From IMG/VR virus record IMGVR_UViG_3300022745_000020, positions 1-64,000 of that record: a stretch of 64,000 nt of DNA. The stretch is one strand, 5' to 3'. The position numbers and the translations under genes are program-made. Each line of letters opens with the position of its first letter. Within the stretch, counting starts at the first letter, position 1. Under the pieces are notes generated by a model that worked only from the letters and a program-made list of their open reading frames with translations, had not been told where the DNA came from and made no database searches. Of the stretch, positions 1 to 64,000 are shown piece by piece. The stretch comes from a virus.

Positions 1-1
1 G

Positions 2-364
2 CCCGATCTCTCTAGTCAGTACGCGAGTCTTTCTGGATTGCCCCAGTGGCTGGCTTACAAGTTAAATCTTGGGCCTCACTATGCCATCCAGATACCTGCT
101 GTAAAGCTAGAGATGTCTACCGAAGGAGATCGCTGGAGAGCTTATGAATTGCGCATGTACGATGCGATGGATGTCTTAATCTCCTCGTCACGGATGTCCA
201 TCTGTGAAGGTGATGTGGCCACCTACCCACTGATCGTGAAAGCGCGCATGCCGGGTCTGATGATGGTCATCCAAGTCGATGTCACCTACCACACCCTACC
301 CACACCCAAGATCATCACCAATCCCATCATGAAGCACTACCTGGTAAAAATGTCGCAGACATAA
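2..364 (+). CDS. Partial hypothetical protein (5' end outside window)
   Basis: The frame is open from the first bases of the window to the TAA at 362-364 with no in-frame stop and no convincing internal start (a TTG at 38 lacks a ribosome binding site), so this is the C-terminal part of a longer gene. About 120 residues are visible. They are soluble and mixed alpha/beta in character, without a transmembrane segment or a motif I recognise. A strong hairpin follows at once, so this is the last gene of its transcription unit. Function unknown. Confidence 0.6.
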   Translation, partial: PDLSSQYASLSGLPQWLAYKLNLGPHYAIQIPAVKLEMSTEGDRWRAYELRMYDAMDVLISSSRMSICEGDVATYPLIVKARMPGLMMVIQVDVTYHTLPTPKIITNPIMKHYLVKMSQT

Positions 365-381
365 GCATCTAAGTGAATGTA

Positions 382-420
382 CGCTGCTGTAGTGAGGAGA
401 TATCCCTCACTACAGCAGCG
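382..420 (+). terminator. Hairpin terminator
   Basis: A perfect 15-bp stem (382-396 with 406-420) closes a 9-nt loop, 18 bases after the stop of the preceding gene. A short T-rich stretch (ctttttag, 431-438) lies a little downstream, so termination may be Rho-independent but is not textbook. Confidence 0.7.
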
Positions 421-475
421 ATGTCATTTACTTTTTAGGTGAAACACACACACACTTATATTGATGGAGTCACCC

Positions 476-1057
476 ATGCAACCCGCATACATCGCCCTGG
501 CTATCTATGTCATCTTCTTTTTATATTTACTCTACCATCTGTACAGAGTCTGCAAGAATGTGCTCAGACTCCATAAAGAGAAGTTTTTAAATAGTACTAT
601 CCCCAGAGACTATGAAGTTATACATGCTTGCTGTGTGACATTGAGCGCTTATGCCGATTGTCAAGCGATCCTTTTAGCCCTCACTGATGTCTCCTATACC
701 ACATCGGAGCTTCAATACGGGTGTAAGTTTATGCGAGGTGCTTTGATGGAGCTGGGATGGGGTTTTGAGCGACTCAACACTCGCACAGCGCCTAATCAAG
801 CCAACCTTGAGCATTTCATGGGAGAGTGCTTGATCGGGTACGATAAGAGGAAATCCCGTCAACGGGGTGATAACCTATCCATCCTGATCGGCCAAGTCAT
901 CGAAGAATTAGCCAAGACATCTGAGTATGGTAAGCGAGAGATCTACCCCAATGAGATCGCTAACTACATCACTCAGATCAAAGCTGATATCGCTCCATAT
1001 AAAGAGGAGGAAGAAGTCCCCTCAGAAGACCCTTCACTTGCAAAGCAAAACCCTTAA
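476..1057 (+). CDS. Hypothetical single-pass membrane protein, 193 aa
   Basis: The start at 476 is chosen because TGGAG sits seven bases upstream; an ATG at 464 in the same frame has no such site. Residues about 4-24 (ALAIYVIFFLYLLYHLY) form one hydrophobic helix followed by basic residues, so the rest is probably cytoplasmic. The body is soluble and mostly helical, and the tail is very acidic (KEEEEVPSEDPS). It is followed by another small membrane gene (1091), suggesting a two-gene unit of membrane proteins. No family recognised. Confidence 0.6.
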   Translation: MQPAYIALAIYVIFFLYLLYHLYRVCKNVLRLHKEKFLNSTIPRDYEVIHACCVTLSAYADCQAILLALTDVSYTTSELQYGCKFMRGALMELGWGFERLNTRTAPNQANLEHFMGECLIGYDKRKSRQRGDNLSILIGQVIEELAKTSEYGKREIYPNEIANYITQIKADIAPYKEEEEVPSEDPSLAKQNP

Positions 1058-1090
1058 GTACTCACACACACACGAAAGGAAGAAAGTACC

Positions 1091-1300
1091 ATGTCCATGA
1101 CCACTATCCTCAAAGTAGGATTCATCAATGCCCTGTATTGGATACTGTCTATGGCCATCCCAGTGGTGATGGCTGCTATCGTCTTACTGAGCGCGTCTTG
1201 GTATACCGGTGTGGGGTTTGAGCACGGTATCCGACCTGTGGCTATGGCCCTGAGTGAGCGCCTCAAAGGGATGATCTCTCCTCTGTGGTATAAACCCTAA
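1091..1300 (+). CDS. Small hypothetical membrane protein, 69 aa
   Basis: The ATG at 1091 follows a GAAAGGAAGAAAG purine-rich ribosome binding site. The protein has a long hydrophobic stretch around residues 8-37 (ALYWILSMAIPVVMAAIVLL), enough for one long or two short membrane helices, and a short polar C-terminus ending LKGMISPLWYKP. It lies 33 bp after the previous membrane protein gene and just before a hairpin. Function unknown. Confidence 0.55.
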   Translation: MSMTTILKVGFINALYWILSMAIPVVMAAIVLLSASWYTGVGFEHGIRPVAMALSERLKGMISPLWYKP

Positions 1301-1319
1301 GGTGAAGCGCCACAGTGCC

Positions 1320-1348
1320 CCCTACGCAGCTCTATGGGCTGCGTAGGG
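1320..1348 (+). terminator. Intergenic hairpin before ligA
   Basis: An 11-bp perfect stem (1320-1330 with 1338-1348) encloses a 7-nt loop. It lies 20 bp after the stop at 1300. An in-frame ATG at 1334 falls inside it, which argues that ligA starts further downstream. No T tract follows, so it may be an RNA processing or stability element instead of a terminator. Confidence 0.5.
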
Positions 1349-1378
1349 TCATCTGCGCATACATCCAGGTACTGCCCC

Positions 1379-3397
1379 ATGCATCCTACTGAGAAGATCC
1401 TCAAGGAGCTCACAGCCGAGCTCAAGCGACTGTGTCACATGTATCACATCCTCGGAGTATCGCTCGTGCCCGATGATGTCTACGATGCTAAATACCTCAA
1501 GCTCCAGGAGCTCGAAGAGCGCTACCCCCAGTGGGCTCAGACAGACTCCCCCACTAAGAAAGTAGGCTCCTCGATGCAGGAGGGATCCAAGAGCATCCAG
1601 ATGTCCACACCGATGCTCAGCATCAAGACTCACACCGACTGTGAGAGCTCCAGCGCTGCGGCATTCGACGCCTACATCAAAGATCTGCTGCAAGTGACTG
1701 AGCCTGTAGAGTACTGCTGTGAGCTCAAGTACGATGGCATGAGTGTAAACTTACGCTATCGTCATGGACACTTCACCTCAGCTAACCTACGAGGTGATGG
1801 CTACATCGGGGAAGATGTCACAGCCAACATCGCCTCACTGACGAGTTTCCCAAAGACTCTGCTGTGGGAGAGTCCTGCTGAGCTCGTAGAGATCCGTGCA
1901 GAGTGTATCTTCCTCAAGCAAGATTTCGATGCACTCAACGAGCGTCAGCAGCAGCGCATCGACAAAGGTGTCAAAGGCATCAAACTCTATGCCAATGCCC
2001 GCAACGCAGTAGCTGGACTCATCCGTCGTAGTGACGATGCACTGCTGAGCTCAGCCAATCTACAGATCTTTGCTTACGCGCTAGGTGAGTGTGTGGGCTA
2101 CATACCACCTGCTAAGCAGTCTGAGTTACTCGACACGCTCGTTGCTTGGGGCTTTCGCCCCACCAATCGTCAAGTCGTCAGTGACCCCCTCATGCTCTGT
2201 AAGTGGCATGAGTTGGTCAACCAAAAACGAGACGATTTGGATTTCGAAATCGATGGCGTAGTATACAAGGTCAACGACCGATCACTGCAAGACACACTCG
2301 GCTACAACTCACGAGAGCCCAAGTGGGCGATCGCTCACAAGTTCGCTCCCGCTGAGAAGCTCACGCGTCTCAAAGAGATCGATCTGCAAGTGGGCCGCAC
2401 CGGGCGTATCACCCCAGTAGGTAAGATCGAACCCGTGGCTGTGGGTGGGGTCATCGTCTCCAGTGTGAATCTACACAACGAAGATGAGATCAGACGCACC
2501 AACCTAGCCATAGGTGACACAGTGGTGGTCAGACGAGCAGGTGACGTCATCCCCGAGATCATCGCCAGTGTCAAAGAAGATGAATCGCAGCCCAGTCAAT
2601 ACTCCATCTACGACAAGCTCAACGGAGTATGCCCCTCCTGCCAATCCCCTATCGTCAAAGTAGGGGCCGATTGGAGATGCACTGCGGGCATGGCCTGTCG
2701 GGCTCAACGTGTGGAGTCACTCATTCATTTTTGCTCCAGACGCATGATGGATATCCAAGGTATCGGCGATAAGATCGCAGAACTCCTAGTGAGTAAAGAT
2801 CTGGTTAAACGATCCAGCGATGTATTCTACCTCACTCAAGAATCCCTCATGAGTGCGGGTATCTCCCCTCTGGTGGCCTCTACCATCCTAGCATCTATCG
2901 ACAAAGCCAAGTCCACCACGTATGAGAACTTTTTGTACGCTCTAGGCATCCCCTCAGTAGGTGAGGAGACCGCTCAAGTCCTGGCTAATGCCTATCCTCA
3001 GCTCGATGCACTGATCTCCTGTAAGGAGAGTGACTTGTTGAATATCCCCGGTATAGGCCCTATCACCGCTAAGCTGGTGTGCGACTACTTCACTCAGGAT
3101 GAACACATCAAAAATATCATTCGGTGTCTAGATGCAGGAGTATCTTGGCTCAATACTTCCTTAACCGAAGGTGCACTCACCGGTAAGACATTCGTCACCA
3201 CAGGCACATTACCTACGATGACCAGAGACGTCTTCATCAAGACCGTCAAGCTCCATGGTGGTAAGGTCAGTGGTACAGTATCTAATAAGGTTGATTATCT
3301 CGTAGCAGGAGAGCATGCTGGGGATAAGCTCAATAAAGCCACAGCTCTAGGGATACCTGTACTGAGTGAAGATGAGTTTTTATCACTTTTTCACTAA
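1379..3397 (+). CDS. ligA: NAD-dependent DNA ligase
   Basis: It seals nicks in duplex DNA using NAD+ as AMP donor, probably during phage replication and repair. The protein (672 aa) is full length for the bacterial LigA family. In order it shows an N-terminal Ia-like region (DDVYDAKYLKLQELE), the adenylation motif KYDG with the nucleotide-accepting lysine at residue 117, the OB-fold region (VGRTGRITPVGKIEPV), a four-cysteine zinc finger (CPSC ... CTAGMAC), helix-hairpin-helix repeats (IPGIGPITAKLV) and a C-terminal BRCT domain (GKTFVTTGTLPTMTRD). The start at 1379 is preferred because the ATG at 1334 lies in a hairpin loop and adds 15 non-homologous residues; the AGG at 1367-1369 is a weak ribosome binding site. 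Assignment is secure. Confidence 0.95.
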   Translation: MHPTEKILKELTAELKRLCHMYHILGVSLVPDDVYDAKYLKLQELEERYPQWAQTDSPTKKVGSSMQEGSKSIQMSTPMLSIKTHTDCESSSAAAFDAYIKDLLQVTEPVEYCCELKYDGMSVNLRYRHGHFTSANLRGDGYIGEDVTANIASLTSFPKTLLWESPAELVEIRAECIFLKQDFDALNERQQQRIDKGVKGIKLYANARNAVAGLIRRSDDALLSSANLQIFAYALGECVGYIPPAKQSELLDTLVAWGFRPTNRQVVSDPLMLCKWHELVNQKRDDLDFEIDGVVYKVNDRSLQDTLGYNSREPKWAIAHKFAPAEKLTRLKEIDLQVGRTGRITPVGKIEPVAVGGVIVSSVNLHNEDEIRRTNLAIGDTVVVRRAGDVIPEIIASVKEDESQPSQYSIYDKLNGVCPSCQSPIVKVGADWRCTAGMACRAQRVESLIHFCSRRMMDIQGIGDKIAELLVSKDLVKRSSDVFYLTQESLMSAGISPLVASTILASIDKAKSTTYENFLYALGIPSVGEETAQVLANAYPQLDALISCKESDLLNIPGIGPITAKLVCDYFTQDEHIKNIIRCLDAGVSWLNTSLTEGALTGKTFVTTGTLPTMTRDVFIKTVKLHGGKVSGTVSNKVDYLVAGEHAGDKLNKATALGIPVLSEDEFLSLFH

Positions 3398-3754
3398 TAG
3401 TATGCGAGAGTGTAAGTGGTGTGAGCGTCGAGTCGTTATTTGACTCTGACTCACGAGGTCCAGACCCGCACACCCCATCTCGTGTCGTGCATTCCCGCTC
3501 AAGGATAGGGAACTCCTAGGCGACAGACGTCCCTCGTGACGCGCTCGCCCCCATACCCTTACCCTTCTTCACTTGAGCTGTGAGTGATACACGACTTCCC
3601 ATGCACTTAGCACCTATTTTGCTGATACATGGGTATAAGCCAAAGAAGTACCTGACGCACCGAGGGTTGATCCCTTTGGTGCGTCAGGTGGCTTATGCTG
3701 CCTCAAGATGAAAAGTTACCGAAATCTCCACTCTTATAGAAGAGGAACTCAGTC
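3398..3754. other. Structured non-coding gap after ligA
   Basis: No credible gene lies in these 357 bases. It contains several nested inverted repeats: gtgag/ctcac around gagtc/gactc (3421-3454), cacgag with ctcgtg (3453-3484), an outer ggtgtg/cacacc pair (3418-3474), and a long terminator-like hairpin at 3635-3696. The first part resembles a compact three-way junction. It could be a small RNA, a processed 3' UTR or only a set of terminators. Confidence 0.4.
3635..3696 (+). terminator. Long two-part hairpin
   Basis: The inner stem pairs 3651-3666 with 3672-3688 (cctgacgcacc with ggtgcgtcagg, one bulge). The outer stem pairs 3635-3641 (ataagcc) with 3690-3696 (ggcttat). No strong T run follows. 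Confidence 0.6.
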
Positions 3755-4087
3755 ATGTCAAACGAACAAAACCAGGTGATTCAGCTCGATGGCTATCTCG
3801 TCGATCGCATCATCGAGATGTATGACCATCCCAAATTTCACACTCAAGGAGTGTGTAATCACATCGACGAGTTACTCGATGCGGATATGTACACCGATCG
3901 AGAGAGTCATCAGCTCAAAGAAGTACTCGCTCAGATCAAAGAAAAGCAGCGCAGTGAATTTCAAGACTTGACTGCCGATGAGCTGCTGCTGCGATTACTG
4001 TCGCGTCAAGACAACATCGGCTGTTACTACAGCATCCGTCTGAATGTCCTGAAAGCCATCTACCCACGTGGTAAAGGAGTCTGGTGA
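3755..4087 (+). CDS. Hypothetical protein, 110 aa
   Basis: The ATG at 3755 is preceded by an AGAGGAAC ribosome binding site. The product is a soluble, highly charged, predicted mostly helical protein rich in Asp, Glu, His and Arg. There is no transmembrane segment, cysteine pattern or known motif. Its TGA (4085-4087) is immediately followed by the next start (4089), so the two are translationally coupled. Function unknown. Confidence 0.55.
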   Translation: MSNEQNQVIQLDGYLVDRIIEMYDHPKFHTQGVCNHIDELLDADMYTDRESHQLKEVLAQIKEKQRSEFQDLTADELLLRLLSRQDNIGCYYSIRLNVLKAIYPRGKGVW

Positions 4088-4088
4088 A

Positions 4089-4490
4089 ATGAATTTCTCA
4101 AACATCTTGACGTATTTCAAAGGCGCGACTTGCGCTCACATCACCAATGCTCTCGGATACGATCGAGTAGCAGTGTGCAAGGTCGAAAACAGTATTTTGG
4201 ATATTGACCTTTGCGTGTTGTCGGATCTGGCTCACGATATCGGGCTGCGTGTGGTCGTCGATACGAACGATCGCAATTCGATCATCTGTTTATGTGGGAG
4301 CCGAGAGCAGTTTCAAGCTCGACATGATTTCATGGAGCTCAGCCATGCCCTGAGGCTGCGTTATACGGACACGCAAGAGGAATTGCCATTATTCGACACC
4401 ACCGCCGAGAGTAATGAAGCGGTCCGGAAGATGAAGTTGGAATACATCAACCGCATCCAAAACTACATCCGAGAAAAGCATGTTCACTGA
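4089..4490 (+). CDS. Hypothetical protein upstream of thyA, 133 aa
   Basis: The start at 4089 is chosen because AAAGGAG lies about ten bases upstream, inside the end of the previous gene; an in-frame GTG at 4068 has no site. The N-terminal half (NILTYFKGATCAHITNALGY, then VCKVENSILDIDLCVLSDLA) has the look of a helix-turn-helix XRE-type fold, but I cannot identify it firmly. The C-terminal part is helical and charged. The gene overlaps the thyA fragment by 11 bases, so it was probably co-translated with the native thymidylate synthase. Confidence 0.5.
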   Translation: MNFSNILTYFKGATCAHITNALGYDRVAVCKVENSILDIDLCVLSDLAHDIGLRVVVDTNDRNSIICLCGSREQFQARHDFMELSHALRLRYTDTQEELPLFDTTAESNEAVRKMKLEYINRIQNYIREKHVH

Positions 4491-4851
4491 CCGAATCCGC
4501 CGTGATATCCTCACTTTTGCTGAGACCTACATCCCTCAGTCCAGTCAAAAGACCAATGAAATTGGATACCGTAATCTCTTGCGACGCATCTTGAGCGAAG
4601 GTGTGAATAAGGATGATCGCACAGGAACAGGTACTCGCTCCTTGCATGGTCAATCCATCACGTATGATTTGCGTGACTCCATCCCCTTGTTCACCAGCAA
4701 GAAAGTCCATGCCAAGACAGCCATCAATGAGATGCTGTGTTTCTTGAATGCGCAGACTCATCTGTCGGACTACCATGCCCGTAATGTCCATGTCTGGGAT
4801 AAGTTTGCAGACGAGACGGGTTCGAGTACTGAGATTTTGATGGTTCATTAA
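4480..4851 (+). pseudogene. thyA: Truncated native thymidylate synthase (N-terminal remnant)
   Basis: Residues 22-115 align with the N-terminal half of thymidylate synthase, including DDRTGTGTRSLHGQ (folate/phosphate arginine loop), PLFTSKKVHAKTAINEMLCF and HVWDKFADETGS. After Ser115 (codon about 4822-4824) homology stops and eight unrelated residues (STEILMVH) lead to a stop. The catalytic PCH cysteine, the dUMP-binding region and the C-terminus are missing, so it cannot be active. Base composition matches the flanking genes, unlike the complete copy that follows, so I read this as the phage's original thyA, broken at the edge of an insertion. Confidence 0.85.
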
Positions 4852-4865
4852 TAAGGGGATAAATA

Positions 4866-5819
4866 ATGACCACCGTTTTTCTACAAAATCAAGCGGATTC
4901 TGCATATGCCGGTCTGATAAACGAGGTTCTCTCAGAAGGGAGAATAAAAGCAGATCGTACAGGTACTGGGACAATATCCTATCACGGTTATACGGTTAGG
5001 TATAGTTGTAAGGAGGGGTTCCCGATCCTTACAACAAAGCAGGTTCTCTACAGATCGGCTATCGCTGAAATGATTTGTTTTATGCGGGGGTACACCAACG
5101 TAAAACAATTTAACCTTATGGGAACCAAAGTTTGGGATAAATTTGCTGATCCGGACACTGGGTCAATTGGGGATCTATATGGTCGTCAGTGGGTCAATTG
5201 GATCTGTAGTGGGGGGGAAGGTGGATCAATAAATCAGCTCAATGACCGATTAACAGAACTGAGAAACAACCCCTTCTCCAGGAGGTTGCTCATCAGCGCA
5301 TGGAATCCTCAATTCCTCCCTCCGGAAGACACCGATCCAACAGATAATCCAAAAAATGGATTATTCTCTTTGGCGCCCTGTCATCATGCTTTTCAGCTGA
5401 TCGCAAAGCCCGGTCAGAAAAATGACATAGGAAAGAATAATAGCCCTTATTTGAAAAGAGCCACTGATGAACATGGTCATTTCAAAGTACTGGACTTACA
5501 CCTCTCCATTAGAAGTAATGACCTATTCCTTGGGCACCCCTTCAATTGCGTAGGGTATTCCTTTTTACTGATGTGGATATCTGCGTGTTATGGATTCGTT
5601 CCCGGTGAATTGATTATTTCCATAGCGGATGCACACATCTACAAAGATCATCTTCCACAGATAGCTGAGCAGATGACAAAGTCATCTTTCACTGCACCGT
5701 TATCTCAGTTTAAAAATATCGACCCAACCCCTGAGAATTTTTTCTTGGTTGAACCAGATAACTTCGAGCTTTCGGATTATCAACATAATGCTTTTATCAA
5801 AGGTAACGTATCAAAGTAA
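4866..5819 (+). CDS. thyA: Thymidylate synthase (complete, acquired copy)
   Basis: It methylates dUMP to dTMP using methylene-tetrahydrofolate and releases dihydrofolate, which the DHFR encoded at 14452 can recycle. The 317-residue protein has all hallmarks: DRTGTGT (30-36), KVWDKFAD, DLYGRQWVNW (103-112), the arginine pair in NPFSRRLLISAWNP, catalytic Cys172 in LAPCHHAFQ, RSNDLFLGHPFN (216-227) and ADAHIYKDH. A stretch of about 30 residues between PCHHAFQ and LDLHLSIRS is longer than in E. coli ThyA. Start 4866 has AAGGGG upstream. It is AT-richer than the rest of the window and diverged from the remnant upstream (KVWDKFADPDTGS against HVWDKFADETGS), so it came from another phage. It restores the activity lost by truncation of the native gene. 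Confidence 0.95.
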   Translation: MTTVFLQNQADSAYAGLINEVLSEGRIKADRTGTGTISYHGYTVRYSCKEGFPILTTKQVLYRSAIAEMICFMRGYTNVKQFNLMGTKVWDKFADPDTGSIGDLYGRQWVNWICSGGEGGSINQLNDRLTELRNNPFSRRLLISAWNPQFLPPEDTDPTDNPKNGLFSLAPCHHAFQLIAKPGQKNDIGKNNSPYLKRATDEHGHFKVLDLHLSIRSNDLFLGHPFNCVGYSFLLMWISACYGFVPGELIISIADAHIYKDHLPQIAEQMTKSSFTAPLSQFKNIDPTPENFFLVEPDNFELSDYQHNAFIKGNVSK

Positions 5820-5838
5820 TGAACTTTGATCAACAGCC

Positions 5839-6933
5839 ATGAAGAAAGTCGACTTCTTAAAGAATTTATTTGATAAATTTCCTCAAAGGGAAACCCAGTA
5901 CGATTACAGTTTGATTCCAGAAGAGTTTTCTTCCTGGAAGTATAAGGTCCCTATTGTCTGTAAAGAACATGGGGTGTTTTATCAGAGGGCGGATGCTCAC
6001 CTAAAAGGGCAGATTTGTAAAGAGTGCCATTTAAAACGAACGAGGCTTACTACCGAAATGTTTGTTAACAATGCTAAAAAATGCCATGGTGAAAATAAGT
6101 ACAACTATGATAAAACTGTGTATTACGGAGACAATAAACTGGTTACAGTAACTTGCCCCGAACATGGGGATTTTACTCAATATGCAACTAACCATGTACG
6201 TGGCCATGGGTGTCCGGCCTGTGTTGGTCTGAAGCGCCATACTTTCCATGACTTTGAGAAAAGGGCCATGGAGCTGCATAAGGGAAAATATAAATATATC
6301 GATGAATTTACAGTTAGGCGACATAATAAGGTAGCGATAATCTGCCCGGATCATGGAACTTTCACTCAGGAGGTAGGTAAACACCTAACCGGGCAGGGTT
6401 GTCCGAAATGCTCTGCTTCTAAAATAGAGCGGAAAATCTATAGCCTATTGGATAGTTTTGAGGTAAGTTATGAGCCAGAGTTTGAAATCCCTTTGCACCC
6501 ATACAGGTATGATATTTTAATATCTGGATGCAATATACTTATTGAACTACATGGCCCTCAACATTACAGACCGGTCAGTTTGTTTAACGGGGAAGAGGGG
6601 TTTAGAAAAAGAATTCGCCTAGATTCAGAGAAGAGAAAATTGGCGACCGAGTCCGATTTTCACTTGATAGAGATTGATCTTCGCCCCTTTGAAAAAGGTA
6701 GGTATGAGGATGAGGATCTATATTCCTATTTTATAGCTGAAATCAAAAAGCACTTCCCTTACTGGTACAAAATAAACGGTAAAGTGAGGGCATATAGAAA
6801 TCTGCAAGAGACATATGATAATCTCAGAATTTTCAAGTGTAACATCCTAAAGTGTCGTGACGAAAAAGACATTCAAAAGGTTTTGGATGATGAGATTGCA
6901 TATATGTTTCCTGAGTCTAGTCGTGTGTTCTAA
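5839..6933 (+). CDS. Vsr-like (PD-(D/E)XK fold) homing endonuclease with zinc-binding repeats
   Basis: The 364-residue protein has three zinc-binding repeats of the form VxCxxHGxFxQ...H..G..CxxC (about 35-65, 105-133, 165-190), typical DNA-contact modules of phage homing endonucleases. A C-terminal nuclease domain follows: YRYDILI, IELHGPQHYRP, a downstream D..K...A run, then LIEIDLRPF. This pattern fits the Vsr-like EDxHD homing endonucleases, which are free-standing genes near conserved phage genes. It starts 19 bp after thyA and shares its low G+C. Its likely job is to cut thyA genes that lack this arrangement and spread itself with the linked thyA. The exact target site cannot be read from sequence. 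Confidence 0.75.
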   Translation: MKKVDFLKNLFDKFPQRETQYDYSLIPEEFSSWKYKVPIVCKEHGVFYQRADAHLKGQICKECHLKRTRLTTEMFVNNAKKCHGENKYNYDKTVYYGDNKLVTVTCPEHGDFTQYATNHVRGHGCPACVGLKRHTFHDFEKRAMELHKGKYKYIDEFTVRRHNKVAIICPDHGTFTQEVGKHLTGQGCPKCSASKIERKIYSLLDSFEVSYEPEFEIPLHPYRYDILISGCNILIELHGPQHYRPVSLFNGEEGFRKRIRLDSEKRKLATESDFHLIEIDLRPFEKGRYEDEDLYSYFIAEIKKHFPYWYKINGKVRAYRNLQETYDNLRIFKCNILKCRDEKDIQKVLDDEIAYMFPESSRVF

Positions 6934-6936
6934 TCG

Positions 6937-6987
6937 CCTATTAGTGGCTCTATGACCTCAGAAATTCAAATTCTACCAGTAGGTTAA
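6937..6987 (+). pseudogene. Possible C-terminal remnant of native thyA
   Basis: Just after the endonuclease stop a 16-codon open frame reads PISGSMTSEIQILPVG then TAA. Thymidylate synthases commonly end with an H-P-x-I-x-G/A-x-M-type tail, so this could be the last codons of the disrupted native gene and would mark the right edge of the insertion. The match is short and rests on pattern recognition only. Confidence 0.3.
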
Positions 6988-6989
6988 TC

Positions 6990-7082
6990 GTGTGCACCAA
7001 GCTCGACTCTAAGTCAGGTGTAGTCCTAGTCATGCTCATCAGTGCAGCGTGTTTTATAGGACTGATCTACCTACACACATAG
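6990..7082 (+). CDS. Possible 30-aa membrane peptide
   Basis: A GTG-started frame encodes a peptide with one hydrophobic helix (VVLVMLISAACFIGLIYL) flanked by a charged N-terminus (CTKLDSKS) and a short tail. A partial AGG lies seven bases upstream. A short hydrophobic frame can arise by chance, so this is tentative. If real it would be a small inner-membrane phage peptide of unknown role. Confidence 0.25.
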   Translation: MCTKLDSKSGVVLVMLISAACFIGLIYLHT

Positions 7083-7096
7083 GTCCATACAGCCCT

Positions 7097-7139
7097 CTAT
7101 AGGCCCTCTAAGCGCTCTAGACGCCATAGGGGCCTATAG
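7097..7139 (+). terminator. Hairpin between thyA region and next gene
   Basis: A 10-bp perfect stem (ctataggccc, 7097-7106, with gggcctatag, 7130-7139) closes a 23-nt loop that contains further partial repeats of ctctag/ccatag. It separates the acquired thyA unit from the gene at 7204. Confidence 0.4.
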
Positions 7140-7203
7140 GGGTATTATGCCCTATCTTCACGAACCCTCATTCAACAGACACACTCAACCAACATGGAAC
7201 ATT

Positions 7204-7545
7204 ATGTCTAACGAAATCTTCGTCTTTGGCTCCAATCTCGCAGGTCGACATGGGGCAGGTGCTGCTCTATACGCCAAAGAGCACTACAAGGCCAAGACAG
7301 GCGTGGGAGTAGGGCGCACTGGTAATGCCTACGCCATCCCCACCAAAGACGAGAAACTCCAAACGCTCACTCTGGAGCGCATCAACGAGTACGTCCAGGC
7401 TTTCCTGAAGTACGCTCGAGAAAACCCCCACCTGACGTTCAACGTCACTGCAGTGGGATGCGGTCGCGCCGGCTATGGCGACTCCCATATCTCACCGATG
7501 TTCAAGGGCGCCCCCAGTAACTGTAAACTGCCAGCAAACTGGTAA
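7204..7545 (+). CDS. Conserved phage protein, A1S_2505-like / macrodomain-like, 113 aa
   Basis: The ATG at 7204 starts the recognisable domain (MSNEIFVFGSNLAGRHGAG); an in-frame ATG at 7147 would add 19 unrelated residues. The protein belongs to a small family seen in many phages and some bacteria, with GSNLAGRHGAGAA near the N-terminus, AYAIPTKD, and VTAVGCGRAGYGDSHISPMF near the C-terminus. The Gly-rich N-terminal loop and the G-C-G-x-A-G-Y loop resemble the two ADP-ribose-binding loops of macrodomains, so a role in binding ADP-ribose or a related nucleotide is possible but unproven. It stands alone between a hairpin and nrdJ. Confidence 0.6.
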   Translation: MSNEIFVFGSNLAGRHGAGAALYAKEHYKAKTGVGVGRTGNAYAIPTKDEKLQTLTLERINEYVQAFLKYARENPHLTFNVTAVGCGRAGYGDSHISPMFKGAPSNCKLPANW

Positions 7546-7633
7546 ATAGAGATAAAGCTATCACACGTGGCAATCCCAATCGTCAGTAAGTGAAGTCGTC
7601 ACATAGTCACCAACAAACGCAGGAAACATTACA

Positions 7634-10600
7634 ATGAGTACCGAACAAACCATCACACTGCAACAACTGCTCGATCAAACCGCACAGATCTCTCAAGATG
7701 TCCTCATCGAGAAGTACTGCAAGGATGGTGAGACCACTGCCGATGAAGTCTATGCTCGAGTCGCCAAAGGACTGGCTCAAGCTGAGAAGCCGCAAGATCG
7801 CGACAAGTGGGAGAAAATCTTCTACCATCACTTGCAGAACTACGGAGTCGGTGCTGGTCGGATCATGTCCGCATGCGGCACTGACGTACAGGCTGCCCTA
7901 CTGAACTGTTTTTGTCAGGGTGTGGGTGATACGTTTGACCCCGTCGATGAAGATGGTCACCCCGGTATAATTCAAGCAGTCGCTCAAGCAGTCAAGACTA
8001 TGTCCAAGGGTGGTGGGGTCGGATATAACTTCACTAACATTCGCCCACGCAAATCGTTGGTCAAGGGAACCCTTTCCACCACATCCGGCGTTTGTAGCTT
8101 TATCGATATCTTCGATATCGCTGGAAAGACAGTAGAAAGTGCCGGAAACCGTCGGGGTGCGCAATTAGGTGCTCTGGATATTGACCACCCTGACATCTAT
8201 GAGTTTGTCCAAGCCAAGCGCGAGCCGGGTCGTTGGTCTGGGTTCAATGTGTCGGTGGCTTGTTCCGATGCCTTCATGCAAGCTGTGCAAGACGATGGTA
8301 TTTGGGAGCTTAAGCATAAGGCTCAACCTCACCCGAAATATCAAAAAGAATGCTATCAACGCGAAGATGGGCTATGGGTCTATCAGGTCGTAAAAGCAAG
8401 GGATCTGTTTGATACTATCACCAAATCCACATATGACTATGCCGAACCCGGCATTCTTTTCTTGGATAAAATCAATCGAGAAAATACAGTCTACTACTGT
8501 GAAGAAATCAAGACCACCAATCCATGCGTGACGGGAGATACTCGCCTACACACGCAATACGGGATGGTGCAGATCAAGAATCTTTACGATATTAAATGTG
8601 ATCTGATAGTCACTGTAGATAACCGCACTCTGGACTCTGAGGAGTTTGGGGTGACTACTCGTCCCGCCGTTCCAGCGTTCATGACGTCATCGAGAGCCGC
8701 AGTCTATAAAGTCACTTCCAAAGACGGGTACTTCGTGAAGGGTACCAATTGGCATGACTTCTATACTCAGCGCGGTAAGATTAAGCTCAAAGACCTGACC
8801 ATCTCCGATAGCTTCCTGGTCCAATCTGAGATGGGTCAATTTAATTCATTGCAAAATGAATCCCTGGTAACCGAGCTGATGAATCAGTACGGTGATCTGT
8901 CAGCCGGCGTGCCCGACGAAGCATTCTCCCTGTGCCAGGAAGATACCAAGACGTACATTCAGCACGTTTTTTCCATTAATGGGGACTTCAGATTTGATTT
9001 CCTGAATACGGGAGTTGTTCTGGTTTTCAAATGCACTGAAAAAGAGCATCTGCAATCCATTCAAATGCTGCTGGCAAACTTTGGAATCTTCAGCAGCATT
9101 GAGAAAACAAGTAGTGGGTATGAGCTTGAAATGCGGGGTTCTCAAGTAGGGCTCTACCTGGATCGAGTCGGGATGAATAATCCGGAAAATGAGGCGTATG
9201 CTCGTCGACGCTACGAAGAGGTAAACGATCCTCAGAAGTTCGACTACACGACTGAGATTGAATCTATTGAATTTATTGGGTATGAGGCCGTTTATGACAC
9301 CACCCAAGCTGATCACAATAGCGTGATCTTTAACGGAGTGGTTACGGGTCAATGCGGCGAGTTGCCCCTCCCCCCATACGGCTGTTGCGACCTCGGTCCA
9401 CTGATTCTCCCCCGTTTCGTGAAAGATCCTTTCACTGAAAACGCTACTTTCGATATGGATCGGTTTGTGCAGGCTGTCAAGACACAGGTTCGCATTCTGG
9501 ACAATGTACTTGATATCACGCTGTGGGCTTTGGATGAACAGCGTATCGAAGCTGCAAATAAGCGTCGCATCGGTGTAGGCTATACTGGCATTGGCGATGC
9601 AATGATTATGCTAGGTATCCGATATGACTCTGCCGGAGCTGTTTTGTTGGCTGGGAGTATTGCTAAACAGATGAATGAAGCCGCATTTGAAGCTTCGATT
9701 GATTTGGCTGTCGAGCGGGGGTCTTTCCCTCTGTTCGACGTAGATAAGTTTATGGCGGGGCCGTTCATTCAGCGTCTTCCTAAACATCTCCAAGACGCAA
9801 TTCGCGAGAAAGGCATTCGCCATTCGCATTTATTGTCAATTGCACCTACTGGAACAGTGTCTCTGGCATTCGCTGATAACGCCAGTAACGGAATCGAGCC
9901 TGCATTTAGCTGGGTGTATTCTCGTCGCAAGATAGGTCCCGATGGACAATTCCAGACCTATCAGGTCATGGACTATGCTTTCAAGACTTACATCAAGGAA
10001 GTATTATCCAAGCAAGAATCTGAAGAGTATTGCATTGGCTTTATTCAAGCCGTTTCTGAAGGTAAGAGTGAATATCTTGGTAAGAAGATCAAAGAGATTC
10101 TCCCAGATGCATTTGTAACAGCCTTAGAGATTGATGTAGATGCTCACCTGGCTATCTTGTTTGCCACTCAGCCGCATGTGTCCTCGGCCTTGAGCAAGTG
10201 TGTGGCCGAAGGTACTCGCATCATGACTAATCAAGGTCTTCTGAAAGTAGAAGAGCTTGGGGAGGCTGAAGATCCCGATACATTTGCAGAACCCATCGCT
10301 GATCTGAAGGTCATCTGTCCCGATGGTCAGTGGCGAAAGGTCACTAAGCACTATTACGGTGGAGTGCGACCCACCATTAAAATCCGCTTGGATAATGGGC
10401 AGGAAATTGAAGGTAGTGAAGTTCATAAACTCATGACCCCATATGGGTGGACTCCGATGAGTGAGCTCAATTACCATGACTATGTTTGCATTCGTCGCGA
10501 TGTGAGTATGGACTATCCAGGTGGAAAAGAGCTACCTGGTATCGACTTTGCAAGTCATGCAAAGGACTTCACCATCCCGGAGAAGATGTCTGCGGAACTA

Positions 10601-12322
10601 GCGATGTTTCTCGGTATGATCTGTGCAGATGGGCATCTGCAAGAGAAGGCAGGTCTAGTGTCCTTAACGAAGAATGACCAATCAGTAGGAGCTCTCTTTG
10701 CAGACCTTTGCAAGACGCTGTTTAATGCCGAAATTAAGCACCGTATAGATCCCAGGAACGGTGTGCATTATTGGCAATTTACATCCAGGGCAGTGGTTCG
10801 TTGGATCAAAAATCTGATCGGATACCGCTCTGCTGACAAGCATGCCCCTGAGGCGGTGATGTCGGGATCTCCAGACGAAATGCGCGCTTTCTTGGCAGGT
10901 GTTAGCTTGGATGGATACCGGGCAAACTTCCTGTCCGGTGGTAGTTCAGCCACTGTAATTTACATGGGGCGGTCCAAAGAGCTTGCCGGCAATTGCTTCT
11001 CGTTGCTCAACGCTTTGGGGTATGCCCCACGAGGGATGACCAAGCGTGTAAATGGTTATGACTACCTCGTATATGGGGTCATGTGCTATGGGTTTGAGGG
11101 TTGTTTGCAAGACCACAAGAATACCCAGCACGTGCAGCCGAATGAGTTAATTAAACTACCCTTCGGTGTTAACCGGGGTATGTTCTCTGCATATAGTCAG
11201 GGTTATAAATATATGTGCAATATTGAAGTTCGCAATCAACCTGTGAGCAGAGAGCAATCCGTGAGAAAGTATCTCACGGGAGAAGACTCCCCTCAAGAGC
11301 CGTTTATTTACCGCAAGATTACCTCAATTGAGCGTTGTCAAGCTCACGTGTACGACATTGAGGTGGAGGAAAGTCACGACTATCTTATCGATGGCGTGGT
11401 CTCCCATAACACCGTCAATTGCCCTGAGGATTATCCTTTCGAAGACTTTCAGGATATTTACATGAAGGCCTGGAAGGGTGGTCTCAAAGGTGTCTCCACT
11501 TATCGCCCCAACCCAGTGCGACCCGGTATCCTCACTGCCCCAGTGGAGAAGAAAGAAGAAGTAACTCCTCCAAAGCAGGATGTGGTGGTTGAGATTCTAT
11601 CTTCGCTTGATGATGTCGACCCACGCACTCTAGAGCTCAATAAGCTCCCTTACCAGGATCTCCCAGCCATCAAGATCAAGACAGAGATGCTGGTGAACTA
11701 TGTTTCCCACAATCTGCACCTGATCGTATCCTTTGCACGCGTATCGGGTATCCATCGAGGGCAGCCTGTGAGCATCTATCGACCTGTGGAGTTCTTCATT
11801 CCTCAGTCTCAGCTCGATGGTGCTCCTCAGTGGGTGACTGCTTCCATGCGCATGTTATCTTTGATGGCCCGTGGTGGTGCTCAATTTGCCAAAGCGCTCA
11901 GTGATATGCGCAACATCACCTGGGCTGGAGGTCAAGTCCAGTGTGGTAAGACCATCACTGCAGATGGTAAATCTAAGCCCATCTTCCACAGCAGTGACAC
12001 TGCAGCCATCGCCTGGATCATCCAAGATCTGCTGATTCGCAATGGTTATCTGGGCGAGGATGGCGCTATGCTCAGCGTGGATGAGCTGATGGTCAATCAG
12101 GCCAGTCGTCGCCCCTATGAGCCTCTACAGTACGCCGATATCCCTGCAGTGCGTGTGCCTCAAACAGTCCAAAAGGTGACTGAGTCCGTCACTGAAAAGA
12201 AAGATGTACCGAAGGCTTTGGTCAATGGCAAAAAGTGCCCTGAATGCCACAGCATGACTCTGGTCAAGCGAGATGGCTGTGAGAAGTGTGATACCTGCGG
12301 CTACACGGGTAGCTGCGGCTAA
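7634..12322 (+). CDS. nrdJ: Adenosylcobalamin-dependent (class II) ribonucleotide reductase with two inteins
   Basis: It reduces ribonucleotides to deoxyribonucleotides using an adenosylcobalamin-generated thiyl radical and needs no separate beta subunit. The 1562-residue precursor becomes about 882 residues after removal of inteins at residues 298-573 and 856-1259. The extein shows LLNCFCQGV (redox cysteine region), GGGVGYNFTNIRPR, NRRGAQLGALDIDHPDI, the active-site motif NP|CGE split by intein 1, PLPPYGCCDLG, SIAPTGTVSLAFADNASNGIEP, SALSK|TVNCPED split by intein 2, and GLKGVSTYRPN. The C-terminus has a TSCPD-like domain and a terminal zinc ribbon (CPEC ... CEKCDTCGYTGSCG) typical of NrdJ. 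It is the main source of dNTPs in this region and works upstream of Dcd, ThyA and FolA. Start 7634 has AGGAAAC upstream. B12 must come from the host. Confidence 0.93.
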   Translation: MSTEQTITLQQLLDQTAQISQDVLIEKYCKDGETTADEVYARVAKGLAQAEKPQDRDKWEKIFYHHLQNYGVGAGRIMSACGTDVQAALLNCFCQGVGDTFDPVDEDGHPGIIQAVAQAVKTMSKGGGVGYNFTNIRPRKSLVKGTLSTTSGVCSFIDIFDIAGKTVESAGNRRGAQLGALDIDHPDIYEFVQAKREPGRWSGFNVSVACSDAFMQAVQDDGIWELKHKAQPHPKYQKECYQREDGLWVYQVVKARDLFDTITKSTYDYAEPGILFLDKINRENTVYYCEEIKTTNPCVTGDTRLHTQYGMVQIKNLYDIKCDLIVTVDNRTLDSEEFGVTTRPAVPAFMTSSRAAVYKVTSKDGYFVKGTNWHDFYTQRGKIKLKDLTISDSFLVQSEMGQFNSLQNESLVTELMNQYGDLSAGVPDEAFSLCQEDTKTYIQHVFSINGDFRFDFLNTGVVLVFKCTEKEHLQSIQMLLANFGIFSSIEKTSSGYELEMRGSQVGLYLDRVGMNNPENEAYARRRYEEVNDPQKFDYTTEIESIEFIGYEAVYDTTQADHNSVIFNGVVTGQCGELPLPPYGCCDLGPLILPRFVKDPFTENATFDMDRFVQAVKTQVRILDNVLDITLWALDEQRIEAANKRRIGVGYTGIGDAMIMLGIRYDSAGAVLLAGSIAKQMNEAAFEASIDLAVERGSFPLFDVDKFMAGPFIQRLPKHLQDAIREKGIRHSHLLSIAPTGTVSLAFADNASNGIEPAFSWVYSRRKIGPDGQFQTYQVMDYAFKTYIKEVLSKQESEEYCIGFIQAVSEGKSEYLGKKIKEILPDAFVTALEIDVDAHLAILFATQPHVSSALSKCVAEGTRIMTNQGLLKVEELGEAEDPDTFAEPIADLKVICPDGQWRKVTKHYYGGVRPTIKIRLDNGQEIEGSEVHKLMTPYGWTPMSELNYHDYVCIRRDVSMDYPGGKELPGIDFASHAKDFTIPEKMSAELAMFLGMICADGHLQEKAGLVSLTKNDQSVGALFADLCKTLFNAEIKHRIDPRNGVHYWQFTSRAVVRWIKNLIGYRSADKHAPEAVMSGSPDEMRAFLAGVSLDGYRANFLSGGSSATVIYMGRSKELAGNCFSLLNALGYAPRGMTKRVNGYDYLVYGVMCYGFEGCLQDHKNTQHVQPNELIKLPFGVNRGMFSAYSQGYKYMCNIEVRNQPVSREQSVRKYLTGEDSPQEPFIYRKITSIERCQAHVYDIEVEESHDYLIDGVVSHNTVNCPEDYPFEDFQDIYMKAWKGGLKGVSTYRPNPVRPGILTAPVEKKEEVTPPKQDVVVEILSSLDDVDPRTLELNKLPYQDLPAIKIKTEMLVNYVSHNLHLIVSFARVSGIHRGQPVSIYRPVEFFIPQSQLDGAPQWVTASMRMLSLMARGGAQFAKALSDMRNITWAGGQVQCGKTITADGKSKPIFHSSDTAAIAWIIQDLLIRNGYLGEDGAMLSVDELMVNQASRRPYEPLQYADIPAVRVPQTVQKVTESVTEKKDVPKALVNGKKCPECHSMTLVKRDGCEKCDTCGYTGSCG
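8525..9352 (+). mobile_element. Intein 1 in NrdJ (276 aa, degenerate endonuclease)
   Basis: The insertion starts with Cys (CVTGDTRLHTQYG, block A) directly after TTNP and ends VYDTTQADHNSVIFNGVVTGQ (block F/G) before CGELPLPPYG. The +1 residue is therefore the catalytic NPC cysteine itself. A block-B-like GTNWHDF is present. The middle keeps traces of a LAGLIDADG endonuclease (YIQHVFSINGDFRFD; LLANFGIFSSI) without two intact dodecapeptides, so the nuclease is probably dead. The C-terminal splice residues are Gly-Gln, not the usual His-Asn. Confidence 0.85.
10199..11410 (+). mobile_element. Intein 2 in NrdJ (404 aa, LAGLIDADG endonuclease)
   Basis: It begins CVAEGTRIMTNQGLLKVEEL (block A) after SALSK and ends VYDIEVEESHDYLIDGVVSHN before TVNCPED, with canonical His-Asn and +1 Thr. 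A block-B-like SEVHKLMT lies after GQEIEG. Two dodecapeptides, FLGMICADGH (near precursor residue 990) and FLAGVSLDGY (near 1085), with an acidic residue in each, indicate a LAGLIDADG homing endonuclease that may still be active. Confidence 0.9.
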
Positions 12323-12338
12323 TCTATAAACAATAGGT

Positions 12339-12369
12339 ACACCTAGGAGGATCGATTCCTCCTAGGTGT
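12339..12369 (+). terminator. Hairpin terminator after nrdJ
   Basis: A 13-bp perfect stem (acacctaggagga with tcctcctaggtgt) closes a 5-nt loop, 17 bases after the nrdJ stop. No long T run follows. Confidence 0.65.
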
Positions 12370-12404
12370 GTGCTTTGCAGTCAATTAGCAAAAAGGAAAG
12401 AGTC

Positions 12405-12647
12405 ATGGATATCGTAGATGTTTGGGCGTACTACGCCAACACAGTCAGTGACCAAGGAAAAGGTAAATTGGTGGGTATCGGACTCTCCAAGGAAGAAGCT
12501 GAGCGTGCTGCCAGGGGCAATAGCTGGCGTGGTGCTGATGGTGAAGTTAGGCTCAAGAAAGCCCTACTGATCGAAGGTCAATACTGGGTCTTGGCTCACA
12601 AGAAACCATTTAACCTCCCTAGTGAGGAGAGAAAGAGTTTGAAATGA
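12405..12647 (+). CDS. Hypothetical protein, 80 aa
   Basis: The ATG at 12405 has AAAAAGGAAAG upstream; a GTG in the same frame at 12366 lies inside the terminator and is rejected. The product is a small soluble charged protein (GIGLSKEEAERAARGNSWRG; LIEGQYWVLAHKKPFNL). Its TGA overlaps the next ATG by four bases (ATGA), so the two are translationally coupled. Function unknown. Confidence 0.55.
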   Translation: MDIVDVWAYYANTVSDQGKGKLVGIGLSKEEAERAARGNSWRGADGEVRLKKALLIEGQYWVLAHKKPFNLPSEERKSLK

Positions 12648-12964
12648 ATGCTGAACTTTTGCAAGTGCTGCACTGTGATCCTCAGCTTAGCACTCGCACT
12701 GAGCTGTTTCAAGCCAAGCAGATCATCGAACGGGCTCAGAGGCTCAGTGGTGGTGAAATCGATACCATCAAAGCGGCGTTCCTATATGGACCTCTGTATG
12801 ACGGAGATATCCCATCTAAACAGTCCCGCGATACCCTGGTAGAAGAGGGTTACATGGCTCGTGTCATTCACAGACAGGAGGAGGGTTTTAATGCACTGAC
12901 CAATAAGGGCGGCAGGCTGTACCGTCTCATCCAAGCAGGTGCTGCCAAGGGTGTTCCCAAGTAA
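12644..12964 (+). CDS. Hypothetical protein, possible winged-helix fold, 106 aa
   Basis: It starts inside the stop of the previous gene. GAGGAGAG lies upstream. Residues about 45-106 (GPLYDGDIPSKQSRDTLVEEGYM, then EEGFNALTNKGGRLYRLI) have the helix-helix-strand-wing rhythm of a small winged-helix domain, so DNA binding is possible. This is an impression from pattern and not a family match. Confidence 0.5.
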   Translation: MNAELLQVLHCDPQLSTRTELFQAKQIIERAQRLSGGEIDTIKAAFLYGPLYDGDIPSKQSRDTLVEEGYMARVIHRQEEGFNALTNKGGRLYRLIQAGAAKGVPK

Positions 12965-12979
12965 ATGCGGCACATAGCC

Positions 12980-13022
12980 CACTACACTCTAGGAGGACGT
13001 GATGTCCTCCTAGAGTGTAGTG
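12980..13022. terminator. Long perfect hairpin, likely bidirectional terminator
   Basis: A 19-bp perfect stem (12980-12998 with 13004-13022) closes a 5-nt loop. It lies 16 bp after the plus-strand gene ending at 12964 and 11 bp past the end of a possible minus-strand gene (13033-13269), so it could serve both. Confidence 0.7.
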
Positions 13023-13032
13023 GTGCTTTGTC

Positions 13033-13269
13033 TCAGACCTTATTGATCTTGGGTGGGATGTACAGCGGGTTGATGAACATTGCCCACAGCTGCAGTTGAA
13101 AATAGATGATACGGGACCACAACATAATCTTCACCTGAACACTTTCTTTAATTACACCACTCGGCCGAGCAGTCACAGGATGCCGCTGTAGTGCGTAGAG
13201 GGAAATATACCCAAACCAAGTCGGTAAATCCCGCAAGATATCAGCGTAAATATAACAACCCTCCCCCAT
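13033..13269 (-). CDS. Possible small minus-strand protein, 78 aa
   Basis: This is the only sizeable open frame in the 460-base gap between the hairpin and the transglycosylase gene. From the ATG at 13269 it reads MGEGCYIYADILRDLPTWFG and continues with an aromatic, partly hydrophobic stretch (IIYFQLQLWAMFINPLYIPP), like a membrane-associated peptide. A CAGG lies about nine bases upstream. An in-frame GTG at 13365 would lengthen it. Its end abuts a strong hairpin, which supports it. No family recognised. Confidence 0.35.
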   Translation of the reverse strand: MGEGCYIYADILRDLPTWFGYISLYALQRHPVTARPSGVIKESVQVKIMLWSRIIYFQLQLWAMFINPLYIPPKINKV

Positions 13270-13429
13270 ACTGTAGACCTGGGTTATGGCGGGTCTACCC
13301 CCTACACCACGCCGATTATAGGCGCAGGTGCAGGGGATTCTTGTAGGATATCTGTGAGCGCGCACTCCACGGGTCGTGGGGGATCATCGTGCTACGACAC
13401 GCAGATATCTTTCTCACCAATGCTCCCGA

Positions 13430-13455
13430 TGCACTGGATCGATCGATCCAGTGCA
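13430..13455. repeat. Perfect 26-bp palindrome
   Basis: tgcactggatcga followed by its exact inverse, with no loop, 31 bp before the transglycosylase start and just upstream of its ribosome binding site. As DNA it could bind a symmetric protein. As RNA it would make a hairpin close to the ribosome binding site. Confidence 0.5.
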
Positions 13456-13486
13456 AGAGGCGCACCTTCTGAGAAGGAGTTCCACC

Positions 13487-14188
13487 ATGTCGTACTTTCG
13501 TTTCGCATTGTTCATCATCTTCATGTTGCTCAATGCAGTCTCTCCCACCGCCAGCTGGGCTTTTGATGCGAACTTCATCACGCACGAAAGCCGTGGCGCA
13601 GTCTCCCCCACCAAGGCTCAACAAATCGTCGATCTGGTGCACCAATACAGTCAAGAGTATGGAGTCAACCCACAGACTGTGTTCAAAGTCATGCGAGTGG
13701 AGTCCAGATACAACCCCAAAGCAAAGTCCAATCACAATGCAGTAGGTCTGATGCAGATCATCCCCTACTGGCACAGAGATAAACTCAAAGGTAAAGACCC
13801 CTACAACATCGCCACCAACATCAAAGTGGGCGTGCAAGTCTTAGCTGAGTACATCGAACAAACTGGCAGTGAAGTAGCCGGCCTCAGACGCTATTGTGGG
13901 GGAGATCGCTCCTACGCTAAGTTAGTCAAGTCCGTCAAGTACATCCACTACGACCAACCCTACGAGAAATCCACTCACTCCACTTATGCTCGAGCTAGAC
14001 CCACTCCAGAAGCGCACTCATCTTCCGACATGCTAGCGCTGGCTGTGATGACATCAGACGTCGATATGTTTCCCAAACCCAAAGAGTACAAAGGTCTCTA
14101 CCCCAAGCAGTCTGCCCAGCGACACGATCAGACGCTAGGATATCGAGAGCGATACCCTAGCGACAGTGATGAGTCTGATATCATTTGA
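13487..14188 (+). CDS. Secreted lytic transglycosylase, SLT/GH23 family
   Basis: It cleaves the glycan strands of peptidoglycan to 1,6-anhydro ends, probably locally during infection or release. The start at 13487 has AGAAGGAG upstream. Residues 1-25 are a signal peptide (FALFIIFMLLNAVSPTASWA) with cleavage likely after SWA. The SLT domain has catalytic Glu72 in RVESRYNP, then NAVGLMQIIP, NIKVGVQVLAEYI and LRRYCGG (the family usually has a Tyr/Asn-rich Y-N-G-G here). The C-terminal 80 residues are polar and unassigned. It stands alone between a palindrome and a classical terminator, away from the lysis cassette, which suggests a role distinct from the endolysin. Confidence 0.85.
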   Translation: MSYFRFALFIIFMLLNAVSPTASWAFDANFITHESRGAVSPTKAQQIVDLVHQYSQEYGVNPQTVFKVMRVESRYNPKAKSNHNAVGLMQIIPYWHRDKLKGKDPYNIATNIKVGVQVLAEYIEQTGSEVAGLRRYCGGDRSYAKLVKSVKYIHYDQPYEKSTHSTYARARPTPEAHSSSDMLALAVMTSDVDMFPKPKEYKGLYPKQSAQRHDQTLGYRERYPSDSDESDII

Positions 14189-14291
14189 AATTATACACGT
14201 GAACCTCATGATGTAGTGAGTAAGTGCATGTGTGTGTGTGAAACGGTTTCCTCCTTGTGAGGTTCTCCTGGTCCCGAAGGGACATTTACGA

Positions 14292-14326
14292 CAGGCTGAG
14301 GGGTAATTCCCTCAGCCTGCCTTTTT
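14292..14326 (+). terminator. Classical Rho-independent terminator
   Basis: An 11-bp perfect GC-rich stem (caggctgaggg/ccctcagcctg, 14292-14302 with 14309-14319) with a 6-nt loop is followed by cctttttg. It ends the transglycosylase unit. Confidence 0.85.
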
Positions 14327-14370
14327 GACGTCTTTATTTTTTTTTTTTAATAGAGTACATTGGATAAAAA

Positions 14371-14390
14371 TATAGACCTATATCATCAAG
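14371..14390 (+). promoter_or_regulatory. Candidate AT-rich phage promoter upstream of folA
   Basis: tatagacctatatcatcaag lies in an AT-rich stretch between a terminator and the DHFR gene. Its tatatcatc core also occurs before the gene at 33687. Similar tatat-containing boxes precede other operons in the window. Suggestive only. Confidence 0.3.
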
Positions 14391-14451
14391 TTGAGTTGAG
14401 ATTTCAACAAAGGTCTTTATTTCACTAACTCTGCGAAAAGGAGAAGTAATC

Positions 14452-15000
14452 ATGACACGTGTAGCCCTTACAGCCATCTACTCCCAGTGCAATGATCGAA
14501 TCATGGGGGTCAATGGGGAACTCCCTATCAAGCTCAGAGCCGATATGAAGATGTTCATATCGGCTACTGAAGGCAATCACTGCATCATGGGAAGAAAGAC
14601 TTGGGAGTCACTGCCCGAGTCCATGAAGGTCAACAAACGTGGTCGTACATACTACGTTCTCACCAAGGACCACCTCTACTGTCCGGGTCATGGAGCTATC
14701 CCTATCTATGACCTGCATACATTTCTGGTGATGATGTACACCGTAGCTCCGATGGTCTATTTGCTCGGAGGGGCTGACATCTTGCAGCAGTATCAGGATG
14801 TATGCGACACCCTGATGGTCACTGACATCAACTACGATGTCGATGTCAAGGAGGGTGATAGCCTGAGCTTTGCCCCTATGATCAATCCGGGCAAGTTTCG
14901 GCTCTACGTGAAGTCACCACTGCTCTCAGAAAAACTCAAGGGTAGTGAAGTCGGTTTTGAATTCAAGACTTACGTCAAGATCGAAGATCGGAAAAATTAA
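14452..15000 (+). CDS. folA: Dihydrofolate reductase
   Basis: It reduces dihydrofolate to tetrahydrofolate with NADPH and so regenerates the cofactor consumed by ThyA. The 182-residue protein shows the N-terminal strand and substrate loop (LTAIYSQCNDRIMGVNGELP), the acidic active-site residue in LRADMKMF, the NADPH-binding MGRKTWESLP and the VYLLGGADIL cofactor loop. Start 14452 has AAAAGGAGAAG upstream. It opens a run of genes including dCTP deaminase, in line with a pyrimidine supply function. Confidence 0.92.
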   Translation: MTRVALTAIYSQCNDRIMGVNGELPIKLRADMKMFISATEGNHCIMGRKTWESLPESMKVNKRGRTYYVLTKDHLYCPGHGAIPIYDLHTFLVMMYTVAPMVYLLGGADILQQYQDVCDTLMVTDINYDVDVKEGDSLSFAPMINPGKFRLYVKSPLLSEKLKGSEVGFEFKTYVKIEDRKN

Positions 15001-15008
15001 GGTGTATC

Positions 15009-15383
15009 ATGTATTTCAACTACCCCAGGCGTGGAATCAGCTACTCCATGCAAAAACTGAGCTCATTCGATCTGAGTGAGTATGCGACACTCATGTTCAA
15101 GTACAAGGATGAAGATGGCGTCATCCATGAGCTCACGATCGATTTTTCTCGTGAGGGCATCGATCGCTGGCAGCTCTTACCGGGCCTGTCTATAACGAGA
15201 TGGCGATATGTGGGCTTGTTCAACAAGATCCATTGTAAGTACCGAGCTGAGAACAACGAATCGATCCTGTCGTTTGTAGATGTGCGTAAGCGTAAAGACC
15301 TCGACGGCAAGGTCGTCTACATGGCCACGGCCAAATCGGCCAGTCACATCTTCATCCCTCACATAACCACTCAGATGGTGTAA
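15009..15383 (+). CDS. Hypothetical protein, 124 aa
   Basis: It starts eight bases after folA with AAGGTG upstream, so it is in the same operon. The protein is soluble and beta-rich in appearance (YATLMFKYKDEDGVIHELTI; KVVYMATAKSASHIFIPHI), with no recognised motif. Function unknown; position links it to folA and dcd. Confidence 0.55.
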   Translation: MYFNYPRRGISYSMQKLSSFDLSEYATLMFKYKDEDGVIHELTIDFSREGIDRWQLLPGLSITRWRYVGLFNKIHCKYRAENNESILSFVDVRKRKDLDGKVVYMATAKSASHIFIPHITTQMV

Positions 15384-15415
15384 TCTGCTACCGCACTACA
15401 GGAGAACATACACAC

Positions 15416-15736
15416 ATGGGACCCATCGAAGGTTATCAGTACAATCTCGACGAACTCGCACAGATGCGAGACTTCAACATCCACTTCGAAGCCGAATTCA
15501 GAGGCGACACGGTGGCTGTGCAGCTGGGGCATCACGGCATCCAAGCGATGATGAAAAAAGATCAGCTGTGCAGCATGCTGTGGACTTGCACTCGCCGTCG
15601 AGGTGACGAAGTGACCTTTATGCCCTCCAAGCTCTATGAGAGCATGGCCGCTGTAGAGGTCTATAAGTCCAAAGACCCCAGCAAGAAATACTGGGCCCAT
15701 TTCCGTGGGCTGGAGGTGAATCAACCCACACGGTAG
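15416..15736 (+). CDS. Hypothetical protein, 106 aa
   Basis: The ATG at 15416 follows ACAGGAGAAC and a short CA run. The product is a soluble mixed protein (FEAEFRGDTVAVQLGHHGIQ; YWAHFRGLEVNQPTR). It sits between two operon members of the folA-dcd cluster. No family recognised. Confidence 0.5.
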   Translation: MGPIEGYQYNLDELAQMRDFNIHFEAEFRGDTVAVQLGHHGIQAMMKKDQLCSMLWTCTRRRGDEVTFMPSKLYESMAAVEVYKSKDPSKKYWAHFRGLEVNQPTR

Positions 15737-15781
15737 ACAGCGCGATTGTCGACTAGAATAGTAGCAAAGGACAGTAAAGTC

Positions 15782-16513
15782 ATGCAAGAGAGTCAAACCT
15801 CCTCCACATACATCCCCATCGACCGAGCTTTCGTGGGGGTGAACACCACAGAGCTCACTACCCGTATCGTAAGTGGTAGTTCAGAGAAGATGGTATCGCC
15901 CATCAATCGAGTGTTATATCACAATGACCGCCGCAGCGGATCGGTGTTTGGAATCCTCCATGACAACGAGATCGTGCGCTTGTGCAAAGAGCGTGATATG
16001 ATCAATCCCTACGAGCCCTCTCAGGTGCGTGAGGTTAATGGTCAAAAAGTCATCAGCTACGGCACCAGCAGCTACGGCTATGATATCCGAGCAGCAGGGG
16101 AGTTCAAGATCTTCACCAACGTCAATACGACCCTGATCGATCCGAAGAACTTCGATGATAAGAATTTTGTGACGGTTGAAGGTGATCACTGCATCATCCC
16201 TCCACATGGCTTTATGCTTACTCGCTCAGTGGAGTATTTCAGGATCCCCCCTGACGTGACCACCGTAGTAGTGGGTAAGAGCACCATCGCGCGAGCGTCA
16301 CTTGACACCCTTGTCACACCCCTAGAGCCTGGATGGGGGGGACATATCACGCTGGAATTCAGCAATTCATCGCCCTCTCCCGTGAAATTCTACGCCAATG
16401 AAGGTTGTGCTCAGGTGCTGTTCTTCCGAGGTGAACATCCTTGCGAAGTCAGCTACGCCGATCGTGGTGGGAAGTATCAAGGTCAAGTCGGGGTGGTGAC
16501 GCCTCGTCTGTAA
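15782..16513 (+). CDS. dcd: dCTP deaminase (Dcd/dUTPase superfamily)
   Basis: It deaminates dCTP to dUTP, feeding dUMP to thymidylate synthase. From the ATG at 15782 the protein is 243 aa, about 50 longer than E. coli Dcd because of an N-terminal extension. Family motifs are [32 protein letters not shown] (phosphate-binding Ser/Arg), [16 protein letters not shown] (catalytic glutamate in LEF) and GKYQGQVG at the C-terminus. Some family members also hydrolyse dUTP to dUMP. No separate dUTPase is visible in the window, so a bifunctional enzyme is possible. A TTG in the same frame at 15746 lacks a ribosome binding site. Confidence 0.9.
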
Positions 16514-16530
16514 TTGCTAATAGTCATCAT

Positions 16531-16574
16531 CTCTGTCATGGCTAGGGTCACCCCACCCTCTAGCCATGACAGAG
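16531..16574 (+). terminator. Hairpin terminator after dcd
   Basis: ctctgtcatggctag pairs perfectly with ctagccatgacagag, with further agggt/accct pairing toward a small loop. It lies 17 bases after the dcd stop. Confidence 0.65.
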
Positions 16575-16605
16575 GGTCTATGACAGCTTCAATAGGAGTG
16601 CGGAT

Positions 16606-16920
16606 ATGGTAGATGAGAAACAAACCCGTGTGCTGTCTTTGCAGCTACTGGGCAGTCCGTTGATCTACGCACAAGCTGAACTCACTGATCAGCAGTGGGA
16701 TACATTCACGCGTGAGCGTTGTACACTCGTAGGAAAGGATCACGTCCTTAATGAACTCGTTACCCCTACAGGAGCAATCAATCGAAATCCTTTGAGCATC
16801 CTCGCGGCGTTTACTCGCTTGAGGACAGAAGGTAAAGGCAATGGTCGCGGCAAGCGTGGCGGCTATGGCTGGCAAGTCTTCTCTCAAAGGTTCCATCACT
16901 ACGTCATCAACCTAAAATGA
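16606..16920 (+). CDS. Hypothetical protein, 104 aa
   Basis: The ATG at 16606 has AGGAG seven bases upstream. The product is soluble with a basic Gly-rich stretch near the C-terminus (GKGNGRGKRGGYGW), which may contact nucleic acid. It overlaps the next gene by four bases (ATGA). Function unknown. Confidence 0.5.
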   Translation: MVDEKQTRVLSLQLLGSPLIYAQAELTDQQWDTFTRERCTLVGKDHVLNELVTPTGAINRNPLSILAAFTRLRTEGKGNGRGKRGGYGWQVFSQRFHHYVINLK

Positions 16921-17309
16921 TCGTCCTCTACCAAGGCAAACCCGTACGCATCGACGTCACTCGTTATTTGCGTAAGCTGGCAGTATCGCTGCAGCGCTGT
17001 CAGTACCAAGACACCGTGGCCATACAGCCTCACCCCACCAAGCGTGACAGCTTCATGCTGGAGGTGGTGCAAAAAGGACATCTCGTACACCACATCATCG
17101 ACCGCAACGGTCTGACCGTAGAATACTATACCCGCTGCCGTGGTGGGTTGGGTAAACTGCCCAGCATCTCGCTGAGGAAAACGTCTCACCGATCCATCGA
17201 TCGCGATACTCTGATTTACAGCAAAGCCGCCTACATGGAGGAGATCCGCGAGGAGATTGCCCACTGGTTACACCATGGAGAGTGCAGTGAAACACTCATC
17301 GCTGCATGA
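16917..17309 (+). CDS. Hypothetical protein, 130 aa
   Basis: It is translationally coupled to the preceding gene through ATGA. The sequence is basic in its N-terminal half (VRIDVTRYLRKLAVSLQR) and helical and acidic at the end (AYMEEIREEIAHWL). There is no membrane segment or recognised motif. Confidence 0.5.
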   Translation: MIVLYQGKPVRIDVTRYLRKLAVSLQRCQYQDTVAIQPHPTKRDSFMLEVVQKGHLVHHIIDRNGLTVEYYTRCRGGLGKLPSISLRKTSHRSIDRDTLIYSKAAYMEEIREEIAHWLHHGECSETLIAA

Positions 17310-17535
17310 AGAGGGCGACCTAGAGAATGTCTTACTGGCATACCGGAGAAGATTATCTCGTGTCAATCAAGAAATCCGAGAAGGTCGCAAAGTAGGTACA
17401 ATCGATCCTGACGTGAAAGTCAGACGAAAAGAACTCGATGGTATAGTCAGTCGCTTGGAGAACTTGAGACGATCTCCATCTCCACCCACTGAGCAGCAAG
17501 TCCAGATGTACACGAATCTGTACATGAGCACTTAG
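17275..17535 (+). CDS. Hypothetical helical protein, 86 aa
   Basis: The ATG at 17275 lies 35 bases inside the end of the previous gene. No well-placed ribosome binding site is visible, so it probably depends on coupling. The product is highly charged and helical (YRRRLSRVNQEIREG; RRKELDGIVSRLENLRR), perhaps a short coiled coil. It ends eight bases before a strong terminator. Function unknown. Confidence 0.45.
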   Translation: MESAVKHSSLHEEGDLENVLLAYRRRLSRVNQEIREGRKVGTIDPDVKVRRKELDGIVSRLENLRRSPSPPTEQQVQMYTNLYMST

Positions 17536-17542
17536 AGTACAC

Positions 17543-17610
17543 ACTCTCTGCACCTAGAAGGATGATCCCTTCTAGGTGCAGAGAGTATCTCTTTTTTTTA
17601 TTTTTTCGTA
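17543..17610 (+). terminator. Strong Rho-independent terminator
   Basis: A 19-bp perfect stem (17543-17561 with 17568-17586) closes a 6-nt loop and is followed by a long T-rich run (17591-17607). It insulates the following lysis region. Confidence 0.85.
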
Positions 17611-17666
17611 TATTGTGATAGAAAAGTCTTCTATCTTCTCCTATTTTTCTGGTGAAGGAACACAGC

Positions 17667-18140
17667 ATGTTTGATACTTTTTTGAAACTGGTGATGCAGT
17701 ACTATCCTGGACATGTGGTGCTTTTTGCACTGTTCATGTTCTTGATCCTGTGTGAGTTCTGGGGACAATATGTGCTGGTCATGGGTGTGTGGCGCATCTA
17801 CCTGGAAGATCAGGCCAAGGGCACCGTGCGCCTGCGTGGGGTCAATAAGTTCTTCGGCGCTTACCATCTGCTCAAGGGTGCGATTCTCGATGTGTTTTGT
17901 AACATCTTCATTGCTCCGCTTTGGTTCACGCCGTGGAAGAGTGTATGGTACAAGCCCATGCAGTGGGAGTGGCCTCGTGAATGGCTGGTCACGCAGCGCC
18001 TGAAGCGCTACCTCAAGACCATGCCTCATGATAGTCTGCAGTACAAGCGAGCATTTTGGATCTGTCACGGCAGCCTCGACTTGTTCGATCCTCGTGGCAA
18101 CCATTGTGATGATGTGGTGGTTTCACCCCCTCAGCAGTAA
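17667..18140 (+). CDS. Hypothetical membrane protein at head of lysis cassette, 157 aa
   Basis: The ATG at 17667 has GAAGGAAC upstream. Residues about 16-40 (HVVLFALFMFLILCEFWGQYV) form a strong membrane helix. A second amphipathic, Trp-rich region follows (IFIAPLWFTPWKSVWYKPMQWEW). The remainder is basic and soluble. It is the first gene of a tight cluster with holin, spanins and endolysin, so a role in lysis or its timing (for example an antiholin) is plausible from position only. Confidence 0.5.
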   Translation: MFDTFLKLVMQYYPGHVVLFALFMFLILCEFWGQYVLVMGVWRIYLEDQAKGTVRLRGVNKFFGAYHLLKGAILDVFCNIFIAPLWFTPWKSVWYKPMQWEWPREWLVTQRLKRYLKTMPHDSLQYKRAFWICHGSLDLFDPRGNHCDDVVVSPPQQ

Positions 18141-18175
18141 ACCTCTTTTCTTTTTTGTTACAAAAGGAGTCTATC

Positions 18176-18445
18176 ATGGGCTTTATTAAAGTACTCACCC
18201 AGATTCTCACTGGGGCTGACAATGAAACGCACGACATGGGGCGCTACATCGCGATCCTGTCGTTCATGACCGCTTTCACGCTGGAAGTCTACTCGGTGGT
18301 CAAGCTCGGTAAGGTGTTTGATATCCAAGCCTTTGGCACCGGTGTGGGCATCCTCATGGCTGGTGTAGGTGCTATGCTCAAGCTCAAGGAGAGCACAGAG
18401 CCCCCGGCGTTTGCCGAGACTGTTAATACTGTTACTGTCAAGTAA
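18176..18445 (+). CDS. Putative holin, 89 aa
   Basis: Holins form inner-membrane lesions that set lysis time and release the endolysin. The ATG at 18176 has AAAAGGAG seven bases upstream. The protein has a short amphipathic N-terminus, two membrane helices (IAILSFMTAFTLEVYSVV and FGTGVGILMAGVGAMLKL) separated by a short loop, and a soluble tail. Size and topology fit small two-helix phage holins, and the next genes are spanins and endolysin. Confidence 0.7.
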   Translation: MGFIKVLTQILTGADNETHDMGRYIAILSFMTAFTLEVYSVVKLGKVFDIQAFGTGVGILMAGVGAMLKLKESTEPPAFAETVNTVTVK

Positions 18446-18480
18446 ACCCCCATCACCCACTTATACAGGAGTAGAGCACC

Positions 18481-19026
18481 ATGTGGACTATGGCTTTTGC
18501 GTTGCTCAAACGCATCCCTGTCAGGGATTATCTGTACCTCGCAGCCATCGTCCTCACCATGAGTGTGGGATGGTGGTTCGTGCAACATGAACGCGCCATC
18601 GGTGCTCGTGATGCTCAAATCAAGCTCGAGCAGATGAAGATCGAATACGATCATCGCACGCTCGAGCTGCAAGCTAAAAACAATGAGCTGCTGCAGCAAG
18701 CTCAAGCTCGATCCATGCAAGTATCCAAAGAACTCACCCAACAGCAAGGAGCCGTCCATGCGCTTTCTACTTCCAATACTGCTTTGCTTGAGCGTCTGCG
18801 GGTGCTCCTGCACGCCCAAGCCCCAACCGGCAATCTCTCCGCAGATCCCGCCTCTGCCCCAGGAGGTCTATCCGCAGGAGCGCTCAGCGATGTGCAATCC
18901 GAGCTGTACTCAGAACTTGCAGGACGCGCTTCAGCGTACGCTGAAGAAGCTGACCTCTGCCGTGGCAAACTGACCAAGGCCATAGAGCTCTACGAAGCCA
19001 TCCGGGTCGATTTGAGTAAGCCCTAA
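18481..19026 (+). CDS. i-spanin (Rz-like)
   Basis: The inner-membrane half of the spanin complex that disrupts the outer membrane at the end of lysis. The 181-residue protein has an N-terminal membrane anchor (YLYLAAIVLTMSVGWWFV, about 18-35) and a long periplasmic alpha-helical, Gln- and Glu-rich region (QIKLEQMKIEYDHRTLELQ; NNELLQQAQARSMQVSKEL) typical of Rz. An o-spanin gene is nested entirely within it in another frame, a classical Rz/Rz1 arrangement. AGGAG lies upstream of the ATG. Confidence 0.8.
   Translation: MWTMAFALLKRIPVRDYLYLAAIVLTMSVGWWFVQHERAIGARDAQIKLEQMKIEYDHRTLELQAKNNELLQQAQARSMQVSKELTQQQGAVHALSTSNTALLERLRVLLHAQAPTGNLSADPASAPGGLSAGALSDVQSELYSELAGRASAYAEEADLCRGKLTKAIELYEAIRVDLSKP
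18758..18973 (+). CDS. o-spanin lipoprotein (Rz1-like), nested in Rz
   Basis: This 71-residue frame lies wholly inside the Rz gene, out of phase with it. Its ATG is preceded at ideal spacing by CAAGGAG, a ribosome binding site embedded in the Rz coding sequence. The product has a lipoprotein signal (MRFLLPILLCLSVCGCSC) with a candidate lipobox cysteine, then a proline-rich segment (TPKPQPAISPQIPPLPQEVY), both hallmarks of Rz1. It would be attached to the outer membrane and pair with Rz across the periplasm. The exact acylated cysteine (V-C-G-C or S-C) is uncertain. Confidence 0.85.
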   Translation: MRFLLPILLCLSVCGCSCTPKPQPAISPQIPPLPQEVYPQERSAMCNPSCTQNLQDALQRTLKKLTSAVAN

Positions 19027-19038
19027 TAGGAGACAGTG

Positions 19039-19650
19039 ATGCAAGTGACTACTTCTATGCTCACCAAAGTTGGTGTGCGATCCAATCTGGCTGAGGCGTT
19101 CACGCCTTATCTGAACGCAGCCATGGCTAAATATAACATCACCGATGTCAATGAGGTCTGTGCTTTTCTGTCTCAAGTGCTGCATGAGTCTGATAAACTC
19201 TCTCACCTGGAAGAGGGATTGAGCTACTCCTCAGCAGACCGCATTAAACTGGTCTTCAGGCGCTTGAGAGTCCTGCCGGATAGTCAGATAGCCACTCTGG
19301 TAAAAAACCCCGTAGCACTGGCTAACGCCGCTTATGCTGGCGTCAATGGTAATACCGCAGCCGATGACGGCTGGCGTTTTCGTGGTCGCGGATGTTTCCA
19401 GCTCACTGGGCGTGCTAACTATCAAAAAGCATCTGCTTCCATCGGAGTGGACTTTATCTCCAATCCCGATCTGGTCGCTAAGCCTGAAGGTGCATGTCTG
19501 ACTGCTGCATGGTTTTGGGTCTCCCAAGGTGTGCAAGAGAAAGCACGAGCTGGGGATTACTTAGCATGTACCCGCCTGATCAATGGCTCGGCCATGCTCG
19601 GTAAACAAGAGCGTGAAGCCCTTCGGCTACAACTGCTGGCCAGTGTCTAA
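19039..19650 (+). CDS. Endolysin, GH19 chitinase/lysozyme-like
   Basis: It hydrolyses the peptidoglycan backbone at lysis. The 203-residue protein matches the GH19-type phage lysozymes: FLSQVLHESDKLSHLEEGLSY with catalytic glutamates at residue 50 and 58 or 59, GWRFRGRGCFQLTGRANYQ, and a C-terminal RLINGS. It has no signal peptide, consistent with release through a holin. The ATG at 19039 has TAGGAG upstream. It is the last gene of the lysis cassette and ends before a perfect palindromic terminator. Confidence 0.9.
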   Translation: MQVTTSMLTKVGVRSNLAEAFTPYLNAAMAKYNITDVNEVCAFLSQVLHESDKLSHLEEGLSYSSADRIKLVFRRLRVLPDSQIATLVKNPVALANAAYAGVNGNTAADDGWRFRGRGCFQLTGRANYQKASASIGVDFISNPDLVAKPEGACLTAAWFWVSQGVQEKARAGDYLACTRLINGSAMLGKQEREALRLQLLASV

Positions 19651-19680
19651 TCGACATCGTTTAGAAGAAAACAATCATAG

Positions 19681-19718
19681 ACTACACCTCTATAGGGCAT
19701 GCCCTATAGAGGTGTAGT
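19681..19718. terminator. Perfect 38-bp palindrome between convergent genes
   Basis: actacacctctatagggca is followed directly by its exact inverse complement, with no loop base. It sits between the plus-strand endolysin (ends 19650) and a minus-strand tail gene (ends 19731), so it can act as a bidirectional terminator. Confidence 0.75.
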
Positions 19719-19730
19719 GACTATGCTCTA

Positions 19731-20882
19731 TCATCCACGCAGTGACAGATACCACCCAATGGAAGTATTGATCCAGATAAAGGTCACCATCTGCCCCGAT
19801 GCATCAAGCACCAGTGAGTCAGATACACCTTGGAATTTTGCTAGAGCGATATTGACCGGGTTGACTGACCAGCTGTTGGTCGCATCCAAGAGCGTGTAGA
19901 AATCCCCAGGTGAGGGATTTCCAGGCAGGATGATCAGCGTGCTGCCACCGGCAGTATTCACTGGAGTGACCTTCTTCAGGTGGGAGCTATTAAGAGTGAC
20001 TGAGCCTGCACCAGTGCCCGTGATGGTGGCCGTATTGATATTGTAGATGGGGTCAGCTATGACTGTCCCACCACCCCCACCACCTCCGGTATATCCCAGA
20101 GTGGTCAGCAAAGCAATCAGGTCCTTCCAGTGTCCATCGCCGCCTAAGACGAAGGATTCCTGTCCCGCCAAAGGCGCAGGTACTGTGCCAGACACTCCAT
20201 CGGTCGATGAAGTCGCCCCCGTGAAGTTTTGCGTCAGACACAGCCACTTCGTGACATCCCATGCGCTGACAGCATGAGGCGTGATGCACGACCACATCAG
20301 CCCATCTTTGACCACGACGTGGCCAGTAAATGAGTAATTGGCAGCACCTACTGGAGATGAGGAGATAACGGCATTAGCAACAAACTTCCATCGACCCTGA
20401 GCGCAATCGTTGATAAAAGTCGTACTCACGTGAGCGATATTGCTCACCAGCAACTGGCCGTTGTACAGGGCGACTTGAGCCTTCTTATACACAGTACCAG
20501 TGGCCCAAGCAGTCGCACCCAGATCAGTGCCAGTGACCTCTTCTAAGTGCCCACTAACCAGATCGTTATCGATTAAAGTGGAGGTGTGAGGAAGCTTGAC
20601 GTGAAAGAGTCGCTCATTTTGATATAGAAACAACCCCGCTACGTCGTACAATGTACCACTGGCCCATGCGGTAAACGCTTTGGGGTTGATCAGCGTGGTG
20701 TTGAGTGTTGTCCAGTTGCCGTCACTGGTGAGGGCTCGGATGTTCACACCCGCAGTCGGCGCAGGCACGATACCGGGTAGACCATCTACGGTTGCAGTAG
20801 CACCCGTGAAGCGTTTGGTGACAGCAGTCAGTCGAGCAGAGATGAGGCCGATGACCTCAGGGATGGTAGCAAAAGAAGCCAT
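19731..20882 (-). CDS. Tail fibre-like structural protein, 383 aa
   Basis: The ATG at 20882 has AAGGACACACACGCC upstream. The protein contains two copies of a phage tail repeat (FTGAT..(V/T)DG..G.VPAP.AG followed by G.W), near residues 25-60 and 215-255. A Gly-rich hinge (TGGGGGGGTV) leads to a beta-rich Ser/Thr-rich C-terminal domain resembling tip or decoration domains (TLIILPGNPSPGDFYTLLDA). Composition (Thr, Ser, Ala, Gly; few charges) is typical of extended virion proteins. The exact location on the virion is unknown. Confidence 0.65.
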   Translation of the reverse strand: MASFATIPEVIGLISARLTAVTKRFTGATATVDGLPGIVPAPTAGVNIRALTSDGNWTTLNTTLINPKAFTAWASGTLYDVAGLFLYQNERLFHVKLPHTSTLIDNDLVSGHLEEVTGTDLGATAWATGTVYKKAQVALYNGQLLVSNIAHVSTTFINDCAQGRWKFVANAVISSSPVGAANYSFTGHVVVKDGLMWSCITPHAVSAWDVTKWLCLTQNFTGATSSTDGVSGTVPAPLAGQESFVLGGDGHWKDLIALLTTLGYTGGGGGGGTVIADPIYNINTATITGTGAGSVTLNSSHLKKVTPVNTAGGSTLIILPGNPSPGDFYTLLDATNSWSVNPVNIALAKFQGVSDSLVLDASGQMVTFIWINTSIGWYLSLRG

Positions 20883-20926
20883 GGCGTGTGTGTCCTTATG
20901 AGTTATCTATTTCGTAGACCGGTCGT

Positions 20927-21655
20927 TTACGAATAGACCCACACACCGGGGGTGGAGGTGGATTGACCATTACCAGCCACAGTGGTCGTCCATGTGCGAG
21001 TGCGAATTTGTGAGCCGTTGCTCTGGCGCTCACTGATCAAGTTACCATCGGTGCCCAGCGTGTAGCCAGCTCCCACCCACTCATCACTGTTGATCACCAC
21101 TGGGATAGAGTGAGCAGCAGTGGCCTGACCCAGAGAGGCTGGAAGCTTATTGGAGATGACGTTCATCGTAGAGATCAAGCGCTTGATGCCAGACACTACA
21201 GTCACCGCACCAGAGCCATCGACCTCAGCCATGAGTGCATTGGGATCTCCCAGTGCCACCACATCCGCAGAAGTCGGGTCGGTCTTGATGATGACAGGTG
21301 TGGCTCTGAGCTCCACGTTGGTCAATCCACTCTGAGACACCAGCGTCAGACTGGTCATGTCAGGGGCCACTGTCAGTGTAGCGCCTGTGGAGAAGTTGTA
21401 CCAGTAGACCGTACTGGTCGGAGGAGCAGTGCTGGTGTCCACCAGCTCCGTGCGCCGCAGGGTTTGACCTGCAGCATATCCCACCCCCGCAGCAGTGGTG
21501 GTGTATTTCTCTGTCAGAGTGACGATGTTTGAAGCAGTAGCCATGCCAGACCCATTGAGTTGTGCCAGTAGAGTGCCGATATCGACACCGCCGATGAGTA
21601 GCCGCTCAAGACTGATGGGTTTACCATTCCTGCCGCGGATTGTAGTTACATTCAT
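20927..21655 (-). CDS. Tail/fibre-associated structural protein, 242 aa
   Basis: From the ATG at 21655 (upstream AGAAAGGG) the protein starts NVTTIRGRNGKPISLERLLI and continues as a Thr/Ser/Val-rich beta sequence without a membrane segment. It forms a two-gene minus-strand unit with the tail-like protein at 19731-20882, 44 bp downstream. It is likely a virion protein by context and composition. No family recognised. Confidence 0.55.
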   Translation of the reverse strand: MNVTTIRGRNGKPISLERLLIGGVDIGTLLAQLNGSGMATASNIVTLTEKYTTTAAGVGYAAGQTLRRTELVDTSTAPPTSTVYWYNFSTGATLTVAPDMTSLTLVSQSGLTNVELRATPVIIKTDPTSADVVALGDPNALMAEVDGSGAVTVVSGIKRLISTMNVISNKLPASLGQATAAHSIPVVINSDEWVGAGYTLGTDGNLISERQSNGSQIRTRTWTTTVAGNGQSTSTPGVWVYS

Positions 21656-21835
21656 GTGGAGCCCTTTCTACGCGCAAGGCGCTGTATGCTAGACAAAACC
21701 CTCAAGTAAAACCGGGTATGTTTTTAAGTCACATGATGAACTCATACACCCCCGTAGCACAGATGCGATATAAGATACACAACTAAACACTCATACCCAC
21801 GCGTAGAGTAGATAAAAAAGTAAACATAGATAGCC

Positions 21836-21872
21836 TGACCTAGGAGTAGCTGTCATGGCTACTCCTAGGTCA
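21836..21872 (-). terminator. Hairpin terminator after helicase-like gene
   Basis: A 15-bp perfect stem (21836-21850 with 21858-21872) with a 7-nt loop lies 27 bp past the end of the minus-strand gene at 21899. The 180 bases between it and the next minus-strand start (21655) are AT-rich and probably hold that gene's promoter. Confidence 0.65.
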
Positions 21873-21898
21873 GTGATGCTATACATGCGCATAACTAA

Positions 21899-23413
21899 TT
21901 AGAATGCAAAGAACGGGGCCTCTTGTTCATCGTGAGACAGTGCACCGACTCGCTTGACATCGATGCGAGGTTTATCCACATCATCGGGGATCGGCCCCAC
22001 ATCAGGAAACGGATAGACCAAGTACTTCTTATCCTCATGGATCACGGGCACACCTCTGTGCTTACCCACGAGCACAGTCAGATAGCTCTTGCCCCCACTT
22101 TTCTCAATGTGGATATAGATCTCGCCGTCGACTTCTTGATCGATTTGCTTAGAGCCTTTATAGTAGCCATTCCCACAAACTCGTTTGACAAAGTCAGCAG
22201 TGCCCTCACGGATCAACATCTTCGCATCAGTGCTCAACTGGTGAGGGGTGATCAGCACTGCTTTGCGGGCAGAGAAAAAGTTACGAGCTCTGTGAAAGAG
22301 ATCATTGAGGCCTGTTCCATGAGGGCCGTCTTGCATGCCAGTAGTAGGTAGACTGTATAGGGCATCGATCATGCACATCTTGATCTCGTAGCCCTGAGTC
22401 TCTAGATTGATGATGGCGTTTTGTAGATCATTGAACGTCCAAGCAGAGGCGTTGACTCGCCAGAGCTTGATGTGAAACCCATTCTTCTCCATGGCCTGCG
22501 TGATGATATTGGCCATATCCCCTACAGGGATTTGGCGGATATCTGGCATATTACCCGTCTCGTTGAAACAAATTGACTCATAGAGAAAACGCACGTTCGT
22601 CGGTAGATTATCTTCGAACGAAATGCGCAGCAGCAAAGGTTTCTTAGTAGGGTCGAGCAGCACAGGCGTGTTGTACGTGGCAATCTGTCTAAACAAAGAC
22701 AGCGTAAAGCCCGTCTTCCACCTGTGTTGCAAAGCAGGGATCACCCATTCATCGCCTGGGCGAAATCCCCCCTGTAGGGCTTCGTTCAATCCCTGCCAAC
22801 CCGTCCTTAAGATGCCGTGGTTGTTCTCCACAGACTGCATCTCATCCATCACGGATTTTAGACTATCTGGGTTAGCCAGATCGATCTCACCGACCATGGC
22901 AGGGTCCTTATCCTCACTGCCATCGGCTCGAAAGGGTTCGAGCTGCCCCATGAGCTGGGCGACATAGTTCTTAATCGATCGAATACTACCGCGGCGATAA
23001 GTCGTATCCGTATGGGCTTTGTGTAGGATATCGAGTACTTGCTTTTCACGAGAGGACTCTTTCAGGCCTTTGCGCAAGCTCGCGATCATGCGACGAGTAG
23101 CCACCTCATCCAAGTCAGGTACGATACCTTCTTGAAGCATGGAGTAGATGCGCTCGTTGTTAGAGCAGTTCACCTTCAGTCTGAGCAGGAGATCGTTCTT
23201 ATCGATCTCCTTGTTGTCACACAGGCTCAGCGCAGTCACCCTCAAGCTGTTGAGGACATTGCCAGTATCATCGAGCGTGAGCGTGGTATCAGCCGCCTTG
23301 ACTTGTGACAGCGCGGCTCTGACGATCTCACTGCTATCGATATCACTTTCTTGCTGCGTACTTTCTCGGTATCGTAGCGTGATGCACTTGACCAGTGTGA
23401 GCAAGTTTTCCAT
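21899..23413 (-). CDS. DnaB/RecA-like replicative helicase domain protein with degenerate P-loop
   Basis: The C-terminal half follows the DnaB/RecA fold order: ILRTGWQGLNEALQGGFRPG (DnaB-type entry to the ATPase core), a Walker A-like position EWVIPALQHRWKTGF (Lys233-Thr234), ISFEDN (catalytic-Glu region of the family), MCMIDALYSLP (Walker B Asp350) and LITPHQLS (sensor-type H/Q motif). The glycines of the canonical GxxxxGK(S/T) are absent (ALQHRWKT), so ATP binding may be altered. The N-terminal 190 residues are helical, as in a DnaB N-domain. The 504-residue length fits a replicative helicase. The start has no clear ribosome binding site but follows a CA-repeat leader. Confidence 0.7.
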   Translation of the reverse strand: MENLLTLVKCITLRYRESTQQESDIDSSEIVRAALSQVKAADTTLTLDDTGNVLNSLRVTALSLCDNKEIDKNDLLLRLKVNCSNNERIYSMLQEGIVPDLDEVATRRMIASLRKGLKESSREKQVLDILHKAHTDTTYRRGSIRSIKNYVAQLMGQLEPFRADGSEDKDPAMVGEIDLANPDSLKSVMDEMQSVENNHGILRTGWQGLNEALQGGFRPGDEWVIPALQHRWKTGFTLSLFRQIATYNTPVLLDPTKKPLLLRISFEDNLPTNVRFLYESICFNETGNMPDIRQIPVGDMANIITQAMEKNGFHIKLWRVNASAWTFNDLQNAIINLETQGYEIKMCMIDALYSLPTTGMQDGPHGTGLNDLFHRARNFFSARKAVLITPHQLSTDAKMLIREGTADFVKRVCGNGYYKGSKQIDQEVDGEIYIHIEKSGGKSYLTVLVGKHRGVPVIHEDKKYLVYPFPDVGPIPDDVDKPRIDVKRVGALSHDEQEAPFFAF

Positions 23414-23571
23414 GATGAGGGGCTAAGGGTGAGTGTGTGTGTTTGTTAATTATGTCTGAGCAGAGTCACCATAGATGGAATCGGTGTGGTTTTTGTATAT
23501 GTCCAACTCTCACCCACATGCTCTGTCTTGAGGCACAGTATGGCGTCTAAGTTTTTGTTTTTTACAGCAAT

Positions 23572-23587
23572 ACCATATATCGGTCAA
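23572..23587 (+). promoter_or_regulatory. Candidate AT-rich promoter
   Basis: accatatatcggtcaa lies about 50 bp before the start at 23636, in the divergent gap after the helicase-like gene. It shares a catatat core with sites before 27032, 31945 and 33687. Confidence 0.28.
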
Positions 23588-23635
23588 CTTCTAATCATGT
23601 AGGCTTGTTTGCCACAGATAAAAGGTGAATCTCAT

Positions 23636-24301
23636 ATGAACAACCCATCCAAAACAGTCGTGGTGGTGCCCGAGTGGATCGCGACTCAAATCCGCCGCGA
23701 TGGTGGGACGATCACTGATGTCTTGAATTATGGCCGCATCTCTCAGATCCTGAGTAATGCGACGATGGCTGAGTTGCTGCTGTTCAACGATCCCTGCTCT
23801 AGAGAGTATATCCTAGAGGGGAAGACCTTCGGTGACTTGATCTTTGGCCAGCGACCTAATGTCAACTACTCGTTGATGGAGCTTGATCTGGGTGATCAAG
23901 CTCTGGTAGAGTGTTGGAGTCACCTCTACGAGAAGTGGTCGGTCGATAGCGGCTATGAAGGCATCGATAAACTCTGCGCTATGGCTAAGCTGGTGATCCC
24001 TCAGGCCGATCAGGCGTTCTTTCGTCAAGCCGATGAAGGTGAATGCCGCATCCCAGCCGATGGCGAAGAGCGTCCCTGGAGATTCGTGCATGGTGATAAT
24101 GTCATCTTCGTCATCATCAAGCCCAAAGCGTTCTACCGAAATGGTGTCGAAGGCAATCAAGCAGCTCAGGCCTACAGGCTGCGTCTGATGATCCTGACCG
24201 ATCTCATGCGCGAACAGTATGCCTATCGCTACCACCTGAGTGATCGCATCAGTATGCTGGAGTTGACGTACATAGATTCTCTGCGATTTGCCAACGCCTG
24301 A
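23636..24301 (+). CDS. Hypothetical protein, 221 aa
   Basis: The ATG at 23636 has AAAAGGTGAA upstream. The protein is soluble, acidic and mixed alpha/beta, opening with KTVVVVPEWIATQIRRDGG. It has no membrane segment and no recognised motif. It is transcribed away from the helicase-like gene and lies directly before the capsid-like gene, but the long leader between them suggests separate expression. Function unknown. Confidence 0.55.
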   Translation: MNNPSKTVVVVPEWIATQIRRDGGTITDVLNYGRISQILSNATMAELLLFNDPCSREYILEGKTFGDLIFGQRPNVNYSLMELDLGDQALVECWSHLYEKWSVDSGYEGIDKLCAMAKLVIPQADQAFFRQADEGECRIPADGEERPWRFVHGDNVIFVIIKPKAFYRNGVEGNQAAQAYRLRLMILTDLMREQYAYRYHLSDRISMLELTYIDSLRFANA

Positions 24302-24574
24302 GCGGCTTAACAATAATATCAATACAATGATGAAAATCTATACCATCGTACTTTATCTTCTTTTGGAGGGGGTTTAGTGTAGATGAGTTTTTATGCACCT
24401 CTTTTATTTTTTCTTTTCTCTCACACATCGTATTCACCCACTCACACCTGTGTCGACTGACATAGGTTGAGTAGGCGGTACAGTTTTGTGTGCACACCTG
24501 CTACGGCTATAAGGTTTGTTTTTTCCCTTTTCCCCTCTCTCTACCACAGTCTCCATTAACAAAAGGAGTTCCCA
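24302..24574 (+). other. AT-rich leader upstream of capsid-like gene
   Basis: I see no gene in these 273 bases. They are T-rich (several ttttt runs), include a ggaggggg stretch near 24366, and end with AAAAGGAG before the ATG at 24575. A strong promoter for the very highly expressed capsid-like gene is expected here, but I cannot assign one box. Confidence 0.35.
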
Positions 24575-26794
24575 ATGAAAAGTGTGTTCACTGAAGCTGG
24601 CCATGGTCAGACCGAACTGGGTCTGAACGGCCTGGTCCAAAAGCTCAATGAGGCCACCTCGGCCCAGGGCAACCGCTACGTTTCCGAAGACGTGGTGAAG
24701 TCCACCCTGGCTGCTGAGTCGATGTCGCAGTCAGGTATCCAAGAGCTCAAGAGTGCGCTGACCCAGCTGCGCTCGACTGTGCGTGCGGCTGCCACCACCG
24801 CCGGTCTGCGTTTCACGCCCATCGGCCAAAAGGGTGAGCGCGCCTCTGGCGAGCTGAGCCTGGCTAACGAGGCTGCTGCGGTCACCGCTGGCGTGCTGGC
24901 TTCGGCTCCGCGTCGTGCTCTGGCCTCGAAGGTCGTCACCGGTCAAGCCCTGAGCGCTCAAGCCGGTGAAGGTGTCTTCGTCGTCGGTGAGCTCAATGGC
25001 AGTGACTTCATCACGAGCCGCCCGGCCCTGGAAGCCTACGACAACACCAACAACAGTGATGTCGTCTCGTCTTCGATTTCGTATAACCTGCTGGCCTCGC
25101 GTCAGGACGACTTCGCTGAAGCGTTCTTCCCCACGGTCATGGTGCCGCCGGACAACCTCGGCCTGGAAATCACCCTGCGCCTGAACTACGTTGAGAAGGA
25201 AGTGCGTCGTGCCCTCAGCGGTGCGGCCACTGAATTCAATCGCATCAACGTGCTGAAGTCGGCTGTCGATCCCACCATCTTGGACAACACCTCGACGAAG
25301 ATCGTCCCGGTGGTGCGCTCTGGTGGTGCTAACGACTCGACCGCCCACTTCGTGGCTTCTTCTGATGTGGCCCCGTATGCGGTGGTCATCAATGGTGAGT
25401 CCATCACCACGGCTCCTCTGAAGTTCAGCGACAAGATCGACCTGATGGGTCTGTCTCAGCCTGACTCGCTGGTGGCCTCTGGCGTCAAGGACAATACCGA
25501 TAGCCTGGACCCGGGTATCACCCTGGCGGCCATCTACGTCAAGCTCGGTGCCAACGGTGGCAACAAGGTCATCAAGTTCACCGTGGATAAGCTGCCTGGC
25601 GCTACCTTCACGCCAGCCCTGCAAGGCAACACCCGCACGATGCAGCTCAACCTGAGCAGCTCTGCTCCGGTGGTGCGCACCACCACCACTGACGTGACGG
25701 GCGCTGCCATCACGCAACTGGGTGCTCTGGCTGATAAGGTCGTGCGTCTGAAGTTCTCGGCGTTCGGTTCGATCACGCTCGATACCGGTCTGACTGAGCT
25801 GACCCCGGGCCCGGTCTCGGTGGCTACTGTCACTGACTCGGTGGGCACGCAACTCGACACCAGCACCGGCACCGGTGCGACCCTGGCTGCCATCTTCGCT
25901 GGTGCTACGCTGATCGGCTGGGACGTGCTGGCTTATCGCTCCAACAGCAACCGTCGTCAACGCGGTCAGCTGGTGAACACGCAGTATATCCGTCAGGTGT
26001 ACTCGATCCCCCTGCTGCCCCCGATCACCTCGCCGCGCCCCATCGGTGCTGGCGATCAAGGTGACAACGATGCCATCCAGGCTCTGATCACCACCACCCA
26101 TCGTCGTACTTCCATCGATGCTGTGACTGAGCTGCTCGATGCGGCTGACCGCATCAAGGAGTATGTCAACAGTGTGGACTCCATCACGCAGACCCCGGCT
26201 GTGCTGGGTGTGGCTCGTGAACTGGTGACTGCCCAGTACCTGGAAGCTGCTATCGATGCTGCGACCGATCTGGACAGCCTGACCTCGTCCAGCCGTGTCG
26301 AAGACATGCAGGCTCTGCTGGTCAACGTCATCCGTGACATGGCCTTCCGCCTGTTCACTGGCTCGGCGCTGCAAGTGGCTCTGCAATCGGTCAATGGTGG
26401 TGTGGCTGCCAAGCCCCTGCTGATCATCGGTACCGATCCGACGCTGGCTCGCTACCTGACCATCACCGGCGACACCCGTCTGTCGACCGACTACTTCGAT
26501 TTCAAGGTCGTCTCGACTCTGGATCGTCGTATGACCGGCAAGGTCATCATCACCTTCGGTGTGGAAGAGGCCTACGGTAGCGGCGTGCCGCACCCGCTGC
26601 ACTTTGGCACGCACGGCTGGTGCCCTGAGGTCGTGACCTCTATCCCGATGACCCGCAACGGCGCGATCAGCCAAGAGCTGACCGTCGCTCCGCGCTTCCG
26701 TCACATCTCCAACCTGCCCGTCATCGGTCGCATCACGGTGGCTAACATCACCAGCGCCATGACCGGTAAGGTCACTGTCAACGTGTCCAAGTAA
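24575..26794 (+). CDS. Probable major capsid protein, 739 aa
   Basis: Several points suggest the major structural protein. Codon use is extremely biased toward C/G third positions (Leu almost always CTG, Gly GGT/GGC) and unlike all neighbours. It has an ideal AAAAGGAG ribosome binding site and stands as a single-gene unit with a long leader and its own terminator. The length is close to the roughly 750 residues of phiKZ-type capsid proteins. The first 170 residues are helical and contain A/S-x-E sites (ASGE, AGEG) that fit a prohead protease-cleaved region. The rest is beta-rich (ISYNLLASRQDDFAEAFFPT; VPPDNLGLEITLRLNYVEKE). I cannot exclude another major virion protein such as the sheath. Confidence 0.6.
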   Translation: MKSVFTEAGHGQTELGLNGLVQKLNEATSAQGNRYVSEDVVKSTLAAESMSQSGIQELKSALTQLRSTVRAAATTAGLRFTPIGQKGERASGELSLANEAAAVTAGVLASAPRRALASKVVTGQALSAQAGEGVFVVGELNGSDFITSRPALEAYDNTNNSDVVSSSISYNLLASRQDDFAEAFFPTVMVPPDNLGLEITLRLNYVEKEVRRALSGAATEFNRINVLKSAVDPTILDNTSTKIVPVVRSGGANDSTAHFVASSDVAPYAVVINGESITTAPLKFSDKIDLMGLSQPDSLVASGVKDNTDSLDPGITLAAIYVKLGANGGNKVIKFTVDKLPGATFTPALQGNTRTMQLNLSSSAPVVRTTTTDVTGAAITQLGALADKVVRLKFSAFGSITLDTGLTELTPGPVSVATVTDSVGTQLDTSTGTGATLAAIFAGATLIGWDVLAYRSNSNRRQRGQLVNTQYIRQVYSIPLLPPITSPRPIGAGDQGDNDAIQALITTTHRRTSIDAVTELLDAADRIKEYVNSVDSITQTPAVLGVARELVTAQYLEAAIDAATDLDSLTSSSRVEDMQALLVNVIRDMAFRLFTGSALQVALQSVNGGVAAKPLLIIGTDPTLARYLTITGDTRLSTDYFDFKVVSTLDRRMTGKVIITFGVEEAYGSGVPHPLHFGTHGWCPEVVTSIPMTRNGAISQELTVAPRFRHISNLPVIGRITVANITSAMTGKVTVNVSK

Positions 26795-26879
26795 GCACAC
26801 GAATAGATGGGTATAGTCTATACTTGAGCATAGGACTGCACTGACTCAGGTGTGGGTGATATCTGTCTAGAGCACAAAG

Positions 26880-26914
26880 TCCACACCTACGAACATGATG
26901 TTCGTAGGTGTGGA
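26880..26914 (+). terminator. Hairpin terminator after capsid-like gene
   Basis: A 17-bp perfect stem (tccacacctacgaacat/atgttcgtaggtgtgga) closes on a single base. Confidence 0.7.
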
Positions 26915-26952
26915 TGTTATGCTGGCTATATACACAATGCACAAATTTATGG

Positions 26953-26968
26953 TCATATATTACTAATC
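26953..26968 (+). promoter_or_regulatory. Candidate AT-rich promoter
   Basis: tcatatattactaatc lies between a terminator and the gene at 27032. The tatatta core resembles the AT-rich boxes reported for early promoters of giant phiKZ-like phages. Inference from motif and position. Confidence 0.35.
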
Positions 26969-27031
26969 TGAGTAGGAGGTTAAATCTACTCACCCAACAC
27001 CCTCTATCTTTACTCTGACTGGAGTATCATC

Positions 27032-27349
27032 ATGTCGTTCATCGATTACGCTCGCCGCCTCGTGGCCATCTACAAGCTCAACAGCTACAAGAAGTCCGTG
27101 GCCAAGAGCATCGCCAACTGCGAATTGGCCAAGCAGTGGATCAACCACAAAGACCCCAAGCAAGTGCAGATCCTGCTGCAAATCAATGCGTGGGGCCTGA
27201 AGAAGATGGGTCTGTGGTGGATCGCCAGTGACATGTATCTGGCGGGTGCTGCAGTGGTGTCTGATTGGGTCACAGCCTGTCAGTATATCAACTCCACCAT
27301 CAAGTCCCTCAAGACCGCTCAGGCTGAGCTCGAGCAAGTCAAGCTCTGA
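27032..27349 (+). CDS. Hypothetical protein, 105 aa
   Basis: The ATG at 27032 has TGGAGT upstream. The product is basic and helical with moderately hydrophobic central segments (WGLKKMGLWWIASDMYLAG; AAVVSDWVTACQYI) and a C-terminal helix rich in Lys, Gln and Glu. It may be membrane associated. Its codon use is more biased than that of most small neighbours, suggesting good expression. Function unknown. Confidence 0.5.
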   Translation: MSFIDYARRLVAIYKLNSYKKSVAKSIANCELAKQWINHKDPKQVQILLQINAWGLKKMGLWWIASDMYLAGAAVVSDWVTACQYINSTIKSLKTAQAELEQVKL

Positions 27350-27362
27350 CACCCACCTATCC

Positions 27363-27413
27363 CCCTCCAGTAGTACCCGCCCCCATCGTCTTGGAGGTGG
27401 TACTGCTGGAGGG
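27363..27413 (+). terminator. Hairpin terminator
   Basis: ccctccagtagtacc (27363-27377) pairs with ggtactgctggaggg (27399-27413) with one G-T wobble; the loop is 21 nt. Confidence 0.55.
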
Positions 27414-27504
27414 AGAGATAGGAGATCTCTACTTTTTCTTTTGACGCATCTACTTGAATCTGATGGATGCGCCAATCCACTACAATCGACCAGGAGTGAA
27501 CACC

Positions 27505-27834
27505 ATGTACCTCATCGAATACATCGGCAGCCGACTCAGTGCTTATCAACTCAGTGTTCAAAAGCGTAAGCTGATCACTGCAGTCGATGACATCGAGCGT
27601 CACATCCAGCAAATGATCGCTCAAGGTATCGAAGACCTCGACCCCATCCACATGGCGAGCTTTGATATCGAGTACAGCTTGTCTCATCCAGACAACATGT
27701 ACACACCATCCACGCGAGTGAAGATCCTCTCAACCTTGCGTGAGATCGAAGTCCTCACCAGTTCACGTACGTTGATGTACGTGCCGTTCACCGTGGATAA
27801 GTTGCGCAGGATCATCCTAGCGGCTGAGTTATGA
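27505..27834 (+). CDS. Hypothetical protein, 109 aa
   Basis: The start at 27505 is selected for CAGGAGTG upstream; earlier in-frame codons lack a site. The protein is soluble and helical (RKLITAVDDIERHIQQMIAQG; LSTLREIEVLTSSRTLMYV). No motif recognised. Confidence 0.5.
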   Translation: MYLIEYIGSRLSAYQLSVQKRKLITAVDDIERHIQQMIAQGIEDLDPIHMASFDIEYSLSHPDNMYTPSTRVKILSTLREIEVLTSSRTLMYVPFTVDKLRRIILAAEL

Positions 27835-27871
27835 CACTCCACGCGGCTCTAGCAGTAAAGGAGCATAGCGC

Positions 27872-28291
27872 ATGACCACCCGTGATAAAACAGCTCGTCA
27901 GCGATACCTCATCGATCTAGCCAACGAGCTCAGAGCACGGTGGTGGTACGATGTACCTCGCAGGGCTGCTAAGGAGCTGCTGCGGCTCAGTGAAGTAGAG
28001 GCTAAGTTACACGCCACTGAGCTAGAAGTGCAGTTGCTCAAGAAACGCCTAGCAGAAGAAAGTGTCCGCACTGATCATTGGTCTAGAAAAGCGCTGTATT
28101 TTGCTACACTGGTCAACACCCAGACTCAGCAGAGCAAGACGACCACGGCTGTAGACACGTCCACCCCCGCAGTCACACCGGTGACGGGGTCGGTAGAGGC
28201 CCAGCTCAAAGTCATCACTCAAAGACTCGGTCGAGTCGAGAGTATCTTACATGCTTACATAGGTCCCAAGAAACCAGGAGAACTACCATGA
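27872..28291 (+). CDS. Hypothetical coiled-coil protein, 139 aa
   Basis: The ATG at 27872 follows TAAAGGAGCA. Residues about 35-70 (LRLSEVEAKLHATELEVQLL) form a likely coiled coil. A Thr/Pro-rich linker (TTTAVDTSTPAVTPVTGS) then leads to a second helix (LKVITQRLGRVESILHAYI). It overlaps the next gene by four bases. It could be a structural scaffold or virion component; no family match. Confidence 0.5.
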   Translation: MTTRDKTARQRYLIDLANELRARWWYDVPRRAAKELLRLSEVEAKLHATELEVQLLKKRLAEESVRTDHWSRKALYFATLVNTQTQQSKTTTAVDTSTPAVTPVTGSVEAQLKVITQRLGRVESILHAYIGPKKPGELP

Positions 28292-28953
28292 CAACAAAAG
28301 TCATAACTTGTCCCAACTATACCACCCCTCAGACCTGGGTGGATCTGTTCGATGAGATGTGCATGGTGAAATTGTTTATCTCTGAGCATGGTTGGCCCAG
28401 TGACATGACTGCCCATCAGCGAGGTACTGTGACATTTCTGCTGTTGAAAATCCACAAAGCCTTGACAGTCGGCCCAGTATTGCGCTTGCGTCAACACAAG
28501 GCTCTCACAGAGCTTGAAGAGTTGGCTCTGAGTAAACTGGACCTCATCACCAAAGTACCCCACTGGCATCAGCTTCAGCCGATGTTCAAGAAAGCTGGAT
28601 CGACTTGGGTCCATGGGTTGAATAAACCCACTTGGGTGCTCAGTGTAGGGGCTCAAGACTCAATCGACTGCGAAGTGGATCTGTACGACGCTGTCTGTGG
28701 GTGCTCACGCATCCATGTCATCAGTGCTGGGGGTTTTACTCTGGAATCGACATCTTTAGATACATCGGTTACAGGTACACCTTTGGTGCTGCGACGGGGA
28801 CAGGATCCATCCGACTACAATAACATCTATACTGGAGAGGGTCGCTGCGTGGAGATATCCATCGAATTTTTGCAAGACACCACCTGCATCATCGCTCTCA
28901 CCCCGCCGATTCACCAATGGCTCAACGAAGTCAAAACCCCTCGTGGGGTGTGA
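28288..28953 (+). CDS. Hypothetical protein, 221 aa
   Basis: It is translationally coupled to the coiled-coil gene by an ATGA overlap. The first 110 residues look helical, and the second half is beta-rich (WVLSVGAQDSIDCEVDLYDA; CVEISIEFLQDTTCIIAL). There is no membrane segment or known motif. Confidence 0.5.
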   Translation: MTTKVITCPNYTTPQTWVDLFDEMCMVKLFISEHGWPSDMTAHQRGTVTFLLLKIHKALTVGPVLRLRQHKALTELEELALSKLDLITKVPHWHQLQPMFKKAGSTWVHGLNKPTWVLSVGAQDSIDCEVDLYDAVCGCSRIHVISAGGFTLESTSLDTSVTGTPLVLRRGQDPSDYNNIYTGEGRCVEISIEFLQDTTCIIALTPPIHQWLNEVKTPRGV

Positions 28954-29022
28954 TCAGTAATGAGTTCACCTGCATTCACCCACGTCCTCACTTCACTCAC
29001 AGTCACGAAAGGAGAGTCAAGT

Positions 29023-29382
29023 ATGCCATACAACGACCGCCCCATCCCTGAGGCATTCCAGTGCCGCAGGCAAGACCCACCACCACCCAGACCACCCAAG
29101 CCAAAGGCTCCCCCGCTCATCTCCAATAGAGCGAAAGTCTTCTTGATGAGTGCTGCTGTGATCGGACTGGTGCTTCACCCGGCTGAGAAGCCCAAACCCC
29201 CTGAGCCGCAAAAGAAGCAGGAGGTGAACTACGCCAAGGACTTCGGTAGTCCCGACTATACAGCCGCTCAACTCAAGGAAGTTCGCTTCCATGGATCAGA
29301 TGGTGTGGTTAAGATCGTGGATACGCCCTGTATCCCATATATCGATATCACTGAGACGTACAAAGCTCAACTGGGGAATTGA
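29023..29382 (+). CDS. Hypothetical single-pass membrane protein with Pro-rich N-terminus, 119 aa
   Basis: The ATG at 29023 has AAAGGAGAG upstream. The N-terminus is proline-rich (DPPPPRPPKPKAPP), followed by one hydrophobic helix (AKVFLMSAAVIGLVLHP, about 36-52), a second Pro/Lys-rich stretch and a soluble C-terminal domain. The layout recalls proteins that span the inner membrane with a periplasmic domain. It lies four bases before another membrane protein gene with a similar layout, so they may form a pair. Confidence 0.5.
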   Translation: MPYNDRPIPEAFQCRRQDPPPPRPPKPKAPPLISNRAKVFLMSAAVIGLVLHPAEKPKPPEPQKKQEVNYAKDFGSPDYTAAQLKEVRFHGSDGVVKIVDTPCIPYIDITETYKAQLGN

Positions 29383-29385
29383 AAC

Positions 29386-29742
29386 ATGATCTCTCTGACT
29401 GAGACAGTCAAGTCAGTGGCCTCCGGCTGTGCTGTGGGCATCGAGAAGGTGACCAAGCGTGTGCGTCGCACCACTCGACGCATCCGACATCGCCCGAGCA
29501 CTTATGTACCAGCTGCGGTGGGTATGGCTGTGGGTGGAGTCATCATCCTGACCACCCTTGCAGTGCGCGAGGATCCGGAAATCATCCCGCCACTGATCGA
29601 GACCAAGTCAGTGCGCACTGAGGGGCGCAACACCGTGGAGCTGATCTATCCTGATGGTACAGTCCTGACCACCCGTGGCGGTATCCGCTATGGAGTCAAG
29701 ATCCCTGAGGGCTGCAAGCAGACCTTTCGCAGTGCTTACTGA
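29386..29742 (+). CDS. Hypothetical membrane protein with very basic N-terminus, 118 aa
   Basis: Residues 20-40 are strongly basic (TKRVRRTTRRIRHR). One membrane helix follows (YVPAAVGMAVGGVIILTTLAV, about 40-60), then a soluble beta-rich domain (NTVELIYPDGTVLTTRGGIR). By the positive-inside rule the C-terminal domain should be periplasmic. It starts four bases after the preceding gene. Function unknown. Confidence 0.5.
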   Translation: MISLTETVKSVASGCAVGIEKVTKRVRRTTRRIRHRPSTYVPAAVGMAVGGVIILTTLAVREDPEIIPPLIETKSVRTEGRNTVELIYPDGTVLTTRGGIRYGVKIPEGCKQTFRSAY

Positions 29743-29761
29743 GCGCTAGAGTAAAAGTACA

Positions 29762-29815
29762 CTACACCTACTGGAGATCACTCTCCAGTAGGTGTAGCTC
29801 TATGCTTTTTATTTT
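29762..29815 (+). terminator. Rho-independent terminator
   Basis: A 15-bp perfect stem (29762-29776 with 29783-29797) closes a 6-nt loop and is followed by a T-rich run (gctttttattttttc). Confidence 0.8.
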
Positions 29816-29892
29816 TTCTTTCTTCCAAAGATTTACAGTCGTACATTATCTATTCGAGTATGTAATCCCCTTACATGAAACGGAGGTGATGT

Positions 29893-31458
29893 ATGTTTTT
29901 TCAAGAGACTGTAGAACTTGATTCTTGTCAAGTTCCTGCAGACAAGATGGTCCAAGCTTTTCGCAGCGATGGATTTTTATCGGAGTGCACTGTCACTGCC
30001 AAAGAGCTCGCTGAGATGCGAGCCAAGCATAAGCTCGGGCTCTCCAAGATCAAGATGGGGTTGACCGAAGACGATGCTCAGCAAATTGTTGAGAAATTCA
30101 TCGAGGACGATGAGCGACTCAACAGCCCCAACGATCCATTTTATCTGCACAGCCACTGCTCCATCGAAGAAGGTGAAGTCGAAGGAGATCGGCTCTCCGA
30201 GATCACCGTCAACGGCTATCGCCTGGTCAACGCTACAGGTAAGGTGTTGTACATCAGCTCCAGCGATGGTCAGTGCTATGAGCCCGATTACCAGCTCCAA
30301 GGTGGTGTCGTGCGCAACCGCTTGGTCGAAGCTGTGGTCATCCGCAAGGTGATGATGTATTCCACCAACTATGCGCTGGAGCAAGAGTATGCGAGTCTGA
30401 CTCGCCTCAAAGCTGCCGTGGGCTTGTGTGATTGGAAGAATAAACTCTTAGCCGCACTACACGCTCGGCATGTGGATAAGCGTATGGTTGCTTCATGGTT
30501 CAACCCCGTGAAGTACACGCTTCAGTTTGTCATAGAGCTCAAGGATCTTAAGAAGCATCCGATCATCTATGATCCCAATACAGATTTAACATTTAGTATT
30601 CATTCTAGCGCGGCGGCGGCAGACTCCCACCCCGGACATATTATCAAACGCACTCGTCAAGTAGTTAAGGCTTATCTCAAGTCTGTGGACGAAAATCAAA
30701 GTCAAGTCCTGCGAGTGGTCGTCAAGACCGCCACGGAGGATAAGTTCTACCAGCGCATCAACGACGTCATCCAGTCTGTCAAGCCTGTGGTGGATTCAGC
30801 CAGACCCAGGGTGCAAGAGACAGTAGCGGGCGAAGAGATCCTCGATGAGTATGTGGAGATCCATGTACGCGCTGCATCGAGCTATGTACTCGATGGAGCT
30901 ACCTATCGAGCCGTGGGAATCGACAATGACGTCGTGCTGCTACACCGTTACTCATTAAAAGAAGCCATGGACAAACGCATATTGTTCACCTCACCAGAGC
31001 ACGCTAAGAGCTTAGGTGACTTGGACTCCATGCGAGACCATGAGCGCACTGTGCAGCTGCAGCAGCTGGCAGCTGAGCGCGAACGTGAGAAGAACCGCTA
31101 CGAGGAAAACCTTCGGGCCATCAACGAGACCAAGGCTAAGCTAGAAGCCGAGCTCGCTCGTGAGAAGCAGGTCTCGGAGCTGCACGCGCTGAAGATGAAA
31201 GCGCAAGCCGAACAAGCCGCTCGTGAGCACGAGAAGCAAATGAATGATCTTCGCAAGCAGATGGCCGAAGATGTCCATCGCAACAGCTTGAAGGAAGAAG
31301 GTCTGAAGTTAAAGACTCAAGAGAGTAAGAGTTGGACTGAGGGGTTGAAGCTCGTAGGTGCAGTAGTTGGATTGGTCGCAGCTGGCGCTGTGGCGGTCAT
31401 CAAACTCCTGCCTAAGGCGTCATCTCTAGTAGGCCTGGCTCTGTCACTGTTTTGGTAA
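29893..31458 (+). CDS. Hypothetical protein with coiled coil and C-terminal membrane anchor, 521 aa
   Basis: The ATG at 29893 has the strongest ribosome binding site of the region (CGGAGGTGATGT). Residues 1-370 form a soluble mixed domain without a recognised motif. Residues about 375-470 form a long, highly charged coiled coil (QLAAEREREKNRYEENLRAI; AKLEAELAREKQVSELHALK). The C-terminus is hydrophobic (LVGAVVGLVAAGAVAVIKLL; SLVGLALSLFW), fitting two membrane helices. A tail-anchored coiled-coil protein could organise something at the host membrane during infection, which is inference from architecture alone. Confidence 0.55.
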   Translation: MFFQETVELDSCQVPADKMVQAFRSDGFLSECTVTAKELAEMRAKHKLGLSKIKMGLTEDDAQQIVEKFIEDDERLNSPNDPFYLHSHCSIEEGEVEGDRLSEITVNGYRLVNATGKVLYISSSDGQCYEPDYQLQGGVVRNRLVEAVVIRKVMMYSTNYALEQEYASLTRLKAAVGLCDWKNKLLAALHARHVDKRMVASWFNPVKYTLQFVIELKDLKKHPIIYDPNTDLTFSIHSSAAAADSHPGHIIKRTRQVVKAYLKSVDENQSQVLRVVVKTATEDKFYQRINDVIQSVKPVVDSARPRVQETVAGEEILDEYVEIHVRAASSYVLDGATYRAVGIDNDVVLLHRYSLKEAMDKRILFTSPEHAKSLGDLDSMRDHERTVQLQQLAAEREREKNRYEENLRAINETKAKLEAELAREKQVSELHALKMKAQAEQAAREHEKQMNDLRKQMAEDVHRNSLKEEGLKLKTQESKSWTEGLKLVGAVVGLVAAGAVAVIKLLPKASSLVGLALSLFW

Positions 31459-31530
31459 CCCCCATCGGTGAGTGATACCTCACCTTAATCAATGCCCTAG
31501 TCCTAGGGTTTTCATTCAGGAGTGCACATC

Positions 31531-31845
31531 ATGTTCAAGACCCTGTCTCAGTATTCCCGTGAATTCGGTATCGCCGCATCATTCACATTGGTCAGTATCC
31601 CCGCAGTGCTTATGCTGGGCTATGATGTCAATGGGGCGTTCAGTCGAGTGCAGACGTCTCAAGCCATCCAAACTCTGAGTGGGCACGGCTGGACTGTGAT
31701 TTCCAATGAAAAAGAAGATCGCCACTCTCTGGTGCAGACTGTGGAGGGTTGTCGAGTTCACTTTGAGTTGCGTAGCTGGCGCGCGCCGCTCTCGGGGACT
31801 TGGCACACCACCATAGCAGATCACTGGAGCGATTGTGATCAATGA
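31531..31845 (+). CDS. Hypothetical membrane/periplasmic protein, 104 aa
   Basis: The ATG at 31531 follows TCAGGAGTG. A hydrophobic segment (FGIAASFTLVSIPAVLMLGY, about 12-31) is a membrane anchor or signal. The remainder is soluble with two cysteines that could form a periplasmic disulphide. It follows the coiled-coil membrane protein gene and may act with it. Function unknown. Confidence 0.5.
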   Translation: MFKTLSQYSREFGIAASFTLVSIPAVLMLGYDVNGAFSRVQTSQAIQTLSGHGWTVISNEKEDRHSLVQTVEGCRVHFELRSWRAPLSGTWHTTIADHWSDCDQ

Positions 31846-31856
31846 GTGAGTGAGTA

Positions 31857-31895
31857 TATTCACCCAGATGTTTAAGCTGTCCATCTGGGTGAATA
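31857..31895 (+). terminator. Hairpin terminator
   Basis: A 14-bp perfect stem (tattcacccagatg/catctgggtgaata) with an 11-nt loop follows the gene ending at 31845. Confidence 0.6.
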
Positions 31896-31902
31896 ATCAC
31901 AC

Positions 31903-31916
31903 TAATCATATATTTT
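31903..31916 (+). promoter_or_regulatory. Candidate AT-rich promoter
   Basis: aatcatatattttg lies directly after a terminator and 30 bp before the start at 31945, and shares the catatat core with other intergenic sites in this window. Confidence 0.33.
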
Positions 31917-31944
31917 GTGCAACAACAACACGAAGGAGTACCGC

Positions 31945-33627
31945 ATGTTTCATGAGGATCTCAGAGCTGCAGTGGCTGAAGATACCCCTCAGGTCAATCC
32001 ACTCATCGGCAACGGGTTGATCACCGCACACATCAAACAAGGGCTGGCTTACCTCGATAGTGTCTGGCGTGAAGTGGCTCAATCATTTCCACCAGGCTTG
32101 AAGTACATGGGCTGTCGTGAGCTCACTCCTTTGGAGGAGTTTGCTTTGCGCACACGTCGCACGAGCTCTCGCCCACCTCAGATCGATCTGGCTCGCTGTG
32201 ATTTGCGCATGGTGAGGTTTGATCTGACCTATAATGGTGCACCGCTCGATCCTGTGCATCTGCAAGTGCCTTTCTTTGGCGCCGGTGGGTCGTTTCATCT
32301 GTCGGGATCTTTGTATCAGTACAGCCCTATCTTGGCTGACCGTGTCATCAGCGTCAACCGCAACGGCATCTTCGTCAAGTTGTTGCAAACGAAGATCATT
32401 TTTCATCGAGTCATCTACTACTACAACACCAACAACCCAGGTAAATCTCAAGAGATCATGCCTGTGGTGTGGGGGCGTATATGGAACGGCAGTCTGGACA
32501 AGCCCACTGGAGCCACCAAGGTCAACGGACACTCCACGATCGCCCATTACCTCTTTGCTCAGTTTGGAGTCAAGGAGACGTTCAAGCGCTTTGCCGATGC
32601 TGATGTGGTCTACGGAGATGCCAATCAAATCAACGAGAGTAACTACCCCCGAGACAAGTGGATCATCTGCACCAGTGCGAATGTACAAATCGGTGGCAGA
32701 CGCCGCAAGCACGTAGAGCCCAACGAACTGCATGTGGCAGTACTGCGCAGTCAATACACCCATCTGGTCAAGACCCTGATCGCTGGTATCTTCTACGTCA
32801 CCGATCGATTCACCTATCGACGCGATTACATGCGCATCGAGAACAAAGATCGCTGGCGTGTCATGCTTGGGGTATTGCTCTTCGGGCGTGATAAGAATGA
32901 AGGTGCGTTGCTGGCAGACATTGATGATCATTTGAAATCCATGGGACGCTACGTCGATGCGATCGCCACCCACAACCTGCGTAAGGTTGGCTACGAGATC
33001 ACAGACATCTACGAGCTGTTCATCCTGATCTTAAATCGCATCGATGCTTGGATCATTGAGGGCGATAGCTCCAGCAGTTCATTGTACAAGAAAGAGTTCT
33101 CGACTCTATACAACTTGTACTTCAATATCACATCGGCGATCTTCCACTTTCTGTTTGAGTTGGAAAAGCAGCAGCGTCGCACGGGACTGTCAGAAAGACA
33201 TATTAACGAGCAGCTGCGTGCGGTGATCAAACCTGGACTCATCTTTGCCCTCAAGAGCGGACATGGTGAGGTGTGGGTATCTGACTATGTGGGCTCTAAC
33301 ATGCTGCTCAAATGCACGAGCATCATCACCCCCCAGCACAAAGCCACTCAGGGCGGTAGATCCTCACCGACTACAGATCCAGCTCGCAGATTGGATAAAT
33401 CCCATCTGGAGGTCTACCCTGTAGCTGGTATGACCAAGGCAGAACCCATGGGTGGGACTCGCATCAATCCTTTTTTGAATATCTCCGAGGACGGCACCAT
33501 CAATCGCAATCGAGATCTGGCTGCTCTGGTGGATTATGCAGGAGAGATGTTCGCTCACAATCAAATTCAATCCTATCGTCCTCATGAGGACGATGACGAA
33601 GACGACCGCCTGGAGATCGATGATTAA
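31945..33627 (+). CDS. Hypothetical protein, 560 aa
   Basis: The ATG at 31945 has GAAGGAGTACC upstream. The protein is soluble, large and mixed: an N-terminal helical part, a beta-rich middle (QVPFFGAGGSFHLSGSLYQY; VSVNR-type turns; VVWGRIWNG), helical segments after residue 250 and a very acidic tail (EDDDEDDRLEIDD). No catalytic motif is recognised. It heads a run of three long unknown genes (31945-37962) with matching codon use and ribosome binding sites. A structural or virion-packaged role is plausible but unproven. Confidence 0.5.
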   Translation: MFHEDLRAAVAEDTPQVNPLIGNGLITAHIKQGLAYLDSVWREVAQSFPPGLKYMGCRELTPLEEFALRTRRTSSRPPQIDLARCDLRMVRFDLTYNGAPLDPVHLQVPFFGAGGSFHLSGSLYQYSPILADRVISVNRNGIFVKLLQTKIIFHRVIYYYNTNNPGKSQEIMPVVWGRIWNGSLDKPTGATKVNGHSTIAHYLFAQFGVKETFKRFADADVVYGDANQINESNYPRDKWIICTSANVQIGGRRRKHVEPNELHVAVLRSQYTHLVKTLIAGIFYVTDRFTYRRDYMRIENKDRWRVMLGVLLFGRDKNEGALLADIDDHLKSMGRYVDAIATHNLRKVGYEITDIYELFILILNRIDAWIIEGDSSSSSLYKKEFSTLYNLYFNITSAIFHFLFELEKQQRRTGLSERHINEQLRAVIKPGLIFALKSGHGEVWVSDYVGSNMLLKCTSIITPQHKATQGGRSSPTTDPARRLDKSHLEVYPVAGMTKAEPMGGTRINPFLNISEDGTINRNRDLAALVDYAGEMFAHNQIQSYRPHEDDDEDDRLEIDD

Positions 33628-33642
33628 TTCATCGACAGCACA

Positions 33643-33655
33643 GTCATATATCATC
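33643..33655 (+). promoter_or_regulatory. Candidate AT-rich promoter
   Basis: gtcatatatcatc lies 32 bp before the start at 33687; its core matches those at 14378 and 26953. Confidence 0.3.
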
Positions 33656-33686
33656 AGGTAAGTCACAACTTAAAGAGGTATCTACC

Positions 33687-35096
33687 ATGCAGCAACAAGA
33701 CAGCATCACCTCCGTAGCAGCTTACCTGGTGAGTAAATACCAGAAGCTCTTACGTGATCATCCTCAACTGGCTGAGCAGATGTGCATATCTTTGCAGTCA
33801 GCTCACGACAGCCCCGTCATGGGACCGCCTGCCTATACATTCAAAGACGCATGTGTATGTGTCGATGAGGTAGGTATCCTCGCCTGGGTGAGCAGTCAGT
33901 GGCCCCGATTGAGCACAGTACAATCTGCCAGAGATCTGCTCATGGACAGGCCCCTGTCTCAACACGATCAACTACTCACAGCCCAACACCAGTTCGATAT
34001 GGCCACAGGCGAGACACTGTGCCGAGGCCCAGAGGTGGTCATCCCACTGACCCTCAGTGAGATGCAAGATCCCTTCACACGCGTACTGCAGAGCTGGTCT
34101 GATTTCTCCATACAGTTTCACAACGAGGCCCTATGGGCCCATCCCATCGTCATCTATGCGCACTATAGCCACAGTGCACCTCAGCTCAGTGTACTGGCGG
34201 CTTTGCCCCATCACCTGCGACAGCTCATCAGTGACATGATCGTCAACGTGATGACCACCAAGATCGCCATCGGGCAAATCGACGATGAGTACATCATGCA
34301 GCAGTATGATCGCTACAAGTACACCGATGTTAATTGCCCCTATCCCATCAATCGCATCATGAGATCCTGGCTCAAAAGTCAGCCCGGACATAACCATCGC
34401 CTTATCTGTGAGCTCAGTGCTCTGATGTGGATGTACTACATGAGTAACCCCCACACCTGGGGGAGCTATGTGAACAGTTGTGATGATTACAAGCGCTCTC
34501 AGGCGATAGCCTCCAGAGCCGTTTATACGGCCTATACGGCGTTTTCTCACGAGTACCTAAGGGTGTACCCTCAGCTGATGATTTTAATCTCCCATACGAA
34601 CACCCTAGAACAAATCCAAATGGAGCACGAGCTGTTCCATGAGGATTTTAATATGGCGTGGAGGTGGCTGTTACAAGCAGCCAAGGGAGATGTCAGCTCG
34701 GTCGTGGCAAACTACCAAGACAGATTCGTCTATGGCTACTCACCTGTAAATGGAGCACTCGTCAGTGTAGAGGATCTGGCTCAAGCCGGATGTGATATCG
34801 GATACTTGAAGAATTCGCAGCACCTTGCTCTGCTGATTAACACAGCGCGCACACCCAGAGTGGATGCGCTTCGAGCTGAAGAGCTACCGAGCTACACCAT
34901 CGAAGGGGTGAAGTACATCTGCTCGGCCCCACGCATGGTGAGCCATGAGGATCAACTGAGGTTTCAATCCGGCTCCCACCGCACACCCCCACATCTGATC
35001 CATCAGAGGGATCCAGATTCAGCTTATCCTCAAATTGACGATATCTATGCGAGATATCGTCAGATGTCATTGAACGGACAGATCTACCCGAATTGA
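33687..35096 (+). CDS. Hypothetical protein, 469 aa
   Basis: The ATG at 33687 has AAAGAGG upstream. The protein is soluble and predominantly helical, rich in His, Gln and Tyr, with no membrane segment. Its C-terminal part (NTARTPRVDALRAEELPSYT; then GVKYICSAPRMVSHEDQLRF) is less helical. No family recognised. It sits between two other long unknown genes, 28 bp before the next. Confidence 0.5.
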   Translation: MQQQDSITSVAAYLVSKYQKLLRDHPQLAEQMCISLQSAHDSPVMGPPAYTFKDACVCVDEVGILAWVSSQWPRLSTVQSARDLLMDRPLSQHDQLLTAQHQFDMATGETLCRGPEVVIPLTLSEMQDPFTRVLQSWSDFSIQFHNEALWAHPIVIYAHYSHSAPQLSVLAALPHHLRQLISDMIVNVMTTKIAIGQIDDEYIMQQYDRYKYTDVNCPYPINRIMRSWLKSQPGHNHRLICELSALMWMYYMSNPHTWGSYVNSCDDYKRSQAIASRAVYTAYTAFSHEYLRVYPQLMILISHTNTLEQIQMEHELFHEDFNMAWRWLLQAAKGDVSSVVANYQDRFVYGYSPVNGALVSVEDLAQAGCDIGYLKNSQHLALLINTARTPRVDALRAEELPSYTIEGVKYICSAPRMVSHEDQLRFQSGSHRTPPHLIHQRDPDSAYPQIDDIYARYRQMSLNGQIYPN

Positions 35097-35124
35097 ATTG
35101 TTACGCGAAAAGGAGAATCTCAAC

Positions 35125-37962
35125 ATGAACCCGAACCAACACTTTCAAGGCACGCAATTTCCTACTACCAACGAGTGGGCTCGCAACACCTCCAACGCGC
35201 TGTTCGGTGGATCGCCCGCAGTCAATGCTCAGCGCCAAGCGCACCTGCGCTATCGCTACGCCAGCTTGGTGTTGTACAGTCATGATGGACAACCCATCCA
35301 GCTCAACATCTTGCCCCAATACATCGAACAGCTCAAGATGCAGCAGCGTCAGTTTGCTGCTCAAGGTGCTTACTTCAAGATCATCTTGAGTAACAGCTTC
35401 ATCGATGTACTGTTCAACGACATCTTCCTGAGCTCAGATGGCAGCCCAATGGCCAGTGTGATGATGGTATCACCTCAGATTGACGGTCATCCCTCACTGC
35501 AGCAATCCCTGATCGGCAACAATCGGGAAGAAGTGCCCGCTTTCTTGCTGCCTCAAATTCCCTTCAATGGCTACGCCACTGGTGCTCAGCCACCCATCCT
35601 ACCCGATCGCCAACCCGCTTTTGCCAGCGGATACAATAACGCCCCAACGGGTCTGCGCTCCACGCCTCAGACTCCTGCTTTCGGTGATCACCTGAATATG
35701 GCAGCTCAAGCACCCGCAGGCAAACCCACCCAGTGGCGATATGCATCGACGCGTACAGAGTTCTTGCAAAGCCCCAGTGGGACTTTGTTCGATGATGGCC
35801 TCGCGGTGTTTATGATCGACGACACCCACACGGAAGTCTGTATCGGATCCACTGGTACTCGCCCCTCCAAGGCGCTGGCAAAGAAGTATCTCCAACCCAC
35901 TCAAGTGGAGATCACTGAGGAGCCTCGCACACTCGCTTCCGAGAAGGTGGCGATGGTCGAAGAAGTGACCCCCACTGCTGCTGTGACCCAGCCCAAGGAG
36001 CATGAGTATCGCCACCCGCTACACTACCCTGATCCAGTCGAGCGAGGCTACTACCTCGAGCGCGAATGGGTGAGTGCGCATGGCGGTGCTGAGAACCCAG
36101 TGGTCGCCATCGATAACATCACTCAACGTGATATCACTCTCGATCAGCTCTGCGGCTATAAGAGCTACTTGAAAGATGGCTCCTCGTTTACTTGGAAGTT
36201 CAATGGGGCTACGCGCACTCAACAAGAGCGCTGGAAGACCCAGTATCGAGCCGCCAGGTATTGGTGCGATCGAGAAGTCCCCGATCTACCCACCCATGAA
36301 GTCAAGGAAGAAGTCACTGAGATCACCCCTGTGCAAGCGCCAGTGCAACGAGGTGGTGTCAAGGATGTCTCTACTCGACTCAATAATCTGCTCAATAATC
36401 GCAGTAACGCCAGCACTGTGAAGTTGAGTGATGTATCCCCCGATGAGGATCTGCCCGCTGTGGCTATCCCCATCAGCATCGAGCCTGTCAGCTCCGCTGC
36501 ACCGGTCGTTGATGACGAGGTCGATATCGCCGATGGTGAGACGTTCCTTGGTGAGGATATCGCTGAGAATGTCTCCATTGAAGGAGATGGCGACAGCGAG
36601 TTTCAGATCTGTGTGCACGATGTGTTCAAGCAGCACAGTGGCATCGGACTGCCAGCTCCGGCGATCCCCTGGTCTCAGCGTCTGCGACTGGTCAAGGCCC
36701 GCCGTGATGGCAACCGCATGTGGTTGGTGGTCGACCGTGAAGAAGGTGAAACCATCCCAGCTGCATCGTTCGCTAAAGATCTCAAGGTCAACACCGATGA
36801 GGTCATTGCTAATTTGAAGGCCAATCCAGAGGGGGCCAGTGTGATCGGTGCTCCTGATATCTCAGTGTCTCTGACCATCTTGGATATCGCTGGAGAGGTC
36901 GTCGATTCTGGCCCTGTGTTTGATGAGATATCTGCATTAGGTACCGACAACATCGATGCCATGCAGCAAGTCGCGCAGGAAAACGGACTCGATATCTCCT
37001 ACAGCTATCTATTCACGCCATCATCCGATCAATCCAGCGAGATCCCGGTGTGCGCCAGCATCGCTCAAGCTGTCTATGGTCTGCAAAGTGATGAAAATCT
37101 CACCTCCACTGTCAATCATTCAGATGCAGATCGCTACTATCATCCGCTGAGCGCGATGATGTGTGACATCTACAAAGTCGTGGGCGATGCAGATTTCGGC
37201 AAGTTCCTCACCTGGGTACGTAAAGAAGCTGATATCGCTACAGGCCCGATTGACCCCATCGAGTTCAGCCGGTGGATGAAGGGATGCTCCGATCGAGCAG
37301 CTGCAAATCAATCCGATAAGAAGTTTCGCCTCTTTGGCCAACTCTGTGACAGTGAGAAGCGCAATATCAAGAACCTGCGATACATCTCACTGCTCAACAC
37401 CATGGTCACTCAGCTCATCAACCGTGCTCTGCGCCAGCAGTACGGCCTGAGTCTGAGTGTCGTGAACTACGTTGAAGACATCGCGCAGCTGCGCAGTGAG
37501 ATCTTCGAAGCCAGTGAAGCGCTCACGGCTTCTTGGATTAAGACCGAGTCTGACATCATCGAGCAGCTCATGGCTGATCTGATCCCAGCTTCAGACTACG
37601 TTAAGCAAAATGAGGCGTTCACTGACATCCCTCACAATGAAGGTGATGTGCTGTACATGCGCTCCACACTCGTGCTGTCTCTGGCAGCTCGCTATCAAGA
37701 CCTGGATATCCAGCTCGACACAGCTGGACAAGCTCGTTCCATCCCACAACAGTGCAACGAACTCACCAGCGTGGTACTCGAGCAAATCGATGAAATCCTC
37801 AAGGCGTATGACATGGATTACATGTCTACGCCGCTGCAAAAACTCGACATCTACCTCGCACTCGTCGATGGTGTGTGCATCCGTTTGAACATCCATCCGT
37901 CCATGACCAACGTCGGACGCGATCAGACCCGCTGGATGGCCAGCTTGGTCGATATCATCTAA
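35125..37962 (+). CDS. Hypothetical large protein, 945 aa
   Basis: The ATG at 35125 has AAAAGGAGAA upstream. The first 100 residues form a beta-type domain (LRYRYASLVLYSHDGQPIQL). A Pro/Gln/Thr-rich low-complexity region follows (about 145-210), then a conserved-looking block (EYRHPLHYPDPVERGYYLER; TWKFNGATRTQQERWKTQYR), an acidic linker, and a helical C-terminal domain of about 350 residues (RALRQQYGLSLSVVNYVEDI; SWIKTESDIIEQLMADLIPA). The multidomain layout suggests a large virion or scaffold component. I recognise no enzyme motif. Confidence 0.5.
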   Translation: MNPNQHFQGTQFPTTNEWARNTSNALFGGSPAVNAQRQAHLRYRYASLVLYSHDGQPIQLNILPQYIEQLKMQQRQFAAQGAYFKIILSNSFIDVLFNDIFLSSDGSPMASVMMVSPQIDGHPSLQQSLIGNNREEVPAFLLPQIPFNGYATGAQPPILPDRQPAFASGYNNAPTGLRSTPQTPAFGDHLNMAAQAPAGKPTQWRYASTRTEFLQSPSGTLFDDGLAVFMIDDTHTEVCIGSTGTRPSKALAKKYLQPTQVEITEEPRTLASEKVAMVEEVTPTAAVTQPKEHEYRHPLHYPDPVERGYYLEREWVSAHGGAENPVVAIDNITQRDITLDQLCGYKSYLKDGSSFTWKFNGATRTQQERWKTQYRAARYWCDREVPDLPTHEVKEEVTEITPVQAPVQRGGVKDVSTRLNNLLNNRSNASTVKLSDVSPDEDLPAVAIPISIEPVSSAAPVVDDEVDIADGETFLGEDIAENVSIEGDGDSEFQICVHDVFKQHSGIGLPAPAIPWSQRLRLVKARRDGNRMWLVVDREEGETIPAASFAKDLKVNTDEVIANLKANPEGASVIGAPDISVSLTILDIAGEVVDSGPVFDEISALGTDNIDAMQQVAQENGLDISYSYLFTPSSDQSSEIPVCASIAQAVYGLQSDENLTSTVNHSDADRYYHPLSAMMCDIYKVVGDADFGKFLTWVRKEADIATGPIDPIEFSRWMKGCSDRAAANQSDKKFRLFGQLCDSEKRNIKNLRYISLLNTMVTQLINRALRQQYGLSLSVVNYVEDIAQLRSEIFEASEALTASWIKTESDIIEQLMADLIPASDYVKQNEAFTDIPHNEGDVLYMRSTLVLSLAARYQDLDIQLDTAGQARSIPQQCNELTSVVLEQIDEILKAYDMDYMSTPLQKLDIYLALVDGVCIRLNIHPSMTNVGRDQTRWMASLVDII

Positions 37963-38018
37963 GTCAGTATCCCCATACAACCCGCCTAAAGTACAGAATA
38001 GGAGTAAAGTATACAACC

Positions 38019-38045
38019 CCCTCAGACTACAAAAGAGTCTGAGGG
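38019..38045 (+). terminator. Short hairpin after the 945-aa gene
   Basis: ccctcagact (38019-38028) pairs perfectly with agtctgaggg (38036-38045) over a 7-nt loop. Confidence 0.55.
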
Positions 38046-38111
38046 ATCCACCTCAACATAACTAACCGGATATGGACGCATGAGCCTATCCACTGACATA
38101 CAGCACAGCAC

Positions 38112-38162
38112 CTACACCACCTGAGGATGATACCTCAGGTGGTGTAGGGCTGTACTCTTTTT
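38112..38162. terminator. Bidirectional terminator between convergent genes
   Basis: A 15-bp perfect stem (38112-38126 with 38133-38147) with a 6-nt loop is extended by acagc/gctgt and followed by a long T run on the plus strand. It separates the plus-strand gene ending at 37962 from the minus-strand portal-like gene ending at 38174. Confidence 0.8.
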
Positions 38163-38173
38163 TTTTGATTTAT

Positions 38174-40894
38174 TTACAGATTAGGGGTAGTGGGAGGCTC
38201 TTCACCCTCTTGAGTCTGATCTCCAGTATCTGCTGTGCCAGACTCATCAGTGGAGGTGGCATCTTCCCCACCTCCCATATCATCGAAGTTATCATCACCT
38301 GTACCAAAGTCATCTCCAGATGAGCCATTATCATCACCGCCACTGTTGTCCTCAGGTGGTGTAGGTGCTCCCAGCTTATCCAAGTCAGCCTGAGCCGCAT
38401 TGTTCACAGGAGTGAGCTTAGCCACACCCTTGACGCAAGAGCGTGTCATGAGTTCGGAGAACTTAGCCGTCTCCATAAACAGAGATACCTGAGGCTCTCC
38501 ATCCTCAGTGCTGGCCACCAAAGCGCTGAGCTCAGTGCCGATTCCCTTCTCAGCCATAAACTTGCGCATAAAGTAAGCCTTGATCTGAGCGCGAATCGCA
38601 TCAGCGTTGGCACTCAGTGCATCTGTGACGATGTACTGACTGATGTACGCGCCTTCGAGTACGCTGTCCAAGAAGTCAGAGTAATCTTTGACCAATTCAG
38701 CCTGACTGCCCAGAGAAGTCTTAGGGGGTTTGGGCAAGCAGATGTTGAGTCTTTGGATGAATTCACTCAATGCGCGAGTGACCTTATACTTTTTAAATTC
38801 TTCTTCACCATACTGAGCGATGAGCTCTTGTTCATCATCTCCTACGGTGTACTTGATGGAGTCTTTGCTCTCATTGACTTTGTCGTACATCCGCTCGACG
38901 ATGTCTTGAGAAAAAGTCAAGATCTTGCGATAGTGACTGGTCAAGAGCGGATTGAGAGTTTCTTGATACTGCACGATGCGCTTGGTGGTCAGTAAGTTAT
39001 TTTGCTGAGCCACTGTGGCGAATTCACTGCCCTGGCTGTTGTCCACCGTCTCAGGAGACAGCCCCAGCCCCATGATAGAGAGTTTGCGCAAGCCCTCAGT
39101 GAGATCACTGTCGGACTTGGGGTAGTTGGTGTTAGCTGACTCAAAATTAAACTTCAAGTCAGGTAAGTCTCCACCTTCGATCCCCCACTCAAAACTGGCC
39201 GATTGCAAGAAGTCCATGATGTCACTGGCACTCCAGCCACCAGCGAATGGCAGATCCAGACTACGCGAGCGGATGATGACGTCTTTAGCCTCCTCCATCG
39301 TAGCTACTGGATCGGGATCTTCCTCAGGCAGAGTCACATTCACACGAGTGCGACCGATGGAGTTTTTCACAGCACCTAAGACGTCTGAGAACATCAGCAT
39401 GACTCGCAGCGTATTGATCACGCTGTTGCTGTCAATCAAGCTCTCTCCTATGCCATCGCTGTTGTAGGCCAGCGTGATATAGGTCAGATAGTCTGCAGGG
39501 ATATACAGCAGCTGAGTGTACTTGCCCTTCAAAGACCTGCTGAGCATGAGGCGATAGGCCTCTTCACTCTGGGAGATCTGCACTGTGCTGGAGTGTACGC
39601 CATTTTTAATACGTGCGATCAAATCGCGCTCGAGCATATCCGAGTAGGCCTTGGCCATGAACTCCAAATGCATGCGCTTTCCGGGATCGAACGCATTGGT
39701 GTCAAAGCCAAAGTTGGTACCTGCTCGCTGCAGTAAATTGGTGGCCATCGAGTTGCGATTATTCGCATTAAACGAAGCCGCAGCAGTGCGATAAAAATCA
39801 TCGTTATTTTCTGCACTGATGGGGTTTCCCTCCTCATCGAGCAGTACGAAGTATGCGATGTGCTTATGTACGTCACCTGGCACATATACGGGCAGCACCG
39901 ATTCACTGGGCAGCTTCATGATCAGAGGTCTGCCCACACTCTTGCGAGTGAGTTCATGAGGCCTCTTCAGAGCCACCATAGGCTCTGAGTTGTTATGACG
40001 AGGTGTGAAGAGCTGATTAGAAATACTGCGATCGGAGATCTGGCGGATGGACTTGACCGTATTGACCGATTCCAGGGAGAAGCCTCCAGTGGCTTGACTG
40101 ATGGCCTCATGCACCTTCGTGCGACGCAGCTTATCGTAGAGCTTAGGGAACTTCAAGACCATGACGTTATCGGTCACGCTGACAAAGTCATCCTTAAAAA
40201 TGATGCCGTTCTTATTATCGAGCACCACTTGCCGATTGATATTCGCATGAGTGGTATTGAATGCTTCAAGTGTCAATCGAGCTCGAGTCGAAGGTGTGGG
40301 TGCATCGATACCAGGGCCTAGCAGACCTACTGGTCGGGGGGTCACCCCGTCGTCCATCACCAGAGTCTTCAGAGATTCAGCAGAGATGCGATAGCGATCG
40401 GCGTTGATCAGCGCATCGATGGCGTTCTCAGGAATCACCGCTACGGGGTGGGAGCCTTTTTCTGCAACGATGTCTCTCAAGATGATAGGGATTTGTTTCT
40501 TGATCTCGCAATCTTGCTCCAAGTACTTGCGAATCAACTCCACCAAAGTAGCGGTCAAATCACTCGTGAAGATCTCACTGTCGGGCTCATAGTGCAGCTC
40601 CACCGTGAGCATATCTGCAGGAGACATGATCGAAGATGTCAAGATCTGTACACTCAGCTCCTGATCCGGTAGCATCTTTAAGATGTTTTTCGAATCGCGA
40701 TTCCTGCGCGCGCGCTCAGTCAGGAGGGAATAAAATGACGAGACATTAGGGGCAGCGATATCTCGCTCACCCCTTTTGTTAAAGTGGGGTTGCTGATTGA
40801 CCCCACCTGGATTGAGCTTCGATAGGATCGCCAGCAGTTTAGGATCTACAGCCTTGACTGCATCCACATTGGCCAGTACTTTTGAACTTTTCAT
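38174..40894 (-). CDS. Portal-like protein, 906 aa
   Basis: Portal rings sit at one capsid vertex and pass DNA. Support comes from a segment typical of giant-phage and T4-type portals: LLYIPADYLTYITLAYNSDG (a portal-type basic-turn-strand), followed by ESLIDSNSVINTLRVMLMFS and SIGRTRVNVTLPEEDPDP (stem and crown region), plus the large size. The N-terminal half contains the clip/wing-like NGIIFKDDFVSVTDNVMVLK. The C-terminus is a long acidic Gly/Asp/Thr-rich tail (residues about 850-906). The start at 40894 is preferred because AGAAGGTC lies five bases upstream; an upstream ATG at 40939 would overlap the divergent gene. Confidence 0.65.
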   Translation of the reverse strand: MKSSKVLANVDAVKAVDPKLLAILSKLNPGGVNQQPHFNKRGERDIAAPNVSSFYSLLTERARRNRDSKNILKMLPDQELSVQILTSSIMSPADMLTVELHYEPDSEIFTSDLTATLVELIRKYLEQDCEIKKQIPIILRDIVAEKGSHPVAVIPENAIDALINADRYRISAESLKTLVMDDGVTPRPVGLLGPGIDAPTPSTRARLTLEAFNTTHANINRQVVLDNKNGIIFKDDFVSVTDNVMVLKFPKLYDKLRRTKVHEAISQATGGFSLESVNTVKSIRQISDRSISNQLFTPRHNNSEPMVALKRPHELTRKSVGRPLIMKLPSESVLPVYVPGDVHKHIAYFVLLDEEGNPISAENNDDFYRTAAASFNANNRNSMATNLLQRAGTNFGFDTNAFDPGKRMHLEFMAKAYSDMLERDLIARIKNGVHSSTVQISQSEEAYRLMLSRSLKGKYTQLLYIPADYLTYITLAYNSDGIGESLIDSNSVINTLRVMLMFSDVLGAVKNSIGRTRVNVTLPEEDPDPVATMEEAKDVIIRSRSLDLPFAGGWSASDIMDFLQSASFEWGIEGGDLPDLKFNFESANTNYPKSDSDLTEGLRKLSIMGLGLSPETVDNSQGSEFATVAQQNNLLTTKRIVQYQETLNPLLTSHYRKILTFSQDIVERMYDKVNESKDSIKYTVGDDEQELIAQYGEEEFKKYKVTRALSEFIQRLNICLPKPPKTSLGSQAELVKDYSDFLDSVLEGAYISQYIVTDALSANADAIRAQIKAYFMRKFMAEKGIGTELSALVASTEDGEPQVSLFMETAKFSELMTRSCVKGVAKLTPVNNAAQADLDKLGAPTPPEDNSGGDDNGSSGDDFGTGDDNFDDMGGGEDATSTDESGTADTGDQTQEGEEPPTTPNL

Positions 40895-40939
40895 CTTGAC
40901 CTTCTTTCCATTGTCCGAAGAACTTCTTTGAGGCCACAC

Positions 40940-43132
40940 ATGCGCAGCATCAACAACTATTACACTCTGTACATTGAATCTGTGTTGGCGTTAGCTAAGA
41001 CCATGGTTATTAAACTCTCCGATCTGGCACAAGCCATCAACATCGGAGTCATGACCAATTACCCAACTTATCCAATCGATCTCACAGATCCCACCAGTTG
41101 GAAATACTATCGCAACATCAGTGGGTTATATCACCCCACTGATACCGTGATGACTGTCGTATCACTGGATGATCTATCCACGATTACTTTTGATAAGTCC
41201 ACTCTGAGGTCTCACCCTCAGACTAAAAAGGCCTATGAGCACGGAAGCACCTACTACAACGATTTGATCAGTCGCTATCCACAAAACAAAGTATTGATCT
41301 TAGGCATACTCTATGCGCCCGATGATGCATCGTTTTTGCAGTATGCCTGCGATTGCGATACAGGCACCATCTTGTACTACCCAGCTAAGTATGTGGAAGA
41401 CACTGAGCCGTCTTTGATGCTCAAGCTACAAGAGCGAGTCAGCATCTACTGCAGAAAGTGGATCAACCAAGGCTACTCACTTATCGATGACCTCTACCCA
41501 GCTATGCAGTATGCTCAATTGAGTTTGCATCTGGTACCTGCCATTATCGTCACTCGGCGCAGTCTATGTAAGACCTCTCAGGTGCACAGCTACCACATCA
41601 AGCAGTACCTGGCCTCTAATGGTCAACTCGATATCTATCTGAACTACCTCACTCGAGCGCAAGCTCTATTTCTGTATAGAAACTTAGCCTATATCAGAAA
41701 CAATGTCGGGCGAGCAGAGGTCTTTGATTGGCTGGTGCAAAACATCATGACAGCCAGAGACTTGCCACTGTACTCGTACACCATCAAACACGATACCTAT
41801 GTACAGCTGCCCGATGCACAAAACCCCAATCGCCTCTCATTGACCCCAGGCATCACCTTAAAGAGATCGGCAATTAATTTTCAAGACAGTGACGTCTTGA
41901 AACTCGACATCGATCTACCTCGATTACAAGTCAAGCTCGATACAGCTGCGTCTGGCAACCAACTCATGCGAGTGTACCGAGATCGCAATCTGACGCAAAG
42001 ATTCGAGCAAGCCAAATCCAACGTCACACTGTCTAAGGTCGTGGAGTCTAACGCACTGGACTGGAGTGAAGATCACGTCTATAGACTAGAGGATCTGCTA
42101 TTTAGCCAGTGGATGAGCACTGCGCATGATGGGCGCTATATCACCACCATCTCCCCTACGATCAACGGGGTGCAACTGGCTTCTGCACTGAGTGCTCGCG
42201 ATACCGCTATTTTATTTAACTACTGTGTCAACCGCATCACTGGGTCCACAGACGATCGCATCACGCCAGTGGTAGTGTCTCACTGTCTAAGATACCCCTT
42301 ACCTACTGGGCAAGAAATTGATGCACAGTACTGGAGACGCTATCTCAGTGATACGGATATCTCCGACATTATCTCTAAGATCCCCACTCAAGTCAATGTC
42401 TACAATGTAGCGGACTTCTACAGCTTCACCCACAGGCTCTACAGTGCTGTGCTGGACCAATACAAGATCTACAGCTACTGGAAACAAATCGATCACAGTA
42501 CAGCTGGGAAGATGCTCAGTTTGTTGTGTTTCGAGGATCGTGTCTTGGATCTAGCGCCTGCAAAGACCTATACTCAATGGCTCAACGAGAAGAACTTGAA
42601 CCTCTCGGATATGAGCAAGTCCCAGTATCTGGAATTAGCTTCGAGTATATTTGATCAGATCACGGGCTACAGTCTCTACAAGAGTCTATCGATCAAAGAC
42701 GTCCAAAAAGCCATGTTGGGCGTACTGAGCAGACTCAGCGCATACAGTACTTTGTTTATCGATGATGTCTCCTACCTACCAGTGACCACCGCGGGTAACG
42801 AGTTGATCAAGAGTTTCCCTTACCCGGGATTAGATGTCAGCGAAGAAGTCACAGAGATCCCCGTCATGGATCTTACGACCGTTCGCTCTTATGGGGATGA
42901 TTTGGATACACTGACCCTGCAGCGCATCATCCCCAGTGGGTTTGCCACTCAAGCCAGTGATAAGAGTGCTTTATATGAACATTTGCTACAATACTCCACC
43001 GATGGAGTCAGCAGTGATGTATCGGATACTTATAATCGATCCATCGTGATACTCTCCAGTGATGAGGATATTCTGGCTCGATATAATGCATTGTCTAACA
43101 GCGAAAAATTAGTGCTCAGCGGCATCTATTGA
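40940..43132 (+). CDS. Probable virion structural protein, 730 aa
   Basis: The ATG at 40940 has TTGAGG upstream and the gene diverges from the portal-like gene with a 45-bp gap that must hold both promoters or ribosome binding sites. The protein is soluble, Tyr- and Leu-rich and mostly helical (LSLHLVPAIIVTRRSLCKTS; LNYLTRAQALFLYRNLAYIR), without membrane segments. Position next to portal and a further structural gene suggests a head-tail or inner-head virion protein. No sequence motif proves this. Confidence 0.55.
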   Translation: MRSINNYYTLYIESVLALAKTMVIKLSDLAQAINIGVMTNYPTYPIDLTDPTSWKYYRNISGLYHPTDTVMTVVSLDDLSTITFDKSTLRSHPQTKKAYEHGSTYYNDLISRYPQNKVLILGILYAPDDASFLQYACDCDTGTILYYPAKYVEDTEPSLMLKLQERVSIYCRKWINQGYSLIDDLYPAMQYAQLSLHLVPAIIVTRRSLCKTSQVHSYHIKQYLASNGQLDIYLNYLTRAQALFLYRNLAYIRNNVGRAEVFDWLVQNIMTARDLPLYSYTIKHDTYVQLPDAQNPNRLSLTPGITLKRSAINFQDSDVLKLDIDLPRLQVKLDTAASGNQLMRVYRDRNLTQRFEQAKSNVTLSKVVESNALDWSEDHVYRLEDLLFSQWMSTAHDGRYITTISPTINGVQLASALSARDTAILFNYCVNRITGSTDDRITPVVVSHCLRYPLPTGQEIDAQYWRRYLSDTDISDIISKIPTQVNVYNVADFYSFTHRLYSAVLDQYKIYSYWKQIDHSTAGKMLSLLCFEDRVLDLAPAKTYTQWLNEKNLNLSDMSKSQYLELASSIFDQITGYSLYKSLSIKDVQKAMLGVLSRLSAYSTLFIDDVSYLPVTTAGNELIKSFPYPGLDVSEEVTEIPVMDLTTVRSYGDDLDTLTLQRIIPSGFATQASDKSALYEHLLQYSTDGVSSDVSDTYNRSIVILSSDEDILARYNALSNSEKLVLSGIY

Positions 43133-43186
43133 ATCACTTACTGGGCATAATCGCCTTTATCTACTCACCCTCTCACGGAGTCTTTT

Positions 43187-44020
43187 ATGGAAAATGTGGT
43201 CCCCACGATCTATGGCGCGCACTTGCAGACTGCGCAATTTCATCAACTGCCCTACGTGGTACTACCTTACACCACACTCAACGAAAAACTGGGTGTGCAG
43301 TCCGGTGTGGCTCAGCCCACAGGATCCTACCCCAGTGTGAAGTACTTTGCTGTAGGCAATGGGGGACACTCCTTCACCTCGGGAGCCGATGGGATCCCCA
43401 CGCCCAGCCTGTATCAGCACGCGAGCTCCGATGCATCGCTGTTTTCTCAACTGCCGTTTGTCATTCGCGCACAAGGCGATGACATCACGCCAGCAATGCG
43501 CGCGAACTACGCACTGCGAAAAGAAATCACCATCGCAGGTAGCGCCTACATCGCCTACTACCTGCGCCGCATCGATATGTCGGCTGTGGCCATCTCACTG
43601 CAAAATGTAGGTGCCAATAACGCCATCACTGCGTTTACACCCACAGCCGATAACCTCTCACCCACCCCTACGCTGCTGTCCACCACCAACGTCAACGTAC
43701 TGGCTGATGTGTATCTGCGCTGCACAGCTCCTCTGTCGGTGGGAATGACGGCAGGTGAGACCACTGAGTTTCTCAATGCCACTCGACTGCTCTATGGGGA
43801 CGATAGCAAGGCGATCATCTCTGAGATGGCCATGTGCAGTGGCTATGATAAGACCATCACGATCACCTCTGGTGCAGGCAGCTTTAACTTCAATGAGGCC
43901 ATCTGTGTCCAGCCCGTATCATTCATCTCAGACTTCCGTGCGATGTCATTTAACACACTGGGATTTACCAAGCAGATCAACAGCGCTGCGTCGACTCCGC
44001 TGTACATCACTAAAGCTTAA
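43187..44020 (+). CDS. Probable virion structural protein, 277 aa
   Basis: The ATG at 43187 has ACGGAGTC upstream. The sequence is beta-rich with low charge and high Ala/Thr/Ser (YVVLPYTTLNEKLGVQSGVA; LADVYLRCTAPLSVGMTAGE), like capsid decoration, neck or tail-tube-associated proteins. It lies 54 bp after the previous gene and 14 bp before the resolvase gene, so it is within one operon. No family recognised. Confidence 0.55.
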   Translation: MENVVPTIYGAHLQTAQFHQLPYVVLPYTTLNEKLGVQSGVAQPTGSYPSVKYFAVGNGGHSFTSGADGIPTPSLYQHASSDASLFSQLPFVIRAQGDDITPAMRANYALRKEITIAGSAYIAYYLRRIDMSAVAISLQNVGANNAITAFTPTADNLSPTPTLLSTTNVNVLADVYLRCTAPLSVGMTAGETTEFLNATRLLYGDDSKAIISEMAMCSGYDKTITITSGAGSFNFNEAICVQPVSFISDFRAMSFNTLGFTKQINSAASTPLYITKA

Positions 44021-44034
44021 CTCTTCCAAATGTG

Positions 44035-44607
44035 ATGCTATACGTACCACCGTCTGAGCGTACAGTGGTGATCTGTGGGATAGACCCTGGCACCAACACA
44101 CTGGGCTGCGCGCTGCTGGAGGTGGATATCGACACACTGGCGATACAGTCCATCTACACCCACACCTATGTGGGAGAGACGCTATCGCACAGCGACAGCC
44201 TAGTGACTCACTATGGGGATCGGATGGCCAGACTCGATGCACTCAGGCAGAGCCTGTGGCACATCTTTGAGTCATCCAGACCCCTATATGTGGGATGTGA
44301 AGCCCCCTTTATCAATGTCAGACGCCCACAGGCCTATGGGGCTCTGGTCGAAGCCGTCGGTGCAGTACAAGCTGCCGTGATCGCCTATGATGTCAGGACC
44401 GTCTTTAGACTCGTGGCGCCTATGCTGGTGAAGACTGCAGTCAAAGCCAAAAGCAGTGCAGATAAAGACGGAGTATGGACAGCCATGCAAGCCATACCTG
44501 AGATAGCCCAAGCCCTCAGGGGGTTTCGCCCCGATGAGCACAGTGTGGATGCCATCGCAGTGGCCTACTATGTACTCAATCAACTGCGCACGAATCCTCA
44601 ATATTGA
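44035..44607 (+). CDS. RuvC-like Holliday junction resolvase
   Basis: It likely resolves branched DNA before or during packaging. The 190-residue protein shows the RNase H-fold resolvase signature: ICGIDPGTNTLGCALLEV (Asp17), VGCEAPF (Glu89), a Lys-rich segment (VKTAVKAKSSADKDG) and EHSVDAIAVAYY (His169, Asp172), which together supply the four metal-binding positions of RuvC-type enzymes. An ATG at 44035 is used; the GTG at 44032 is an alternative and neither has a good ribosome binding site, so translation is probably coupled to the previous gene. Confidence 0.85.
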   Translation: MLYVPPSERTVVICGIDPGTNTLGCALLEVDIDTLAIQSIYTHTYVGETLSHSDSLVTHYGDRMARLDALRQSLWHIFESSRPLYVGCEAPFINVRRPQAYGALVEAVGAVQAAVIAYDVRTVFRLVAPMLVKTAVKAKSSADKDGVWTAMQAIPEIAQALRGFRPDEHSVDAIAVAYYVLNQLRTNPQY

Positions 44608-44627
44608 ACTATATGCGCAGCATAGAC

Positions 44628-44661
44628 CCCTCTACACTACAGGCACCTGTAGTGTAGAGGG
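44628..44661 (+). terminator. Hairpin terminator
   Basis: A 16-bp perfect stem (44628-44643 with 44646-44661) with only two loop bases follows the resolvase gene by 20 bp. Confidence 0.7.
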
Positions 44662-44706
44662 AGGATGGTTATATAACCTCTAAAGATAAACACCTAGGAG
44701 CCCAGC

Positions 44707-45384
44707 ATGAAACCCTTTGACTATTCTTTCTTCTCGTTTCTCTCCACGCACGACAAGCACCACCGTCAGCAGCCAGAGGAGCCGAGCGTGAGCCCTGAGC
44801 AAAAACCCGTCCACCGTTATGGGGATATGACGATCAATCCCCATGAAGTCGACTTGGCCAATGGTGGCGGCGTGAGGGTCTTTCCCGATAGTGTACCTCG
44901 CTACTATAACCCAGACAGCGCCTACTATAAGGCCATAGCCGCCTGCGCTCAGAAAAAGATCGATGAGAACACACCTGAGCCCACCACACTGCAGCAAATC
45001 ACTCAGAAAGCAACTGTTATGGCTCAATGTGTTTTGTCATGGCTGGCTCAGTATGCCTACTTGATCATTTTCTTGCAAGTCATGCTGGCTGGGTCGATCT
45101 TTGCTGCTCAAGTCAACACCTTAATGACTCAGCGAAACACTCAGCTCAGTCAACAAGCCCAAGCAATCGGCATCAAGACCACAGCAGTGGCTACAGCTGC
45201 CATACAAGCTAAAGACACCCAAGATCTCTCAGACATCGTGGGGCTCAGAGTACAGACCAAAATCGCACACCTCAATGCAATCGGTCAAGAAAATCAACAG
45301 CTGATCAACCAAGCCACGCAACTGCAACAAAAGATCTCAGCACTACAAGCTAAGATGAATAAAGTCAAAGATAGCACCTCATGA
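44707..45384 (+). CDS. Hypothetical membrane protein with periplasmic/cytoplasmic coiled coil, 225 aa
   Basis: The ATG at 44707 has TAGGAGCCC upstream. A polar N-terminal region of about 110 residues is followed by one membrane helix (YAYLIIFLQVMLAGSIFAAQ, about 117-136), then a Gln/Ala-rich coiled coil to the end (QENQQLINQATQLQQKISAL). It overlaps the next gene by four bases, and that gene encodes a second membrane-plus-coiled-coil protein. The pair looks like partners. Function unknown. Confidence 0.55.
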   Translation: MKPFDYSFFSFLSTHDKHHRQQPEEPSVSPEQKPVHRYGDMTINPHEVDLANGGGVRVFPDSVPRYYNPDSAYYKAIAACAQKKIDENTPEPTTLQQITQKATVMAQCVLSWLAQYAYLIIFLQVMLAGSIFAAQVNTLMTQRNTQLSQQAQAIGIKTTAVATAAIQAKDTQDLSDIVGLRVQTKIAHLNAIGQENQQLINQATQLQQKISALQAKMNKVKDSTS

Positions 45385-45701
45385 AAACCAAACTCTACTA
45401 CAGCTTAGCCATCTGGCTGACACTGGCACTGCTGCTGGGATTATCATCTCACCAGTATCGTCAATCCAATCGAGACAGTCAGCGTGAGTACACCGCAGCA
45501 GCACATGCGCTGGACGTGCAATATGCTCAACTCATCCAACAAAAGACCGCACTCGAAGCTCAGATCTCCACCGATCGACAAAAGATCATCGAGTATGGGG
45601 CACTGATCAATGACATCGACGCGTACAATCGTCAACTATCTGCTTCTATCTTCTCTAACAAACGACGACTCAACAGTCTCATGCATCGTCAGCAAATCTA
45701 G
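45381..45701 (+). CDS. Hypothetical membrane-anchored coiled-coil protein, 106 aa
   Basis: Translation is coupled to the preceding gene (ATGA). An N-terminal membrane helix (YYSLAIWLTLALLLGLSS, about 6-23) is followed by a coiled coil (DVQYAQLIQQKTALEAQIST). The layout resembles an i-spanin, but a spanin pair is already present in the lysis cassette and no nested lipoprotein frame is seen here. It may interact with its neighbour through their coiled coils. Confidence 0.55.
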   Translation: MKTKLYYSLAIWLTLALLLGLSSHQYRQSNRDSQREYTAAAHALDVQYAQLIQQKTALEAQISTDRQKIIEYGALINDIDAYNRQLSASIFSNKRRLNSLMHRQQI

Positions 45702-45785
45702 CTGAAAACGTAACAGGGTGACGCGAATCCAGTGAGTGGGTGGGTATGCCACCCTCTATAACTTAAAAACGTTCAAAGGTCGCCC

Positions 45786-46022
45786 ATGGTCTCGCGTCGA
45801 AAACCCGTCACCAGTACAGAGACAGCCCTGCAAAGACAACGTTACCGTTTTATCTTATCGGTACTATTCACCTCCACGATTTGCTTGTCTTTGTTTCTGT
45901 ATGTGATCGCTCACATTTACTTGATGGTCACCAGTGACCACCCGAGTAATACCGATATCAGTAAAGATATTTTTTCGAGTTTCCTCTCCACACTCAAACT
46001 GATCATAGGAGCTGGTGCATGA
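45786..46022 (+). CDS. Small hypothetical membrane protein, 78 aa
   Basis: The ATG at 45786 follows AAAGGTCGCCC. A basic N-terminus (SRRKPV; RQRYRF) is followed by a membrane helix (FILSVLFTSTICLSLFLYVI, about 23-45) and a weakly hydrophobic C-terminus (FSSFLSTLKLIIGAGA). It overlaps the next gene by four bases. Third consecutive small membrane protein of this cluster; function unknown. Confidence 0.5.
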   Translation: MVSRRKPVTSTETALQRQRYRFILSVLFTSTICLSLFLYVIAHIYLMVTSDHPSNTDISKDIFSSFLSTLKLIIGAGA

Positions 46023-46633
46023 ATCTATTAGAATTATCCGGCTTGCGCTTAGCTAGTGAGGCTGAGCAGAGCACTGGGGTTTTCAATGTAGAGCGTGAGC
46101 GTGTATACTACGCTCGACTCAAAGATACATCTGTCCTCAAGCGTGCCTATAAAAGCGAGTACCATGAGCAGTTTCAAGTCAAGCTCGAAGGTGATACGAA
46201 TACCCGTTTGCGGGTGAGAAAGACCATCGAGCAAGGTGACTTCATCGACTACGTGATGACGGTGAAAGTCGATCAAGATACTCAAGATGGAATCACTGCA
46301 GCCAAACAAACGGCTGTACAGGTGTCGCCAGATATGTTCCATATGCTGCTGCTGGCCAGTGGCGGTATGGGCATGCGCAAGAAGCGCTATCTATTTAGAG
46401 TAGATGGATTGCCTCAAGCACTGGAAGTCGATGTCTTTGTCGACGCACAAGGCAGTCCCACCAGTGATTGGGTAAAGGTCGACTATGAGCCCAAAGCCGA
46501 TGAAGCTCCCAGCCAGACAGATCTACTGACTTTATTTAATAGAGTCATTGATGGAGCTAAGCAATCTGTAGATGAATGTAAGATCATCGATCAACTCTAC
46601 AAGGACGTCTTCATCACGGACTTGAGGCCGTAA
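46019..46633 (+). CDS. CYTH/triphosphate-tunnel-like protein, 204 aa
   Basis: The strand pattern with alternating charged residues resembles the CYTH (triphosphate tunnel) fold: VYYARLKD, YHEQFQVKLEG, TRLRVRKTI, DYVMTVKV, KKRYLFRVDG, ALEVDVFVDAQG and WVKVDYEPK. CYTH enzymes bind inorganic or nucleoside triphosphates through such inward-facing Lys/Arg/Glu residues. The usual N-terminal ExExK signature is not clean here, so this may be a divergent or inactive member. It is coupled by ATGA to a small membrane protein. Confidence 0.45.
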   Translation: MNLLELSGLRLASEAEQSTGVFNVERERVYYARLKDTSVLKRAYKSEYHEQFQVKLEGDTNTRLRVRKTIEQGDFIDYVMTVKVDQDTQDGITAAKQTAVQVSPDMFHMLLLASGGMGMRKKRYLFRVDGLPQALEVDVFVDAQGSPTSDWVKVDYEPKADEAPSQTDLLTLFNRVIDGAKQSVDECKIIDQLYKDVFITDLRP

Positions 46634-46652
46634 GTTCCCATACAGTCACCAT

Positions 46653-46705
46653 GAGCTTACACGACTGAAGATGGTCGTGTAAGCTCTCACTTTTTTCTTT
46701 TTTCT
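46653..46705 (+). terminator. Rho-independent terminator
   Basis: A 13-bp perfect stem (gagcttacacgac/gtcgtgtaagctc) with an 8-nt loop is followed by cacttttttcttttttc. Confidence 0.8.
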
Positions 46706-46750
46706 CCCACTCCTTTTAAATCGATTGACATAGACACTAGGAGCTCTACG

Positions 46751-48904
46751 ATGCACCGTTTTCAATCCAGAGATGGACAGCCTTATAACTTCACCGATGG
46801 CTTAGTAATCAAAGATATCGATCTGTCTGGAGATCAGGGCTTTAAAGCCATCTCCATGAAGATCAAGTCCAGTGATGTAGCGCCCACTACGTTGTATGAC
46901 TGGATGAATGCCTATACCAGTAAGCATGTAGACAGCATATCGCCCTACGACAAAGGTGCTAAGGGGGATGGCTCTGCCGATGATGTGGCTTTACAGGCCT
47001 GGCTCGATGCCATCGGCACCGACACCCCTGGTGCTGGTAAGGTGGGCATACTCCCAGATGGGATCTTTCGCCACTACACCAAGCTCATCTTTAATAAGCA
47101 GTATTATTACATCAGGGGTGCTGGGGCACTGAATTCCATCCTCAAGGGACCTGGCTTTGCGCTCAAAGCCAACAAGCTCTATCTGAGCATCAACGCACAG
47201 GACTTCACAGTCGATACGACCGATCACCAGACTCAGGTGTCGTTTACGGGCAGCATCTCCGGCAACATCTTAACGGTCACCAGCGCCCCCACAGGACCCT
47301 TGACGGTTAATGCACGGCTGTCCATCCCCGTGGAGAGTGACTATACAAACATCTACATCACTGAGTTTGTCACCGGCACGGGTGGAGTGGGTACCTATCG
47401 CACGAACAAAATGGCCACGTCCACAGACAGTTATCCGGGTGGTACGACCTTCTTAGCCACCAGTGGACCATCGCCGATCGATGTCTCGGGCACTGCCCAG
47501 TATATCTTGAACTCCTCGTTCACAAACCTGACACTCAATGGCGTAGAGCACGCCATCACGTGCCCTAACTTCACCAACTCCATCCTCAACAACTGCTCAC
47601 TCAGCAGCAAGACACTGGCTCCTGCTTTGCTGTATATGCAAGGTGGTAGTGAATTGAGGAGAGTCCAAGTCGGTGCCATCCCCTCATCTATGCCCGGCTT
47701 TAGACTGTATGGGCGAGGTGTACTCAATGCCTGTCAGGGTGATACCTCTGTCGATACGACCAAGACCAATACGTTTTTTGCCATCGTGGGCTCTAACCCT
47801 CTGAGTAAGAATTACTCACGTGACTTACTCTCTAATTTAAATGACAGTCCCGATTTCATCTTTAACGATTGTCTCATCAGTAACTTCGCTCATGCCGGTA
47901 TCGTAGTAGATGGGGTGTGGCGGCGCATCGATGTCATCGGTGGGGGGTTTGATCGCACCTTGCGCACGGACAGCTATGGTGCGGCGATGATCTTCACTTG
48001 TGGCCCTGTCTCTGCTGGTGTCACATCAACATTTAACCCCAGTACTTTCAATATGGGCACTGGGACTTTGGTTGTTAGTTCCCTGTTTGATATGCCCGGT
48101 GCTAAGAGTGCGTATATCAACAAAAAGAAGAACGTCGGCAACACCTTCGATACCCATGTCATCGATCGATCTGGTTATGTACCAGTGGTCACTAATGAGG
48201 GCACCTATCAGCAAAGTATCGAAGCCTTTGGTGCGACCATCAGCTCCGATATTGGATCGGCTTATCAGATCAGCAGGTTCACTTCTCGTGTGAACCACAT
48301 CCAGGTCAATTGCTACATCTCTAAGGCTGCGGCGATTTCAGGCACCGCCGCTACACTGGACGTGACGGGTTACAGTAAAATCCTCCTCAGTGGGGCTGCG
48401 GGATCTAAGCTCAGTAAAGCTTCGTTTATTGATGCATCTAATGCAGAGTATGATGCAGCGGGTAAACCCATCGTAGCGAAATTTACAGGCGATATCACCA
48501 ATGGTACTGTGGGTGTGGCCGGCACGACACTGAACGTGACCTCATTGACTTCAGGCACCATCATGATCGGCACCGCCGTCATAGGTGCGGGAGTTGCTGC
48601 TAACACTTATGTGAGTGGCTATCTCACTGGCACGGGTGGAGTGGGTACCTATACAGTATCGATCTCTCAGCTGGCTAGCAGTGGCGGCAATACCTGGACA
48701 TGCTATCACCCCAATGGCAACGATACAGCGCGCAACGGTGAGCTGGTCATCGAGTTTGCTGATACGAATTGCAAGATCGCTCACTCTACCACAGGGGTAT
48801 ACACCTTCAGACTCACTGCTGGGGTGGACTATACACCTGCATATGCAGGAGCAGTAATCGCCTTCAGATGGTCTGAGACACTGCGACAGTTCGTGCAGCA
48901 ATAA
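46751..48904 (+). CDS. Tailspike-like protein with right-handed beta-helix (pectate-lyase-3 type)
   Basis: The N-terminal 60 residues are a probable attachment domain. The region SPYDKGAKGDGSADDVALQA (residues about 63-82) is the classical entry to phage beta-helix tailspikes, which bind and often cleave surface polysaccharides. Repetitive Asn/Ser-rich strands follow (NSSFTNLTLNGVEHAITCPN; ILNNCSLSSKTLAPALLYMQ). Two copies of a TGTGGVGTY repeat (near residues 210 and 625) mark inserted beta modules. The C-terminal 70 residues form a cap (RFTFRLTA-like strands). AGGAGCTCTACG lies upstream of the ATG. The substrate cannot be predicted. Confidence 0.75.
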   Translation: MHRFQSRDGQPYNFTDGLVIKDIDLSGDQGFKAISMKIKSSDVAPTTLYDWMNAYTSKHVDSISPYDKGAKGDGSADDVALQAWLDAIGTDTPGAGKVGILPDGIFRHYTKLIFNKQYYYIRGAGALNSILKGPGFALKANKLYLSINAQDFTVDTTDHQTQVSFTGSISGNILTVTSAPTGPLTVNARLSIPVESDYTNIYITEFVTGTGGVGTYRTNKMATSTDSYPGGTTFLATSGPSPIDVSGTAQYILNSSFTNLTLNGVEHAITCPNFTNSILNNCSLSSKTLAPALLYMQGGSELRRVQVGAIPSSMPGFRLYGRGVLNACQGDTSVDTTKTNTFFAIVGSNPLSKNYSRDLLSNLNDSPDFIFNDCLISNFAHAGIVVDGVWRRIDVIGGGFDRTLRTDSYGAAMIFTCGPVSAGVTSTFNPSTFNMGTGTLVVSSLFDMPGAKSAYINKKKNVGNTFDTHVIDRSGYVPVVTNEGTYQQSIEAFGATISSDIGSAYQISRFTSRVNHIQVNCYISKAAAISGTAATLDVTGYSKILLSGAAGSKLSKASFIDASNAEYDAAGKPIVAKFTGDITNGTVGVAGTTLNVTSLTSGTIMIGTAVIGAGVAANTYVSGYLTGTGGVGTYTVSISQLASSGGNTWTCYHPNGNDTARNGELVIEFADTNCKIAHSTTGVYTFRLTAGVDYTPAYAGAVIAFRWSETLRQFVQQ

Positions 48905-48920
48905 CCCAAGCATATGCGCT

Positions 48921-48956
48921 CTACACCGATACAGGCAAGCCCCTGTATCGGTGTAG
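48921..48956 (+). terminator. Hairpin terminator after tailspike gene
   Basis: A 15-bp perfect stem (ctacaccgatacagg/cctgtatcggtgtag) with a 6-nt loop; a short T run (atttttat) follows. Confidence 0.75.
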
Positions 48957-49058
48957 ACGTATGTATTTTTATAGCCGAATCATTTGAGCTATTGACCATT
49001 AGGGTGGATATGGAGCGTTTCCACATCCGTGATACCCATTTCTACAAAAGGAATCGCT

Positions 49059-50483
49059 ATGACTTATACACTGGACGTCACGGGTTCGTCCATCGAGAAT
49101 AAGATTCTCGGTGACAGCGTAAGCGTCACGCCGATCGCATCCGGGTATCAACGAGTGATCCCCCTGACAGGTCCGTTTTTTGAGCAAGATTGTGTGGTGA
49201 GATATACCCCAGTCAGTGGAGCTCGCCGTACACTGGTTAAGGATGTAGACTACTATCTGGGATACCCCTATATCGCTGCGAGTAATGCATGTAAGCTGGC
49301 TATATATGGAGCCATCGTACTCGTAGATCCATCTACAAATGGCACCATCACCTACAGCGTACAGACCCTCGGTGGTGACTATGAAATCACCAACACCAAG
49401 GTATCGCTCATCCTGACTGGAGAGACCAGAGACCCCACCATCACCAGCTGGGAGATGGTCAACACCGCCCGCAACTATGCGCTGGCTGTATTTCCGGTGG
49501 TGGATTATGCGTACACACGAGCCAGTAGTGTAGAGTTTCGAAAGATGGTGGATCTGCTCGATGAAGCAGGTTTGTCTATCCACCTGCGCCCGACATTTTT
49601 ACCTACACCTGGCGATACAGTCTATATCCCTACAGCTGCTGAGGTGGGCTTAGGTAACGTCAGCAACTACCGAACCGCCACCAGTGTCGAAGCTGCTGCT
49701 GGGCTGGCCGATAATTTGCTGGTGACTCCTGCGGGTGTACGGTCCTGTTTGGTGAATCAGCTGACCACCATGCTCAGTGCGATGGGGTATCAACTACCTA
49801 TCACTTATGCAGGCTCTCTGGTGGTGAGTAACAGCACTCAACTCTACACCTACGATGGTGACACGTACGCAGCACGCACAGGAACAACCCCGTTTACTAC
49901 GTCTGGATCGTTCGAGTATGACAAGTTCATGCTGGTCAACGCCACCAAGCGCGATAGCTGGGTGAGTCAGACTTACACCATCACGGGCACTGAGAGTAAA
50001 AACGCTCTGGGTGATACCATCATCCCCATCACTGCTGCAGTGATCAAGTGTGCTGTCAAGATCCGAGTGATCCTCAACAGCATCTGTGAGCTCGTGCGGG
50101 AAGTCGATGTCAAACTCGATGGAAATAACTTACTGGTCAACTACCCCCTATCGGTGGGTGACAGCATTTGCATCAAAATCAAGCAGCTCAAGAGTCGCGC
50201 CAGTGATGCCCGCAGTTACAGCAAGAGCTTTGCTGTGACTAATACAGCCACGTCCTATACACTGACCGATCTGCAGGGCATCAACCCCTCTGACTTGGAA
50301 GTCAGACTCAACGATGTATTCATCTTAGATGCCAACGTAGGGGATTATTCCATCAATGGTACTGCACTGTCGATCAATTTCCCCAAAGCCATCGGAGACA
50401 CGATTGAGGTGCAAGATATCGACTCCATCCCTCAGATAGGCATACAGTCTCTGCGCAGTATCACCTATAGTACTGTGGCGTAA
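49059..50483 (+). CDS. Tail fibre/baseplate-associated structural protein, 474 aa
   Basis: The ATG at 49059 has AAAAGGAATCG upstream. The N-terminal 110 residues are beta-rich and look like a baseplate-attachment domain. The middle contains the phage fibre segment AAEVGLGNVSNYRTATSVEA...NLLVTPAGVR, common where a trimeric fibre shaft begins. Two similar C-terminal modules follow (TYTITGTESKNALGDTIIPI; SFAVTNTATSYTLTDLQGIN), each with a later VKL/VRL-D-G/N-D turn. It precedes the long fibre gene by 43 bp and probably connects it to the tail. Confidence 0.65.
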   Translation: MTYTLDVTGSSIENKILGDSVSVTPIASGYQRVIPLTGPFFEQDCVVRYTPVSGARRTLVKDVDYYLGYPYIAASNACKLAIYGAIVLVDPSTNGTITYSVQTLGGDYEITNTKVSLILTGETRDPTITSWEMVNTARNYALAVFPVVDYAYTRASSVEFRKMVDLLDEAGLSIHLRPTFLPTPGDTVYIPTAAEVGLGNVSNYRTATSVEAAAGLADNLLVTPAGVRSCLVNQLTTMLSAMGYQLPITYAGSLVVSNSTQLYTYDGDTYAARTGTTPFTTSGSFEYDKFMLVNATKRDSWVSQTYTITGTESKNALGDTIIPITAAVIKCAVKIRVILNSICELVREVDVKLDGNNLLVNYPLSVGDSICIKIKQLKSRASDARSYSKSFAVTNTATSYTLTDLQGINPSDLEVRLNDVFILDANVGDYSINGTALSINFPKAIGDTIEVQDIDSIPQIGIQSLRSITYSTVA

Positions 50484-50526
50484 ATAGATAAACATCCAAC
50501 CGTAAAAGCCCAAGAGGATAGACGTT

Positions 50527-53500
50527 ATGCTCTCACTCACCACTATCAAGAAACTCAATCCGGTCGTAGCAGGCACAGCTGTGCCTGCTGGCACGACCGT
50601 CCCATCGGCTCAAATCTCTGATGCCACCACCGTTGGTAAAGCTCTGATCGTCGCGGCTGATACTGCTACGGCACGTACTACGCTAGAACTGGGCAGCGCT
50701 GCCCAGTCTAGTACCACGTCTTTTGATCCGGCAGGCACCTCCACATCGGTGATGTTCAGCCACACGGCGGCTGCTGACCCCCACGGGCAGTATTTGACCC
50801 AAGCTCGTGCAAACTTGCTGTACAACCCGCTGGGCTCATCTGGCACTGTGACAGCCAGCAGCATCACCGATGCTTCGTCTTTTGGCCGAGATCTGCTGAC
50901 TGCCACTTCTGTGGCTATACAGCGCACCAAGCTGGGCCTGGGCAGTGCTGCGCTGGCTGCCACTACCGATTTCGTGCCGGTGGCCACGGGCACTACCTTG
51001 GCTAATGCCGATATCGCCTCAGGTGTGCTCACGGGTAACAACCTCGTGCTCACCAAGGTCGGTGGTGGCACCATCACCATCGATGTGACCGCAGCAGTAG
51101 CCGATCTGCGAGTGACCAGTGGGGTGTATAACGCTGCTACGAAGGCGCTGGATTTCACGCTGTCTGATTCATCCAAGATCAGTGTGCCAGTGTCGGCTTT
51201 GTTGCCAGTGACGGTGGGTAACTCCATCACTGGAGATGGTGCTACCACGCCTTTGTCGGTGGCTTACTCTGCCGATAGTGGCAATACCGCCAAAGCAGGT
51301 ACCGATGGGAAGATCTTTGCATCGCCCACCAACCTGAGTGCGACGCCCAGTGCCACCACACTGACGCTGACCAGCTCTACGGGCTCTTCTGCCACGTTGC
51401 CATTGGCCACGGGCACCAATTCTGGTCTACTGGCTCCTGCTGATTTTACTAAGATCTCCGGTCTGCCCGCCACGACATCCGCGGCTGGCGCTAACCTAAT
51501 CACTCAGGCTACGACTACCTTGCAGCGCACTGCTCTGGGCCTGGGTAGTGCAGCTACACTCAATGCCACCACCCTGGTGCAGACTGTCAACTCCCGCACC
51601 CCAGATGGATCGGGTGATGTCAACACCCGTACGTTTACTTCTGGATCGGTCGGTGCTACTGCAGTGGTGATTGATCTGTCGCTCTATCTGCTCGTAGGTG
51701 CACCTCACACACTCAGTGTGACACCCGATGCAGGATGCTCTATCCAAGTCGAATCCAGCACGAACGGTGGCACTACGTACACCACGTATGCCACAGCCAC
51801 GAGCATGGCCGCATACCAGTACATGCTCCAGCCTGGTGAGACTGCAGTCACCCATATCCGACTGACTCGCACAGTGGGTACGTCCACTGCGAGCGTCTAC
51901 TCGGTCAGTGCAGGTTTGGACTTTGCACAATACCCAGCCGGTACGGTGGCTAACACTGTATCGTCCAATAGCATCACCGATGCCTCTCAGCTGGGTAAGG
52001 ATCTGATCACTGCAGCTACTGAAGCAGTAGGTCGCACCAAGTTGGGCTTGGGTACTGCTTCTACGCTGAACGCCACCTCCATCGTCCAGACGGTGAATTC
52101 ACTCACCCCGGATGTCAATGGCAATGTCGTCACTCGCACCTGGGAGACCAACAAGGTCGGCGCCAGTGCAGTGCTGATCAACTTGAATAACATCTTGCTG
52201 TTGGGAGCTCCTCACACTCTGGTGGTGTCTCCCGATACGGGATGTACGATCTTGATCGAATCCAGTACCGACAATGGTACTACCTACAGCACGATCGATA
52301 CGATCACGATCGAAAATTCCTATCGATATTCTGTACAGCCTGGTGAGAACCCTGTCACCCATATCCGCATCACTCGCACGGTAGGCACCAGTGTCAATAG
52401 CCTATACTACATCAGTGGAGGTGTGGACTATGCCCAGTATCCGTCTGGCACCATCGTCTCCTCTGGCGGTACTGGTAACCTGTCTGCCAGTACCAACTTC
52501 ACTCAAACCACCATCAACAATGCCACTGCAGCGGGCACTGCACTGTTGACCGCTACTGACCTGGCTGCACAAAAGACACTGTTGGGTATCACAGGTGGTA
52601 CGGGTCTGTCCGCAGGCACTAATCTGACTCAGGCTGTCGTCACCGCCACGACTGCCATCGGTGCAGATATCCTCCAGAACGCGACAGCTGTCGGCCAAAC
52701 TCTGGTGAAGTCAGCCACCGCTCAGGCTGCACTTAACACCATCGCAGGAGCAGTCACAGCTGCCAGATTCCTGCGCGGTGATGGCACTAACGTCACTCTG
52801 TCGGCTATCCAAGCCTCTGATGTACCGACTTTGAACCAGAGTACGACAGGCTCGGCTGCGACGCTGACGACTGCTCGCACCATCTCCGCCACAGGCGATG
52901 CCACTGGCTCTACCACATTCGACGGCAGTGCCAACGTCTCCATGGCACTGACTCTGGCTAACACCGCTGTCACTGCTGGATCGTACACCGCAGCGACCAT
53001 CACTGTCGATGGTAAGGGTCGCGTCACCGCGGCCTCATCTGGCTCCTATGCCAGTGCTGCACAAGGTACGTTGGCGGGCACAGCGTTACAGCCGGGCACC
53101 AACCTCACTCAGGCCGTAGTGACTGGCACCAGCTCCATCGGTGCAGACATCCTGCAAAATGCGACAGCCGTTGGTCAGACCATCGTCAAGTCCGCTACCG
53201 CTCAAGCTGCACTTAACACCATCGCTGGTGCGGTGACTGCAGGTCAATATCCCCGTGGCAATGGCACCAACGTGGTGATGTCTGCCATCCAAGCCGCAGA
53301 TGTCCCTACGCTTAATCAGAATACGACTGGTTCTGCCGCGAGCCTCACCACTGCTCGTAATATCTCAGCGACTGGTGATGGTAGCTGGACAGTGTCTTTC
53401 AACGGTAGTGCTGACGCTACCGCAGCTCTGACTTTGGCTACGACTGGCATCACCGCTGGCACTTATGCCGCACCCACTCTCACCTTGGATACCAAGGGTC

Positions 53501-54900
53501 GAGTCACTGGGGTCACAGCTCAGACCTATGTAAAGACCATCAACTCCACTGCGCCTGATGGTGCCGGTAACGTCGCGCTGACACAAGCGGCCTCTGGTGC
53601 TATCGGAGCTTCCGCTGTAGTCATCGCAGTAGCTACTTATAATCTCTCAGGTCAACCCCACGTTCTGACGATCACGCCCGATACGGGATGTACGATCACT
53701 GTAGAGTACAGCACCAACAGTGGCACGACTTATACGACTTACTCCACCATCACCAGCTATGCACGGTATCAGTATACGGTGCAGCCTAATGAGACAGCGG
53801 TCACGCATATTCGACTGACTCGCACAGTGGGTAGCTCCACAGCTTCGACTTACTCGTTAGCAGGGGGGGCTGCCGTAGCTCAGTATCCGGCTAATGCCAA
53901 CGTCTATCTGAAGGCCAGTGCCACTGTGCCTCAAACTGTCATCGATAACACCACCTCCATCGGTGCGGCTGTGATGCAAGCCACCACCGCTGCAGCAGCT
54001 CAAAGTGCGATCGGGCTGGGCTCTACACTGAGCACGACCACCTATATATTGGGTCAAAATAGTTTTGGTACTGTTGGGATTACTACAACTGCATCACTGT
54101 CTCTACCTGCTTATATCACCACCAACGGAGGCTACATCTACGTGGATGGTTGTGGCGGAGGCGGTGCGGGTGGAGGTGGGTCTACCGATTCAGGTGGCGG
54201 TGGCGGCGGTGGGTCACGCGGTGTCAGCATGGTGCCTATTTATATACCTGCGGGAATTTCTACTGTAGCTATCCAAGTAGGTGCGGGTGGCGCAGGGGGT
54301 ACTGGTGGCAGTGCAGGAGCTGGTACAGCTGGTACAGCTGGAACAGAAACCTATATCAAACTCACCAATAGCTCAGGGCCCTATTGTGCCCGTTTTGGTG
54401 GGGGTATCGGTGGTAGTGGTGGGTCATCCACTGCAGGCACTGGCGGTGCAGGTGCCACCAGTGCATCTCAGTTATTCGTAGGGGGTTCTGCCGGTACAGG
54501 TGCAGGTAACGGCGGTGCCGGTAACCCGATTGCGGGAGCTTTTAGCAGTGGTGATAACGTCGTCTCTGGTCGCACGCTCACTGGAGGTGGTGGTGGGGGT
54601 GGAGCGGGTGCTACAGCCACTACAGGTGGAGGTATCGGGGGATACTCGGTATCTCAGAACGGTGCAGGTGGCGCCGGTGCCGGCGCAGGCGGCGGTGGCG
54701 GTGCGGGCCCTTGGGGGCGCAGCAGCAACCTTCCATTTATAGGTTATATGGGTACTGCCGGTGCAGGTGGTGCCGGTGGCGCTTCCCCCACAGTTGGCGC
54801 CTCAGCAACCACCGACACTTTCGGTGGCGGTGGTGGTGGGGGTGGTAAGACCATGGCCGGCGGTAATGGTGGTGACGGTTTCCTTCGCATCCTGTTTTAA
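50527..54900 (+). CDS. Long tail fibre with C-terminal glycine-rich adhesin domain, 1457 aa
   Basis: An AAGAGGAT site precedes the ATG. Ala/Thr/Ser-rich shaft repeats dominate: LGLGSAAxLxATxxV units, three copies of a module of about 130 residues (QTVNS.TPD.(S/N)GDV ... TVTHIRLTRTVGTS..S.Y), near residues 355, 515 and 1000, and two copies of TSIGADILQNATAVGQT(L/I)VK ... TTGSAA(T/S)LTTAR. After about residue 1180 the protein switches to a polyglycine-rich domain (NGGYIYVDGCGGGGAGGGG to GGNGGDGFLRILF). Such Gly-rich tips match the polyglycine-II adhesins of T4-like gp38 type in style. Likely a trimeric receptor-binding fibre. Five other genes repeat the C-terminal domain. Confidence 0.75.
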   Translation: MLSLTTIKKLNPVVAGTAVPAGTTVPSAQISDATTVGKALIVAADTATARTTLELGSAAQSSTTSFDPAGTSTSVMFSHTAAADPHGQYLTQARANLLYNPLGSSGTVTASSITDASSFGRDLLTATSVAIQRTKLGLGSAALAATTDFVPVATGTTLANADIASGVLTGNNLVLTKVGGGTITIDVTAAVADLRVTSGVYNAATKALDFTLSDSSKISVPVSALLPVTVGNSITGDGATTPLSVAYSADSGNTAKAGTDGKIFASPTNLSATPSATTLTLTSSTGSSATLPLATGTNSGLLAPADFTKISGLPATTSAAGANLITQATTTLQRTALGLGSAATLNATTLVQTVNSRTPDGSGDVNTRTFTSGSVGATAVVIDLSLYLLVGAPHTLSVTPDAGCSIQVESSTNGGTTYTTYATATSMAAYQYMLQPGETAVTHIRLTRTVGTSTASVYSVSAGLDFAQYPAGTVANTVSSNSITDASQLGKDLITAATEAVGRTKLGLGTASTLNATSIVQTVNSLTPDVNGNVVTRTWETNKVGASAVLINLNNILLLGAPHTLVVSPDTGCTILIESSTDNGTTYSTIDTITIENSYRYSVQPGENPVTHIRITRTVGTSVNSLYYISGGVDYAQYPSGTIVSSGGTGNLSASTNFTQTTINNATAAGTALLTATDLAAQKTLLGITGGTGLSAGTNLTQAVVTATTAIGADILQNATAVGQTLVKSATAQAALNTIAGAVTAARFLRGDGTNVTLSAIQASDVPTLNQSTTGSAATLTTARTISATGDATGSTTFDGSANVSMALTLANTAVTAGSYTAATITVDGKGRVTAASSGSYASAAQGTLAGTALQPGTNLTQAVVTGTSSIGADILQNATAVGQTIVKSATAQAALNTIAGAVTAGQYPRGNGTNVVMSAIQAADVPTLNQNTTGSAASLTTARNISATGDGSWTVSFNGSADATAALTLATTGITAGTYAAPTLTLDTKGRVTGVTAQTYVKTINSTAPDGAGNVALTQAASGAIGASAVVIAVATYNLSGQPHVLTITPDTGCTITVEYSTNSGTTYTTYSTITSYARYQYTVQPNETAVTHIRLTRTVGSSTASTYSLAGGAAVAQYPANANVYLKASATVPQTVIDNTTSIGAAVMQATTAAAAQSAIGLGSTLSTTTYILGQNSFGTVGITTTASLSLPAYITTNGGYIYVDGCGGGGAGGGGSTDSGGGGGGGSRGVSMVPIYIPAGISTVAIQVGAGGAGGTGGSAGAGTAGTAGTETYIKLTNSSGPYCARFGGGIGGSGGSSTAGTGGAGATSASQLFVGGSAGTGAGNGGAGNPIAGAFSSGDNVVSGRTLTGGGGGGGAGATATTGGGIGGYSVSQNGAGGAGAGAGGGGGAGPWGRSSNLPFIGYMGTAGAGGAGGASPTVGASATTDTFGGGGGGGGKTMAGGNGGDGFLRILF
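54115..54151 (+). repeat. 37-nt exact repeat, copy 1 (adhesin start)
   Basis: The 37 bases encoding the start of the Gly-rich domain (TTNGGYIYVDG) are identical to 59275-59311 in another fibre gene, including synonymous positions. This points to recent exchange between the paralogues. Confidence 0.7.
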
Positions 54901-54903
54901 ATC

Positions 54904-55824
54904 ATGGACAGACTACCTATTTTATCAGGTATGGTCTCTACCCGCTACGTTCTTGGTGTGACCAGTGGAACTACAGCGGGTGCTACTTTGCAGACCCAAT
55001 TGATACTACCTAGCTACTTTAGTGTATCGGGTGGTTATGTGTTAGTCACTGCCTCGGCTGGAGGTGGTGGGGGCTCAGGGGGATCCACCGATACTGGTGG
55101 AGGAGGCGGAGGTGGGGGTGAGGGATGTAACTATATGAGCGTTTACGTCCCAGCAGGCACCGCCAGTTTATATATCCAAGTCGGTAAGGGTGGGGCCTCC
55201 AGCGCCGGTAACTCTGCTGGTAACAGCATCGATGCCTCTCCTGGGGATGATACTTTTATCAGACTCAGCGATTATACTACTGGACCTTATATACTAAAGT
55301 TACGCGGTGGTCGCCCTGGTGGGGCAGCCACTGCGGGCGCTTCAGGTGGGAAAGGTGGCGATGCGGGAGGGTTATACGTTGTCCCAGAGCAGGTTTATTC
55401 AGGGGGAGGCGCTGGTACTACTGACTCTGGTGGTGCTGCCGGCGGTAACCTGCGCGAATTCTATATGAAAGGGTTTTTGCCCGGTGGCGGCGGAGGTGGG
55501 GGTTGCGGTACCGCCGGTGCATCCGGAGGTAATGGTAACGGTGCTACTGGTAACGGTGGTGGTGGGGGATCCGGTGCGGGCGCGGGGGGGGGGGGGGGGG
55601 GTAGTTTCTATTACAACGCCCCATGTATATCCTGTACCGCCAGCGGAGGTAATGGTCCAACAGGTGGTGCTGGTGGAGTCTCCCCCACTGCAGGCACAAA
55701 AGATGCAAATGCTCTTGGTGGAGGTGGAGGTGGTGGAGGAAAAGGTATGTCTGGAGCCTATGGCAACGACGGCTTTCTCATCATCGCCTATCCCGCTGGT
55801 TATCCAATTCAACAACCAATTTAA
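54904..55824 (+). CDS. Glycine-rich adhesin paralogue 2, 306 aa (contains poly-G tract)
   Basis: It starts three bases after the long fibre stop. A short N-terminal strand region (SVSGGYVLVTASAGGGGGSG) leads into the same Gly-rich domain as the fibre tip: STDTGGGGGGGGEG, YVPAGTASLYIQVGKGG, TFIRLSDY, then GGGGGGKGMSGAYGNDGFLI at the end. It lacks the N-terminal attachment module found in 55828, 58750, 60059 and 62384, so it may be a separate tip subunit that caps a fibre. An 18-G homopolymer at 55584-55601 lies in its coding sequence. Gain or loss of one base would change the C-terminus, so the gene could be phase variable. Confidence 0.65.
   Translation: MDRLPILSGMVSTRYVLGVTSGTTAGATLQTQLILPSYFSVSGGYVLVTASAGGGGGSGGSTDTGGGGGGGGEGCNYMSVYVPAGTASLYIQVGKGGASSAGNSAGNSIDASPGDDTFIRLSDYTTGPYILKLRGGRPGGAATAGASGGKGGDAGGLYVVPEQVYSGGGAGTTDSGGAAGGNLREFYMKGFLPGGGGGGGCGTAGASGGNGNGATGNGGGGGSGAGAGGGGGGSFYYNAPCISCTASGGNGPTGGAGGVSPTAGTKDANALGGGGGGGGKGMSGAYGNDGFLIIAYPAGYPIQQPI
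55584..55601 (+). repeat. 18-base poly-G tract inside adhesin gene
   Basis: An uninterrupted run of 18 G encodes the end of an Ala codon and a run of Gly. In the window's frame the ORF continues as SFYYNAP. With one G fewer it would read into a frame that stays open to 55933, and with two fewer it would stop at TAG at once. The tract may be a slippage site or an assembly-sensitive region. Confidence 0.8.
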
Positions 55825-55827
55825 ACC

Positions 55828-56295
55828 ATGTACACTCCAGGCATTAAAAATATTCAGTTTGGCCCCTTTGCTACAGCTGCAGCACTCCAGGCTAAATATC
55901 CCGCCACTCTCTATCCAGGCGCTGTCGCATTAGTGGGGTCTACCACCCCCTATGCTACATATCGCAGTGATGGGATGGTATGGCAACCACCAGCATTGCA
56001 GACGGACTCGTCTAATCTCTTAACGACCAGTCAAGGTTTAGTGATTGCTCAACTGGGCAGTGTCATCACTACAGGCACCTGGTATCGGGTGCCATCGATG
56101 TTTCGATTAGCAGTCACTGGTACAGGTACATTGACCCTAGATGGTCGTGATGTAGCTGGTACTATATCCACCTCGGTATACACCACTACCCTGACCAGTG
56201 CTACCAATCAAATCCTTTACCCGTTCTTGGGTATGAGTAATGCAGACCTGCGCCTGAATGTGACGTCAGGATCCTTAACTGTACAAGTGTGGTGA
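55828..56295 (+). CDS. Short fibre protein: shared attachment module plus beta domain, 155 aa
   Basis: Three bases separate it from the previous gene. Residues 1-55 (MYTPGIKNIQFGPFATAAAL ... ALVGSTTPYATYRSDGMVW) match the N-terminal module of the proteins starting at 58750, 60059 and 62384. The rest is a small beta domain (FRLAVTGTGTLTLDGRDVAG; LRLNVTSGSLTVQVW). It is probably a virion component that docks through the shared module. Confidence 0.6.
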   Translation: MYTPGIKNIQFGPFATAAALQAKYPATLYPGAVALVGSTTPYATYRSDGMVWQPPALQTDSSNLLTTSQGLVIAQLGSVITTGTWYRVPSMFRLAVTGTGTLTLDGRDVAGTISTSVYTTTLTSATNQILYPFLGMSNADLRLNVTSGSLTVQVW

Positions 56296-56298
56296 GAT

Positions 56299-56595
56299 AT
56301 GTCCCAAGGTTACCCAGTCATGCCGCAAGACGGCACTTACAATAGCTATGTCAAAGTGACAGCTTTATCAACAGCGGTAAATTTACCATCTATCCCAGTG
56401 AATGTCCAATATGCGCTGATTCAGTGTGAAAACGGTGACGTGCGTTGGCGTGCCGATGGCACTGCCCCTACGACCACAGATGGCATGCTGATGCCAGCAG
56501 GCACTGAGCGTACATTTGACAGCGGCTCCATTAGTCGTCTACAGTTTATCCAGACGTCTGCTGCAGCCACCCTCCATGTTTCTTATTACACCTAA
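56299..56595 (+). CDS. Small phage virion-type protein, 98 aa
   Basis: It starts three bases after the previous stop. The sequence follows a common small phage structural module: QYALIQCENGDVRWRADGTA, then PTTTDGMLMPAGTERTFD and LQFIQTSAAATLHVSYYT. Members are found among tail, fibre and head decoration genes. The precise location is unknown. Confidence 0.6.
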   Translation: MSQGYPVMPQDGTYNSYVKVTALSTAVNLPSIPVNVQYALIQCENGDVRWRADGTAPTTTDGMLMPAGTERTFDSGSISRLQFIQTSAAATLHVSYYT

Positions 56596-56600
56596 AGCAT

Positions 56601-57464
56601 ATGCCAAATTCTACTTCAGTAATCGCATCTCGTAAACCCACTTCGCTGTTTCAGTTGGGTGGGGCTTCCGATGTATCTGGATCATTGGTGATACCTGCTA
56701 GCTGCAACCTAATTAAAGTCTGGGCTTGTGGCCCGGGTGGGGGTGGTGGAGGGGGGTACGCTGGAGCCACCGGTGGTGGGGGTGGTGGTGGCTCTGGTGG
56801 TCAAGCAGTCATCGGCCTGGAGATTCCAGTTGTACCTGGAGAGACACTCGCTTGGTCTGTAGGTGGGTGGGGTGCAGCTGGAGCTGCCGGCGCTGCTGGT
56901 GGATCTGGCTCAGCTAACACCTATCTATACAGATCAACTGGTGGATATTACCTCATGCGCTGTACGGCGGGGGCCGGTGGTGCAGTAGGGGCGGCTACGA
57001 AAGGTGGTAATGGAGGGACTGGGCCAGGGGATCTTTATATCTCCGGAGGTACTGGCAGCACTGACGCTAAAGGTGGTAGTGTGACCATAGGTTCATACAC
57101 CGCTCAAAACCTCATTGCATCGACAGCTATTCCATTTTTACTCGGTATGCCGGGCGCTGGTGGGACTTACTCATCTACTACTACAGCTTATACCGGAGGT
57201 GATAGTGGGGCATTGATCGGCTCTATGCCCTATGCCGCAGGTGGTAGCACGTCGGGTGTGGTGGGGGGTGGAGGAGGTGGTGCAGGTGGGTCTTGCTGGC
57301 CTAAAATCTATCCGTACTTTTCTGCAGCTGTGCTGGGTAATGGTGGAGCCGATGGTGTAGCCGGTGTATCTGCTACGAACTATGGCTTTGGGGGTGGTGG
57401 AGGTGGTCGTAATGCCGCCGGGGGCAGTGGCGGGCCCTCGTTTATCTACGTACTATACCTATGA
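56601..57464 (+). CDS. Glycine-rich adhesin paralogue 3, 287 aa
   Basis: A 40-residue beta start (DVSGSLVIPASCNLIKVWAC) leads into Gly-rich repeats (GPGGGGGGGYAG; GGGGGGGSGGQ), a strand pair (PVVPGETLAWSVGGWGAAGA) and a terminal GFGGGGGGRNAAGGSGGPSF. It is the most diverged of the six Gly-rich paralogues and starts directly as an adhesin without an attachment module. It overlaps the next gene by four bases (ATGA), coupling an adhesin to a hydrolase. Confidence 0.65.
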   Translation: MPNSTSVIASRKPTSLFQLGGASDVSGSLVIPASCNLIKVWACGPGGGGGGGYAGATGGGGGGGSGGQAVIGLEIPVVPGETLAWSVGGWGAAGAAGAAGGSGSANTYLYRSTGGYYLMRCTAGAGGAVGAATKGGNGGTGPGDLYISGGTGSTDAKGGSVTIGSYTAQNLIASTAIPFLLGMPGAGGTYSSTTTAYTGGDSGALIGSMPYAAGGSTSGVVGGGGGGAGGSCWPKIYPYFSAAVLGNGGADGVAGVSATNYGFGGGGGGRNAAGGSGGPSFIYVLYL

Positions 57465-58642
57465 CCCGCATATTTTCAACCGCGGGGGGTGCTGATTCCA
57501 GAGTATCGCGGCAGCTATTGTACTCGGGTGCTCCTGTATATAGAGATAAGTCTTTTCTTGGAATATCTGCATGGTACCTTCCATGGATGGCATCTACTTT
57601 TCCAGTAGAGATAGATAGGTCCCTTTACTCATATAACCGGTACTGTTTTGTGGCAACGGCTAGCCAACCCAGCGTGGGCTGTAGCTGGGGGTACATCAAT
57701 CGCACACAAGGGGCCTATGACTGGACCTACATGGATCAGTGGGTGAATTACCATGCCAGTAGAGGTGTTGATCTACTGTACTCCGTGGGGGCACCCTGTC
57801 CAATTTGGGGTAATCCTTCGTCTACCAATGTGATTAAATTTATTTATAGTGGTGCAAATATCAACATGTGTAAAGAGTTTCCTGCACCTCAGTACTTCTG
57901 CGATTGGGTGACTCAGGTAGGTACTCGCTACAAAGGTAAAATTAAATACTGGTTGGTTGCAAATGAACCTTTGTTTGCCGGAAACCCTGCATATGAGTAC
58001 GTGGGCACCGCCGCTGATCTGGCGGTATTAAATCGCCTAGCCTATCAAATACTCAAGAGTATAGATCCTAACAACAAGATTATGGGACCGGAATCTAGTA
58101 ATATTGACGACACTAAACTGAGTATATGTATCGGACCTTACATGACAGCCAGTGCTGCCGGATACGATGCTGGATTTGGAGATGGTGCAGGCACCTTCGG
58201 TAAAAACTGGTTGGATTATCTGGGGTTTCATCCTTATACCGCTGCCCCAGATAACAGAGATCAGCCGTATCTGAATGCCATTCCAGATGCCAATGGTAAG
58301 AACAACTATATAAAGCTCAAGGATTATCTAACGTCCATTGGAGTAGGCGGTCTTCCCCTATGGGCCGGTGAGATTATGTACATGCCGACTAACGGATCTG
58401 ATGAATATGCATTTATGATACGTCATGCCGTCATTGCTGCTATCTATGGTGTGGAGAAGATGACTTGGTTTGATACGGGCGGTAGTAATTCCGACTATTT
58501 CAAGAATACCACTGAAGGTGGTCAGGCCCGCACCGCTATAGCGCAGATGATGAAAATCCTTGCCTCTGGTATCACTCAGGTAGACATCATGACCGATAAC
58601 TCCTTGAGAGTCATTACTCTACAAGGCACTTATTACGTGTAA
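57461..58642 (+). CDS. Clan GH-A glycoside hydrolase (candidate polysaccharide depolymerase), 393 aa
   Basis: The protein follows the (beta/alpha)8 clan GH-A layout seen in GH39/GH5-like enzymes: SVGCSWGYINRTQGAYDWTY (71-90), GVDLLYSVGAPCPIWG, IKYWLVANEPLF with the acid/base Glu169 in the strand-4 NEP motif, LDYLGFHPYT, and PLWAGEIMYMP with the nucleophile Glu304 at strand 7, then MTWFDTGG. It has no signal peptide, so it is carried on the virion and not secreted. Next to adhesin genes it probably digests host capsule or exopolysaccharide. It is translationally coupled to the adhesin at 56601. Confidence 0.75.
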   Translation: MTRIFSTAGGADSRVSRQLLYSGAPVYRDKSFLGISAWYLPWMASTFPVEIDRSLYSYNRYCFVATASQPSVGCSWGYINRTQGAYDWTYMDQWVNYHASRGVDLLYSVGAPCPIWGNPSSTNVIKFIYSGANINMCKEFPAPQYFCDWVTQVGTRYKGKIKYWLVANEPLFAGNPAYEYVGTAADLAVLNRLAYQILKSIDPNNKIMGPESSNIDDTKLSICIGPYMTASAAGYDAGFGDGAGTFGKNWLDYLGFHPYTAAPDNRDQPYLNAIPDANGKNNYIKLKDYLTSIGVGGLPLWAGEIMYMPTNGSDEYAFMIRHAVIAAIYGVEKMTWFDTGGSNSDYFKNTTEGGQARTAIAQMMKILASGITQVDIMTDNSLRVITLQGTYYV

Positions 58643-58652
58643 CATAAGCAGC

Positions 58653-58685
58653 AGAGCTACTGGGGGCAAAGCCCCCAGTAGCTCT
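58653..58685 (+). terminator. Rho-independent terminator
   Basis: A 15-bp perfect stem (agagctactgggggc/gcccccagtagctct) with a 3-nt loop; cttttg follows. Confidence 0.8.
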
Positions 58686-58749
58686 CGCATCTTTTGACGA
58701 CTATACTTTTTCATACCGTTTGACTCCCTATTTCTAGAAAGGTAGATAC

Positions 58750-60048
58750 ATGTACTCTCCTGCAAACACTCCCCTACTCTTGGGGGTCTTCCCCACCTCC
58801 AGTGCGATACAGTCTGCATTCCCAGCAGCAGCATTCCCTGGATCTTTGGCATTGGTGGGCGCATCAGCTCCATATTTGATCTATTGGAGTGATGGTAACA
58901 CCTGGAACAACTACGGCACTTCTGCACTGGCTACAGCCGCTCAAGGTGCACTGGCTGCTACTGCCTTGCAGCCAGGTGGTGCATTCACCCAAGCAAATAT
59001 CAATAACTCTACTACGGCAGGAGTGTCGCTGTTTTCTGCAGCGACTCAGGCTCAGCAAAAGACGTTGTTGGGATTGACCTCTTCTGATATCACCGACAGT
59101 GGAGCTTTTGGTAGGTCGTTAATGCAAGCTGCCAATGTCACCGCGGCATTGACTACACTTGGCTCGTCTTACGCACTGACGTTCACCACCTATGTCCTAG
59201 GTCAAGTCGTTAACGGTACTACTTTTGGCAGTGTAGGCGTGAGTACAAAAGCCACACTTGCACTACCTGCTTGGATCACCACCAACGGAGGCTACATCTA
59301 CGTGGATGGTTCAGGAGCTGGTGGTGGTGGATCTGGTGGATCCACCGATACCGGAGGTGGTGGAGGTGCTGCAGCGCGAGCTTGTTACATGTTGCCGATA
59401 TTCATTCCTGCTGGAAATGCAAACATCTACATCCAAGTCGGCGGTGGGGGTCTAGGTAGTGCAGGGAACTCTGCTGGTAACAGTGCTGCTGGTGGTAGTG
59501 GCGGGGACACTTATATCAAGATCGGTAGTGATTCAGGAGCCTATATACTCAGACTCTTGAATGGGATGGGTGGTACCATAGCCACTGCTGGCGGTAAGGC
59601 GGGTGACGGTGGCACCAACGCGAACTACATCTATACTGGTGGTGGTGGCGGTACTGGTGCAGGTAATGGTAGTGGTGGGGGTCCAACCCCAAACACTACT
59701 GCTGCGGCAGACAGCATACTTCCAGGACGTATGTATACTGGTGGTGCTGGCGGTGGCGGAGCTGGTGCTACCGGTACCATCGGGGGGGCATCCGGTTGGG
59801 GTATTGGCCCGTGGGGTACCCAGGCCTCTGGTGCGGGGGCTGGCGGTGCGGGAGGTGGCGCTCCATGGGGTATGACTAGTAACTCCCCGGTATTGGTAAT
59901 GTCAGGTACCGGTGGCACAGGTGGCGATGGTGGAGCCTCCCCCACTGCAGGTACTACCTGTACCGCCTACGGTGGCGGTGGTGGTGGAGGTGGTAAGACC
60001 ATGGCCGGCGGCAATGGTGGTGATGGCTTTCTTCGCATCGGTTGGTAA
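58750..60048 (+). CDS. Fibre with attachment module and Gly-rich adhesin (paralogue 4), 432 aa
   Basis: AGAAAGGTAG precedes the ATG. Residues 1-58 are the shared N-terminal module (MYSPANTPLLLGVFPTSSAI; LALVGASAPYLIYWSDG). A short Ala/Thr-rich shaft follows (AAQGALAATALQPGGAFTQA), then from about 178 the Gly-rich adhesin domain (NGGYIYVDGSGAGGGGSGGS to GGNGGDGFLRIGW). Long stretches are almost identical to the paralogues at 50527 and 60059 at DNA level, while internal loops differ, as expected for receptor-contact loops. Confidence 0.7.
   Translation: MYSPANTPLLLGVFPTSSAIQSAFPAAAFPGSLALVGASAPYLIYWSDGNTWNNYGTSALATAAQGALAATALQPGGAFTQANINNSTTAGVSLFSAATQAQQKTLLGLTSSDITDSGAFGRSLMQAANVTAALTTLGSSYALTFTTYVLGQVVNGTTFGSVGVSTKATLALPAWITTNGGYIYVDGSGAGGGGSGGSTDTGGGGGAAARACYMLPIFIPAGNANIYIQVGGGGLGSAGNSAGNSAAGGSGGDTYIKIGSDSGAYILRLLNGMGGTIATAGGKAGDGGTNANYIYTGGGGGTGAGNGSGGGPTPNTTAAADSILPGRMYTGGAGGGGAGATGTIGGASGWGIGPWGTQASGAGAGGAGGGAPWGMTSNSPVLVMSGTGGTGGDGGASPTAGTTCTAYGGGGGGGGKTMAGGNGGDGFLRIGW
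59275..59311 (+). repeat. 37-nt exact repeat, copy 2
   Basis: Identical to 54115-54151 in the long fibre gene. Confidence 0.7.
59914..59975 (+). repeat. 62-nt exact repeat, copy 1 (adhesin end)
   Basis: The bases encoding GTGGDGGASPTAGTTCTAYGG are identical to 61205-61266 in the next gene, including all synonymous sites. Confidence 0.75.
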
Positions 60049-60058
60049 AGGCTGACGT

Positions 60059-61339
60059 ATGTTTTCATTAACTTCTACCCCCCTACTGCTGGGTCCAGTA
60101 ATTGATGCTGCTACACTGCAGACTAACTACCCAGCAGCTACCTATCCTGGATCATTCGGTGTAGTGGGCTCTTCAGCCCCTTATACCCTCTACATCAGTA
60201 CGGGCTCAGCCTGGGTGAACTACTCACTGGGCCAATTCACCACAGGCGCTCAAGGTGCATTAGCAGACACCTCTTTACAGCCAGGTGGTGGGTATTCCAC
60301 ACAGACTGCAGCCAGTGGTATGTCAGCGGCTGGAGCTACACTGCTAGGCTCCATCACTCCAAAGACCACACTGGCGGTAGCTACTGCTGATCTAGGATTA
60401 GGGGCTACTGGAGCTCAGTTGTTTACAGCTGCTACTGCAGCATCTGTGCAATCTACTTTAAATGTAGGCTATACACTAACCGCATACACCTATGTCTTAG
60501 GTCAAAATGGATTTGGTAGTGTAAATACCACCACCACTGCACAGTTGAACTTACCGCCTTACATCCAAACCAATGGTGGCTATATCTACGTGGATGGGTG
60601 TTCTGGAGGAGGTGGTGGATCGGGTGGATCTAATGACTCCGGTGGTGGAGGTGGTGGGGGATCTGTAGCTACTTATATGTGGCCAGTGTATATCCCGCCA
60701 GGGCTTCCTTCGCTCTATATCCAAGTGGGTCGAGGTGGTGCTGGTAGCAGTGGTAGTAGCTCTACGTTTGCTGCTGCTGGCGTTAACGGCGTGGAGACTT
60801 ATATCAAACGGGATTCCTATACGGGTGTATATCTGTGGAGATCACCAGTGGGTCTAGGGGGCGCCGCTCAGAATACGCTGACCAAGGGGGGTAATGGTTC
60901 CGGAAGCTCATCCTACGAATTGACTACCGGTGCTGGTGGTACGGGTGCAGCTAATGGGGGTGTGGGTTATCCGTTATCGACTACTTATAATGGCATTGAT
61001 TGTTTCGGGGTGCCATTTCGTTATACTGGCGGAGCGGGTGGTGGCGGAGCAGGTGCTACTGCCACTACAGGTGGAGGATCAGGTGGTGTCAGTATAGGAC
61101 CTTCTGCCAGTGGAGGATCTGGTGCTGGAGCCGGAGGTGGAGGGGGTGCAGCGCCATGGGGGAACTCCTCAGGTGTGCCAGTGTCTATGAATCTAGGCAC
61201 ACCTGGCACAGGTGGCGATGGTGGAGCCTCCCCCACTGCAGGTACTACCTGTACCGCCTACGGTGGAGGCGGTGGAGGCGGTGGTAAGACCATGTCTGGA
61301 GGAATTGGTGGTGACGGCTTTTTGAGGATTTGGATGTAA
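60059..61339 (+). CDS. Fibre with attachment module and Gly-rich adhesin (paralogue 5), 426 aa
   Basis: AAAGG precedes the ATG by seven bases, overlapping the stop of the previous gene. Residues 1-57 are the shared module (MFSLTSTPLLLGPVIDAATL; FGVVGSSAPYTLYISTGSAW). A short shaft and the Gly-rich domain follow (NGGYIYVDGCSGGGGGSGGS to GGIGGDGFLRIWM). It shares a 62-nt exact block with paralogue 4, while residues around 240-300 are unrelated in sequence. Confidence 0.7.
   Translation: MFSLTSTPLLLGPVIDAATLQTNYPAATYPGSFGVVGSSAPYTLYISTGSAWVNYSLGQFTTGAQGALADTSLQPGGGYSTQTAASGMSAAGATLLGSITPKTTLAVATADLGLGATGAQLFTAATAASVQSTLNVGYTLTAYTYVLGQNGFGSVNTTTTAQLNLPPYIQTNGGYIYVDGCSGGGGGSGGSNDSGGGGGGGSVATYMWPVYIPPGLPSLYIQVGRGGAGSSGSSSTFAAAGVNGVETYIKRDSYTGVYLWRSPVGLGGAAQNTLTKGGNGSGSSSYELTTGAGGTGAANGGVGYPLSTTYNGIDCFGVPFRYTGGAGGGGAGATATTGGGSGGVSIGPSASGGSGAGAGGGGGAAPWGNSSGVPVSMNLGTPGTGGDGGASPTAGTTCTAYGGGGGGGGKTMSGGIGGDGFLRIWM
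61205..61266 (+). repeat. 62-nt exact repeat, copy 2
   Basis: Identical to 59914-59975 in the previous gene. Confidence 0.75.
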
Positions 61340-61340
61340 T

Positions 61341-62273
61341 ATGAGACTACCTCCTAATTTAGGTATGGCGACCCTGACTTACGTGTTGGGGGCTACTACA
61401 AACCCTACATCAACACAGGGTACTGCTCTTCAAACCACTATCGACTCTACCACTACTGGACTCACCTCTATCTTTCCCAGAATCACCTCCGGTGGTGGAT
61501 ATATCTGGGTAGAGGGATGTGGAGGTGGAGGTGGAGGTGGAGGTGGTAGTAACATAGGTTCTAACGACACGGGAGGCGGAGGAGGCGGAGGATCTATCGG
61601 TTGTCTACTGATGCCCCTTTACATACCGCCTAATACCACTGCACTTTACATCCAAGTAGGCCGCGGTGGACCTGGGGGTGTGGCTGGGGCCAACGGCACT
61701 TCTGGGGATGAAACCTATATCCGCACTGGCAGTCATACAGGACCTTACCTACTTCGACTAAGGGAAGGTTATAACGGCACTGCTGGTACGTCTAACGGGG
61801 CCGGAGGTACTGGTGGCGGCAATGCGACTTGGGGTACTGGTGGCACTGGTGGCACCGGAGCCGGTAATGGTTCAGCTGGTGCTGCCAACATCTATGGCAT
61901 CGCCATGGGTCGTGGGTATATAGCCGGTGGTAACGGCGGCGGCGGAGCGGGTGCTACCGCCACTGCTGGTGGAGGTGGAGGTAGAAGTCTGGGTACGCAT
62001 GCCAGTGGAGGATCTGGTGCTGGTGCAGGTGGTACTGGTGGCGATGGTATTTTTACTAAGACAGGAACGTACAATGGCTTTGTAGTCATTCAAAGTAGCA
62101 ACGGTCCAGTAGGTGGTGCGGGTGGTGCTTCACCGGCTGCTGCCGTCTATGACTCAGTGCTGCTTGGAAGCGGTGGCGGTGGTGGGGGAAAAGGCTTTGC
62201 GGGGGCCGCTGGTGGTGATGGATGTTTACGTATTTCTTTTCCAATGAACCTTTTAGCGGGATCACCTTTTTAA
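61341..62273 (+). CDS. Glycine-rich adhesin paralogue 6, 310 aa
   Basis: The ATG directly follows the previous TAA. After 45 residues (MATLTYVLGATTNPTSTQGT) the adhesin domain starts (GGGYIWVEGCGGGGGGGGGS), with YIPPNTTALYIQVGRGGPGG, TYIRTGSHTGPYLLRLREGY, and ends GGGGGGKGFAGAAGGDGCLR followed by a short tail (ISFPMNLLAGSPF). Like paralogues 2 and 3 it has no attachment module, so the array alternates between anchored and unanchored versions. Confidence 0.65.
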   Translation: MRLPPNLGMATLTYVLGATTNPTSTQGTALQTTIDSTTTGLTSIFPRITSGGGYIWVEGCGGGGGGGGGSNIGSNDTGGGGGGGSIGCLLMPLYIPPNTTALYIQVGRGGPGGVAGANGTSGDETYIRTGSHTGPYLLRLREGYNGTAGTSNGAGGTGGGNATWGTGGTGGTGAGNGSAGAANIYGIAMGRGYIAGGNGGGGAGATATAGGGGGRSLGTHASGGSGAGAGGTGGDGIFTKTGTYNGFVVIQSSNGPVGGAGGASPAAAVYDSVLLGSGGGGGGKGFAGAAGGDGCLRISFPMNLLAGSPF

Positions 62274-62383
62274 TGCGAGTACTTTACACTAAAATGCCCT
62301 TTATTACTTGTGTAGAGGTGCGTATGAGCCTGAAATGATCAGATCTGCCGACCAATTTAGCGTATTTTTAATTAAAGGTATCT

Positions 62384-64000
62384 ATGAGCTACTCTCCATC
62401 ACTCAAGGGCGTGTATATCGGTACTTTTGCCACCGAAAAAGCCTTGACAGACTCCGTCAATCCCACCAAAGTGCCAGGATCTTTTGCTCTGGTAGGTACT
62501 GGCCCCTATCGGATCTTATATGCAGAGGGGTCTAATTGGATCGATCATCACCTGCGCACACAAGGCGATGACCTACTCGACGCCAATGGCATATCTGTAC
62601 GAAATAGAATGGATGTCGCCAGGAGGAATTATATCCTCTCTTCACTAGAGGCACCTGTCATCATCCCTCCACGTCTGCAAGTGGGTGCTAACGGCGCTAT
62701 TCAATTTGGCACTTTGGTCTCTGGCACTACCATTACTTTCTCTGCCACCTCTGGCACGGGTGTGACATGTACAGCCAGTGCAGCATTCTTCACCAGTGCC
62801 GCGGTGGATGTGAATAAGTACATTTCACTGCCCACAGGTGAGTGGGCTCAAGTGACAGCTTTCACCAGTACTACTGTGGTAACAGTCAGTATCTTGACAG
62901 CAGGACCTGCCCTGAAGGGTACAGTAGGACCATATTCTAATTGGTATTATGGCCATGGCACAGCTGCAGTGTATGGCCATCCGGGTTACTCAAATGTCGC
63001 TCGTGCAGCTCTGGGTTGCTGGATGTACTTCAAAGCAGGTGCTCTCTATGCGGGCTCAGCTGCAGACACCTATTGGGTGGTGATGCGCAGCCCAATGACA
63101 GGCACTGCTTTCAACACCACGCCAGACAACGGATTCGGTCGCCTCCCATTGGCTACACCACAACGTATCATATCACCGGCTATGGGTGAGCAAGCCCATG
63201 CTGCAGGGGACGTATTCTTTGGAGGGGCTACAGCTATCCCTTTTGGAGCAGTGGGGCCAAATGGAAACGTAATCTGCACCCTAGCGGGCACCGCCTCTAC
63301 ATCAGCTCTAACTAAATATGTTATTCCGTACTATGGAAATAGCAGTTCTGGGCGACCGTCGTCCACTACAGCTGGGGGTTTTGTTCTGAGAACCCGATGG
63401 AGTGCTAGAGGCAGTCACTCTATACTCAGCCCTGCCCAGGGGTGGAGTGGTGAAACCGATGTCACTGGTCATGGTAATGCATCCAACGACATTGCTGGCG
63501 GTAAACCGACATTCCGCATGAAAGGAAATAGCGGTGGTCCAGATGACTATATCACCATTGAGAATCTGCGATTAGAGATCGATCCAGGTCCTTCTGGAGG
63601 TCGAGCTCTGCGCTCACCAGCGACTCTACCTATCACGGTACCTGCCGATTTCATGGGGATGAATCTCATGCAGCCGGGGTATAGCGGTAATGCCCTATCC
63701 CTGGTCAGTAAGGTCGGGGTAAATCGACTGAATCAGTCTCGTGTGAGTATGTGGGCTGCTATAGAGACAGCTGCAGGGGTATATAACCCTACTATACTGT
63801 CTAGTCTCGGGGCTATAATCACCGCCATCAAGGCCAAAGGGGGAAAGATAGCTCTGGGGTTATACGCCACACCTACTTTTTATGCGGGTACTACCCCGCA
63901 TCCTACTTATACAGATGCACAGACCCTGGGGCCATGGGGATATCTTGGAGAGTGCTCCAATCCCACCAGCACCACTGCAGTGGTGAACTTCGTTACATAC
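62384..64000 (+). CDS. Partial: attachment module fused to a GH-A-like hydrolase domain (3' end outside window)
   Basis: The frame opens at ATG 62384 (AAAGGT upstream) and runs 539 codons to the window edge without a stop. Residues 1-58 are the shared N-terminal module (SYSPSLKGVYIGTFATEKAL; FALVGTGPYRILYAEGSNW). A beta-rich middle follows (DDYITIENLRLEID). From about residue 420 a barrel-like start appears (VNRLNQSRVSMWAAIETAAG, then AIIKAKGGKIALGLYATPTF) that resembles the N-terminal strands of the GH enzyme at 57461 (CSWGYINRTQGAYDW ... LLYSVGAPCPIWG). The catalytic glutamates would lie beyond the window. Probably a second capsule-degrading enzyme anchored to the tail. Confidence 0.6.
   Translation, partial: MSYSPSLKGVYIGTFATEKALTDSVNPTKVPGSFALVGTGPYRILYAEGSNWIDHHLRTQGDDLLDANGISVRNRMDVARRNYILSSLEAPVIIPPRLQVGANGAIQFGTLVSGTTITFSATSGTGVTCTASAAFFTSAAVDVNKYISLPTGEWAQVTAFTSTTVVTVSILTAGPALKGTVGPYSNWYYGHGTAAVYGHPGYSNVARAALGCWMYFKAGALYAGSAADTYWVVMRSPMTGTAFNTTPDNGFGRLPLATPQRIISPAMGEQAHAAGDVFFGGATAIPFGAVGPNGNVICTLAGTASTSALTKYVIPYYGNSSSGRPSSTTAGGFVLRTRWSARGSHSILSPAQGWSGETDVTGHGNASNDIAGGKPTFRMKGNSGGPDDYITIENLRLEIDPGPSGGRALRSPATLPITVPADFMGMNLMQPGYSGNALSLVSKVGVNRLNQSRVSMWAAIETAAGVYNPTILSSLGAIITAIKAKGGKIALGLYATPTFYAGTTPHPTYTDAQTLGPWGYLGECSNPTSTTAVVNFVTY

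Follow-up and report, generated by a model that had tools for sequence, protein, structure and literature searches.

A truncated native thyA followed by a foreign thymidylate synthase gene and a Vsr-fold nuclease gene in a phiKZ-like phage: a plausible variant of homing

Introduction

In the intronless homing of T-even phages, the gene of a free-standing nuclease adjoins a resistant allele of its target and enters the recipient with it by co-conversion (SegF with gene 56, SegG with gene 32 and SegE with uvsW), and marker exclusion results from this process (PMC2988022). Homing nuclease genes may also split phage genes by transposition-like insertion, as in the mobE/nrdA locus of Aeh1 and the mobA/gene 60 locus of T4 (PMC2988022). 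In yeasts, WHO elements consist of a nuclease gene and a piece of the target gene that confers resistance. At FBA1 the 3' part of the gene is carried by the element and fragments of the old gene are left, while in K. lactis a WHO12 pseudogene has a full-length CAO gene on one side and a damaged one on the other (PMC7282813). In co-infections by phiKZ-like phages, an intron-encoded homing nuclease serves as a weapon of one phage against the other (PMC12908238).

In this study, we analysed a locus at which a 5' fragment of a native thyA (hereafter the stump) is followed by a complete, divergent thyA (thyA2) and by the gene of a predicted Vsr-fold endonuclease (hef). It was found in IMG/VR record IMGVR_UViG_3300022745_000020, which is 147,902 bp long; the window, i.e. 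the whole stretch of DNA that was analysed, comprises its first 64 kb.

Results

Portal and terminase proteins group the record with phiKZ-like giant phages, the closest match of the terminase being Burkholderia phage FLC9 (46%). The complete phiKZ-like relatives found are ~220-320 kb long, and therefore the record is probably incomplete. At the DNA level, no relative of the window was present among 50,697 phage records, from which near-identical ones may have been excluded, and single-protein queries of viral contigs with the stump, ligase, portal, ThyA2 and nuclease yielded no close relatives. The features of the locus are as follows:

4480..4851, + strand: 5' fragment of the native thyA (stump), 123 codons; PF00303 positions 3-89 of 266, E=4.7e-25; native codon usage
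4830..6988, + strand: foreign block with thyA2 and the nuclease gene, delimited by Markov change-point analysis (orders 1-3)
4853..4859, + strand: ribosome binding site of thyA2, AAGGGGA, 6 nt ahead of the ATG, as read from the sequence
4866..5819, + strand: thyA2, complete divergent thymidylate synthase, 317 aa; PF00303 positions 2-265 of 266, E=3.3e-72
5839..6933, + strand: hef, 364 aa, free-standing endonuclease of the EDxHD/Vsr fold; three treble-clef zinc repeats, invariant EDxHD residues
6934..6989, + strand: short spacer, earlier read as the native thyA tail; not ThyA-like, lying in the foreign block and reaching its right border
6990..7082, + strand: candidate ORF of a small native membrane peptide, GTG start, 30 aa, as it appears from the letters

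Native thyA stump

The stump retains the first third of thyA. Its start codon overlaps the stop codon of the upstream gene, so the native operon position has been retained, and its codon usage lies at the median (fraction below 0.53) in comparison with the 109 other ORFs of the record; it is the native, resident gene. The homology to ThyA stops at 4824, and the stretch of the stump closest to thyA2 DNA is the last 30 nt of this homology (4795-4824, 77%). The resident gene has lost all sequence past about codon 117. This agrees with a reading made previously from the sequence only (the sequence-only reading), in which a truncated native thyA with ~115 codons kept and homology to about 4824 had been proposed.

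The same reading described the homology as ending abruptly. The end at 4824 stands, but it coincides with a natural insert site: other phiKZ-like ThyA proteins have 12 to about 200 residues inserted in frame between, or just behind, the motifs at W80 and Y94 (numbered as in E. coli). Since these inserts sit where the similarity of the stump ends, the breakpoint is fixed only within about 10 codons, and a variable loop of the ThyA family would, judging by the compared proteins, account for part of the abruptness.

Some of the inserts have features of their own. The thyA of L102 (positions 1396-3183; phiKZ-like record G020) is interrupted in frame by a large insert, located between two conserved motifs, which contains an I-HmuI-type NUMOD domain (PF22083, E=3.7e-8), and the ThyA inserts of L096 and L097 resemble segments of AP2/HNH homing nucleases, with no Pfam call. 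All three may be domesticated homing-nuclease remains within a working enzyme. The NUMOD domain in the L102 insert suggests that homing nucleases have struck this thyA stretch before, which modestly favours a role for the nuclease in the locus described here. Homing nuclease genes also neighbour thyA in Arthrobacter phage Dynamite (L139 1908-2983), in which two NUMOD4/HNH nuclease genes are located directly 5' of thyA.

The second half of the native thyA was not found anywhere in the 148-kb contig, and neither a full-sensitivity six-frame HMM search nor a Pfam search across the entire record revealed a third ThyA piece. A 16-codon frame directly after the nuclease gene (6937-6987) had been proposed as the tail of the native gene, together with a check for its alignment with the ThyA C-terminus. 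This was done with a position matrix built from 176 distinct ThyA C-termini and compared with the stop-terminated peptides of the window. The peptide scored -48 (the worst genuine ThyA tail, -19) and ranked 1301st among the 2238 stop-terminated 16-mers of the window, its last 9 residues ranking 1020th of 3221. With a score like that of random ORF ends, a composition that places it within the foreign block and a silent six-frame HMM search, this frame was rejected as a native 3' tail.

Complete foreign thyA2

ThyA2 has all the conserved catalytic residues (C172, R31, E68, R139, R140, R216, S217, D219, N227, H257 and Y259) and its gene is preceded by a strong ribosome binding site, which upholds the earlier description of a complete divergent thyA with its own ribosome binding site. 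It is the only complete thymidylate synthase gene in the contig, in which no thyX was found. Full-length identity to any other sequence compared does not exceed about 38%; this holds for bacterial relatives (best 38%, none close) and for 80 relatives in viral contigs among the matches listed (all ≤38% identical). The C-terminus of ThyA2 (...IKGNVSK) ends with K, whereas the final residue of ThyA is nearly universally V or I.

Vsr-fold nuclease

The nuclease gene, which has no clear ribosome binding site, is an ORF of its own outside any intron or intein. Its product contains three treble-clef zinc repeats (C41..C63, C106..C128 and C169..C191) with the nuclease domain behind them, and E197, D225, E236, H242 and D262 are invariant across 38 nuclease sequences. 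An AlphaFold model computed from these 38 sequences had a mean pLDDT of 82.7, with values >90 over most of the domain. In a Foldseek search of the PDB with the full-length chain as the query, the top matches, with modest E-values, were 3r3p (the I-Bth0305I catalytic domain; probability 1.00, E 0.012) and then Vsr (1cw0/1vsr), while the only sequence match to the PDB was a weak one to AbaSI. The model thus supports assignment of the protein to the homing-endonuclease fold class, with predicted cleavage activity, and the endonuclease placed after thyA2 in the sequence-only reading is indeed Vsr-like.

Relatives of this nuclease are labelled HNH or homing endonucleases in PHROGs and in other phages sit between core genes (e.g. 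terminase and portal, or recombination and polymerase subunits). The family is present in 2 and absent from 27 of 29 phiKZ-like records, and hef is its sole member in the contig; given this rarity among phiKZ-like phages, the gene was probably acquired.

Foreign block and its borders

The compositional borders of the block were located at about 4830-4834 (left) and about 6975-6988 (right), with 4834-6988 as the best segment, so that no more than about 10 nt separate the left edge from the point at which homology to ThyA stops. The codon usage of thyA2 is below that of all 109 other ORFs and that of the nuclease gene below 99% of them; GC3 values are 0.42 and 0.40, respectively (average 0.59). 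An AT-rich foreign block, as proposed before, is thereby corroborated: thyA2 and hef rank no higher than the first percentile among about 110 native ORFs, and the stump lies at the median. Moreover, thyA2 and the nuclease gene each fit the codon table of the other better than the native model. Their shared atypical codon usage and the single compositional block indicate that both most likely entered as one piece, which sustains the view of a broken native thyA followed by a single foreign cassette.

Neither border repeats, terminal inverted repeats nor a target-site duplication were found at the block borders, and no transposase is encoded among the block genes; a transposable element or insertion sequence was therefore rejected. 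An intron remnant was rejected as well, since no credible Rfam intron was detected at 3500-8500. A weak, sub-threshold match to a plastid group II intron domain (window 4333-4383, E=0.17) is most likely due to chance. Since the searches revealed no relative in which thyA is both intact and syntenic, the borders are defined solely by composition and homology. Read from the sequence, the ORF at 6990..7082 may be the first native feature to the right of the block.

Further downstream, an nrdJ-like gene for the large subunit of ribonucleotide reductase (window 7634-12322) contains two inteins (Intein_splicing and LAGLIDADG_3 hits). The region 50527-62273 of the window encodes a series of glycine-rich, repeat-rich tail-type proteins, among which one C-terminal domain occurs in several near-copies (50527, 54904, 56601, 58750, 60059 and 61341) and glycosidase-like ORFs are interspersed (57461; L003 1-798).

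Occurrence of the arrangement in other genomes

Among 48 phiKZ-like records, 25 have thyA, in a single copy each time, and the collection of phages as a whole contains 3741 thyA places in 3715 records, which means that second copies are rare. A nuclease of this family was found within 4 kb of none of the 80 thyA2 relatives among the matches listed. Similarly, at none of the 87 nuclease loci among the matches listed did the nuclease adjoin thyA, one locus having a thyA end 3.3 kb away. This suggests that the pairing of thyA2 with the nuclease is rare elsewhere. A comparison with relatives carrying an intact single thyA had been recommended; none that is syntenic was found, and two copies were seen in none of the 25 phiKZ-like relatives. 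The nearest record by NrdJ (G035, 51% identical; L134 8911-10278) carries an intein-free nrdJ and, a few kilobases upstream, thyX instead of thyA. An empty site cannot therefore be shown by this record, and the presence of thyX in place of thyA implies that synthase types are exchanged among phiKZ-like phages.

Discussion

Comparison with described homing systems

The locus resembles the intronless homing systems of T-even phages (SegF/gene 56, SegG/gene 32, SegE/uvsW and MobE/nrdB) in having a free-standing predicted nuclease, not associated with an intron, beside a gene of DNA metabolism. Those systems involve alleles of related phages, flanking homology and no stump, whereas here a complete, deeply diverged gene stands behind a 5' stump; allelic replacement that leaves no stump is thus not what is observed. 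With the WHO elements of Torulaspora and Lachancea, which encode an HO-like nuclease, it shares a nuclease gene immediately 3' of one form of the host gene and remaining pieces of the old gene. It differs from them in that (i) WHO elements replace only the 3' end, yielding a chimeric gene, while here a whole ThyA2 is supplied and the stump is separate, (ii) they leave 3' fragments downstream of the nuclease, while here the 5' end stays upstream and no 3' fragment was found, and (iii) their nuclease is intein-derived, while the nuclease described here is of the EDxHD type. Because the allelic feature of intronless homing and two WHO features are lacking, we regard the locus as a likely variant, and not a member, of these systems.

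The nuclease is similar to I-Bth0305I and other EDxHD (Vsr-like) homing endonucleases in its catalytic fold, residues and predicted multidomain DNA-binding extensions. In contrast to I-Bth0305I, which is intron-encoded, it is free-standing and has treble-clef zinc repeats. As in the Aeh1 mobE/nrdA and T4 mobA/gene 60 loci, a homing-type nuclease is found at an interrupted core gene of nucleotide or DNA metabolism, but in those split genes both halves are kept and reassemble, whereas the present locus lacks the 3' half and contains a second, complete gene. I-TevI, the homing nuclease of the T4 td group I intron, has a phage thymidylate synthase gene as its target, yet it is intron-encoded and no intron is present here; the td intron site also differs from the break site of the stump.

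The sequence-only reading considered it unusual for a free-standing nuclease to travel together with a full replacement for the gene that it targets. This is only partly so, since SegF/56, SegG/32 and SegE/uvsW (PMC2988022) and the WHO elements (PMC7282813) provide precedents; what remains odd, and constitutes the peculiarity of the locus, is the leftover 5' fragment beside a complete, deeply diverged copy.

Origin of the arrangement

The explanation that we favour, with middling confidence, is that a foreign cassette of thyA2 and an EDxHD nuclease gene replaced the 3' two thirds of the native thyA by a nuclease-promoted, non-allelic route. During co-infection with another phage, the nuclease of the latter would have cleaved the resident thyA at about codons 115-125, and the 3' arm of the broken gene would have been lost. 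Repair would then have linked the 5' stump to donor sequence just 5' of thyA2, creating a non-homologous left junction, with native sequence resuming past the old gene at about 6985, and the donor thyA2 would have restored thymidylate synthase. We infer the nuclease as the cutter, the cut position, the resistance of thyA2 and the identity of the donor, all four.

The replacement itself is supported by the native codon usage of the stump and by that of thyA2 and hef, which is the lowest or near-lowest of about 110 ORFs. A role of the nuclease is suggested by its best solved structural match, the homing endonuclease I-Bth0305I, by the position of phage homing nucleases of this class next to core genes, and by a break between the W80 and Y94 motifs, where other phiKZ-like ThyA proteins bear inserts. 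The 77% similarity of 4795-4824 to thyA2 DNA also counts in favour of the explanation. Against the explanation, ordinary homing, i.e. an allele swap via flanking homology, predicts a chimeric gene, in contrast to the stump and complete gene seen here; the homology gap coincides with a naturally variable ThyA loop; and the contig holds no 3' remnant of the native thyA, while the gene pair is unmatched among the listed loci.

The main rival is ordinary mosaicism, in which illegitimate recombination would have put a foreign segment, made up of thyA2 and a chance neighbouring nuclease gene, into the native thyA, the nuclease being a passenger and the segment being retained by selection because thyA2 is functional. 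This is tenable, though rather unlikely: the borders show no homology or repeats that would indicate homing, the thyA2-nuclease pair is not recurrent (0/80, and 0/87 adjacent, among the matches listed) and phage homing nucleases generally mark the edges of exchanged DNA (PMC10448857), but the sole nuclease of its family in the contig lies in this same small block, and the break falls in a thyA stretch that bears other homing-nuclease insertions.

Two further scenarios, a later deletion and an assembly fault, have a lower probability than mosaicism. In the former case, the native thyA would still have been intact when the thyA2-nuclease pair landed 3' of it, and a separate, independent deletion would later have removed the 3' part of the now redundant copy. 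Redundancy permits such decay, and a single genome does not reveal in which order the events took place; nevertheless, this two-step course is improbable, as the deletion would have to stop right before the ribosome binding site of thyA2 and two thyA copies are exceptional (0/25 phiKZ-like thyA records; 3741 places in 3715 phage records). A chimera arising from metagenome assembly or a strain mixture could be suspected because the arrangement is known from a single contig; with native-type genes flanking both sides and a continuous operon, it would require two separate false joins and is very hard to credit. Finally, a tandem duplication of thyA within the phage followed by truncation of one copy is scarcely conceivable, since a weak grouping of stump and thyA2 in a tree of N-terminal parts (84% SH-aLRT, not starred), which are too short for placing either of them, is opposed by a path length of 2.2 changes per site, an identity of 42.6% over 94 residues that rules out a recent duplication, and opposite codon usage.

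A more far-reaching form of nuclease-promoted replacement would be a self-contained phage cleave-and-rescue element, in which an EDxHD nuclease and a recoded complete thyA move as a unit between distant phages, destroy the resident thyA and supply an uncuttable copy, with no need of in-gene homology. We consider this doubtful, and it is plausible that the locus represents a variant of homing and not a new category.

Conclusions

If the nuclease cuts the old thyA and spares thyA2, the locus would be a phage counterpart of WHO elements in yeasts and of engineered cleave-and-rescue gene drives, the rescue being a whole gene. In that case, the swapping of giant-phage housekeeping genes for unrelated versions would be accounted for, and homing would extend from the exchange of close alleles to the replacement of deeply diverged genes.
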